A stretch of 64,000 bases of DNA. Source: Paramacrobiotus metropolitanus. Its lineage: Eukaryota; Tardigrada; Eutardigrada; Parachela; Macrobiotidae. The notes beneath the pieces are model-generated. The model made no database searches and was not told the origin of the DNA. It was given only the letters and a program-made list of their open reading frames with translations. Positions 1-64,000 of this stretch are shown piece by piece; the stretch's first letter is position 1; each line of letters starts with the position of its first letter. The stretch is taken from positions 62,001-126,000 of the forward strand of contig NW_026570262.1 in assembly GCF_019649055.1 (NCBI RefSeq). The letters run 5' to 3'. Made by a program: the position numbers and the translations under genes.

Positions 1-98
1 AGTGCCAGCCAGCGATTATTGTCGACGGGAAATCTGAAAAAATAGAAATTGATAGTTTTTTCAATTGAAAAAATTGTTAAAATAGTGCTGCATCGGTG

Positions 99-1100
99 TT
101 AAGCGGAAAATCGAGATTGGCTGGTTGATGTGAAGACAGCGCTGTTGGCCCCGCGTTTGACGAGAGCGGTGGCCATGCGGGTGAAGAAGCGGATGCCGGT
201 CGGCCCGCCGGGAATGTAGCTGAGGGCGTACCTACCGGAAACACGAAAAAATGTCAGAAAACATTAAGAAACACGAGAAAACATACTGTATTAAAACATA
301 AATTATGCTACAGCTAAAAGGTGTGCAGAAAGGCCGAAAAATGACACAGGAACAATCTTAGAAGAAAAAGGTCAAAATAACTGCAGCACAAAGTATAAAA
401 AATCCGAAAACTATGTACTGTAATTCAAATTTTAAGCAAATGTGATGCGGTAAATTTAGAATTATTTGCTCACCTATTACTTCGAATAGCGTGATATTTA
501 TGTTCGGTGGTTATAGTGTACGAAGAAAAACTACTTATGGTTAGCACAGTAAAGCGCAAATTTGTACGACGCCGCACAAAACAGTTAAAACGGAACTTTG
601 CATCTGCAGCAGGAAAATAAGTTATGGGAAAATGCGATTTAATTGCAGTTTCTCAGATCACAAAAAAACATTTAGTGTATAACACATCCAAAGCTTACCG
701 ATAAAGCAGCAAACAACGCGGCAAAAAACCGAGACGACGTAGATCTTCGTAAAAGGCAGCCGGTCGGCGTTGAGCATGGATCGCAGATGTTGCTGTTGTC
801 CGCGCAATACTGCCAGACTACAAAAAATGATACGGACAAAGTAAGCAGTTGGCGAGTTAGTTCAAAACGCTAATAATATCAGCGGCATGCGCACCTGGCA
901 GTGATGGACACGGAACCAAATGTGAAAAGAATGGCAAACGTCCGGCTTCGTAAAGCTGACACGGGGATGTAGAGACCAGCCTGAAAGAACCAGTAGGAGA
1001 TCACTCAACCAAAAGCTGACATTTCTTGACTTACAATTAACAAGCAAGCGTCAATGGCGACGAAAAATCCCAACGACCCCAAAAATCTTTGCTGGCGGCT
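99..1100 (-). pseudogene. Decayed SFT2 exon cassette (exons 2-6)
   Basis: Five segments align exon by exon with the SFT2 gene upstream on the same strand: 1035-1100, 895-980, 699-817, 545-603 and 99-231. Four of the five have the same lengths as their counterparts. The last ends in the same SYIPGGPTG...F segment and its own stop. Two lesions are visible. The third segment has six T instead of five near 736 (119 nt instead of 118), which shifts the frame. The donor after the fourth segment reads CT where the active copy has GT (position 544). The conserved GP after the third membrane segment is GQ here. There is no first exon in this copy. It could in principle be reached by splicing from exon 1 at 14333, but the product would be frameshifted. 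Confidence 0.8.
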
Positions 1101-2060
1101 CTACAGTGTGATACCACTGGTCAGTTGTCCAGTAAACTGCTACAATGTTTTTACAGCGGGTTTCTTATAACCGGTTAATGAATTAGAATAGTTAGTTGCT
1201 ATCTGCGATAGAATTCTCATTTCAGTTACTTTGTACTGCGACACTGTCAGTGATGGTTGCCTGTACACACATATTGTAATTTTGTTAATCGATATCCATG
1301 AAGACATAGTATAATCATAACAGAACGAGTAACAAGAAATACTGAAGGAGTAAAATACTCAATAATTATAAAACCAAGAACCCGTAACCTTCGAACAAAC
1401 AAGCCGAAAATAAAAAAAACGCTGCTGCCACAAGATTCAACAGGCCATCAGAACTATTGTTATATTTGCATTCTGTTTTAAAGCGTTTTGTCCCTCGGAC
1501 ACTTCCCAGATGCCGGTAGAAAAACTGCTTTGAGATAATATGCACCAAAGTAGGTAGTGACTACTAGGTACGGTTTCATAGAGGATAACTGGGATCTGCC
1601 ATAATCAGTAAAACAAACATTTGAAACTATACTCTAGGCTATTCAGTCAGATCAACCAATGCTTAAGGTTTTTATTCCCTAATTTTGTTGAGGCACAGTC
1701 TGAACCGGAGGAAACAGAGCCTGAATCTCTACAGTTAGCGAAAACGAAAAGGCTGTCACCAGCTAATACTGATAAAAAACGTTACTAGTAACAATTCAAA
1801 ACATAAACGATATGTCAACTAGCCAGTAAAGTAATAAGAAGTAATACATGTAAGCGAAGTAATTTTTGATCAGCATTACTGCGATCACAATCACCACATG
1901 CGGTAATCCTAACTCGTTTACTTATGTAGGTGCAGTACCATAATAAATAATTAATAAGAAAAGAATTTACGAGCGACTGCATAATTTGCAGAATGTCGTG
2001 GGTGGACGGTTCGGTGAAAGTAATCGGTAGCGCAACAGGATGCAACGAAGGGGCAGGACT

Positions 2061-3317
2061 TCAGTCATTAACACAGAAGACTTCTTTCCGGCGCAGAAGA
2101 ACAAAGACCACATATCCCATGCAGATGACCGACCCCTCGGCAAGGTCGCCACACAAGTAGCCTCCCTTCCTGCATAACCGTCCCACCGTATCCGACAGGT
2201 GATACACCTCGGCCCGCGCCTCCGCCCACAAAATTCCTCGCAACGGCAGAAGCGTTCGGTTACACCGACGAGCGATACACAGGCCGAACAGCGCTAACCC
2301 GACATACGGGAGAGTCACCAGTAACATGACGTATCCCATGGGATCCACGGTGCAGTAATGCCAAAAGCGCATAGGCAGCATGCCAGCAGAGCGCCCAGAA
2401 AATTCGTGGATAATATAACTGGGCAATCCCCATTGCGGTGGCCATGCAGACCGTGCCCAGTACGGCGAGTATGACATAGAGATCCAGGTACAGTTTCAGA
2501 AGATTGTTTTCATAGCAGCCGACAGACATCCATGAGTCTGCCTGCTTGTTGCCTGCCGACAGGAACCACGGTCCGTACAGCTTTCGCATACTGTACCACA
2601 GCCAAACAGCCATGAAGAAATCGTTCAGGGAGAAGGCACAGCCCATTCCGTGAGCGAAAGCAAGCTGCTTCATTGGCAGTGAAGGTCCGGCGGACGGAAA
2701 ACGAGCTGGGCGATAATTCAGTCAGCACAGCTATGCATAAAACCTATGTATCTAAAGAAAATGCCGGCGTATATTGCTGATTCCGGACATTTTCACAATA
2801 TTATGGATTCGCGTACCAGACACCACGGATACGGTATTCTTCGCGTTGTTCCCCGTGACAAAAACTTTTCAAAATTCGGATACCGTGGTAATGAATGATT
2901 TTACACAAACTTATACAAGAGATGAATAAAATTACCAGATTTTCTCATGGGGAAAAATGCAGAGGACACCCTGTACTTTTGGTGCATGGTACGGAATAAC
3001 GGAAAAAACGTAAATACCTTTTCGTGGTTTTCACGTACCCGGTTTTCACGCTGACCATGAGATACGTACAGTACTACAGCATACAGGTATATTCGAAAGC
3101 CATGGCTGTAATCAAAAGCAGATTGCGGGCCAGAGACAGCCGTGCCAGCTGTCGTATAAGCGGCTTCAGAGTTCAGACGTTTGGCATACGAGTTCTTCTC
3201 GAGAACCTTTCTCATAATATCGTCAAAAGCTGAATCAAAGGTCGAAAAATCACCACACGAGCGAGTTCGGATAAGATGCAACTGTTTCTGCACCTTGCGG
3301 ACCGTGGAATCATCCAT
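2061..3317 (-). pseudogene. Decayed copy of the nested multi-pass membrane protein gene
   Basis: This is homologous to the intact gene at 11278-12683. The first exon starts with the shared MDDS at 3317 and keeps the RTRSCGDFSTFDSAFDD stretch. It then shifts frame after SYAKRL, so the first membrane helix is read only in another frame. The second exon splits into two frames near 2370: one carries MKQLAFAHGMG to YYPRIFWALCW, the other carries the tail ending LLRRKEVFCVND at 2061. The acceptor TTTTCAG of the intact gene reads TTTTCCG here. With at least two frameshifts and one lost acceptor, it cannot make the full protein. Confidence 0.8.
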
Positions 3318-3839
3318 GGTGACTGTCGCTACAGGCATGTCTTGAGCTGTACTCTAGTTTCAGAGGAACTCTGTTCTGATAGATACAAATATACAATCGA
3401 AAGGAGAATAAAAATACTCACATACGGCAACAGCCACCAGAGCAACAAGAAGGGCTACTCACAATCTAGTTGCAGAATTGTAATGAGTCCAAAACCAAAT
3501 TACCAAAACCGCCAAAATCTTCATATCGAAATGACATAAAGAACCAAAATTACAAGAAACTAGGCGACACCGTGCCAACGCGGCTTACTACAACAGCCAC
3601 CAACACCACCAACACCAATCAATAAAACACTGTCGGTGGGAGTGCGGCACATATTCTATTTCCTAGAATACTCGTATAATACCTTTGTATTTACGTACTC
3701 GTTGAATTCGGCGCGCATTATGTCGCGTTTGTTCAAGTCGTCAAGCGATAAAGTAAGCTGGCGATTTGTATTGTCCAGGAGAAGGAATTTAACGGGATGA
3801 CCTTTTACCGCGATTTCGGTCTGATGTAATTTTACCAAG

Positions 3840-4500
3840 ATTTGCTAAACCTTGTAATTCTTGCAAGACTTGTAAGTCGAATGCGCGGTTACCGTTCGCC
3901 GAAGTCCGCTAAACCGATCGCAAATTAATTATACAGTCATCCATATACCGATGGATTACTACCGCCAATGAGAAGTGAGGAAACTGCAAGTGAATCGACT
4001 CAGGTGCTGTTTGATACGTGAAATTATGAATCCGTTGTAAAGAACAAATTCTCCTCGCATGGAAGTATTGGTTTTATATGCAATGTGCAACTAGCGCAGT
4101 CTGCCGATTTTTGAAAAAAACCGCCAACACTTAATGGCGACCATGTTACAGCGATCAACATACTGTATAAATTTATTCTGTGATATGTAAATCGAGCGTT
4201 AGATTCCTTACAATGCATGGAAAAACATCCGTAGCGTGCATGTTGTTTGCTCTGCTCGATGGGGCATGCCTACAAGCAGAATCCTCAGTTTCGCGTCCAA
4301 TTACAGCACTGCGGAACGGAATACCCGGACCGGTCATTTTCTGACTAATTTCAAACGCACAACTGATCTGGGCCGAAATGAGATAAATGTATTTATGTCA
4401 ACAATTCGGATAAAACTGCTAAAAACTGTACAGTTATCACAGACAAAACGATAAAAAATTATTTTCTTCCTCTCCCGTCGAGGTCCAACGGAGCACGCTG
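3840..4500. other. Spacer between duplication units; no gene seen
   Basis: Short random open frames only. I see no splice-bounded coding segment, repeat or RNA gene in this stretch. It separates the decayed unit A from the 3' flank of the active SFT2 gene. Confidence 0.4.
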
Positions 4501-4619
4501 GCCAATGCCCGCCGCGAGCGATTAAAGTCGACGAAAAACTGAGGCGAGCAGAATTTAATGGAGCTTTCCTCTGTGGAAATATACACTTCGACGTATGTTA
4601 AAATTGTGCTGTGTCAGTG

Positions 4620-7600
4620 TTATGCGGTTAATCGAGACTGGCTGGTGGATGCGGAGACGGCGCTGTTGGCGCCGCGTTTGACGAGGGCGGTGGCCATGCG
4701 GGCGAAGAAACGCATGCCGGTCGGTCCGCCAGGAATATAGCTGAGGGTGTACCTGCCCGGAAATGCGAAATATTACGCTGCGTATTTAAAATGGTTAACG
4801 AGTGTTAATAAGTCCTTCTTACTTATAAAACGTTATAGGTAAAAAGTGTTGTTACTGTAACAAAATTGCTGTGGCAATAAATGCGCAGAAAAGAATAAAG
4901 GTGATACCGGAAAAAAACTAACTATTACAAATTAGGAATACCAAAATAATTAATGAATGCAAAATCCGAAGACCAGGCATACATAAAAAGTTTATTTTCA
5001 GTGCGATACACATTGCATGAATTTAGAATTATCTGCAGATATTGACTTCCAATAGCGAGATATTATTTTATCGGTAGTCGTCTACGAGAAAAAACATCCT
5101 TACCACAGTAAAGCGCAAACTTGCACGACGCCGCACAATACAGTTAAAACAGAGCTCTGCATCTGCAAAAGCAAAATATGTATACTGAAGTATATAAAAA
5201 ATCGATTTAGCTGCAATTTCTTAGATCACAACAACACAAGTGTTCACCAAAACGTACCGATAAAGCAACATACAGCGTGGCAAAAACCGAGACGACGTAG
5301 ATCGTCGTAAAGGGCAGCCGGTCGGCATTGAGCATGGATCGTAGATGTTGCTGTGGTCCGCGCAAGACTGCCAAACTACACCAATAATACGGAAAAATGG
5401 ATGCTAACCGGAAGCGAGAAGGTGGAAAAAGTGCAAAACCAGCACGCACACCTGGCAATAATGAATACGGAGCCAAACGTGAAAAGAATGGCGAACTTCC
5501 GGCTTCGTAAAGCTAATACGGGGATGTAGAGACCAGCCTGCAAGAAAACCAGAACGAAAAGAAATCACTAAATAAAACAATGACAGAAAATGCGCAAGCT
5601 GACGTGTTGACGACGTACGATTAATAAGCAAGCCACACCGGCAATGAAAAATCCCAGCGCCCCCAAAAATCGCTGCTGGCGGCTCTGCAAAATGATAACA
5701 CTGGGTAGTTATCCAGAATATGCTGCTACAACTTTTTACATCGGTTTTCTTATAACAAGATAAATACAGTAATTTAAGCAGTTCTACGCTAACAGAACTG
5801 ATTACATAGAATTTTTCAGCCACACATCAACGCCGCACTGAAGAAATCGTAACTACTGTCCGATAAGCAAGTTTTAATCAGCAAAACCGTTTTAAAGTAC
5901 GGTATTAACGCGCTATGCGTAGTTTGCGCGTATTACGTACGTGTTATGACGTACGTGTTGTCTGTTCCGTTACGTACGACGTGCTGTTCTTATCTAACGC
6001 ATTTGGATCGCTAATTGCATCCACGATTCTGGTTTAACTAATCAGTCTGAAGTTTCTAACTTCTACTAAATCTGTGAGCTTGTTTCTAGCTGAAAGGTCG
6101 TGTGACTCTAGGTTAGAAGGAAGTTCATATCTCGTTCTGTTCTGTTCTGTTTGTTCGTTCGTTCAGTTTGGTGATTAAACATTTGGGAAGTTCCTGAGTG
6201 TTTGGGTTTCGGTAACTTTCGTTAGGCACAGCAATCCGCTCGTACCTAGCGGAAGTAGGCAGTATGTTCACTTACGGAGTCCAGAGCATATTCCCACTCT
6301 ACCGACTGAGTAGGTTTGGTCATCTAGTGCGGTTGTCGCGGTGCGACTTCCGCATAGCATGTCATGGCGCCCAACGGATTTTAACAACCCCTGGGAATCT
6401 GGATCGTCTGGTAAGTGGTATTGGTTTTTGGCGTTTTGTGTGGTTGTGTTGGTTGACCACGTGGATTCTCAGAGAATCCCGTGAGGCAAGGTTCCTAAGT
6501 GAGAACCAGGTGCTAGACCGCAGTGTGTACCGCAGTGACCTTAGAGGGTTGCGCGAGGCACGGTTCCTAAGTGCGAGCCAGGTGCTGGACGGGAGTCCGT
6601 ATACTGTACTCGTACTGGTAAATAGTACTGACTGTACTGCGAAGTGGTGGCGTAAGCCCTGTTATTCGTGTAGCAGACTTACATCCGGGTTCGGTGACCT
6701 GGATTACTTGTCTGTTGTTTGTCAAGCAGGTGCAATGGATGGTACAGTGATTGAACCATCAGCATTAACCGCTGGACAGGAGGACGGTGTAGAAGAGCCG
6801 TCAACTGGCAAAAGTAAACCGTCCCGTCGAAAAGGGATGATAAATGTTGATGAGTTTGAAGCCATGTTAAAGAAGGCGGATTATTTATCCCCGCCTACTG
6901 TGCAGTGGTTTCTACCTGAAGACGAAAAGGTTGGTGATTTCTGTAAGAAGTGGGAAATTGTTCTCCCACGTACTGGAGAATTAAGTCAAGAATGGGTTGA
7001 ATATGACCTTAATGGTGGTAAAAAACCAGGAGGTTATGATCAGTGGATTCAGGCAGGAAGGAAGATTCCCGCCCGTAGAACGATCCATCTGACCCTGCAT
7101 GATTACGATCAGCAGTATGGCACTGAACTGCATGAAAAATGGATGCAGTATCTTGCCAACAAAAAGCCTGTTCAGTCAGCAGCATATAGCAGTAAAGCTC
7201 GTCCAGGGTCGGATGTGCAGCAAAGCGGTGTGCAAGCTGCCGTCACTGAGGGCAATGCACTGTCAGCTAGTGGTTTGAGTGGTACTGCGAAGGATACCGC
7301 GGTAACTCAACATTTGGATTTGACAGAAATGAATAAGGTTTTGGAGCAAATTAATAATGCTCCAGATTATTCAGCTGTTGTTACTGGAGATAATGAAGAT
7401 AGCGATACGGAACTGGCTGCTATTGATCAGCGTCATAAGGGCGCTGATTTGCATTACAGTCAGAAGCTTGGCAAAGAAAGCGATGAGTCATCAACCGCGG
7501 CTGTGGTTGATCAGTTACGTAAAGAGTTGGATGCAGAAAGGGTGCAATATCATGCACTAGCTTTAAAGTATAACGATTTGGTCGAAAAATACGATGATAG

Positions 7601-10600
7601 TGTTGATCATCGAAAGAAGTTGACGGATGATGTAAAGTTGCTTACTGTTATGCGGACGCGAGACGCAAAGTTGATGCAGGACGCGTTCGAGCATGTTAAC
7701 AGTGAAAGCGGAAAGTTGCAACTGGAAAAGCAGAAGTTCCAGTTAGAGAAGGCGAAGGCGCAGAAAAGTTTTCAAGAAGGCACAGCTGCCTTGAATAAAA
7801 AGTATGCGAGTTTTTTGGCTGAGCAAACAGCATTTAATGTTGCTGTTGATAAGTGGAAAGTTGATCGGAATAATAGACGCCATGCAGTCGATGATGACGT
7901 CACTTTTGTTCCGGATGTTGAAACAGGTCGACGCAGCGTAGTAGTACAGGATATGGCTGAACCTGTACGAAAGCTGTACAGTGCTGTTCATAAGCCCGTC
8001 TTTGTGGTTAAAGATAACCAGAAGCTGGAAGAATTTCTGGATTTGCGTGAGCGTGCTCATAACATGCAGGAATGCTTGGGTGAGTCGCGTAGTCCCTCAC
8101 CAACGATTTCTGAAGTTAGCACAATTGCTTTGGCCAAGATGGAAGCCAAGGTTGCTGAACTTGATCGTCGTTTAAAGGAACAGGAGGCCAAGGGCGGTAG
8201 TACTGTTTCCGCACCATTTGATATGGATAAGTTTACTGATGCAATGAAAGGCGCATTCAGGACTGACACAATGTATCCTGAGAAGTTTGACGGGAAGACA
8301 GATACGAATAAGGTTGAGCAGTTTATCCAGAGTGTGGATAACTGTAAAAACCACAACAGTTGTTTTAGGCGCCATACTGCACCCCCGAAGCCTATCATGG
8401 CCGAACCCCCAGATCAGGTGATTAAAGCTTACATGATGAAGAAGTCGATGGGAAAGAATCCCGAAACTAACTGTTTGGGATCGTTCTTGATGCGAAGACC
8501 GGAGGTTAATTCTTTCACTGTGCAGGTTAAACATGCACAAGTTGTCGGAAAGGAAGAAACTTTCAGTGGGGGCGGAGCCGCCCAGTTACAGTTCAGCTCG
8601 ATACGCCGTCCGACGGGGCACTCGCTTCGCAGTGGGGGTGCTCAGGCTCGTGTGGGTTGGCGTCGGAAGCAAAGTGGCAGTGCTTATGTGAAGCGCTTGA
8701 AGTATCTGATCGAGAATCCCGAGGCGGAGATGAGTCGAGATGAAAGAGAGAACATGGAAGGATTTCATGTTTATCATGGAATTGTGTACCGTAGCAAGGG
8801 CGGTAGGTACGGTAGACACCGAGTAGTCGTACCGGAAGCTAGCCGTCAAGACTTGTTACGAGACTGCTATGAAAGTTTTCATGCTGGTAATTTGCATGTT
8901 TACTGGTCAGTCCGTAAGTATGTTTTACGGAGTTATTACTGGCCTGGGATGAATGCTGAATTATGGAGGATGGAAACGGAATGCGAGCATTGTGTTGCTT
9001 ATGACTGAAGTTCTGACTGCTACGTTGTGAGTCCTCTGTTTTATTGCCAGTGGTGTACTGACAGTGTAACTTGCTTCTACTCATAACCGCAGGATTTATC
9101 AGCAAAAAGGGGATGCTGATTGTTGAAATATCAGGAAGTTACAGAAACTGGTTGTGTGGGAAAAATAAGTACTTATCAATCGAGTACTGTGTTATGTGCC
9201 GTATCCGCCGGTGTGGTAGTTACGTGTTCGAAGCGCTGTGCTGCGGTGCAGTGTTTGATTTCTGTAAAAATGATTTTAAAAGTCATTTTGATTTTGCAGT
9301 TGGAGTAGTAATTACGATTACTGTATGATTTTGATAACTGGATGTTTTATAATCCAGTTAGGATTCGAATCGTTCATCCGGAAATTAATCTTGAATGATA
9401 CTGGTTATGTTTTGTTAGATCATTGTGAAGAACCATGCTATCGTATCGGTTCTTGTAATCTGGTTGTGATTGACTGTGTCTGATTGTTTGACTGCAAGTG
9501 CAAACTTGCAGTGGGGGTAATTGCCAGTTACTAGTGGAAATTAAATATCCACTTTTTGGTGCGCCGAAGATGCTGATAGATGGACGGTATTTATCCGTTC
9601 TGATCTGTGTTTTTTGATTTGCTGCGGCCAGTGTTATCAGAATGGTTGACATTTCTGGTGTGCTTGGCCTGTTCGATTCTGGATCCTCGAGCTCTTCGGA
9701 GGGAGAGGATAGATGAAAGTCTCACCTGGATACGAAAATTGGATGGATGACGATAACGGACGCGCTTGGAACCAGGAACCTCGGAGGACGTGGACGGAAC
9801 ACCAACTGGACCTGGACCTCCATTCGAGCCCCCGTTACACCCCGGATTTGACACGCGAATGATGAAAAAGATTTCCCAGGATCACGGTACTTTTCCTGGA
9901 TTTTTGGCGTTTCTTGATTTTGGTTCTGTTTGTTTGTTTGCTTTGATTAACGCGGACGTTAATTCTGTAGCAGTGGGGGTAACGCGCTATGCGTAGTTTG
10001 CGCGTATTACGTACGTGTTATGACGTACGTGTTGTCTGTTCCGTTACGTACGACGTGCTGTTCTTATCTAACGCATTTGGATCGCTAATTGCATCCACGA
10101 TTCTGGTTTAACTAATCAGTCTGAAGTTTCTAACTTCTACTAAATCTGTGAGCTTGTTTCTAGCTGAAAGGTCGTGTGACTCTAGGTTAGAAGGAAGTTC
10201 ATATCTCGTTCTGTTCTGTTCTGTTTGTTCGTTCGTTCAGTTTGGTGATTAAACATTTGGGAAGTTCCTGAGTGTTTGGGTTTCGGTAACTTTCGTTAGG
10301 CACAGCAATCCGCTCGTACCTAGCGGAAGTAGGCAGTAGTACCACTTACGGAGTCCAGAGCATATTCCCACTCTACCGACTGAGTAGGTTTGGTCATCTA
10401 GTGCGGTTGTCGCGGTGCGACTTCCGCATAGCATGTCAGTATGGTCTATGGATTGTCTTGCCGGTATGTTAATTTGGGAAAACATGAAACATTAGACGTA
10501 ACCTTCAGCGATGTGTTTTGAGTGCAAATCTGTTTCATGAATAACGACACACAACTATAATAAACAGAAAAACGAATAAAATAAAAATCTACTGTACATC

Positions 10601-13600
10601 AAGTCATTACATAGTAAACAGAAAACCACAATAAAAAGAATTTAAAAATCATTCAGCGCAAATCAGCGCTTCGACGTTGTTCGCATGCTTGACACTTCGA
10701 CATTATGGATTCGCGCACCGGAACCACAAATTTCCGTTTAATCTGCATCATTACACAGTAGAAAACGTGATAACCTTTATTAATCTCGTTATATAAAAAC
10801 CGTAATTATCAGGTAATCAATTTCCGAAAAGTTCGTTATGTGAACAACGCGGAGACTACCGTGTCTCTGGCGGTCGGCACGCGAATCCATATTGTGAAAG
10901 TTCCCGGCATGCGAAAAACCTCAAAATACTAAATACGATGCTCTTAAAGCATCTCAACTCGATTGATTACTAAGCGCTTCGCTGTACAGGTTGGAAAAGG
11001 ATGCAAGGTCACGAATCAGCTGTGATTACGGTTACCAGAAGCGAGAGAAACCCCATTTCACTGTGCGGCCAGATCGCAGGCCTAATTTATTAGACGTCAT
11101 CCCGTACGCACGGAAGCAGACCCAAATTAAAATCAAGTTTAGAAATAGAATGGACAGCTTCCGATAAATGTGTCCAGTCATACTACGCGCATGGTGAGCT
11201 GGTCAGAACAGGGAGTCACACATGCTGAACCGCTTAGACAACATTCATCCGCTGTAGTATAGTACAACGGGAAGTCTTTAGTCGTTAATACAGAAGACCT
11301 CTTTCCGGCGCAGCAGAACAAAGATTACGTGCCCGACCCACACGGTCGAACACCGGACGAGGTCCCCGATCACGTAGCACCCATTCTCGTATAACCATTC
11401 TACCGCATCCGACAGCCCAACCTCCAAGTCCTGCAGCTCGGCCCAGTAAAGTCCTCGCAACGGCAGCACCGAGAGGCGACACTTCCACGCGGTAATCAAG
11501 CCGCACATGGCTAAACCGACCGACGGGAAAGTCGCCAGGAGTATTTCGTGTTGCGTCACATCCACGGTATAACTATGCCACAGTGTAGAGATGACATGCC
11601 GCCCGCGAGCCAAGAAATAGCGCGGATAAAAGAACTGGACCGTTCCCATAACGACCGCCATACCGGTAATGGCCAGGATGGTGCAGATGACATAGAGATC
11701 CAGATGCAGTTTCAGGAGGTTGCTTTCATAGCAGCCGACAGACATCCACGTGCCTTCCTGCAGTCTCTCTGCCGACAGGAACCACTGCCCACGCATCTTG
11801 CGCATACTGTTCCACAACGTTAACGCCATGCTCAAATCGGCAAGAGAGAATGCATAGCCACATCCAAGAGCGATGGGAAGGTGCTCCAGGAGAAATGGAC
11901 GTCCGGCTGACTGAAAACGAGCCCTACGCTGATCAAGCCAGCACACTTTCACTACACCACATAAGTACTTCGACCTTTTCCGTACTCCAGACATTTTCGC
12001 AGTATGAATTCGCGCACCGGACACACTTGCACAGCCTTCTCGGTGACCCGCCATTTCGTGGACGGAAGTCCGTCGACGTCAACTTCCGTCGACCGTCACT
12101 TCGTCGAACAGACACAATGTCTACCCGTCACGACGTCGAACCAACATTTTCTGGTTTTCTTAGGTTTCTTTAGATTTTTAGGTTTCCAAGTTTTCTTAGG
12201 TTTTTTGGCTGTCGCCCTCGTGACGGTCGACGAAGTGCGGTCGACGACTTACTAGTCCACGAAATGTCGGTGAGCCTTTGTAAACGAGATTTAGCAGAAA
12301 TTATCAAGTGTTTTAATGTGTAACAATTAACGCGTATCTCCGGTACACAAATCTGATTTGAGAGAGGGCCCGGAATGGGAAAACGTCCAAGCGCTCACCT
12401 TATCGTGGTTTTTACGTTCCTGGTTTTCCCGCTGGACACCGTAAGGGAATCGTATGCGCATACATTCGACGGCCAAAGCGGTAACTAAAAGCACACTGCG
12501 GGCGAGGGAGAGTAGTACCAGCTGTCGAATAAGGGGCCTGAGACGCTTGGCATAGGAGTTCTTCTCCACAACCTTTCTCATTACATCGTCAAAGGCCGGA
12601 TCAAACGTCGACAAATCACCAGACGAACGAGAACGGATAAAATGCAACGGATGCGGCGCATTGCGGACGGCGGAGTCATCCATGCTCACTAGATCGCTAC
12701 AGGCGTATGGTTCGAGATCTACTCTAATTTTCAAGAAACTTTGGAACAACCGCAACGAGAATCAAAATATTGTGACGGGCAATAACCAGCAGAACACGGC
12801 CAAATTACAATAGTTGCAGTTCATTCAAACTTTAAAAAACATGGTGAAATTTAAAATTAAATGTTAGAAATTCAAAAGGACATAATTCAAATACCGTAAA
12901 GAAATTCTGTATCATTAATCTGCGGCTTTATACTGCAATCGAAACCAGCAAATCAATAAAACTGGCGGAGCGAGTACGGCACATATCCTCTTTTCTGGGA
13001 ATACAGATACTGTACAAATAACAGTTGTGTAGAAACACTCGTTGAGCTTCGGCGCACATTTCTCCGCCAAATCTGACGATTTGCATCGTCTAAGAAAACG
13101 AATTTTGACGGGAAGGCATTTAATATGATTTCCATTCGGACGTAATCACAAGCGCGGTTAGCATTCTCCAACTGTCCACATATAAAAATACTCATGTGGC
13201 ATTAATACTCCGCTCGTTCTGGTGACCGGAGATGCTTCGCGAAAGAAGCGGACACGGGACGAGCAGGTACATACTCGGTACTGTGCATCAAATACGAGCG
13301 GGTGAAACCACATAACATCAAAATTTCTTACACAAAATGTGACAAAAAATTAATATTAATATTTACGTACCTTTTACTATTTACTTACTTACTTCATCAG
13401 CTGATAAATTTACCGAATTTATAGATTTATTTAATTTATTACTTATTTACTGAATTACAATTTTGTTTAATTTAATTTAAATTTTGTTTACTAGTAATTT
13501 TTGTACGTTCAGTTAAATGTTTGTTTAAGTTTGTTCGTTTAACCGTCGTAGCATCGATTATACTCTTACTGTCTTACCGAGATAAAGCAATACAACTTAG

Positions 13601-14333
13601 TACATCATGTAACCATCTGAATTGTGATTTATGAATAAAAGCAAAATAGTTACGAATACCTATACGATCACCAAACAAACCTAAGAAATTCAATAAGAAA
13701 TCCTTAAAATTTCTTAATCAAGCCCAAGGCATGGGAAATGCCGAAACGGTTAACAATATAATCGTATAAAAGTAGAAAGTAGTTGGTTTTAATAACGCTT
13801 TCGCCAAAATCTCCACACTCTACGTAAACAAGCGATACTGAAATGAAATTATTGTAAATTATAAAATTAATACCAATTTCTATCGAATTACAGTTATAAC
13901 GAGGTATTCCCTATTACATAGAGGCACACTGGCACAGGCAAAACAATGTTCTACGATTTACATGCCATGACAATTTTGTTAATTACGAGAAATTATTACA
14001 CACCATACAAATATAATATTTCAGAAGAAAACTCAAAACTGGTTTCAAAAGAAATTTTTTCAATTTGTTTGTTGGAGATTCCGTGCTTACCAGCGCAGGC
14101 ATCCAGGGATCGTTCTGCGCGGCCTCCTGCACCGCCTCCACGCTCTCATCGTTGCGCCAGGGTGCCTTCCAGCGGGACAGTCCGCCCTGCTTCCACCACG
14201 CACTGCTCGTCTGCACCCAGGGTAGTCCGGAGAAGAAGGCCTGCGCGCGCTGTCCGTGTGCAGACGCTCCGAAAAGGGTACCTTGCTCTTGCTGCTGGCG
14301 CACGTACTCCTCCAGATTAACACTGGCACTCAT
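4620..14333 (-). CDS. SFT2 domain-containing vesicle transport protein (SFT2D3-like)
   Basis: SFT2/Got1-family proteins are small four-helix Golgi/endosome membrane proteins implicated in vesicle fusion and retrograde transport. Six exons join in frame with canonical introns: 14091-14333, 5619-5684, 5452-5537, 5258-5375, 5104-5162 and 4620-4752, giving 234 residues, close to the usual family length. The hydrophilic N-terminus is followed by DPWMPAL, helix 1 (FLGALGFFIAGVACLLI), helix 2 (FAILFTFGSVFIIA), the family GP turn in LRGPQQHLRSML, helix 3 (IYVVSVFATLYVALS), and helix 4 leading into WYTLSYIPGGPTGMRFF, a family hallmark. The start is the ATG at 14333; an in-frame GTG at 14351 is not needed. 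Intron 1 is 8.4 kb and hosts a nested gene and a retrotransposon. The other introns are 81-350 nt. The gene is divergent from DGCR8. The family call is firm; the SFT2D3 subtype is likely from the GGPTGMRFF tail. Confidence 0.85.
5906..6364 (+). repeat. 5' LTR
   Basis: Identical to 9980-10438 except at 6265-6268, where TGTT replaces GTAC. It begins TAACGCG rather than the usual TG and ends TGTCA. The first 100 bases contain several overlapping TACGTA/ACGTAC palindromes, which may be transcription-factor sites. The mismatch block creates an ATG at 6264 that opens the long frame from inside the LTR. Confidence 0.9.
6365..6377 (+). other. Primer-binding site (TGGCGCCCAACGG)
   Basis: It lies immediately next to the 5' LTR. 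The TGGCGCC start is the classic complement of a tRNA 3' end ending in GGCGCCA, used to prime minus-strand DNA synthesis. Confidence 0.75.
6734..9008 (+). CDS. Retrotransposon gag-integrase remnant polyprotein
   Basis: The open frame runs from the LTR (ATG at 6264), but the plausible gag start is the ATG at 6734, giving 757 residues. The order is an acidic N-terminus, a basic/hydrophilic region with DEFEAMLKKADYLSPP, a long coiled coil (about residues 255-380, e.g. QLEKQKFQLEKAKAQ), the beginning of a capsid-like domain (MYPEKFDGKTDTNKVEQF) and an abrupt low-complexity join around 8340-8650. It ends with an integrase H2C2 zinc-binding domain containing HAGNLH, YYWPGM and CEHC. The stop comes directly after the last cysteine pair, so the integrase catalytic core is missing. 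Protease, reverse transcriptase and RNase H are also absent. This looks like deletion of the middle of gag-pol with the frame preserved. Confidence 0.75.
9009..9979 (+). other. 3' internal region of the LTR element, non-coding, with PPT-like tracts
   Basis: No long coding frame is seen beyond short stretches such as 9766-9993. The motif CAGTGGGGG occurs directly before the 3' LTR (9971-9979), where a polypurine tract is expected, and again near 8566, 8632 and 9511. The repeated PPT-like motif suggests internal rearrangement or serial deletion. Confidence 0.5.
9980..10438 (+). repeat. 3' LTR
   Basis: This is the 459-bp partner of the 5' LTR, with GTAC in place of TGTT near its 3' end. It is followed by the GTAT target duplication at 10439-10442. 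Confidence 0.9.
10698..10897. repeat. Short inverted-repeat element (MITE-like), about 200 bp
   Basis: The left end (10698-10720, CGACATTATGGATTCGCG) and the right end (10875-10897, CGCGAATCCATATTGTGA) are imperfect reverse complements, matching at about 20 of 23 positions. The interior is AT-rich and non-coding. Related ATTCGCG-CACC sequence recurs near 2813 and 12006. It could be a small DNA-transposon derivative or a shared intronic motif. Confidence 0.4.
11278..12683 (-). CDS. Unrecognised multi-pass membrane protein, nested in SFT2 intron 1
   Basis: Two exons, 12399-12683 and 11278-11910, join in phase 0 (donor AAG/GTGAGC, acceptor TTTTCAG/TCA) to give 305 residues. The start ATG at 12683 (MDDS) is chosen because the decayed copy conserves it while upstream sequence diverges. 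The N-terminus is hydrophilic (SGDLSTFDPAFDDVM). Hydrophobic segments follow at LVLLSLARSVLLVTALAV, LPIALGCGYAFSLADLSMAL, YVICTILAITGMAVVMGT, ILLATFPSVGLAMCGLITAW and VGHVIFVLL, so about four or five helices, ending LLRRKEVFCIND. The layout is loosely reminiscent of chemoreceptor or channel proteins, but I recognise no family signature. The frame is intact over 915 nt while its paralogue is broken, which argues for a real gene. It lies on the same strand as its host. Confidence 0.7.
12042..12276. repeat. Inverted-repeat element inside the nested gene's intron
   Basis: The ends at 12042-12063 and 12255-12276 are imperfect reverse complements sharing CCATTTCGTGGAC / GTCCACGAAATG. Just inside, further GTCGAC-containing inverted copies appear near 12090 and 12225, so most of the 235 bp could fold into one hairpin around a TTTCTTAGG-rich loop. 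It lies within the 488-nt intron 11911-12398 and is spliced out. It is probably a MITE. Confidence 0.5.
13200..14090. other. AT-rich remainder of SFT2 intron 1
   Basis: No gene, repeat family or RNA structure is recognised. It contains TTTAATTTAATTT-like simple AT tracts around 13425-13500. Confidence 0.5.
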
Positions 14334-15057
14334 GGCTGACTCACTGTCCACTCAATAAGAAAAATTCCCCGTTCCACATTTACCCGAAAAATCGTCAAAA
14401 CGCGGACAATGCGGAGAGAATCAAGCTGTGATGATGCAAATCGACACTATCCAACGTTAAACAGGTTAAACTTCGCTAAAACTGTAAAACAACTGATCAC
14501 GAAGGAAATGATAGGGCGCATCTGGTTCCACTGCGCTACCGGAGCCGCTTCCCAATCTGATCTGGAAAACTGAGAAAAAAAACATAAATCGCGAAAATCG
14601 CCGAAATAATGGCGTACGGGGAGAAATTGTACAAAGACAAAATCGAAAACTCCACAAAACGTAGAAGCTTTGATATCCCATTGACTAAAGCATGTGGGCA
14701 TGTTAGTGCTTTGTCGTCATGCCAAACTCCCGCGCGACGCAAGTTACCTTATGTGCTATTAGCCAAAACGCAGACACATCAGCTCGTCATTCTACTGGCT
14801 CTACTCTAATTCAATTTCAAACTTCGTCTTTCTCTGTTTTTATTTTGGATAGGAATACTGGAATAGCAGCAGGATTTTGGATAGCAGAAGAATGAAGATC
14901 AATAAGAAATTGTTGATGTTGAAATGATCGTGTGATCTTTTTCTCGAAACACAGAAAACTCCTGTTTTGATTCTGATGCGCAAATTCGGGGTACGGTAGT
15001 ACCGTTATCGCTGCCCGCTTGATCATCAGCGAACAGTTTCGCGGAATTCGCGCCAAC
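14334..15057. promoter_or_regulatory. Divergent intergenic region between SFT2 and DGCR8
   Basis: The SFT2 start codon (minus, 14333) and the DGCR8 start codon (plus, 15058) are 724 bp apart and point away from each other. The sequence between contains only short chance frames. A shared bidirectional promoter with both 5' UTRs is inferred from spacing alone; no core motif is clear. Confidence 0.45.
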
Positions 15058-18000
15058 ATGTGGCAGCCTCATCCCAACCGGTCTTCCCACTCCCGCTCCC
15101 ATCCCGACCCCTCCCACCACCGTCCTGCCGTCACGTCACCCCCTCGCAAGCGCTGCAAACGCGGCAGCCCCGAGGACGGCGAGATTGACGCAGCGGACCA
15201 CAGCGACAGCGACCTCAGCGCCATCTCCTCGTCCTCCGAGACCAAACGTTCTCCCGCCGCTCCGCCGACATCCACAGGTGGTCCTAGACGCACGCTGCTC
15301 GGAGACCCTCCGACGGGGTTGCAGGGTGTGGGGGAAGCGGAGGGCGCCGAGACCATGGGGAACCTCGGGGATCTCTCCATGTCCCCGGGACGGTTGACGG
15401 AGGCGCTGGCCGTGCTGGTGGATCCCTATGCCGACCAGCCGATGGGGAATAACGGCGAGGGGATGGAGTTCCCGTCGTTCCTGGGAGGTGACCAGGCGCC
15501 GGGGGATTTGTCGTTTGGCGCGATGAATTTCGCTGATGATTTGTTTGATATGGCCAGTCAGGTGCGTGATGACGGTGGCGTGGTCTCTTTATATCAGTTG
15601 AATTTGTTTTAAATTAAGTAAAACAAATTAAATGTTATATGTACTCGTATAATGCAGCACATTCGTAGTTTATATTCAAAATGCAAATTTAAAAATTTTG
15701 AGGATTGTTTTGTGGATTAAATGTGATAAATTAATGATTACTGCAATTAAATTATTAAATAATTTAAGTGGTGAAGTTTTCTATCCGGATGTTCGTAACT
15801 TTCGAAAATCAGTAAAATGAAGAAAGATTATTTTGTGGGCCCGATGATGTAAGTTTTTGAAGATGAATTCTAAAATAAAATAAACATAAAATATGGAAAC
15901 AATCACAGATATGTGAGGTACTACTGCTCGTTTTTTCTTTGATTCTTTTGAAAAAATTTTGTTTCTAAGATTTTCGCTTGAACTTACAATAATTTTGGAT
16001 TTATCAAAAATTTGTCGAAACTCGAAAGAGATGTTCAGGAGGAATTCAGTTGGATTTTTTATTCAACTGGAACACACTTCAGTATAGACCAGCAAGATTT
16101 TAATGCGCCACATATACAGTATGTCGTACTTTCGCAGTGCCATGGCTTTTGATTGCGTGCTTTGCGTTGTATGTCTCTACGCGCTGCTACGCGAGCACAT
16201 CGTACAACTTGATCTGAATATTTATTCGTGAAATAACGGTATTGGTTTTAATATTTTTAGTATTCTGGTTTTATGATGTTTCGGTAGGTAAATTTATGAT
16301 GTTTTTTGAAGTTAGTTGTACATGTGTATGTTATGTCGGCAGGAATCTCTGCTCAACTTCCACTTCCCCGTCCACCCCGACCCCTACCCCGCCTCCCAAC
16401 CCGCGGAAATCACCCCCTACGACCTCTACGGCTCGCCCCTCTCCTCCGCGGCCCCCTCCCCGGCCACCACCCCGCCGCACCGCATCTTCGCCGCCACCGA
16501 CCCCGACCTGGACGAGTACCCCTCGGCCTCGGAGTCGGCCTCCTCCGGCGACGAGATGGACGCCTCCCAGGTGGACGCCCTCCTCGACGAGCTGGACCCG
16601 GATACGGTGCCCGGTGGGGAGCGCACGCCGCTGGTCAAGACGAAGAACAAGTTCATTATGATTGAGAAGCGGAACCATTTGTTCGAGTTCCTGCCCCAAC
16701 GGCTGGCTGCAGGTGCTGCACGAGAGCGGCATGCCGGTGTACTGTCATCGCGAGAGTCGGATCTGTACCTTGAGCCGGCCGTACGGGCTGGGGAAGGCGT
16801 CGTTGCGGACGCATAAGATCCCGCTGAGCGCCGTGCCCTGTATGGAGTATAAACGGTGTAAGGAGCAAGAAGCCGGTGGTGGTGACGGAGGGAGGTTTGA
16901 AGAGGCAGTGAAGCAGGTAGGCTGTAAAAGGTGTCTTGCGATTATTTTAGTTTTTTGAATATTTATTCAAATGCTGTATTATTTTTCTTTATTATATTAT
17001 TTTATTTTTGAATTAATTCATTCAAATATTGAATAATTACTGTTGTTAATGTTATTTTTTAAATTAATAACGGCACAGTGTCGTTAATTTTTGTATCGGA
17101 AATTCTCGCACAATGAAAGTAGCAGTTTTATCGGAAATATTCTTATTTGGCAGTAGCCACCAAATTGTTTGAAAATTTGTTTTCTTTTTTTCCAGTTTGT
17201 TGAATAAAATAATTAATGGACGGTCCAAACTGGGCCATTATTTTGTCGTAGTTTCGTAGTGTACGGGCACAGGTCGCAGTGCGACGTGATGTGTGTGTTG
17301 CGCTGCCGTTGTTTGAAGATACTTGCCTTTTAATAGTCGCTGTCATGCATGGTTTCAGTTTTTAAATCCTAGTTTTTTATATTGGATGTATTTGTTTATT
17401 TTTCTTGTGATTATTTATTTTTAAAGGAAGTTCTGAAAAAGCCCCTGATCAGCTCTAGGACGTCTTGTCTGCTCTGGAAATATTTACTACAATTTTATGA
17501 TTTGTAATTAGGAGCCGGTATCGGGCAGTGACGCATCGCAGCCGACACCGTCCACATCTGAGCCCGTAACCGCCCGCGTTATGACCGCCGACGAGCACTA
17601 CCAGACGACGCTCATCTCCCCGGATGAATTCCGCACATACTGCCAGTCGCTCTTCGAATTCCGCATGAAGACCATCCGCCGCTATAAAAACTGGAAGATT
17701 GGGCGGGCGCGCCAGCGTCTGGCCAAGAAGCTCAAAGCCTCCAACAGCGAGACGACCGGCGAGCCGGACAAACCGGACACGGAGGTGCGGCGTTCGCTTC
17801 TAATCCAGTTCAATATTTTTGTAGGATTTTTCTTCAATTTGTTAATCAATACATGAGGATGCAATAATTATTGGAATTTTTCTAATATTTATTTCGAAAA
17901 TAATTTTGGTTTTTTTTGTTATTCATAAAGATTTTTTGTGTTGTTTTACCCTCAATTTATTAATTAATTACAAATAATCAAAGATTTTACTTTTAGCGGT

Positions 18001-19830
18001 CCAAAATTTAAAGAAAAATCTGGAAAAATACGTAAAAATGTGGTAGTTATTTTTATTTAGTTGATATTTTAATTTTGGTGTTATTTCGTAGATCGTTTTT
18101 TGATTGTTTTTCATAAAAATTTTTCCATATTTTATTTCTAATTTATTTGATGAACCAGTTTTACTTTAGTTCCTTCGAAATGTACAACGAAAAAAGCCTG
18201 GAAAAACACGTTAAAATGCGGTAGTTATTTTTTAAATTTAATGCTTAATTTAAATATTGTTACTAGTTTGTCGAAATATTAGGTGACGACCATGTTGAAA
18301 AAGACCAGAGTGGTGACGATCACGCGGCCGGGACCGGATGAGAACGTGCCCATCACCTTCACCTTGAACCCGACGAACAAGACGGTGGTCAGCATCCTGC
18401 ACGAGTTCGTGCAGCACATGAAGAAGACGCAGCCGCTGTACGAATTCCTGGAAATGCCGGATTCCAATGCGCCTTACCAGGCCGTGGTGTCCATCGACGG
18501 GAAGGAGGAGGGCCGCGGACTGGGCGCCAGTAAGAAGCAGGCCAAGATGGCCGCGGCCAAGGAGGCCCTGCTCAGTATGGCGCCGGAGATGCGGGCCATC
18601 GTCGGAGGTGGGTCGTGTTTTTGAAAGGACAGACAGTTAATAAAAAATTATACAATATTTCGAGGAATTTTTTTTACGAGTAATATGAAGCACGGAGCCG
18701 TGTATTAACACTGGCAGACGGTACAAAACCATAAGCCGATTGTCAGCGTAGTGTAGAACATTGGCGAATCTGTACGGGATGGTGCGGTCCATATTAAAAT
18801 AAAGTAATAAAAATGTTGAACATTAATAAAATGTATTTCCGGAATTAATTACTTCTGCGGAAATTGTGTATTGTATTTGCCATTGTCCTACATCGCGTTA
18901 CCATGTTCGTGTATATCATTCTTGGTGGGTATTGCAGAAAATCTTCCCAAATTTTGTTTGCGAATGCTCCGTGATAGTTGTTGTTTTGCAGTTATTAAAA
19001 AAATTAGCACCAATAAAAAATAAAAAATACCTGTATAAAAAATGATAAAACTTTCAATTAATTATTATTATTATTAAACGCGTTGTAGTCGGACGGAGTC
19101 GTTCGAATTAGCAATATTTATTATTATTTTTACAAAAATCTAAAAAATATAAAACATGAATATCATTCTATTATTCTAAAAAGTATAAGATATGAAAATA
19201 GAAAATTCAAGAATTATTCTCCTAACATTTTTCCTGATAATTATGTGATATTTCCTTGTAGTTACGGACGGGGAGGAAGAAGAGGACATCTTCCACGACA
19301 TCGCCATCGACGACCCGCGCATCTGGGAGATTTCCTTCAAAGCCGGCATCCCGGCGCCGTACGAGATCCTCACCCGCGCCCTGCGCCGCACCCACCGCTC
19401 CGAGCCCATCCGTATCGAATCCAAACGCCTCGGGCATCTGAAGAACGAGTACACCATGACCTGCGGCGATCTGACCATCGCCGTCATCAGCCAGAAACGC
19501 GACGCGGCACGGCATCTGTGCGCGCAGAAATTACTAAAGAAAATCCACCCGGAGCTGCAGTACTACGGACAGGTGCTGAAGATGTACGGGACGGCGCAGC
19601 AGCGCCATCTGCAGAAGAAGAAGGAGGTGCAGCGCACCATCACGGATCTGCAGACCAAAGCGAAGTTGGGGCAACCGAATTGGGAGTTATTGGAGAAATT
19701 AAAGACGGAGATGGCCAAGGTCGTCGCGGTGCCGTTGCGTAGCGGAGAAAAAGCCGGATTCGCTATGATTGAAAAACATACAAGGATTTGTTTTCTGCAG
19801 GAAAAACGTGGAGTTTACTTCCCTCCGTGA
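15058..19830 (+). CDS. pasha/DGCR8: Microprocessor subunit Pasha/DGCR8
   Basis: DGCR8 binds the primary-microRNA hairpin and Drosha in the nucleus. Five exons are seen: 15058-15561, 16343-16916, 17512-17784, 18283-18607 and 19262-19830 (about 748 residues, near the usual size). Exons 1-2 encode a disordered acidic N-terminus. Exon 2 also encodes the WW/dimerisation heme domain (NGWLQVLHESGMPVYCHRE, then PLSAVPCMEYK with the conserved heme-ligand Cys). Exon 3 gives EFRTYCQSLFEFRMKTIRRY. Exon 4 holds dsRBD1 (TFTLNPTNKTVVSILHEF ... GLGASKKQAKMAAAKEA) and exon 5 dsRBD2 (PYEILTRALRR ... AARHLCAQKLL) plus a C-terminal helix region. Exon 2 has one base too many: the WW domain is only in frame if the C run at 16694-16697 is three rather than four. 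This is either an assembly error or a real lesion. The last 13-20 residues are uncertain; splicing to an acceptor at about 19800 is possible. Confidence 0.88.
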
Positions 19831-20736
19831 AAATGTCCATTCAGGAAAAATTTATAATTTTACTTTTGATAAGAGAAATTTGTTTTTGTTATTTTACATG
19901 TGGTGGGAAAAAATGCCTCGTAGGAAAGGAATCCAGAAATTAATCGCTTTTAATTTGTTACCTGTTATTTTTTTAGTGTTTGTTGTTGAAGGTGGGTGAT
20001 GATTCGCGTCTTTTCAGAATATTCATTTAAGTTTTTTTCGGGGTTCTGTTTGGTGAAAGAAACCGGCGGTTGTGTGAAATGTGAATGCATGTTGGTTGTT
20101 TTTGTTCTGTTAATCAAAAATTAACTTAAGAGATAAATTCCGAAAATACGCCTCGTGCGCACGGTTTAAAATGGCGTTTTTGACGGTTCTGCTGCGTTTT
20201 GTATTGCATTTGTGAAAACCCTCCCAGCAACGGATAGTTAACATCGACATCAGTTGCAAGTTATTTCCGACCTATGGCATGTACTGAACGACCTACGGGT
20301 CGATCAGTATCTGTGCATCCGTATGAAGTTAACCTTTGGCATGAGCTGACTTTTTGTCAGATGCATGAGACCTGATTGACCTTTGCTACTCGTTTGTACG
20401 ATCGCGATGCGGTGTGCTGACCAGACTCGTACGTGGCCAAGGGTTTACCTGCACCGGAAAACTTGTTACAGAGTCTACAGAAAGTAGTCGGTACATACGG
20501 TACAACTAGTTTATAATAAATTATTATCAGCTTCCGGCATTCTAACAACAAGAACATAAGTACCGATGCCTGACACTTTACTTGTAAATTTTAACGGCAT
20601 ATGCGGAATTCCGAGTCTTTTGTGGTTTTTACTGCTTATGGAAGGGCAGCCATTTCTTCTGGCGACGCGGTATGTGGCACACGTGGGTTTGAGCGTCTGG
20701 CTGACCCTTTGCGGACAGCGCTCCTCCTCCGGCTCT
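19831..20736. other. Intergenic, no gene recognised
   Basis: This is the 3' flank of DGCR8. It contains AT-rich sequence and several short repeats of a GACCT/ACGGGTCGA type around 20270-20400, but no supported gene. Confidence 0.4.
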
Positions 20737-21264
20737 TCAGTATCGAGGACGGTGAGGTACGGCCCGCAACCGCTTGATACACGGCTGTCTAGCCCTTCCG
20801 GTGCGCCTTGTGCAGCAGCTGGTCGTCGCGCTGAATGCTGGCATTGCACCGGTCTCCTTGAGCGCGTTCTCTATGCGTGCCGCTTCAGCACAGAAGCGCC
20901 TGATGGTTTTGCGCCACATTTTGCACTGCTGCGCATGCAGCAGCTGCCATAGCTGCGTCCGTAACGGTCTGTATTTGGGAAGGATGCGGCTAAGCAGGTT
21001 CAGGACCACATATTTGACTATAAATTCAGCGGAGTGATCCGCTGGCTCCTTAGTCGGATACGTGGACGCACCCAAAACAGTGAACAGCGAAGCCACCACT
21101 TCCAGTGCTGATTCGATCTGGCCCTTCCACAAGACCTCCTGATTGTATGGTCCTTGGCCATGCGATCGGAGGGCCATGCAGGACAACGCAATCAGGATGT
21201 CTCCTTGAGTCGAAGAACGAATGACAACCGGCGTTGGTTTTTTGGTATCTCTATTTAACGGCAA
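20737..21264 (-). CDS. Unrecognised 175-residue ORF, possibly an exon or gene relic
   Basis: One open frame begins at ATG 21264 and carries LIALSCMALRSHGQG, VVASLFTVLGASTYP, KYVVLNLLSRILPKYRPL and MWRKTIRRFCAEAARIENAL. It is richer in GC than the surroundings and reads like coding sequence up to about GAMPAFSATTSC. It then turns arginine-rich, while a second minus frame (20511-20849) is open across the same region. That pattern suggests a splice site or a frameshift near 20830. No family is recognised. It may be a remnant of a duplicated gene. Confidence 0.3.
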   Translation of the reverse strand: MPLNRDTKKPTPVVIRSSTQGDILIALSCMALRSHGQGPYNQEVLWKGQIESALEVVASLFTVLGASTYPTKEPADHSAEFIVKYVVLNLLSRILPKYRPLRTQLWQLLHAQQCKMWRKTIRRFCAEAARIENALKETGAMPAFSATTSCCTRRTGRARQPCIKRLRAVPHRPRY

Positions 21265-22167
21265 AACTCTACGTTATCGAGGGACAAGTCTATAGTGGAG
21301 ATTCTCCATAATTCAGATGAGAGTATATATTCATTATCTGTATTTATATAGCACTGTATAAGGAACGAATACTTCGATCTCGTGTAACGATTTTTTATAT
21401 TGTTATATCATGGATTCTGTAGCCAGGAATGGCTTTCGATTTACGAGGATTATAAAGATAAATATTTACTGGAATATAACTATAAACGGTTATGCACAAT
21501 ATGTACAAAGTACAATACATTGAAATCCGAGCCACGGCTTTTTTTAAACAGCCTCTGGGCCTGGTATTTGTTAGAGGAACTGCAGCAGCAGTTTTGGGAA
21601 CACTGAATACGTGGGAAAAATTTGTCGTACAGCAAGGATTACGGTTGTTTTTTTTTAACGTTGAAATTTCTATCATTTTATTTAGTGTGTACCAGCGCTG
21701 GCTTTTTATTCTGTGAAGTGGCCATTGCCGAATAAAGATAATAAAGTATACATGGAGATAAAAGTCTACGAGCATAGATAATCATTCCGTCTGTTCCGTG
21801 CAGCCCGATATGGATCTCTAGATTAACCGGTACCATGATCGAACATGCACCGTAAGGTGCATTGGGCATTTTCGATGTAATGAAAAAACCTTTGTATTTT
21901 AAGCGTTTGTGGAAATTACCTTGTATGTACAAGTTCGTTCTGCTGGAGCCTTCTCACAATATCAGCCTAATTTTTGTTTAGCCTATTCAAACCGGAAAGT
22001 AGTGTGAAACGAAGTAGTTCATGCAACCGGAAGTACTCTGTGAAGTGTGAATGCTTATGAAGATGATGGGTTTTTAATACAGTTGTTTCCCAATCCACAT
22101 TGAAAGACAAACGGCAGAAAGGCACTTGACGACTGTACACGGTAAAAACACAATAAAATTCCCCCAT
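21265..22167. other. Intergenic, 3' flank of paraplegin
   Basis: AT-rich, only chance frames. No gene or repeat family was recognised. Confidence 0.4.
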
Positions 22168-29709
<7,542 letters not shown>

Positions 29710-31115
29710 CTTCCAGTCAAATGTTAAACCAGTACGCAGCAGTCCTGCAGGCACTGTTTGTCGGTCGTGCGCGTACCGTGATCTTCAACGGAAACTGATT
29801 CGTATCCCACAGCGAAGTCAAGGAGATATCAGTTTTAAAAGAGCCTGCGATTAGGCCATTGGAGTTTTCAAAAAACGATCTGAAAGGTAGAAAAGTCAGA
29901 GAAGAAAAACTTTTGCGAATTTGTTATTTGTAAATTGTAATCATTTTCGCGATGAATTTGCAAAAGTTCAGACTGCCATATTATGAAAACGCATTCGAAA
30001 CCGACGACGTGGGCGGTAAGGTAGTGAGACACCACAGTGTCTCGGGGCGGTGAAAACGACGACAGCAAATGTCAGCAATGCCTTTTCCGATCCTGTTTTA
30101 AATTTGTCCTGTTATATCTCGTAAATTTATATACGTCACAATACGAGGTATTGTTCAGTTAATCCTGTAGTTTGCTTTTTTAACACCTCGCTTATCCGAT
30201 AATTTATGCTTAAGTATGCTTAACGGGATTTAAGCATTGCTAAAGGATTTTCGTGCAAAACGCGTGTTGGATGGCGTAAAAATCCAAGCCATCTCTTTTC
30301 AGTCAACGTGCATGCGAATTGTGCAACAAAGAGGCAAGTACTCAGCAACTCAGGTATTTAATGGTGTTTACATCATCCCTTTAATTCCTTATGTAAGAAA
30401 AATCAAAGAAGTAAGGCAATCATTTCCGTGGGAAATCCAGATCATCGACAGGATGATGCTGGATTTAAAACGGGCGCGATATTTCACAATCATCGAGCGG
30501 CTGGGAGAAAGCTCCACCCCTTACAGGCGGTCCGCTTTCTACCATTGGCTGGCTTTAATAATAATATCGGGCGTCGTGACTCATCGCCCACGTTGTGAGT
30601 TCGCAGACTGATCTGGATTTCCCCGAAGCCGTGTACGCTGCAGCTGGTAGGCACTGCAACCACGCTCTGGAAATTTCATATTTCATGATTTAGAAAATAA
30701 TCAGAAATTGTTTGTTTTTTATCTTTGACTTTTAAAAAACTATACGATTGTGAAAAGCCTAGTTTTCTTGTTTCTGACTATACTTACAACTTACCATCTG
30801 AAGAAGTCTATTCTGTTGCTAGTGTTCATCAACCTGTACGTATTCGACGCGTTGTAACGTGTTTTCATTTCGGATCGATTTTTCCCTTTTTTGATTTTTA
30901 AGAGATTTCGAGGTTTGAGATCACTGGAGTTGTGTGTGCGGATAATTGTTTTTAATTCAGGTGGTTAAAACGCAGTTAAAAGTGAGTAATCGCGCGACCT
31001 CCGCCACCGTGCCCGCGCCACTCGCCGGGGTCGCCCACGACCCACTCCTTTCCTGGGAGGTGAGTTAACAGACACACTTTCAGGAAACAAAACCCCCTAC
31101 GTGACTGACACAAGC
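29710..31115. promoter_or_regulatory. Divergent region between paraplegin and the bZIP gene
   Basis: Paraplegin starts at 29709 on minus and the bZIP coding sequence starts at 31116 on plus. A probable non-coding 5' exon of the bZIP gene lies at 30961-31059 (acceptor TTTTTAATTCAG, donor GGGAG/GTGAGT), followed by a 24-nt intron-like gap to an acceptor at 31083. That gap is too short for a normal intron, so one of the two sites is probably unused. No other gene is supported here. Confidence 0.45.
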
Positions 31116-33139
31116 ATGAATGTCCCTGATCAGAACCCTCTGACGGCCGGTGTCCACATCAAAGAGGAAGACCTCACCCCCCTGGATCTCGGGATAAATG
31201 GTAATGAGATGTTATTATGGGAGGCCTATCAGGAGTACAAAGTGCTGGGCTACCTGTCCGAGCTGCACACGGGTGCCCAGTGTACCTCCGGGGACCTCCC
31301 CCCAGACACTGAGACTCATGCGGCGTCTTGTACAGCGTTAGACTGGTTAACTCTGCCCGACGACGATCCCTTCATCGTGGAGTACGCGCGCACCACCAGC
31401 TGGCCCGACTCCCTGGGCCTGGGCAGTCCCGAGGCGTTGGCCGATGCCGTCGGGCAGGATGACGTCGGCACCACCGACCTCCCGCCCTACCTCATGGCCA
31501 CCGGGCACCTGGGCTCCCCCCGGCCGGAGGTGGAGTACGGCCAACGGAGTCTGACCAAAGTCAAACAGGAGACGGAGATCCCCACCTTCCCGGCCTTCCC
31601 CGATGGGTTTGACGAGCGGAAATCCGTCACCCCTGACGAGAAGATCACTCGTAATCGCACAGCGGAGAAAGGTTTGATACTTGGCACTGGGAGCGAGCGT
31701 GTTGCGCATTCTCGTGGTAGGGCAATGAGTAAACGCGGGGTGAATGTTTTAGCAGGGTCCAAGAAGGCGGCGGTGAAGAGTAAGTCCTTCAGTCCTAGTC
31801 GGCCGCTGGTGGAACGCCATAAACGCCATTCGGATGATGACGGGGATAGTGTGAGTAGTAATCTGACGGACTACACGGATGGGACGGACGGGTCGGGGAC
31901 GGATGGGAGTAATCACGCTGCGGATGGGCGGGTGTCCACGGATGGACGACGGAAGATGTCGCGACGCGATGTGGAGGGGATGCTGGCCGCCGCGGAGCAC
32001 GGGGGTGCTGGGGATGCGGGATTGCCGTCCTTGCCGAAGATTCCTACTGTGCCCTTTGCCGAGAATGCCAAGCGACAGCGCCGTGACGTGTAAGTACACA
32101 CTACACAGTTACTGTCGATAACATATTTGAAAACACTGTTTTATATGTAGTTTTTATGATTTTTAATCTTTTTGGAATAACTTTTAGTCATTCTGTGTTT
32201 TTATTATGTAATAATTTGCTGCGATTTTGGTCATGTTGACTGTTTCAGTTTCCCTGAACTACAGGAAAATTTTTCTTGACTTTTAAATAATTCGACAAAA
32301 CTTTGTAGGAAATTCCCCAATCAAAGCTACGATTTTCACTTATATTGCACAATAATTGATTGCGGTTATCTTTGCCATCTGTTTCTGTTTTGCAAAATTT
32401 GGGAATATTTTCTGTTTACTTTTATTGAGTGTTTTTATTAATGTGCTTATTGAAAGTGTTATCGCGAGCAGTGTTTTGTCAACAAGTACTCTTGTTAGCA
32501 CTTAGCAGCAGTAAATTTTTCAGTTACAGCGAAATGAATACGCTGTTGAGTATAGACGATTCCGTAGCATAGTGGCTGTGCATACTCATAGCGATATCGT
32601 TTAATTCTACAGCAGTGTGTGCAAGCCAATTTAATATAACCTATGCGCAAATATCCAGTTAAATTAATTCTAATTTTTTTTTGCTGCATTGCAGTTCCAT
32701 GTCCGCACCGGCTGTGGCCGCCCGCGAACTCCGTCTGAAAAAGAAACAACGCGAGGAGCATCTGATCACCGAGTGCATGGACCTGAAAGCGGAAGCGGAG
32801 ACGATGGAACGCGACATGCGGGAGGCGCGCGCCCAACTGGACCGCCTGCGGGAGGACGCGGCCTACCTGCGCAGTCTGGTCAAGTCGCAGCAGTCCGTGG
32901 TGGATCTGCTGCAGTACCTGCAGAACGCCCCCTTCTTCAACAAGGACGGCCACACGGAGCCGGGCCTGCGTCTGGACGGGCGCAGTATCCTGCGGCAGAT
33001 CAGCGGCAGCGCCCAGGACGAGAAGACGGCCAAGAAGGAGCAGGCCAAGGAGATCGGCGGCATCTGTCTGCACATTAACGGCTCCAGTATCACCCTGCAT
33101 TTATGCTCGCACTGCAGCAGTGAGGCTGGCTCGAAGTAG
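31116..33139 (+). CDS. CREBZF/Zhangfei-like bZIP transcription regulator
   Basis: Two exons, 31116-32089 and 32695-33139, splice in phase 2 to 472 residues. The start is the ATG at 31116 (MNVPDQN); the frame is open upstream from a GTG. The N-terminus is acidic and proline-rich (e.g. VHIKEEDLTPLDLG), suggesting an activation domain. The intron falls inside the basic region: AKRQRRDV / SMSAPAVAARELRLKKKQ. The leucine zipper follows, with alternating LITECMDL, AQLDRLREDAAYLRSL and VVDLLQYL. The C-terminus GGICLHINGSSITLHLCSHC resembles the conserved Cys-containing tail of CREBZF, and the AARxLRLKKK basic region matches that family. CREBZF members bind partners (HCF-1, ATF-type factors) more than DNA. 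This copy is longer than the vertebrate protein. It is the parent of three truncated copies farther right. Confidence 0.8.
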
Positions 33140-34388
33140 TCCGCTGTGATGATGATTGGAGCGCATTGCTGTGTGGATATTTTGTGTATTTATGTAGGTA
33201 GTTTTTTTCTCTCGAGGGATGATGCTTTTGATATTAACACTTTTGATTACTGACGCAGGTTGGTAGTATTTTGCGTTAGAGCGTCTTGGGAGATTCCCAA
33301 GATGGATTTCGTGTTTTGTTGGGTGTACTTTCTTCTCGCTTGTACATACGCGGAAAATCTGTCCAGAATGATCATATTGAATTATGTCGCTGTTAATGTC
33401 ATTTCAGGTGCTCTGTAATAGTTCTTTGCCGCAGATTTATTTTGTTCGTGTATTCCATTCCGCTAGTGGATTCTGTTGAGGAGCGAATCATTTTCTCCGA
33501 TCGCAGTTAATAATAAAATTAGGACGAAAAATTTGTATATCGATTATCGCGTAATCGGAGCGGATTTTGTTCTGCTGCGAAGTGTGATAGAAACAAAGGT
33601 ATATTTTATTTTCTTTTCATCTTGTGCAACAAAACGGCAGAAACTAGAAAACGCTGATGTAGATCGTAGTGCAATCACCGGCACCAGTTCGCTTCAACAA
33701 GTCTGACAACAGGTACCGAATTCCACGTACAGATTAGACAGTTAAGTCTTTAACGAACAACGTTTGCATAAAATTACCTTTAACGTTCTTCGTTTCTGCA
33801 CCACATAATTACGTCGCAAAATCAAGTCACACTGCAGGCTACAGTTACAAGAATCGCTGAAAATAAATCTACTGAAAGCATCTCGCAGAATCATAACGAC
33901 AACGAAACTACTTACTTACCATATACACCTGAGTCCTGACACCCTGTAGGTCATGGTAAAAATGAAATTGCTGCAGTTTTTGTTAATGTACTGTACTAAT
34001 TTTTGTTAATTTAATTAATTTCTTATCAACATCTTGCGTTCGTACTAACAGTAACATCACTTCTATCCATGTTGCGCTAACAAGTAGGAAACACAATCTA
34101 AACCAAACAACTGGCTAACAGCTATTTACAAAGAAGCTTCTCTCAAGTTGTTTTATACACAGGTTAGAGATACCAAATCGACGGAACAAGACAACTATTT
34201 TTCAGATCCAGGAATGAAATGTTAAAAAACGAGATTATTTCTGTCCCGAGTAACTATGAAACTGGATTGAGTGCACTAATAAGAGAAGTAGGGATACCTT
34301 CCAATCACGCACAGCTGTCAGCAACCACGCGCAACAGCAGTTACCCTCTTTACACACACTCCGAACGGTGACGTTCCACCTCCTTCCA
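33140..34388. other. Intergenic; 3' UTR of the bZIP gene, then nothing recognised
   Basis: The first 400 nt are also present after the pseudogene at 39468-39919, marking them as part of the duplicated bZIP unit. An AATAAAAT signal occurs near 33511. No further gene is seen. Confidence 0.5.
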
Positions 34389-36229
34389 TTATTTCTTCTC
34401 GCCAACGAAACGACCTTGATCATCGCGTGGCATGGTATCCGCGAAGAGCCTACAACCGGAACACACAATACTCACAACAAGATCCAATGGACGCAAAATC
34501 AGATAACCGCTTCGATCTTCTTTACTGCATAAACAATAAACTGTGCCAGAAAGTTTTAAACTTAATTTCAAGTTTCAAAGAATCTTATCTGGTTCCCGAA
34601 TACTACTCACTTGGCAGCTGCGCTCAGCTCTTCACGCGCGGTCTCATGAGTCTTCACGAACTGGCCATCTGCGTCACGCGGATGCTCCTGTCAAAATCAA
34701 CTTGTCATAAATTAAAAATCGCAATGAAATTATCATCAGTCAAATGGAAATCTAATTATCACTACTTAGTATATGATTTTATAGACCGGCTTGCATACGA
34801 CACACGATAACACCCCAGTTAAGGAGTTAAGTATAAATAGAATAAAAATTCTGCGCAGTACCGCGGGATCAAATTGATTATCCTTCACGAACTGGCCACT
34901 TTTGCCACGCGGATGATCCTGCCGAAATAAAACCAAACCATTATTAATTATGATATTTTATTAAAGCAATAATAGGAATTAGGAAGTATTAATAATAAAG
35001 CTACAAGAACGGCTTCCGTGTACATACTCGTACTTACTTTAAGTATGCAATAGTACGTATAATTACTTATATTATAAGTTATAACACCCAATTGACCGCA
35101 GCAAAATAAGTACTGTACACAGTAAACAGTGTACACTGTAGTGACTGTACTGAGTGTATATAGATAGTACTGTATACTGTATAGTAGAAAGGATATAAAA
35201 GTTAAAACCATTTACCCGGGCCGTTTCCCTGTACTGCTGCCGTCACCCGCCCGGAGTGTGACTTTTACAACATACAACAGTACAGTACATTAAACCTCCA
35301 GCCGGGAGACAGCAGCAGCACACCGAGTAGAATGGTTTTCCCCACCATGGTACATGTACATTAAAAAAATAAAAATAATATTACTGCCCACTGCGCAGTA
35401 CCTCAGGGTTAAAATCGTTTTTCTCCACGAACTGGCCCTCTTCGTCGCGCGGATGATCCTGTCAAAATCGAAACCAAATTATCAGCATCATGTACTCTAA
35501 AAATCGTTTAACTTTTCAAACGCAGTTAGCCGAATTGTCGTTAGTAGTCTGTCGTGCCTTAATTAACACAAAATCCGATGTCCTACTGTAATACGGCGCT
35601 CTTTAATACAACGAAAATCAGCAAAATCGGCGTCGAATACGACAATCAACAGCGGACGCAGATACACCGGGCACAATTTTATAAGAAAGGTTACGATTGA
35701 TACGTTTTTAACTTCTAAACATCAGACCTACCTCCTAAGCACTACTGCTCGATCGTACTTATATTCGAAACTGAAAACTAAATCTAAGCCTTTGATTTTC
35801 CATTTCTAGCAGTTTAAAAAATTTTAGATTTATACATTTATCCATAAAAGCACATTCGTATCAAGTCGTTTCAGGTAAGTTTTAAAATGCAAAAAAATAA
35901 GCCGTAAGAACACTGTAAAATCAGTGTACTTACTAGTTACTACTTACACAAACTTTACTAATCGTGGATTGTAAATTCCACTACCAAGTAGACATTGACT
36001 ACGTACACAATGCAACCGCGGTTTGTGAGCTTTCTGTGAGTTGCAGTGTGATTGAATTTGAATGTAACTAATTTTGTTTGGTACGATGATGATCATCATA
36101 TGAACATCCCAGTAGACAATAAATAAAACATAACACAGTACTGCGTAGTACAGCCTGTACCTCAGGATTAAACTGGTTAAAGAGCCGAGCCCCATCATTT
36201 CCGGTGGTTTGGCTTTCTTTCTTCGACAT
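34389..36229 (-). CDS. Small HPRD..GQFV tandem-repeat protein, unrecognised
   Basis: Five short exons, all with canonical splice sites, join in frame to 106 residues: 36161-36229, 35402-35458, 34862-34918, 34611-34687 and 34389-34449. Exon 1 begins MSKKESQTTGNDG and ends FNQFNPE. Exons 2 and 3 are each 57 nt, phase 0 on both sides, and encode DHPRDEEGQFVEKNDFNPE and DHPRGKSGQFVKDNQFDPA. Exon 4 encodes EHPRDADGQFVK plus a helical stretch ending SAAAK. Exon 5 has a fourth, shorter copy, MPRDDQGRFVGEKK, then the stop. The protein is hydrophilic, charged and without a signal peptide or membrane helix, so it is probably soluble and partly disordered. The four-fold repetition and intact phases across five exons make chance unlikely. 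I recognise no family. Confidence 0.75.
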
Positions 36230-37243
36230 GTTGAAACTTCGGATGTTCCGACCTAAATTGTCACAAACCCACGACTGAAAATATCGGAATTAAAATCAAA
36301 GGTGATACGGAATATTCCACACGTTTATTTCAGAATGCTGAAATGGAACTGCGCAGACACTTTATTTGCCGATACCGTTGCGCGGGGGGGATTTTATAGT
36401 AGATGCCGGGGAAATACATACGGTAGAAGTGACCGTATACCGTATAGGCATATGCGTATGCAAAGTACTTTTGGACGGATTTTCCCTTTAATATGTTTAG
36501 TTTATGTCCATACGGAAATCTTACGCTGCTGTGCCTTCCAATAGTCGCTGCGCGCAATGCGGACTGGTCGTGTTCGAGTGGCCAACCACAATTGCGTATG
36601 AGACTTAGAAATTTTTGGCGAGCAGAGTTTTGGCTTCATTTTATTTATTTTTTCTTATAATTTCTTATGCTTTTATGTTTTTGTTATGCTTATCCTTACG
36701 TTTTTTGTTACAGTATTCTTTTTCCTACCTTCTTGAGTTTTTCAGGTTCAGTCGTTTCTACATAATGCATTATGTAGAAATAAGTATGCGATAGTATACA
36801 TCCGGTAGTACATGGTGTATTACATCGCTTGCACTTACGTTAATATGCTAGTAAAATTGTAATTGTAATAGGAATAGCGGTCTATGGCAAACCGCCTCGT
36901 AGACCTCCATGCTGAACGAAATTCTCTTAAATCGCAAATCAAACGTTTCTTTCAAAACTTTTTGCTTATAGACTTTTCGTTTTCAAATTTAACTTTTTTT
37001 TCTGCATTTTTTAAGCTGTGGTACGCACGGATTGTATGAATTTGAACAAATCGAAAAAACACCAAACCTGCAGGGGTTGCCCAATGCGCAGCTGTTTTGG
37101 TAATTCCACAAACTGCTTTTCAAAAGCGCCTCCTGGCATACAGTAAGTGGCGTACGTGGAACAGTGCGGAATTTCTATGTGGAATTTCATTTAGTTATTT
37201 TTTGTGTTTGAAACAGCTGATGTTTCCGTTTTAATTTATCCAG
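36230..37243. other. Intergenic, no supported gene
   Basis: This is the upstream flank of the repeat-protein gene. It is AT-rich with chance frames. A possible plus-strand exon-like stretch around 37015-37099 (frame reading YEFEQIEKTPNLQ) ends at a GTAATT donor but does not join in frame to the next candidate. Confidence 0.3.
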
Positions 37244-37375
37244 GAATTGCTGTTTGTTAGATTATACATGCAAACAAACAAAGAACGATTGAATTTATTG
37301 AAAACAGAATTGGAAATGAAATTACAAAAACTATGTTTTGGAGATAATGTTAATCCCCCTAATGATGCGAAAACG
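37244..37375 (+). CDS. Possible isolated exon (coding-like, splice-bounded)
   Basis: This 132-nt stretch is bounded by an acceptor (TTTATCCAG) and a donor (ACG/GTGGGT), is open in phase 0 and reads like a charged helix (e.g. RLNLLKTELEMKLQKL). No partner exon with matching phase was found, and no family is recognised. It may be a relic of a broken gene or a chance frame. Confidence 0.2.
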
Positions 37376-38793
37376 GTGGGTACTTCCTGTTTTGGTGTAA
37401 AATTAAACAGCTTAATCACTTGTAGTCCCATTATACTAACCGTTAGCAGTTAACTGATTTATGGTTTCGGTAAACTCGCTGATTAGTTATTTGTAAGTTG
37501 TTGAACGTGGTTCGTGTTAGTGTACCGATAGCGATAGGTATGTAGGTATCTGTACAGAGCGTAATTTCGCAATATACTTTCAGCACGGTCACAAAATTAC
37601 AGTAATTCTCTCCCTTGTTCTTTCCTTTATTTTTTTCGCTTAAAAATACCTCAATAAATGCTTGATAATTCAACATCAGTTGAACTCTACGAACGAACTA
37701 AGTGCACTCAAAAGTGGTTTTAAGGCGCGACACCCAGTTTCCAAAGTACTTAACAAATTTTTAACGAGGAATTCTGCTTGCCACTTTCCTCAATAGGTGA
37801 AATTTGGCATAAATCGTCGCAATCGGTGAGGCGTAGCCCCGCGTAGGTGTAGAAAGCAGAATTAATTAAAAGATCAAAACGAATTATGTTTGTTTTCCAC
37901 ATTTATTACCGGGATAATAATGCAGTGCATTCAGTCTCTCCCAGTGTTAGAACCACGGTAGATGTCTCTACGAAAAAAGTCGCTTAAATAGCTTTTCAAG
38001 AAAGACAATCTGGATTTGTAGCCCGGGGAGGAATGCAGGGGGAACAGTCACGATGACTCTCTTCCAGTTCTCAAGGGTCACAAAATTTACCAGTGCCTCG
38101 AATCTCTCGAAGTCAGGATATTTTCTGAAGGTAATATGACGTTAGAATTCACTTAACCTGGCACCCATAGATTACGGATTGATGGCGATTTTTTAGCAAA
38201 TTTTTAATGGAAACATCGGACAACGCTTCGCGATTTGTTCAGTGCTGCGCACTGACCCCTGCCGGTTTAAAAAATCCCACCGTATTCCAAATTGTTTTTT
38301 GTTTCTTAAGATTAATTTGTGGTGATAGCTGCTAGAAAGGGCTTTCAAACAAAACGGCTCCAGGAATGCAACATGCACGGAAATGATTGCAATAAAAATT
38401 TATAAAGAAACTGGAAACAAACTGCAAAATCACCCTCTGTAATATGAAAAAAGTAACCAGTACTTGTATGTTAAATAATATGGGTTTTTTCTTTAATAGC
38501 CAGAATATGAGCGAACTTTATTTCGGCGCGAAACCTGAAGATATTTATTTGTAATTATGCTACAGATAATTTGAAAATCGATACAGTGATGGCCAGTTGG
38601 CCACCAGGAAAACCTGTGACAGAATTCTGAAGGGTCTGCACCGGAAGAACACACCCTGCCGAAACATGACGAAATATCATGGCACCCATGCGCAGCACCG
38701 CGACGTCGCTGCCAGGTACGGCGGTATACAGTGTTTCGACCGAACTTCGTTTGACGTATGCCGCCCAAGTCGTGGAAGGAGCGGGATGAAACA

Positions 38794-38895
38794 ATCCCAA
38801 AGAGGTACTGGATTTGGCATTATCTCTGTGCAGCTAGCAACAATATTGTTGCTAGCTGCATAGAGATAATGCCAAATCCAGTACCTCTGTGGGAT
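38794..38895. repeat. Near-perfect 102-bp palindrome
   Basis: The arms 38794-38844 and 38845-38895 are reverse complements with two mismatches and no spacer, centred on CAATATTG. Just after it, GGGATAAAGTGCAT is directly repeated, and a further 20-bp perfect palindrome (centre ATTAAT) lies at about 38925-38944. No transposon gene is nearby. Confidence 0.95.
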
Positions 38896-39467
38896 AAGTG
38901 GGATAAAGTGCATTTTGGGATAAAGTGCATTAATGCACTTTAATGTCACGGTGTGGCTTGACTGAATATTATTATCGTAACTCTATAATTTACTGTATAC
39001 TTAAGCACTGCATATTTTATTTCTGTATTTCGTTAATATCCTACATTATACAGACTAAACTCAGTTTCTGCGCTCGGAACCACGCGTGAATATATTAATG
39101 TCGCGAAACTTGCGTGCACCACGAAAGTTAGATAATTGATCGCGTTTTTTTCTACCTTCTGTTTTTGATTTTGAAAATTCGAGCAGATTTTCAGTTACTT
39201 CTGTAGATTGCTTTTAAATTTTAATAGTCTGGTTATTGAAGCCGTAATTGCGATTTGCGAGCACTGTTTTGTCGGTAAGCACTCTTTTTAGCAGCAGCAG
39301 CAGTAAATTTCAGTCATAGAGGTATGAATACCCTGTTCGGGAAAGAGATTCTGTAGGGTAGAGGCTGTACACGGCGATATTGTTTGAGGTATAATGTGGA
39401 AACCATCTTAATAAAATTGCAGACTTATGCAGGGACAAAATAAAATGTGATTTTTTTTGCATTCCAG

Positions 39468-39919
39468 ATCCATGTCCGCACCGGCAGTGGCCGCCCGCGA
39501 GCTCCGTCTAAAATAGAAACAACGCGAAGAGCAGCTTATCACCGAGTGCATGGACGGTGGCCCTGAAAACGGAAGCGGAGATGATGGGGCGTGACATGCG
39601 GGAGGCGCGCGCCCAGCTGGACCGCCTGCGGGAGGACACGGCGTACCTGCGCAGTCTGATCAAGTCGCAGCAGTCCGTGGTGGATCTGCTGCAGTACCTG
39701 CAGAACGCCCCCTTCTTCAACAAGGACGGCCGCCCGGAGCCGGGCCTGCATCTGGACGAGCGCAGTATCCTGCGGCAGATCAGCGGCAGCGCCCAGGACG
39801 AGAAGACGGCCAAGAAGGAGCAGGCCAAGGAGATCGGCGGGATTTGTCTGTACATCAACGGCTCCAGTATCACCATGCATTTATGCTCGCACTGCAGCAG
39901 TGAGGCCGGCTCGAAGTAG
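39468..39919 (+). pseudogene. bZIP pseudogene copy 2 (second exon only)
   Basis: This is homologous to exon 2 of the CREBZF-like gene at 32695-33139, with its own acceptor (TTCCAG) and the same stop. The basic region is broken by an in-frame TAG at 39514-39516 (LRLK-stop). Seven extra bases, GGTGGCC at 39556-39562, shift the frame. The zipper and Cys tail downstream remain open and very similar to the parent. Intron-like and 3' flanking sequences match the parent too, so it is a DNA-level duplicate, not a processed copy. No first exon was found. Confidence 0.9.
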
Positions 39920-40249
39920 TCAAGTGTGATGTGGAGCGTGTGTGGATAATTGTGTATTTACGTAGGTAGTTTTTTCTGGAGGGATGAACATTTACTTTTG
40001 AATTTTGATTACTGACGCCGGTTGGTAGTGTTTTTGGGGATTTCAAGATGGATTTCTTGTTGGCTGGGTTTATTTAATCTCGCTTGTACATTTGCGTGGA
40101 AAACTCTGTTCAGAGTATTCATATTGAATAGGTTTGTGTCGCCGCTGTTGTTTCCGATTAGTTTAGATCATTTCTTCGCCACAATTTTATTTTGTTCGTG
40201 TGTTCATTCCGCTAGTTCGTTCTGCTGGGGAACAGACCATTTTCTTTGA

Positions 40250-41440
40250 TTAATAAAAAAACCATAGTACGAGGAATTTCCGTATGGAGCATTTAAAATC
40301 GATGAGTACTAAATTACTAATCACAACGAGTACGGCAACGAGTGCGAGTTTCCGTAACAGTATGATGCCTAGAGTACTCGTCTCTTAGTAAAAGTACCGA
40401 ATAAAAATCAGAACATTGTACTCGCACAGGACATATTTATAAGTTGCGCTGTACGGGTACCTTCCAGGCCTGGAGAATGTTGGTGTGGCCGGGAACTCGC
40501 CTCGTTGACGTTGAGTATGCAGAGAGCTATAAACTGGAAATCAAAAGGTCATGATCATGGCCTAATGTATTAAGTACTGTAATCAAGGAAACAGTTATAC
40601 AGATGAATAGATTGATCTGGCGTAGCCCACACTCATTTGATTGAGTCATTTTAACCAATCAACACTTCAGAAACTGTGCAGTTCAATTCAGTTCAAATCA
40701 AGGCTTGGAGTCGGATTACCCGTCCGCCCCGTAAGGTTGATAATTAAACAAGGAATAACTACTGTGCGCCTCATTGTATAAAAACACAAAAATACTTTAT
40801 AAATAGAGCAAGCTTTAACTAGTACACAACTCGGGTTGCACCAAGACGTCCAAGCCGAAGAAACAAAAGAGAGCCCGAAAACACCTTTGGCGCATGTAAA
40901 AATAAGATTGTCTCAGCCATCTCGATTCGGTGGGCGGAGCATACGCTCAAAACAGATCCCTCTATTTTGTCAAGTTTCACTATTATGTCATTCTGTAATA
41001 TATAAGCAACAGTCTTTAAATTTACAGTGTTTACAGCTTTAGTGAGGTGATGGCGTTAAAAGTGTTGCGTTTCGTCTGGGAGCACCTATCGTCGTTCGTT
41101 TGTGGCGGTCTGGTCGACAAGCCGGGCCGTCACGGCTCCGTGGTAGACGCTCAGCCGGGAGACTGCCACAGTCCACACTCCACAGCACGATGGAATCACT
41201 AGGGTAGAATTCACTTGTGCCTTAAAGACTGCAGTTACTTGTATGTGATACGAGACTTACTAAAATTATGAAAAGTCATAAGCCTGAAAAGGTACCACAA
41301 AGAAAAAGTAGCTACAAATGTACAGAATGTCGTTTGGAGATATGTTAGCCGCGCTGACTGATTTAGGATTTGATTTACAGCGTGAAGGAAGTAGGAAATA
41401 AATGGATGTTAATAATAATAAATGCACCGATGTATAAAAT
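40250..41440. other. Intergenic, no gene recognised
   Basis: Apart from the duplicated 3' flank of the bZIP pseudogene at the start and a stretch from about 41334 that matches the 3' flanks of the coiled-coil genes (45391 and 61121), nothing is recognised. Confidence 0.4.
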
Positions 41441-41688
41441 CAATTTCATATATTTTTATATAACAAGCGGCAGGTATCGTACTGCTCCGTTTTAATAAAT
41501 GGTACTTCCCCGGATCTGTGCGAATACAAATTGGCTTCGTGGTATGTTAAGCCGAGGTGGCACAAGCATCCCAACAGAAAGTGGAATTTACAGACCTGCT
41601 CGTCGCAGAAGTTCTGCATCCAGTGCATTATCTGGCCATGCTGCGTCTGCATAAACGTGATGATCTGACACAGTTGCGTCTCCACGAT

Positions 41689-41760
41689 ACCCATCCGCTT
41701 CTCCAAGTTGGTCATCTGCGTCTCGAGACGCAGATGACCAACTTGGAGATGCGGATGGGT
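41689..41760. repeat. 72-bp zero-spacer palindrome in the coiled-coil pseudogene
   Basis: The arms 41689-41724 and 41725-41760 are reverse complements with one mismatch, joined at TCTC/GAGA. One arm is normal coiled-coil gene sequence (the RMG heptad region); the other is its inverted duplicate. Confidence 0.95.
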
Positions 41761-41988
41761 GATGGAGCTCCATCACACCCATCTGAGTACTGATGGTGGT
41801 CATCCATTCCGCCAGCACCTGGAGGGGCGCCTCTTTCCCTTTCAGCACGCCATGGAGGAGAACGAGGCGCACTTCCAGGCGCTGGCGCACCGTTTCTTCC
41901 AGGACCTTCTCGATCTTCCCCAGGCGCTTCCACAGCTGGCAGTACGCCTTGTTGTAGTCCTGCGGGAACTCATTCGTCTCGCGAAACG

Positions 41989-42036
41989 CCTTGTAAAAGC
42001 AATGGCGCGCTAGAGCGCGCCACTGCTTTTATAAGG
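41989..42036. repeat. 48-bp palindrome in the coiled-coil pseudogene
   Basis: The 23-nt arms 41989-42011 and 42014-42036 have a 2-nt spacer and two mismatches. The left arm corresponds to the YCFYKEF codons of the intact gene. Confidence 0.9.
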
Positions 42037-42189
42037 AGTTTGCTAGCCGCTTGTTGATGCAGCACTTCCAGCCGCGCACGTTGCGTCTTCAGTTACCATT
42101 GCACGTCGTCCACAGCCGGTGCGGCCTGGGCCGGCTCCATCTTCGATAGCTCCTCCGACTTGTTTTTCGAAGCGTCAGCGGCACTCGCT

Positions 42190-42250
42190 GCCTTCGGCAG
42201 GTCCACCTCCAGCTGCCGCTGCTGCAGCTGGAGGTGGACCTGACGAAGGC
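42190..42250. repeat. 61-bp inverted repeat in the coiled-coil pseudogene
   Basis: The arms 42190-42216 and 42224-42250 are 27 nt with one mismatch around a 7-nt loop (CGCTGCT). The sequence corresponds to the QLEVELPKA codons. Confidence 0.92.
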
Positions 42251-42324
42251 CGCCATGCTGGATAAACGTTGGCCTTCGTCCGCTACGCATACTACGCAAC
42301 AGGTTCTCGCGCACATGCTCCTAA

Positions 42325-43310
42325 CTCTAACTGTTTCCGCGCAAATTTTGTGGGAAGTTGAGACGAACCGCAGTGCGATTTAATTTTTAAAGTAAATATA
42401 TACTTCTATACCAGGAACAGTTTCATACGTTGATGAAGATTTTTTCGCAAGTAAAGCGTATACAAGCCAGAAAGAAATGTATGTAGTATACCAGTAAATT
42501 AAGCAGTAATCACAAAAATTTCTGCCAAATAAAACATCAACTGCCAATACTCTCGGCAAAACGGTCAAGAAATTCCTTTTTAAATAATTTCTAATTAACC
42601 GTGTACCTCGTCTGGATTAGTATTCGCTGACCGAAGAAGTACGAATAACCGGGGATCCGAAATTACAAACGGGATCGACGGTTCCCCGGCGGTTTTCCGA
42701 TACTGTGCAAGAAAAACCGATTATGATGCGGGATTTTTCATAGTCATGCTTAGATTTCGTAATATTAAGTTTACTTGGCTGTTTCATCCTTTACCTTTTA
42801 CCAATGTATTAGACTTCAAGCGTAGGTAATTAACGCGAACGACAAATTGTCGCATAATGTAAAATCGCGGTATAAAAAATTGCGAGGATTTCAGCAAGTC
42901 AACGATTACGCAAATGAAGCTAATCGTCGCAAATGAAGCTAATCGTTGCGACTTTTCGCCGTCACAGTGACACTTTGCGTCTTCCACCAGCGCATTGAAA
43001 ACTGAAAAGCAACGTTGCACCGACGGGCGCATTCCTGCGCCGGATCTAACAATGCCCAACGTACGACGATGTACGACCTCGCACCGCCCCGGTGTTTCCG
43101 TTCGGCCTATCAGGACACCGGTTGCCCCGTTGTAAACTCGAACCGGCGTTGTACGTACAACTGCGCAATGCGCCACCGGGAGGATCATAATTTTATCGGA
43201 GAATTATTTATTAAACCTGCGTTTTTCCGGAGAAAGCTGGTAAACACACATACCAATCAAGCAGCAAAATTATGGAAATTGGCATACAAAAAATGGCAGA
43301 CATAGCGATG
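42325..43310. repeat. Array repeat R, copy 1
   Basis: About 1 kb with clear similarity to 48315-49270 and partly to 58905-59170. The best conserved core reads GCACCGACGGGCGCATTCCT near 43018. Short frames here (43015-43305) are not conserved as protein, so it is probably non-coding. It marks the start of each tandem block. Confidence 0.75.
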
Positions 43311-43439
43311 GTGACCTCTTATCGCGTAATAAAATCGAATACGAGTACAAAACGTATAATTTTGTAATTCTGTAATTTTAACAAAAATTAGTCGGCTGGT
43401 AATTAAATCACAAGTACTAGTAATAATATCCGCAAAAAT

Positions 43440-43700
43440 TGTAAATCCGTGTAAATATGCATTGCCCGCCAGTAACCATATACCGCGCGGTGGGAGACCG
43501 AAATTGAGACTAGATGTTGCAGTAAACGAGTCGTATACGAAACATCGAGCGCTCGCGCTTCCCCGACCTGGTTCACCCAAGTTTAATATTATGACAACAA
43601 CGTCCCGCATAACCGGCACAGTCGGTCCAAAAACACGCCTCGCTGTCTGTTACCAGTTACAGTACGCGTTAGTCACCGGCTGTTGGCATTCTTGGTTTTC
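43440..43700. repeat. Array repeat E, copy 1
   Basis: Similar to about 54550-54830, including an ACCGCGCGGTG core and a shared TGTTGGCATTCTTGGTTT. It lies between repeat R and the truncated bZIP copy in the tandem block. Confidence 0.7.
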
Positions 43701-43933
43701 TTATCAGTTGGAGCAAGAGTCAAAAAACGTGCCGGCTTATCTGTGTACGTAAACCTGTGGTGTTGAGCGTTGACTTATGATCGAACATGCCGGTCTGGAT
43801 TATCTTTTCGTCGAGCTGGAGTTTGTACTTGATGTTGAGTAACTACAGAGTACGAGCAGCATTTGCTGACCTTTTCACCTGTACTTACATAAATTCACAA
43901 ACTCATATCCTCACGCCGATGCGCTCCACATCA

Positions 43934-45115
43934 TCACAGCGGATTATTTCGAGCCGGCTTCACCATGCTGCAGTGCGAGCATAAATGCAGGGTGATACTG
44001 GAGCCGTTGATGTACAGACAAATCCCGCCGATCTCCTTGGCCTGCTCCTTCTTGGCCGTCTTCTCGTCCTGGGCGCTGCCGCTGATCTGCCGCAGGATAC
44101 TGCGCCCGTCCAGACGCAGGCCCTGCTCGGCGCGGCCGTCCTTGTTGAAGAAGGGGGCGTTCTGCAGGTACTGCAGCAAATCCACCACGGACTGCTGCGA
44201 CTTGACCAGACTGCGCAGGTAGGCCGCGTCCTCCCGCAGGCGGTCCAGTTGGGCGCGCGCCTCCCGCATGTCGCGCTCCATCGTCTCCGCTTCCGCTTTC
44301 AGGTCCATGCACTCGGTGATGAGAGTCTCTTCGCGCTGCTTCTTCTTCCGACGGAGCTCGCGGGCGGCCACCGCCGATGTGGACACGGATCTGCAATGCA
44401 GAAAAAAATTACGATTAATTTACTGTGCATTTATGCATATTCCGCTTGCACATGCAACAGCAAATGGCATTACCATCGTAACATGCAGCCACAACTCTAC
44501 AGTTTCCCTCTTAAAATGCGTGCGTGTTCATGTGGCTGTTGCTGTAACGGTCCCGAAAACGAAGTATTTACAAAACAACTTCCGAAATTGTGATTACGAT
44601 CTTTTCAGCCATGAAAAAACCGCGGTAAATTATTGGACAATAAGTGAAAACGCGGAACTGATTGGGAAGTTTTCTACACATGCAGCTTCGTTGAATTACT
44701 CGAAAATTAACACGTTTTCTCCAGGTTTTGGAAGCTTAAGCAGCAGATATAAGAAAAACCCCGGCAAATTATTACGCAATTAGCATAAAAATTATTCACC
44801 AAAATTACTCACTATATTAAAAATTATTTACTAAATTGCTCACTAAAAGTTAGGAAATCTTGAAAAATTTTGCACAAAAGTTTCGAATATTTTCAAGACA
44901 GTAAGCAGCATTTAAGGACTTACACGTCGCGGCGCTGTCGCTTGGCATCTTCGAGATCGGCAAACGGCACGGTAGGAATCTTCGGCAAGGACGGCAATCC
45001 GGCATCCTCTCCACATCGCGTCGCGTCATCTTCCGTCGTACAATATCCGTCGGCCCGACTCGGCACCCGGTTATCCGCGGCATGATCACTCTCATCCGTC
45101 CCCGACCGACTAGCC
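43934..45115 (-). pseudogene. 5'-truncated bZIP copy 3
   Basis: Exon 2 (43934-44390) is open over the basic region, zipper and CLYINGSSITLHLCSHC tail, but the last residues are replaced after CSHCS. The 3' end of exon 1 survives at 44924 to about 45115 with a good GTAAGT donor, and joins in frame through AKRQRRDV. Upstream of that it has an internal deletion relative to the parent (about 34 nt), and similarity ends at a CCCCGACCG hairpin near 45100. The parent's acidic N-terminus and any in-frame ATG are missing. If expressed from another start, it would be a bZIP-only protein. Confidence 0.8.
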
Positions 45116-45123
45116 GGTCGGGG
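45100..45123. repeat. 24-bp hairpin at the truncation breakpoint of bZIP copy 3
   Basis: The perfect 9-nt arms CCCCGACCG and CGGTCGGGG flank a 6-nt loop, exactly where similarity to bZIP exon 1 ends. Confidence 0.85.
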
Positions 45124-45922
45124 TCAAAGAAAAGCCGGTCGGACAGCGTGGAAAATTATTATTGTGGCTTTCTTTGCTATTAATGCACCAATTCAAGTAG
45201 GTGCACTTTATATTAGTAATTTGCTCGTGTTAAATGTTAATTCGAGCGAATCTTTCAGTTGAATTGCTGACGTTTATGCAGGAGTTGCCCGCGAGTTGCT
45301 TTAAGTGTCGCAACACACATTTTTGAACCTTGATTTTATAATTTCTTTATATTTTCTGTTCACTTAATTAAAAAGAATATCTTCGTAAATCTGTTAGCAG
45401 CACCGACTGATTTAAGATTTGCCTCGCAGCGTGAAGGAGGCAGGAATTAAATGCATATACAATAAGGACGCCGACGTGTAGAATTGATTTTCATATTTTT
45501 ATATAACAAGCTCCAGATAATATCGTACTGCTTCGTTTTATTAGTCGTACATCAGCGCATCAGTGCGCGGTACAAATCGGCTTCGTAGTGAAGCTACCAA
45601 CGGGACGTTACAAACCGTTAATGCAGAAAACGTGGGTGTGTCGTCAAAATCGTCAAGCATTCTCGAAGCAACGCAAGGAGGTGAAGCCGACCAGGAAACA
45701 ATAACAATGGAAAAGATATGCCGGTAATCGTACAAAAAAACAACACAAAAAAAAACAGTGTAAATGTCAACAAATACAGTTTCGAAAAGTAACTGCAAAA
45801 AAGACAGCTCATCTGGCGCAAAAAAGACAGGGCAATCGTGGTAAGAAAGTAAAAAAATAAAGAGTAAAACAATTACCACACGCCAATTCAAAAATGCCCT
45901 TTGTCCGCCATGCCGGTCTACT

Positions 45923-46728
45923 TCAGTTAACGCCGTGGAGCTGCTTGTAGTACTGCATATCGTTGTATGCCATGCCGAGGTGACCCAAGGAGGCCAGCGT
46001 GAAGTCGAATCGGCGGGCTTGCACGGCGGCCATGTTCTGCAGCAACTTCAGAATCTGGTTGTTCTGAGCAATCACCTGGTTGTTCTGGACGATGACCTGG
46101 CCCATCTGGGCCTCCACCTGGCCCATGCGGGTCTCCAGGGCCCCCATCCGGTTCTCCACCAGGCCCATCCGGTTCCCGAAGACGCCCATGCGGGTCTCGA
46201 ACGCCGCCAGCGCCTCTCCCAACGCCTGGAAGTGCTGCTCGTTGCCCTTCAGGGTGCCGACTGCCTCCTCCAGCACCTTCTCAATGGCCTCCATGCGTTC
46301 AGACGCCCACTTGTAGTGCTCCGTGTTGCGCTCCTTGGCCTCCGCGAACTCCTTGTAGAAACAGTAACGGGTGATGCCCGCCTCCTGGTGCAGGACCTCC
46401 AGCTGAGCCCGTTGCTGCTTCAGCGCCCAGCGAACGCGATCCATTTCCGCCGCGGCCTCCTCCGGCTGCATCCCGTTCAGCGCCGTGAGCTTTCCTCGAG
46501 AGCCGTCCAGGGCCTTGGTGGCCTTCGGCAGCTCGACTTCCAGCTGGAAGAAGTGCTGGATCAGCGTCGGCTCGTCCACCACCTGGCAAATTGAGCGAAT
46601 TCTGGTTAACTCTGCGTATTTAACCCCATTTGAAAAGTAAAGGCAACGTGACACCGGCGCCTTACCATTTCTTCTGTTTCCGGCTGCACTGCCTCCGTCT
46701 GACAGGCGTTGTCAATGCGACCGGCCAT
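45923..46728 (-). CDS. Unrecognised coiled-coil protein, copy 3 (intact)
   Basis: Two exons, 46666-46728 and 45923-46582 (donor ATG/GTAAGG, acceptor GCCAG/GTGG, phase 0), give 240 residues. Exon 1 encodes MAGRIDNACQTEAVQPETEEM. Exon 2 begins VVDEPTLIQHFFQLEVELPKA, is rich in Glu, Gln, Ala and Leu, and contains six consecutive heptads of the form (V/L)xxRMGx (FGNRMGL, VENRMGA, LETRMGQ, VEAQMGQ, VIVQNNQ, VIAQNNQ). That predicts a parallel coiled coil. The C-terminus is LGHLGMAYNDMQYYKQLHGVN. There is no signal peptide or membrane helix. An AATAAA signal lies about 380 nt downstream (near 45540). No known family is recognised. The near-identity to 61652-62464 and the intact frame in both suggest function or recent gene conversion. 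Confidence 0.75.
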
Positions 46729-48314
46729 CTTTGATCCTCACCTAAGCGTATAAACAAGCGGTAGCGTCATTGAAGATCTTTCTCTACGTACAAAAACAGA
46801 TACCTAACTAAGCAAAACGTATGGGTATGTTTCTTGCGTTATGCATTGCCGCAAGATGATAACAAAATTACGAAGTGCAGAAGCCATAAGTCGGAAGCCA
46901 TCAGTTATCACACCACTATACCACAGGTCCACAGCATATTATAGCCACGAAATAATCTCAGAGATGGAAGAAAAAAGAAACTGAAACTTCCTCGCTTGTC
47001 GTAATATGTGCTCGTTACATCGTTTAAATGACGGTTTTTGAATTACATGTACAAGTGAAAATGTTTGAATTACATGTACAGCTGGTCTCGTATTTGAAAT
47101 TTAAGAACGTTGACTCCAGTGAATAAACTGGCCGCTTTCACATTAATAAATTGGTCCCTTTTCATTACACCGATCACTGCATCTCCAGACTTACAATACG
47201 AATATACAAAGTACCATAGTATTAAACCAGTGATCACGCTGCTTACAACGCCCTCAAATTTTGATTACCAACAAAATACGACTGCCATCAAATACGCTCA
47301 TATCAAAGAAGCAAATTAAACAAATTTCGATGGATAAAAAAATTTAAAAACTAGCGGCTCATAAAACAGATATTATCGCTAAAACTCTGTTGACCATGGG
47401 TACAGTACCGACAGTATGATGCGCTTCACACTCACACTTGATTTCGATCGATCAGAGGAAGGAGCCAATTCAGACCACGTAAGAGCCGATTAAACCTACA
47501 AAAACGGACAGCTGCTTGATCTAAAACAGCGAATAAAGGCATCTAGGTACATGTATTTTGCAATCATTTCCGAATGGCTGAACTATCGCCTACTCGCCTA
47601 TCGTAGATTCTAAATCAATGGTACAGCAACGGCGTAAGTTCGTTCTCAAGATTGACGCGCACTGTGAACACTATAGTGCTGCATCCCTGCGTCAATATCT
47701 GACTACTGATTTTATTGTATCATTTCAGCTGTTAACGGGGAAAAACTCAGAAAACGTTAAATCAAAAGCAAAGTCTAAACATTACGCGCTTCCCTTGGGC
47801 TCACCCTGCCATCGCTACAGTACAGTACTGGCTAAATTGATGAAGTGATGGCAAAATCAAGTATTATTGCGGACTGAAAACCTTTAATTATCGTAGTGTA
47901 GTTAGAAGGTGAAGGGAATCCGCTTGCACGATGACGTCAGAACAGCACGCGCTCCAAGTATCCTGAGGACCTTGAGGAGCCAACGGCGGACCACTGCAAA
48001 ACGCAAGAAAATGATTAGCTGACAATTAATTTTGGTATTGAAGCAACTTGTACCTTATTCGAACTTATTCCGCGCTTGTAAAAAATTTTTCCCGATATTC
48101 GACGCGCGTGATTAGTTGTTAAAAATTAGCGATGCAAGGTGAGACGTTAACGAGAACCCAAAGTGAACGAGCGCGACTGAAATGCGAGGTCGGAATAAAA
48201 TTAGGAGGACACATTAGCTTCCCTGTACTTTCTCAAATTACGCGGATGTCTTAGAACAGAGTTAGCGCTAATCCTAACAGAATTAGCAGCCAGTACAGGT
48301 TTTCAGGCACATGC
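46729..48314. other. Upstream flank of the coiled-coil gene; duplicated, no gene
   Basis: Matches 62465-63990 with many substitutions and small gaps. Short frames are not conserved between the two copies, so it is probably promoter plus spacer. Confidence 0.5.
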
Positions 48315-49270
48315 GCTTAACTGTCCCGCGCAAATTTTACGGGAAAATCAACTGAACGATAACGCGAACGATTCCTATCAGAATCGACGAACTGCGATGT
48401 AGTTTCTCAAAGAAAGACAGTTTTATTTTTTATACGTTAATAAACATTTGCACAAAAAAGCGTAAACGATCCAGAATACCAGACCAGTATCACAAAATTT
48501 CAGCCAAATAAAACATCGTCTGCCGATATACTATTCTATAGGGAAAACTAGACAAAGTCTGAAAATTTCCTTTTTAATTAATTTCTAATTGACCATCTGT
48601 CTCGACAGGATCAGCATCCACTTACCGATGGAATAAAAATACCGGGAATCCGAAATTGCAAACGAGAACGACGGTTCCTCGGCGGTTCTCCGACAACCTG
48701 CAAGAAAAACCAATTGTGATGCGGGATTTTCACGGTCACGCTTAGATTACGCAATACAGTATCAAGCTGCTTCACTGTTTCATCCTTTACCTTTTACCAA
48801 TGTCTGAAGTTTAACTTCAAGCGTAGTTTTCGAAATAGCTAATTAAATAACGACAAAGACAAATTATCGGAAAAGTAAAATGTGGCATAAAATGTGCGGG
48901 GAATTCAGCAAGTCGACAACTACACGAATGACGTTATCGTAGCGATTTTCGCCGTCGACCGGTCGCGTCTTCCACCAGCGCATTGAAAGTCAACGTTGCA
49001 CCGACGGGCGCATTCCTGCGCCGGAATTAACAATGCCCAACGTACGATGGTGTACGACCTCGCACCGCCCCGGTGCTTCCGTCCCACCTATCAGGTCATC
49101 CGATGCCCCGTTTTAAACTGGAACCGGTGTTGTACGTACAACTACCCAATGTGCCACCGGACTAATTGTTTACCGGGGAATTATTTTTTAAAATTTCACT
49201 TCTCCGGGGAAAGTAAAGGCATAATTAAGCAGCAAAATTAAGAAATTCGACGTACATAATTAGGAAAACA
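48315..49270. repeat. Array repeat R, copy 2
   Basis: The second copy of the 42325-43310 repeat. It includes the same TTTCATCCTTTACCTTTTAC stretch near 48778 and the GCACCGACGGGCGCATTCCT core near 48999. Confidence 0.75.
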
Positions 49271-51207
49271 TAACGCTTGTGACCTTTATCGCGTGTGGAA
49301 AACGACCACAAAATGTATAATTCTGTAAACAATTTAAATAAAATTAGTGGGCTGATAAATAAATTAATTACCTATTGTGTACCCGATATTAGCCAATAGC
49401 TTTGTACAAAATTTAACGATTTTGCAGTATTAGTCGGTTTGGATGTACGGTATCTGATTTTTTATTAGTAAATTTAATATTTATTAGTAAATTAAAAAAT
49501 CGCCAGCGCCTTGTATGCCATTACGAGATTAATTTTACTTTTAATTGCCTTGGAAGGAGCGCTCGAATGTCTGGCAGGTTGTCTGGCGCAATAACGTTGC
49601 ACTGTAAAATCAGCCAGCGTCGTCTTCGCGCGCGCCGTGACCCAGTTGTTTGGCGTGACGCCAGGAAGAATTCTTCGCTTTTCGAGTTTCGAATGCGGTG
49701 CCTGGCCAGATCGCTGCTTGCCATTTCCTTGAAAATGTCGCATTTTTGGATGCCTATGCTAATGCAGGCAGGTCGTTTGTGCATGTAAAAAATAAGAAAA
49801 CAAGAATAAAAATAAGAAAATGGAAAGAAAACCTAAGAAAAAATAAGAAAAGTGTGCAATTAAAACTGTAACCGCATACAGCCTTAAAAGTCTCCATGTG
49901 GAGTTTGGCTACTGTTGGTTCGATAATAATAATAATAATAAATAATAATACAGCATGCTGTACGCTTTACATATGTATAAAGTGATTATTAATACGAGCA
50001 CTACCACCTTCTTAAATTAAAGTAAAATGTAATAATTTATAAATATCTAACGATTTTATAGCAAGCTATTTTGGAAAACGTACTTAACCGAAATTCGTAA
50101 ACGTGCTGATTAGTTGACAGTCTAGGAAAAAGTGCCGGACAAAGTTCACAGTAAACACAGAGAAACGTAATTGTACCGTATTTTTGGAGATAATTATTAC
50201 CATTAAAGTAGAAAGTTTGCAATTAATAAAGCTACATGTACAGCAAGCAATTCCAATAATATGCAAGTATGTATGTACAATATACAGTAAGTTCATCATT
50301 AATTGTGGAAACCCACAGCTGCATTGCACACTCCTGCATATACCTCGTATATGCGCGTGCTGTACATCGTGTAATTAATAGCATGATAGGTATTAGGTAC
50401 AATCTGCGTAATTTTTGAATGGTATTTTGCTTGGAAAAAACCTTATAAATTGAAAAAATTTTAATACATAGATATGAATCTGTTACCATATTAATGATCA
50501 TATTAATAATCACTGTCTAATGTTTATGTTATTTTTAATTTGTCAGACATTCCAATATTTTAATTGAATATATTGAAATCCGTTGTGTTTGTCAATTATT
50601 AAGCACCAAAATTCGTTTAGCAAACATTTATTAATAAAAATAATACTATTGTTGATAAAAATATTTAATGCATTTTGCGACAAATGGATAATTAACGCCC
50701 GCATCGAGAATAATTATGAGTAGAGCCCGTCTGTAGACTGTAGAGGTATTTACTTACGAACATTATTATGTGGATCGGCATATAATGTAATATACTGCAA
50801 ATCCCGGGCCGGACTCCCAGCCCAGCGTCCATCCACAGGTAATAGGTACCCATTCCTCTGGTTACAGTCTTTCCGTAACCACAATAACGTATGCTCGGTG
50901 GGGACCAAGTGTGTGGCGATGAACTGATGGGAAAACCGGGACAGAATGGCGGAGGTTCCATGTATTTTGATAACAGACACGGCGCTTCCACGGAAACAGA
51001 TAACGTAGCATTTTTATTTGATACTGTGATCAACAATATCATAGTGCGTGCAACAAATGATCAACAATATCAAGAATCCGTATTAACTACAAGCATCGCA
51101 CATATGTACCATGCATTTGGAATCATCAGAAAACGAGGATAATTTCTGCAGTAAGTACGTTAGCGATCTGCGTACAGCAGTACATAAATACTCGTATACA
51201 AAAATAC
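49271..51207. other. AT-rich spacer, no supported gene
   Basis: Contains an AAT microsatellite near 49929-49952 and AT-rich sequence. A GC-richer stretch at about 49500-49790 is open in two minus frames and one plus frame, but none has splice or family support. Confidence 0.4.
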
Positions 51208-51640
51208 TGTAACAGTGGCCTATCTGGCTACTGTTCTAGTGGGGTGGCGATCAGCCTTTACCACGATTAAACGGCTGTTGGTGTGAAAGGTGGCACGGCC
51301 GGCAACGATGCTGGCCGAGGACGCTCTTACAGATGTAACGCAATTACACAGGTGGCTCCGATTGGGATGACACAGGTTCATCCCAAGCGGTCAAACACAA
51401 CAACGTAACTCAAGGCATGTTTAATGACAAGGCGTTCAAGAAACGGAGCAAGGTTGTTAGCAAGGGTTCCAGCAAGAGGAACAATCAAGTAGATGCAAGC
51501 TGTAGCAAGCTGAGCACAAGACTGAATTCTAGAAATTCATGAGAAAGGAAACTAGCCGGTAACGGGGACACAAATTCATAACGCGATGGAATGAATCATG
51601 ACTGGGCGGTCTTATCGTTCGTACAAATACTATCGCTACA
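51208..51640 (-). repeat. 3' LTR of the minus-strand element
   Basis: 433 bp, matching 53930-54362 apart from C/T, C/T and G/A differences. Confidence 0.9.
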
Positions 51641-51871
51641 TCCTCACGGTAGCGATGAGATATGTCTCATCAAGACAACAAAACGAAAAGACGTAGGAAA
51701 ACAGGAAAACAAAGCGTTAGGAATTAGTAAACAATAGAACACAATGGTCCGGGATGATCCTTAACGTACGGCGTGGTGGTCCCTCGTTGAACTACCACGA
51801 GTCCATCCGGCGATCGGAACGATCCTACAGTCAGGTTCCGCTGAGAATGTCCGGGATTGGGAAGGGGTCCC

Positions 51872-52417
51872 TCACGGTCCGGAAATTTTCCGCGTTCTTC
51901 CGGCGGCGTGGGAGGGTTTGGGTGTATCGGCAAAATTTAATGTAGCTGTGGGTATGTTTAGCCTGTGCGGGTTGCTAAACATCATCTGATAGAATGGAGA
52001 ATTGCTAATATACTCCAGTGTAGAATTAAGACCATCGACTGTAAGTTCGCGTTTAGCCGGTCTGGGCGATAATGTACTCGGAATCTCTGGATCTGTGTGA
52101 CGTACAGCCACTGAAGCAAGCGTCTGTGAGGATTGTGCGGTTGTTTCATTGTCCTGTCTGCACTGTGTGGGGGCACATAATGTACTCGTACTGTCCGCAT
52201 TAATATGCGATAATTTTTCCAATAACTGCATTCTGGCTTTTGTTTGCGGTGTAATATTCGTTTCGGAATCAATCGAGCAATTTGGCACAGTTGAAGTCGT
52301 AACATCGTTGACACAGTTGTTAATGTAAGGCGTATGAGGCTGAAACAATTTAGCTGTACCCAGATTTTGGCGTTGTTCCGTTAATATTCGTGAACATCGT
52401 GCTGCGGAAGCATTCAC
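51872..52417 (-). CDS. LTR-element ORF2, unrecognised Thr/Ser/Pro-rich protein
   Basis: An open frame of about 180 residues with no in-frame ATG at its start (it begins at a GTG and is open farther upstream). It lies downstream of, and in a different frame from, the larger frame at 52495-53259, suggesting frameshifting or a second initiation. It contains KARMQLLEKLSHIN and ISNSPFYQMMFSNPHRL but no protease, polymerase or zinc-knuckle motif. It may be a gag remnant. Confidence 0.45.
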   Translation of the reverse strand: MNASAARCSRILTEQRQNLGTAKLFQPHTPYINNCVNDVTTSTVPNCSIDSETNITPQTKARMQLLEKLSHINADSTSTLCAPTQCRQDNETTAQSSQTLASVAVRHTDPEIPSTLSPRPAKRELTVDGLNSTLEYISNSPFYQMMFSNPHRLNIPTATLNFADTPKPSHAAGRTRKISGP

Positions 52418-52494
52418 ACGATCAGCGTAAAATGTACTTTCAGTGATAGTGTAAAATACGAGAGGATATACTCATGTCCATAAGGACCTCCTTT

Positions 52495-53259
52495 TTATAC
52501 TCGTTCAACCTTTTTCCTTGTTGACTGTTCCAGAAGGAATTTCCCTTCCGCCATACCATCTGTTCTACAAACCCATCGTATTGTTTTTTGAACGTTGGCC
52601 TTAATATCGTCAGGGCAAATACGCGTTATAGTATGCTTGTCATCGCAGCTAAAATTCTTACATTCGCCATACGAATGGAAAAAATCATAACATTTCGGGC
52701 AAAATAATTTTCCGTTATTCAATCTGTAACTGTCGAAATCTATGTATTTCGGATGTACCTTTTTATTTACGTCGAAAGTTTTGCGATTGTAATATTTCGT
52801 GTGGTCACACTTACGCAAATTACAGCGATATCGCAAAGAATAAGGTTCAGTGCTGCGCGCACTATCGGGCGTGTAACTGCGGTACGGCTCACGGTAATAT
52901 GTCCGATCGCTCTCGGACGAGTGATTGCGAATTTCCCGGTAATGTGAACTCTCCTTTTCATTACTGTAAGTACTTTCACGCGAGTAGGGACGGTGTTGTG
53001 AACGATACCGTTCTGTACGTGCACGGTCACGGTCTGCACTGGGCGACCGGTGCTCTCTGTAATGTTCACTGCGTAAGTCATTGCGGCGCGGGCTGGATGA
53101 CTGGCGGTTATCTGAATCGCTGGAATCACAGTAATATTTGTGGCGATGGTTGCGATAATGTTGTGCATTGTCGGAGGTTGAATTGGGACTGAATGCGCGT
53201 CCAGTTTGGTGCGTACGCTCAGTGGCCGCACCTCTTCGCTGTGTATTCCCAAGCATCAT
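52495..53259 (-). CDS. LTR-element ORF1, Arg/Ser/Tyr-rich Cys-rich protein
   Basis: The frame starts with two ATGs (53259) near the 5' LTR and gives 254 residues. The first 140 residues are a low-complexity domain rich in Arg, Ser, Tyr, Glu and His (e.g. EHYREHRSPSADRDRARTER), like SR-type or RNA-condensing regions. The rest has conserved-looking Cys/His pairs (CNLRKCDH, CPKCYDFFHSYGECKNFSC, then DDKHTITRIC), probably a zinc-binding fold unlike the CCHC knuckle of ordinary gag. It is likely an RNA-packaging protein of the element. I know no family with this arrangement. Confidence 0.6.
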   Translation of the reverse strand: MMLGNTQRRGAATERTHQTGRAFSPNSTSDNAQHYRNHRHKYYCDSSDSDNRQSSSPRRNDLRSEHYREHRSPSADRDRARTERYRSQHRPYSRESTYSNEKESSHYREIRNHSSESDRTYYREPYRSYTPDSARSTEPYSLRYRCNLRKCDHTKYYNRKTFDVNKKVHPKYIDFDSYRLNNGKLFCPKCYDFFHSYGECKNFSCDDKHTITRICPDDIKANVQKTIRWVCRTDGMAEGKFLLEQSTRKKVERV

Positions 53260-53929
53260 GTTCTGTTCTGCAGCTCTCTTTAACTGGGCGTTAGTATCTG
53301 TAATTTTGCAGGCCGGTTGGGGAAGGAATACAGGCTGGACAGCAGACGTTGTTCTTGGGCTGTATATGATTAATTTCGGCAGGGAAGACGCGCTGGCAAG
53401 CTTATCTTTACAGTGTTATAATATAGACGGCTATGTTAATAAATCTGCTGAGATTCCACTGAACTGTTGGACCGAGACCAGTAATGTTTTCTCTGAGCTC
53501 AGGCAGTCTCTTGTGTACTGCAGGGTGCAGACCAGGAAGTTTTGGCGCGAACCAGACCACGGCGGCACAGCGGCGCCGGGTGACAACGGTAATATAACGG
53601 TTAGCCAAAGCGGCGAACGGCGAACAAATAATGCAGCAAAAATTATTTTTCTATATTCGCAGTTTTAAGATTTTCTGATAAAATGGCATCGTAACAGGAA
53701 CAGTGATATTAACTAATTTAGCGTTCGGAAAATTAATATAAAACTTTGATGTTATTAATGTATCAAGACCGAAAAAAACAAATCTCACTGCATCAACGGA
53801 CACAGTAAACACTCACGAAACGGCGATCCGTTCCGGGACTTCCGCTGGTTGGTGTGGGAAGTGGTGATATTATGGAAATTGCTGGTATATGCAGGCGTCC
53901 AGGTGGAATGGTTCTTTACAGGAGCGCCA

Positions 53930-54362
53930 TGTAACAGTGGCCTATCTGGCTACTGTTCTAGTGGGGTGGCGATCAGCCTTTACCACGATTAAACGGCTGT
54001 TGGTGTGAAAGGTGGCACGGCCGGCAACGATGCTGGCCGAGGACGCTCTTACAGATGTAACGCAATTACACAGGTGGCTCCGACTGGGATGACACAGGTT
54101 CATCCCAAGCGGTCAAACACAACAACGTAACTCAAGGCATGTTTAATGACAAGGCGTTCAAGAAACGGAGCAAGGTTGTTAGCAAGGGTTTCAGCAAGAG
54201 GAACAATCAAGTAGATGCAAGCTGTAGCAAGCTGAGCACAAGACTGAATTCTAGAAATTCATGAGAAAGGAAACTAGCCGGTAACGGGGACACAAATTCA
54301 TAACGCGATGGAATGAATCATAACTGGGCGGTCTTATCGTTCGTACAAATACTATCGCTACA
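53930..54362 (-). repeat. 5' LTR of the minus-strand element
   Basis: 433 bp, next to the TGGCGCT primer-binding site (minus strand, about 53922-53929). Confidence 0.9.
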
Positions 54363-54549
54363 ATACTATATAAGCATACTACTATATTGTCTCTAAAATC
54401 CCGGTGTGCCAGCAATACGAACAGTTAAGTCCATAAAATCCTGTAATTCGGTTTGGCCGATGTATCAGGAAGATGAAAACCAACAACTCTTGCAGCGCGT
54501 CTGATACTTAAATAAATGATGATTGTGGTTATCATTAACCACCACTAGT

Positions 54550-54830
54550 TATAAAATTAATGTACGTAACTTGCAAGTTGTCCGCCATGTACCGCGCGGT
54601 GAAAGTCAGAAACTGAGACTTTTGTGGACTACACGTTGAAGTAAACGAGTCATATTCTACACGTGGAACGCTAGCGCTTCCTCGGCCTGGTTCCAACGTT
54701 ATGACTACAACATCCCACTCTACCGGCACAGTCGATCCTAAAAACACGCCTCGGTGTCTCTCACTCGTTTGTCATCGGCTGTTGGCATTCTTGGTTTCCT
54801 TATTCTTGGTTCTTGGTTTCCTTATTCTTG
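54550..54830. repeat. Array repeat E, copy 2
   Basis: Matches 43440-43700, with a local triplication of a TTCTTGGTTTCCTTA phrase at its right end, where the LINE begins. Confidence 0.7.
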
Positions 54831-54948
54831 GTTTCCTTAGCGAAACTGGACATGTGGCGAAATTCTGTAAAATGCCGAATCAACGCACGGTTGTAAGAGA
54901 ACCCGAAATAGCCGGTTCAAAAAACTTGCAGGAATAAAAAGCGGTAAT

Positions 54949-56219
54949 ATGCGTATGCGTATTATGAATGTTAATCCGAAAAATTTTCAAAATATAAAAA
55001 TTAGATGTTGCAATATTAACAGTATTTTTTCAAAAAAAGAAGAAGTTAGGCAGTTTTGTTCTGAATCTGATGTTAGTGCGTTCACGGAAACGTGGGACCA
55101 AGAAATTTATTCCGACAGTTTTTTTGCCGACCTTCGCAAATTTAACGTTTTTCGCCGATGGCGTAAATCGTCGGACAGCCACGGTGGAGTCGCTTTAATT
55201 TTATCGAAAAAATTAAAAGGTTTTAGGCGCACAGATCTCGATAGAGATGATCTCGAGATTTTGTTCGTGGAATCGCCTGTTTTGGACTGCTTATTCGGTG
55301 TTATCTACATAAGACCATCAAAAAAAGCCTTGCTAATACCTCTACTTGTTGAACATTTACAAGAAAATCTGTCTGTCGAATTACGTAACAAGCTTATTTT
55401 GATGGGTGATTTTAATCTACCGGATATCTGTTGGACTAGTATGAAAGCCCTACCACTGCTTCGCAATTGTTGCTTGATTCTTTAAAAGAATTTAACTTTC
55501 GCCAGTTAATACATTTCCCCACTAGAGAAAACAACATCCTTGATCTTTGTTTAATTTCTACGAACCGTTTTGTCACTGACGTTGAATGTGTGTCACCTCC
55601 ATCCGCGTCAAATGACCATTATGCCTTTCAGTTCCGTCTTTATTGTAAACGTCGCAAAGCAGAATTTCAGTCGAGCGGTAAGCACTGGAATATTCTTCCT
55701 GATAAAATCGAACCTTTTCGAAATTCATTAATGGCGACAGACTGGCAATTTATTTTAACAAGTAGTGACCCATCCGTTATGGCGATGCAGTTTGAAAATG
55801 AGATTTTAAACGTAGCCCAACATTTTTTTGCCTACGGCGAACGTACAGCAAAAAAATTGAAAAAGTATCCCTTAAGTATTCGCAAAGCGATAAATCGTAG
55901 AAATAGACTTTTCCGCAAAATGCTGCAAGAAAACAGTATAGCGAATAAAGACAGCTTGAAAGAATCGTGGAAGGCCGAATCTCGGAAAGTCGACGCTGTT
56001 CTCAAAGCGCATCGCAGAAACGCGATTTTAGACGTCGCAACAGCAACCCGAAATAATCCGAAAAAGTTTTGGCAGTTTATCAAACAAAGTGTTGATAAGA
56101 AGACACTGCCGCCCATCAAAACGCAAGAAGGTACCACCCTTTTTCTGATCACGACAAGGCAAATAGATTTAACGAAACTTTTCTCGAGTCTCAAAACAGC
56201 TGCCCTTCCCATTGCGTAG
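54949..56219 (+). pseudogene. LINE ORF2, endonuclease part (frameshifted)
   Basis: Frame 1 (54949-55485) has the APE signatures NINSIF, FTETWD, GGVALIL and MGDFNLPDICW. The frame shifts near 55450, and frame 2 (55467-56219) continues with SNDHYAFQF, the catalytic SDH-like motif, and a Lys/Arg-rich linker including RNNPKKFWQFIK. A stop at 56217-56219 ends this part before the polymerase. Confidence 0.88.
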
Positions 56220-56221
56220 TT

Positions 56222-57880
56222 GTGTCTCCCAAACCTGAAGACAGGGAAATTGCGTTTAAAATAAGCGATAGCGACGTTCAAACCGCTCTAAACGAAATGA
56301 AATTTTCTGCTTCGTCCGGTCAGTTCAAAGTCTCAAATTCTCTGTTAAAAGCTTGCGGAATCTCAATTGTTGCACCGCTTGTAACTTTATTTAATATTTG
56401 CGTCAAATTCAGTACATTCCCGTCGCACTGGAAGACGTCATACGTGACTCCTCTTCCAAAAACGTCTGTAGATCAAACATTAATTACCAATTACCGCCCT
56501 ATTGCAATTCTGCATCCAGTTTCGAAAATCTTTGAAAAGTGCATTGCCAACTATTTACGATGTTTTTTGGAAAGCAATTGCTTGTTAAGTGACAGCCAGT
56601 TCGGATTCCGTGCTAAGCGTAACACGGAACTGCAGTGTTTGGTTTTCTCGAAATTTGTTAAAGACTTTATTGAAAACGGAGTTGAAGTTGATGCGGTGAT
56701 GTTAGACTGCTCCAAAGCCTTTGATCGTGTAGACCACCAGTCCTTGTTGACAACACTGGGCTTGCTTGGTGTTGACCCCGACGTTATTAGTTTGCTGGAT
56801 GACTACTTAACTGGTAGAGAACAGATTGTGGTCGTGAATGGCGTATTTTCAAAAAGCGGGGTTACAACCAGCGGAGTACCACAAGGTTCAGTATTAGGTC
56901 CAATATTGTTTATCTGCGAAATTAATGGGATAGTGTTTGTTCTGCTAAATGGTAGCAGGATTTTTATTTTCGCAGACGATGTGTTCTTATGCAGGCCAAT
57001 AAGAACGAGCGACGACTGCACGAAATTTCAAGAAGATATCGATGCCGTATTTAAATCAGCGGTTGAAAAACGATTGACCTTTAACCCGAAAAAATCAGTG
57101 CACATGCGCTTTTCCAATAAACGAAGTTTAAGTGACGTAAATAAATATTTTTTGAACAACGTCGAGATTGAAAGTCGCCCTGTCGTTAAATATTTGGGGT
57201 TAGTGGTCGATCGAAAACTGCGGTGGGGTGAGCATACGAGTAATTTGTGTATCAAGATTAGAAACGTATAGGCTACATCTTATCGCTGTTTAACCATTAT
57301 GACTCCGCGGCACTTATTTGTTTGTATAAAGCGTTAATTTTTCCACTTTTGATTATTGCAGTCCGTGGTAAAACCATTTCTCAAAACCCATAGAGACGAT
57401 TTAGATAAATGTGCTTTAAAGTTCCTGAAAAGATTGCGAATGGGCAATGCGCGTACAGATTACAGTGGCAGGCTTCGCGAGATAAATTGGGATTGTGTTG
57501 AACTGCGTCGCATTAAAACGTCTTTGTGTGTTGCATATAAACTCGTATTCGGCATGATACCTTTTGGCAGCCATTTTTTTATTTGTTATGAGTCAGTTAC
57601 TGCCGTCGATACTGTTGCAGGTAACACTCGGAATGCCGATCGGATGTCGCGCCACCCATTCCCGATTCAAGCTGCCAGAACAAGTTTTTGTGGAACGGAA
57701 GTGCCAGCCAGCGAAAATTCTTTCTCATGGAGGACTGCTAAACTTTGGAACGACCTCAATTTAGATCCGTCATCGTACTGCTCACTGCAATCATTCCAAA
57801 GAGCATTGGAAGACGTCTCTTGGAAGGAGATCGCATCTGCTAACGACCATCTGCCGTCGAATAACCTTGACTTTTGTTAA
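56222..57880 (+). pseudogene. LINE ORF2, reverse transcriptase part (interrupted)
   Basis: The frame 56222-57271 carries the polymerase blocks NYRPIAILHPVSKIFEK, SQFGFRAKRNTE, VMLDCSKAFDRVDH, SGVPQGSVLGP and the catalytic IFADD. A TAG at 57269-57271 interrupts it. The last part is in another frame (57356-57880) with RLREINWDCVELRR and the C-terminal SFSWRTAKLWNDL phrase common in CR1/Jockey elements. Confidence 0.9.
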
Positions 57881-58089
57881 ATCGATGAAATTGATGAAAT
57901 GTTTTACTGTTTTCTTATATAAGTTTTATTTGTTTTTTTTTGTAATAGATTATGTTGACCTGTCTATAGATCTCGATAAGGAGTGATTCCTTGTATCTGT
58001 AGACACTAAGCGATTAAAACCTAAAACCTAAAAACCTATCAGTAAGCAACAACAGTAAACAAAAGTGCCGGTTTAGAGAAGATTGGCAT

Positions 58090-58760
58090 CGCAGTTGCGT
58101 GCATATCAGGCTAAATGTGCGCGCGCGGAGGAGTTCATCCAGGACTTCTGATCAATCCTCCCAACCTGCTTCATCGGTTGCTGGACTGCGCGCTGCATGC
58201 CCAGCATAAGCGATAATTTTAGTATGTACTCAGTACGGGTGATCTTCCGTATTTTCTCCAGGCGCTTCAGTGTAAAGCGGACGTGCGCGCTTCCAAGATG
58301 CTGGAAAGTAGTACTGAATTAATTAATCAAACGCTAATTAGTTAGTTCAGTGATTTGCTTTTTTCTAAAATGTGTAACATTTTGTTGTACCGTACGTCCC
58401 CTCGCAGTTCCTTTTGCGGCAAGCCAGCTGCAAGATCTGAGATCCGCAAACTCCTTACAGAAGCAAGGACGCGGTCACTCGCGCCACTGCTTCTACAAGG
58501 AATTGGCGGATGTCAGCTACGAACCCTCTGGCACAATATCTGCATCTGCGTAAGCTGCTTTTCCCATCTCCCAACCGAGGTGCTCCGTTGCCACTGCGTC
58601 CTAATCCGGTTGCAAGCCTGCCAGACACCAAGCAGCTGTCAGCCATGCAGCTGGACAAGAACTCAACGACAGCTTCCGTTTGTATGCCTCCACGTCGCTC
58701 GCGCCTTGTGGTAAGAAAATTCACCTGCAGGACATGCTGGATCAACATGTCCACCACATG
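58090..58760 (+). pseudogene. Degenerate coiled-coil gene copy 2
   Basis: Short coding fragments resemble the coiled-coil family, clearest at 58480-58510 (RHCFYKELADV, matching RYCFYKEFAEA). Fragments on both strands are mixed because of an inverted duplication. No long frame survives. The call rests mainly on this segment and on similarity to the palindrome-bearing copy at 41989-42036. Confidence 0.5.
58451..58502. repeat. Imperfect 52-bp inverted repeat in coiled-coil relic 2
   Basis: The arms 58451-58473 and 58480-58502 match at 17 of 23 positions around a 6-nt loop. They cover the same YCFYKEF codons as the palindrome at 41989-42036. Confidence 0.75.
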
Positions 58761-58904
58761 TTAACTTTAACGAATTTTGATTTATAATAAACATTTTCAA
58801 CGGTTTCTATACAAGCTGTACATACATGCAGTATCACATCATTGAATAATTTGACAACTATTGTATTAATAGTCGAAACTAGTACTTACTACTGTATATC
58901 GCTG

Positions 58905-59170
58905 CATTTTTGCAGTCGACTGGTCGCGTCTTCCACCAGCGCTTTCCTGCGCCGGAACAAGCCAGACGTACGACGATGTACGACAACGCGCCGTCCCGGT
59001 ATTTCCGCTCATCCTATCAGGGCATCGATTGCCCGTTTTACACTCGTACAAGTGATGTACAACTACGGAATGCGCAACCATGATGATAATATTACTTTAA
59101 CCAGGAATTAGCGCTGTTAAACTTGCGTTTTCCCGGGCCGGGGAAGGTCGAAAACGCACAAGGAATTCAA
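58905..59170. repeat. Array repeat R, partial copy 3
   Basis: Matches the 3' part of the repeats at 42325 and 48315, including GCGTCTTCCACCAGCGC and CCTATCAGGGCATC phrases. Confidence 0.65.
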
Positions 59171-59528
59171 CAGCAAAATTGAAGGTAATGCAAAATATGA
59201 AATCATATATATATCTTATAACCTCCATCGTTAAAATGATTACAAAAGTATGCGCATCTGACATGATTGTTTTATGATAACAATTATTATGCTCTTTTGA
59301 TTGAGCATTAACTGCAGCAATTTGTGTAAGTAAAGTAAGTAAACCCTGGAGGTGAGTGTCGATCGACTTCTAAGCGAACATGCCGGTCTGGATGGTCTTC
59401 TCGTCGGGCTGGAGTTTGTACTTGATGTTGAGTAACTACGAGCAGTACTTGCTGACCTTTTCACCTGTACTTACATAAATTCACAAACGCGTACCTCACA
59501 CCAATGCGCTCCACATCATCACAGCGGA

Positions 59529-60725
59529 TTATTTCGAGCCGGCCTCGCTGCTGCAGTGCGAGCATAAATGCAGGGTGATACTAGAGCCGTTGATGTGCAG
59601 ACAGATACCGCCGATCTCCTTGGCCTGCTCCTTCTTGGCCGTCTTCTCGTCCTGGGCGCTGCCGCTGATCTGCCGCAGGATACTGCGCCCGTCCAGACGC
59701 AGGCCCTGCTCGGCGCGGCCGTCCTTGTTGAAGAAGGGGGCGTTCTGCAGGTACTGCAGCAGATCCACCACGGACTGCTGCGACTTGACCAGACTGCGCA
59801 GGTAGGCCGCGTCCTCCCGCAGGCGGTCCAGTTGGGCGCGCGCCTCCCGCATGTCGCGCTCCATCGTCTCCGCTCCCGCTTTCAGCTAGGTCCATGCATG
59901 ATACATTCGGTCAGCGGGTGCTCTTCGCGCTGCTTCTTCCTCAGACGGAGTTTGCGAGCGGCCACTGCCGGTGTGGACATGGATCTGCAATGCAGAAGAA
60001 AAATCAGAATTAATTTAACTGGGTATTTGCGTATAAGCTTTATGAAGTCGGCTTGCACACATTGCTGTAGATTAAGCGATATCGCTATGCACAGTCACTG
60101 TTCTACGGAATCTCTCTCTACACCCTACAGCGTATTCATCTCGCTATAACTGAAAAATTTACTGCTGCTAAAAATAGTAAATACTTGTTGACAGAACACT
60201 GCTCGCAATTACAGTTGCAATAACCAGATTATTAAAAGCATTCAATGAAAGTAATAGAAAACTTTCCCGAATTTCCCAAAATCAGAATTAGACTGGGGAA
60301 TTTCCTACAAGGTTTCGTCGAATGTCGAATTACTGAAAAATCAAGAAAAATTTAAGAAAACGTTGTTGTTGTTTAGGAAAACTGTAGGAGTAAATATGGA
60401 TAAATCACACCAAATTGTTACACAATAAGTGTAAAAAAAATTAAAAAAGCTAAAAGTTATTCCATAAAGGTTAAAAATCAAGAAAACTACAAAATAATGT
60501 TTTCAATATTTTCGAGACAGTAATGGTGGACTTGCACGTCACGGCGCTGTCGCTTGGCATTCTCGGCAAACGGCACGGTAGGAATCTTCGGCAAGGGCGG
60601 CAATGCGGCATCACCGCAGGCGCAGGCATCCCCTCCACATCGCGTCGCGTCATCTTCCGCCGTCCATCCGTCGACACCCGGCCATCCGCGGCATGATCAC
60701 TCCCATCCGTCCCCGACAGCCCCAT
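59529..60725 (-). pseudogene. 5'-truncated bZIP copy 4
   Basis: Exon 2 retains the zipper and tail in frame (59529 to about 59864) but has two insertions in the basic/zipper junction: TATCATG near 59897 and AGCT near 59884. These destroy the frame. The exon 1 remnant (60536 to about 60725) is truncated at nearly the same point as copy 3 and has lost about 30 nt internally. Its donor is GCAAGT instead of GTAAGT. The zipper codons are almost base-for-base those of copies 1 and 3, unlike the diverged flanks. Confidence 0.85.
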
Positions 60726-61651
60726 AGAGTAATCTTTGATTGTGCATAGAGTAGTCGGGTAGCGTGGCAAATCATTATTGTGGCTTTCTTTGCTATTAAT
60801 ACACAACTTCAAGAAAGTACCTTTTATTTTAGTAATTTTCTCGTGTTAAAGCGAACGAATCAGCTTTCAGTGAATTGCTGGCGCTTGTGCAGGCGATACC
60901 CGCGAGTTGATACTAAACAGTGTCGCATCACCATTTTCGGATCTTGATTTTACAATTATTAACATGTTTTCAAAAACTGATTGTTGTCAGATTTTTTAAT
61001 GGCTCGGGAAATCACAATACAAATTTTTAGTCGATTTATTGACTCATCCGTAATGTGTAAAATGGACAGGGTAAGTTAATTAGACTCGTTTCAATTAATT
61101 TACAGAATATTGCTCGCAGATCTGCTAGCAGGACTGACTGTTTTAGGATCTGCCTTGCAGCGTGAAGAAAGCAGGAAATAAATGAATGTGAAATAAATTC
61201 ACTGACGTGTAAAATGAATTTTTTATATTTTTATATAACAAGAATACCGTACTGCTTCATTTTATTAATTAGTCGTACATCAGCGCATCCGCGCGGTAGC
61301 AAAGCTTACCAACGGGAAGTTACTCGCACAAACAACTGAAACAAGTATTGCAGAAAACGTGGGCGTGCCGCATAATTGTCAACGTCCTCGAAGCAGCGCA
61401 GGAAGATGAAGCACCAAGCAAACTCAACAAAAAACAACGGAAAGGGATATGGCACTAATTGTTCAAAAAAGCAACGCCCAAACAGTACAAATGCCAACAA
61501 ATTTAATTTTGAAAAATCATAGCAACAAAAATGGCGCATTTGGCGCAAAAAAACAGGGCAAAGCGGGGTAAAAAAGTAAGAGAATAAAAAGAGTAAAACA
61601 ATTACCACACGCCAATTGAAAAATGCCCTTTGTCCGCCATGCCGGCCTACT
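60726..61651. other. Spacer and 3' flank of coiled-coil copy 4
   Basis: Matches 45116-45922. No gene. It contains the probable 3' UTR of the coiled-coil gene. Confidence 0.5.
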
Positions 61652-62464
61652 TCAGTTAATGCCGTACTGCTGCTTGTAGTACTGCATGTCGTTGTAGGCC
61701 ATGCCGAGGTGGCCCAAGGACGCCAGCGTGAACTCGAACCGGTGCGCTTGTTCGGCGGCCATATTCTGCAACAACTGCAGAATTTGGTTGTTCTGGGCAA
61801 TCACCTGGTTGTTCTGGACGATGACCTGGCCCATCTGGGCCTCCACCTGGCCCATGCGGGTCTCCAGGGCCCCCATCCGGTTCTCCACCAGGCCCATCCG
61901 GTTCCCGAAGACGCCCATGCGGGTCTCGAACGCCGCCAGCGCCTCTCCCAACGCCTGGAAGTGCTGCTCGTTGCCCTTCAGGATGCCGACTGCCTCCTCC
62001 AGCACCTTCTCAATGGCCTCCATGCGTTCAGACGCCCACTTGTAGTGCTCCGTGTTGCGCTCCTTGGCCTCCGCGAACTCCTTGTAGAAACAGTAGCGGG
62101 TGATGCCCGCCTCCTGGTGCAGAACCTCCAGCTGAGCCCGTTGCTGCTTCAGCGCCCAGCGAACGCGATCCATTTCCGCCGCGGCCTCCTCCGGCTGCAT
62201 CCCGTTCAGCGCCGTGAGCTTTCCTCGAGAGCCGTCCAGGGCCTTGGTGGCCTTCGGCAGCTCGACTTCCAGCTGGAAGAAGTGCTGGATCAGCGTCGGC
62301 TCGTCCACCACCTGGCAAATTGAGCGAATTCTGGATAACTCTGTCATCTGTGTATTCAACCCCTTTTGAACCAAGACTGATACGTGACTTTAGCGCATTA
62401 CCATTTCTTCAACTTCCGGCTGCATTGCCTCCGTCTGACAGGCGTTGTCAATGCGACTGGCCAT
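61652..62464 (-). CDS. Unrecognised coiled-coil protein, copy 4 (intact)
   Basis: Two exons, 62402-62464 and 61652-62311, with the same splice phases as the copy at 45923-46728, give 240 residues. Exon 1 reads MASRIDNACQTEAMQPEVEEM. Exon 2 differs from its twin at only a few residues, e.g. ILKGNE for TLKGNE, ILQLLQNMAAEQAHRFEFT near the end, and QQYGIN for QLHGVN. The same six (V/L)xxRMGx-type heptads are present. Over about 500 bases in the middle, even synonymous sites are almost identical to the twin, while flanks and intron differ markedly. No family is recognised. Confidence 0.75.
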
Positions 62465-64000
62465 CTTTGATGCTGACCTAAACGTACAAACAAGCGGTAG
62501 CGTCATGGAAGATCTTTTTCTACGTGCACAAGAAGCAACAAGCCAGAAGCCACAGTTGTCACACCACTACATATACGTATACCACCACTGAAGTTGTTAA
62601 TTACGTATTAATTATTACTGTATCTGCATTACCCGTTGAAATAAAATATATTATTATGTACGTTAGCACGTACTACGTATTGTACAATATTTTGGTAATG
62701 ATAGTTATAACTATATTTTTCTTTAATAGAAATTTTAAAATGTACGTCAGCAACTGTACTTCGGCGAACAAACAGCTACACACTCACCGTCAGCATTACC
62801 GTACAGGTACACGCCGCCGTGCAGTATGTACTATGTTGTGAAAGTCATGCGTACATATAAAGATAAATCACAATACACCAACGTAATCGCTAAACGTATT
62901 TTTGTGTAAACACTTTTTTAGACCTGCAGTGTATTTATTACAGCCACGAAGATTTTTAGAGGTAACTGAAACTGCCTCGCTTGTCGTAATATGTGCTCGT
63001 TACATCGTTAAAGTGACGCTTAATTAAGGGAACATTTTTGAAATACATGTACAGTTGATATTGTATTTCAGATTTACTAACATTCACTGCAGTGAATAAA
63101 GTGGCCACGACCACATTAAGGAAAATGGCCCGGTACATAGCCCCAAAACTGCCACTAACCGCAAAAACAGTCATTGTCGCGCACTCCCGTATGTGTTTTT
63201 TTGTTGTTTTCAACCATCGTATAGAAAAATGATGTGTTTATACTGTTGTGAAAACCGTTTGCACGCGCATCACTGCATCTCTAGATTTGCAATACGAGTA
63301 CTTATACAAAGTGCCGCAGTACGTAATGATCAAGCTGATTAAGGTCTTCGAATTTCGATAACCAACAAAGTACGACTACCATCAAATGCGTAAATATTAA
63401 AAACAAATTAAGAAAATTTTGATGGATAAAAAATTAGAAACCAACAACTCATAGAGCAGATCATTATCGCTACAATCCTGTTGGCCATGGGTACAGTACC
63501 GACATTATCATGCGCTTTGCACTCACAATTGATTACGCTCGACGTCGCGAGGAAGGAAGGAACCAATCTGGATCACGTACGAGCCAATTAAACCTACAAA
63601 GCGGACAGCTCAATCTAAAACAGCGAACAGCGGCATCTACATGTGTTTACAATCATTTCCGAATGGCTGAAGTACTGGTAATCGCCTATCGGAGATTCTA
63701 AATCAACGGTATACCAATGGCGTAAGTTCGTTCCCAAGATTGAGGCGCACTACGAACGCTATACTGTTGCATCCCTGAGTCAATATCTGACCATAAACCT
63801 TTACTGTATCATTTCAGTTGTGAGCTGGGATAAGCAAGAAAGCATTTAGCCAAAACTAAACAGTAAGTGCTTCCCTTGGGATTGTACCGCCAGCGCCACA
63901 GTAGAAAAAACTCGCATAATGGTAAAGCGATGGGAAAATCTGTTATTGTGTACTGATAATCTTTAACTATCGTAGTTGTAGTTACCTGCCTCGATACTGG
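62465..64000. other. Upstream flank of coiled-coil copy 4, no gene
   Basis: The duplicated counterpart of 46729-47930. Only chance frames. Confidence 0.45.

What the first reader, a model, noticed from the sequence alone, without database searches (positions are those of the whole stretch)
34389..36229. Undescribed small protein built from one-exon repeat modules
Five splice-bounded exons on the minus strand yield a 106-residue protein with four copies of an (D/E)HPRDxxGQFV module. Two complete modules are single 57-nt phase-0 exons, and the first exon ends in the same FNPE phrase. Symmetric phases mean modules can be added or skipped without a frameshift, so isoforms with different repeat numbers are possible. 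I recognise no family. This is the best candidate in the window for an undescribed gene family.
Basis: seen in the sequence. Interest (0 to 1): 0.8.

Follow-up and report, generated by a model that had tools for sequence, protein, structure and literature searches.

The report
Tardigrade protein family with phage-like repeats
A water bear carries a small family of water-loving, probably unstructured proteins built from repeats of a short motif that otherwise turned up here as a linker in virus proteins of bacteria, which makes it a candidate new stress protein and a puzzle about where the motif came from.

Summary
Assembly size, contig C1 and a SAHS array identify a tardigrade, almost certainly Paramacrobiotus metropolitanus/TYO. 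Paralogues B and C share all four intron positions and phases (0,0,0,2) with gene A and have intact frames. Exons are far better conserved than introns; B-C pN/pS is about 0.15. D is a 62-residue single-exon frame with two modules, linked by the module alone. The true module crosses the intron: F-[N/D]-P-[E/A]-[D/E]-HPRDxxG[Q/H]FV. Pfam (A, B, D) and NCBIfam (A) gave no hit over a cut-off. In 6 of 10 scanned proteins it lies after a phage portal or Mu-F domain. There it is mostly single; tight tandem arrays were found only in the tardigrade, in codon-limited scans. All four proteins are extremely hydrophilic, Cys/Trp-free and predicted disordered from composition. Best reading: a hydrophilin-like disordered protein with repeated binding motifs. 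Protection during drying and descent from phage DNA are inference; no expression data were available.

The parts
36161..36229 (-). exon 1: start codon to FNPE, phase 0 end (gene A)
   Evidence: same position and phase in paralogues B (L003 3747-3884) and C (L002 5945-5811)
35402..35458 (-). exon 2: 57 nt, phase 0-0, module DHPRDEEGQFV followed by FNPE
34862..34918 (-). exon 3: 57 nt, phase 0-0, module DHPRGKSGQFV followed by FDPA
34611..34687 (-). exon 4: 77 nt, phase 0-2, module EHPRDADGQFV plus HETAREELSAAAK tail conserved in B and C
34389..34449 (-). exon 5: 61 nt with stop, divergent module TMPRDDQGRFV; the most conserved exon (87-89% A to B/C, 98% B to C)
36393..36398 (-). TATA box (TATAAA at -169) in a block alignable with B (-180) and C (-177)
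34010..34015 (-). possible polyadenylation signal (ATTAAA), 373 nt after the stop
   Evidence: consensus match only
35391..35401 (-). GTACTGCGCAG directly after exon 2, repeated at 34851-34861 directly after exon 3, and with one mismatch at 36141-36151, nine bases into intron 1; candidate relic of exon duplication
   Evidence: 7 matches with up to 1 mismatch in the window, 3 of them these; shuffles mean 0.70, largest 5

Best explanation
The locus is one member (A) of a family of at least four genes in a Paramacrobiotus tardigrade. They encode very hydrophilic, predicted disordered proteins without Cys or Trp and without an evident hydrophobic N-terminal signal (by eye). Each is a string of short modules F[ND]P[EA][DE]-HPRDxxG[QH]FV joined by polar spacers, short in A and Gly/Ser/His-rich in B and C. 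I propose that the modules are repeated, partner-binding linear motifs on a flexible, water-binding chain: a hydrophilin-like protein that shields or tethers other cell components, most plausibly when the animal dries. Shown: the gene family A-C, purifying selection, exon layout, composition, module conservation, and the likeness of the module to a box in viral proteins. Inferred: disorder (from composition only), D as a true relative rather than a look-alike, binding of a partner, a role in drying.
For: Family and selection. Composition: GRAVY -1.46 (A), -2.08 (B), -2.06 (C), -2.25 (D); Gly 7.5, 14.9, 15.7, 8.1%; 37-47% charged residues, net charge -0.04 to -0.11 per residue; no Cys or Trp; all four on the disordered side of the Uversky boundary. 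Aligned promoter blocks with a TATA box in A, B and C. A tardigrade with a SAHS array; assembly size and contig C1 fit Paramacrobiotus sp. TYO. Core module residues are kept in A, B, C and D while exon lengths of E1-E4 differ two- to threefold between A and B/C.
Against: No expression, proteomic or desiccation data could be reached. Hydrophilin criteria are loose. The tardigrade protectants I recall (CAHS, SAHS) are not short-motif repeat proteins. The conserved HPRDxxGxF core is more specific than a pure hydration role needs, which favours binding unrelated to drying. D has no TATAAA in 800 bp upstream and no coding introns, and full-length searches link it to A-C only weakly: E 0.038 with A as query, 0.053 with B, 0.66 with D.
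Confidence: 0.45

Rival explanations
1. Origin by capture: the module is a domesticated phage or bacterial linker box. A piece of a prokaryotic or phage gene entered the tardigrade genome, gained introns and was multiplied into an exon array. It still works as a flexible hinge or docking peptide. (Origin is a separate axis from function; this can be true together with the best explanation.)
For: In a scan that fixed only HPRDxxGxF, position -5 is W or F in 78 of 117 and -3 is E or P in 82 of 117. A has F and P there in E2-E4 modules; D has Y or F, and E. PHROG 15528 (portal) hits gene A at E=3.2e-4 over profile positions 653-678; a Mu-F-type viral protein with the box matches the same profile from position 652. 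D carries the commonest viral residue at -3 (E), +4 (E) and +5 (H).
Against: The match is about 14 residues and no flanking domain is shared. B does not hit PHROG 15528 and D only at E=4.1. F followed by D/N at -5/-4 occurs in only 10 of the 117 viral copies; W is commoner than F. H at +7 (B, D) and V at +9 are not favoured in the viral box, and D has H or R at -4. Tight tandem arrays were not found in viral contigs or bacterial genomes (codon-limited). A5 and B5 do not fit at free positions. No donor gene was identified. A query of two phage-like boxes returned nothing in this genome, though the tool notes that such an empty answer shows nothing.
Confidence: 0.3
2. Origin by convergence: HPRDxxGxF is a favourable turn or linker sequence, or binds a widely conserved partner, and arose independently in phages and tardigrades.
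For: In viral proteins the box recurs, mostly singly, in frames with different domains (portal, Mu-F, ADP-ribosyltransferase, topoisomerase I), with Gly-rich sequence often following; the tardigrade modules of B and C are likewise separated by polar, Gly/Ser-rich spacers.
Against: Agreement extends to positions not used in the search (-5, -4, -3 in A): free-position p = 5e-5 for A2, 3.3e-4 for A4, 9e-4 for B2. Elsewhere in this genome PRDxxGxF occurs at chance level: 44 matches against 45 for the reversed pattern, 12 of the 44 in this family; 20 of the other 32 were read and none has H before PRD, 12 were not read.
Confidence: 0.55
3. Function as a nuclear or signalling scaffold: modules recruit several copies of one partner, unrelated to desiccation.
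For: Strong conservation of module cores and of the E4-E5 tail ETAREELSAAAK-xFA[DE]TMPRDDQGRFV.
Against: No localisation signal was tested; the composition is that of hydrophilins.
Confidence: 0.3
4. Not a gene: chance open stretches beside splice-like sites.
For: No transcript evidence available here.
Against: Three genes with identical intron positions and phases, 12 of 12 introns GT-AG, and purifying selection.
Confidence: 0.02

Closest known systems
Viral HPRD box (my name), seen after phage portal and Mu-F domains and in PHROG 15528
   Same: Same residues at the same spacing: aromatic at -5, E or P at -3, HPRD, G at +6, F at +8; often beside polar Gly-rich sequence
   Different: In 252 frames counted, 212 have one module-like match, 21 two and 2 three, those more than 100 residues apart, 17 none by the stricter list; no tight tandem arrays; -5 more often W; +9 mostly T/G/A/S/R, tardigrade V
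Hydrophilins / LEA-like stress proteins
   Same: Gly above 6%, strongly hydrophilic, predicted disordered, no Cys or Trp
   Different: No Pfam model hits A or B at E<=10; modules are specific 11-15-residue boxes, not LEA 11-mers (recalled)
Tardigrade SAHS (and CAHS/MAHS, recalled)
   Same: Small soluble proteins of a tardigrade; the genome holds a SAHS array
   Different: The SAHS search did not return loci A-D; the SAHS query matches fatty-acid-binding proteins in the PDB
Bacterial repeat hydrophilins (KGG/YciG, GsiB; recalled)
   Same: Short hydrophilic tandem repeats
   Different: Different motif (recalled); no Pfam or NCBIfam hit for A

Membership tests
Hydrophilin (physico-chemical class; criteria recalled) | Gly >6% and hydrophilicity index >1 | tested here: met
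   four of four proteins
Hydrophilin (physico-chemical class; criteria recalled) | induced by water loss, protective | not testable with these tools
   no expression or assay data
LEA proteins | match to a LEA Pfam family | tested here: not met
   A and B no family at E<=10; D only RPA43_OB at 0.14, under its cut-off; C not scanned
SAHS | sequence related to SAHS1 (5xn9) | tested here: not met
   23 matches in the genome, none at loci A-D
CAHS / MAHS | conserved CAHS or MAHS motifs | not tested
   no reference sequence used; unknown whether Pfam holds a model
Viral HPRD-box proteins | box residues at searched and free positions | tested here: met
   A2, A3, A4, B2, B3, D1, D2 fit at free positions (p 0.0042 or lower), B4 p 0.011, A5 and B5 do not (0.15, 0.11); C modules not scored
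Viral HPRD-box proteins | adjacent portal, Mu-F or carried enzyme domain | tested here: not met
   no such Pfam domain in A, B or D; the PHROG 15528 hit of A covers only the box
Viral HPRD-box proteins | common descent | tested here: inconclusive
   too short for a tree; no donor or intermediate found

The most novel reading that the evidence does not exclude
A phage capsid-to-cargo linker box was captured by an animal genome, given introns, multiplied into an array of one-module exons and spread into a gene family under purifying selection: a domesticated phage peptide reused as the repeat of a tardigrade disordered protein.
Probability: 0.25. Interest if true: 0.85.

Novelty: new variant of a known kind. 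Interest (0 to 1): 0.6.

Why it matters
Tardigrade desiccation tolerance is thought to rest largely on disordered proteins particular to that phylum (recalled), and each new family is a direct experimental lead. This one has a sharply defined repeat, four genes of different length in one genome, and a motif shared with phage head proteins. It offers a testable case of either motif transfer from phage to animal or strong convergence on a 14-residue box. The phage side matters too: a recurrent box near the border of head domains, for which I found no name, is itself worth study.

Tried and rejected
Pfam, NCBIfam and PADLOC scans of gene A and a PDB search with gene B gave nothing; Pfam on D gave one sub-threshold hit. 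tblastn of gene A against 72,556 plasmid records found none; against 50,697 phage records 9 weak hits, best E 0.6.

Tandem-array scans: viral 0, 0 and three stretches of one contig, genomes 1. In the viral contig the motif frames run opposite to LHREDGPA-type repeat genes and were judged an antisense artefact. The bacterial hit (Paenarthrobacter) lies in a frame overlapping a different, membrane-protein-like open frame and was judged chance. These scans fixed some codons and gap lengths, so other codon usage and wider spacing are under-sampled.

A profile of the viral box was first scored on whole proteins; because the core was the search key, I redid it on free positions only. One search returned 0 because my regular expression had one residue too many; one search is the corrected run. 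I considered folding a phage protein, but a relatives search returned only its own contig and single-sequence folding would be poor; the spliced tardigrade protein is not letter-for-letter in the DNA, so I did not send it to the structure tool. No structure prediction was run. A promoter paper (PMC11609603, passages seen) was looked at for motifs; I tested only heat-shock-element-like and TATA strings, and the three heat-shock-element-like strings found (two in A, one in C) are not evidence. A fatty-acid-binding-protein locus did not help to identify the organism.

Full report
WHAT WAS CHECKED. The exons lie on the minus strand within the stated span: E1 36229-36161, E2 35458-35402, E3 34918-34862, E4 34687-34611, E5 34449-34389. 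They give a 106-residue protein with one module in each of E2 to E5. E2 and E3 are 57-nt phase 0-0 exons; E4 is phase 0-2. The conserved unit begins at the F[ND]PE or FDPA that ends the preceding exon, so it straddles the introns. No repeat of the window over 300 bp overlaps the gene.

ORGANISM. G000 has 169,799,020 bases in 533 contigs and contig C1, which seems to be the longest, is 4,484,719 bases. Passages of PMC8277472 give Paramacrobiotus sp. TYO 170,483,395 bases in 684 scaffolds, longest 4,484,941, GC 43.46%; passages of PMC11191345 on P. metropolitanus give 4.48 M. A SAHS query, which itself matches PDB 5xn9, finds 23 places, 16 of them in an array on C3. The genome is a tardigrade, almost certainly this species.

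A FAMILY, NOT A SINGLE GENE. Searches with gene A, gene B and gene D find loci on C63 (B, L003), C20 (C, L002) and C13 (D, L001). B and C have five exons with the four introns at the same places and phases (0,0,0,2) as A; all 12 introns are GT-AG and the frames are intact. B-C exons are 90-98% identical against 53-66% for introns; dS 0.35, dN 0.04, pN/pS bootstrap 0.08-0.24. A-B and A-C pN/pS are 0.23-0.55 and 0.21-0.51. D is a 62-residue single-exon frame with two modules, ending FVAKK where A and B end FVGEKK and FVSEKK. D is tied to the others by the module only: E 0.038 with A, 0.053 with B, 0.66 with D as query. Four genes is a lower bound. A whole-genome pattern for PRDxxGxF gave 44 matches against 45 for the reversed pattern; 12 of the 44 are in this family. 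I read 20 of the other 32 and none has H before PRD; 12 were not read.

EXON EVOLUTION. In the 36-nt module core, A's E2, E3 and E4 agree with one another at 29-31 of 36 positions, while A's E4 agrees with B's E4 at 22 and with C's at 18. A's E5 agrees with E5 of B and C at 32 of 36. So either the modules of A were homogenised or the E4 modules of B and C diverged. GTACTGCGCAG follows E2 and E3 exactly and, with one change, lies nine bases into intron 1; similar strings follow E2 in B and C. The window holds 7 matches with up to one mismatch, 4 of them elsewhere or on the other strand, against a shuffle mean of 0.70. This fits exon duplication with flanks but does not prove it. Module number is the same in A, B and C.

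CLOSEST SEQUENCE OUTSIDE THE ANIMAL. A scan against PHROGs gave gene A a hit to a portal family (phrog_15528) at E=3.2e-4; B did not hit it and D did so only at E=4.1. The 125 copies lie in stop-free frames of 47 to 2026 residues. A second scan fixing only HPRDxxGxF gave 117 distinct copies with 12 upstream residues. Position -5 is W in 46 and F in 32; -3 is E in 66 and P in 16. F with D/N at -5/-4 together is found in 10 of 117, so the exact F[DN] start is one variant of the viral box, not its rule. A profile of 112 of these segments gives A 59, B 51, D 42 bits against 13 for the best of 9000 shuffles. In a six-frame search of 113 kb (window and nine G000 loci) its 12 best hits are all exons of this family; gene A's E3 came 14th at E 2.5, one outsider above it. 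Both tests are partly circular because the core was the search key. On free positions only, p is 5e-5 (A2), 3.3e-4 (A4), 9e-4 (B2, B3), 0.00125 (D2), 0.0025 (D1), 0.0041 (A3), 0.011 (B4), 0.11 (B5), 0.15 (A5). The last two show that the E5 module does not follow the viral pattern outside its core. Residues against the likeness in the same call: H at +7 in B and D, H or R at -4 in D, V at +9 throughout.

WHAT THE BOX DOES IN PHAGES. I scanned 10 of 21 listed frames against PHROGs and Pfam. In 4 of 10 the box lies roughly 33-78 residues after the end of a Pfam portal match (L020, L029, L034, L106). In L068 the portal match ends about 140 residues upstream. In L026 it follows the Mu-F domain by about 22 residues. 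In L115 it precedes an ADP-ribosyltransferase domain, and in L034 a topoisomerase I core follows it. L014 and L046 had no hit in either library and L040 only PHROG head-type matches far upstream. PHROG portal alignments run across the box in L020 and L068, so it can count as part of the portal protein's own tail. I read it as a border element between head-structural and carried domains; only 2 of 10 showed a recognised carried enzyme domain. Polymorphic toxins of the Mu-F type are described in PMC5576092, whose main text did not contain linker, motif or cleavage terms (find only). The name HPRD box is mine, and viral contigs are taken to be mainly phage.

SINGLE VERSUS TANDEM. Among frames with the HPRD core in the viral loci, 212 have one module-like match, 21 two, 2 three, and 17 none by the stricter side-chain list; the multiples lie more than 100 residues apart. 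Tandem scans with 9-20-residue gaps found no array judged genuine in viral contigs or GTDB genomes, with codon limits on each scan. The tight array appears particular to the tardigrade family within what was searched; no other eukaryote could be searched.

HOW IT PROBABLY WORKS. All four proteins are strongly hydrophilic (GRAVY -1.46 to -2.25), Gly 7.5-15.7%, 37-47% charged, without Cys or Trp, and fall in the disordered region of charge-hydropathy space. They meet the hydrophilin criteria (recalled). Conserved module cores with freely changing spacers suggest repeated docking motifs on a flexible chain. I commit to a hydrophilin-like, multivalent disordered protein, most plausibly used when the animal dries, at 0.45. 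The disorder rests on composition alone, and the partner and the role are inference.

ORIGIN. This is a separate question from function. Convergence (0.55) is somewhat more likely than capture from phage or bacterial DNA (0.3). The box is short and no donor was found; a query with two phage-like boxes found nothing in this genome, which the tool itself calls uninformative. Against convergence stand the agreement at positions outside the search key and the use of the two virus-preferred residues at -3: E in D, P in the E2-E4 modules of A and the E2-E3 modules of B.

PRIOR ART. Searches of the held library for six HPRD-type strings, six PRDxxG strings and HPRD with phage portal and motif returned no papers. 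Tardigrade searches were seen as listings with the starts of abstracts only, 20 of 60, 10 of 725, 15 of 39 and 12 of 199 papers; none of those listed named such a family. The published gene models may well contain these genes as unnamed predictions; I could not check.

Noticed in passing
window 32656-33200, 39444-39938, 43882-44425, 59468-60287: Related copies (79-91% identity) of a unit, on both strands around the gene; two of them hold a charged coiled frame that looks bZIP-like by eye, with no Pfam hit at E<=0.001 for the two tested.
   Followed up: partly
window 45359-46789 and 61090-62525: A 1.4-kb unit duplicated at 86% identity with a 245-262-residue open frame on the minus strand, coiled-coil-like by eye; no Pfam hit at E<=0.001.
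   Followed up: partly
window 5906-6364 and 9980-10438: Direct 460-bp repeats, 99.3% identical, flanking an open frame with an integrase zinc-binding domain just over its cut-off: probably a young LTR-type element.
   Followed up: partly
window 51208-51640 and 53930-54362: Direct 433-bp repeats, 99.3% identical, 2.7 kb apart; possibly LTRs of another recent element.
   Followed up: no
window 54871-57271: Endonuclease and reverse transcriptase frames of what looks like a non-LTR retrotransposon.
   Followed up: partly
L008-L127 and L148-L252 (viral contigs): A recurrent box [WF]x[EP]xxHPRDxxG[KRQ]F, often followed by Gly-rich sequence, near phage portal or Mu-F domains; I found no name for it in the papers searched.
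   Followed up: partly
L256-L258: A 192-kb viral contig with LHREDGPA...PDGTKxWYRNG repeat frames (two read in L258), whose antisense mimics the HPRD pattern.
   Followed up: partly
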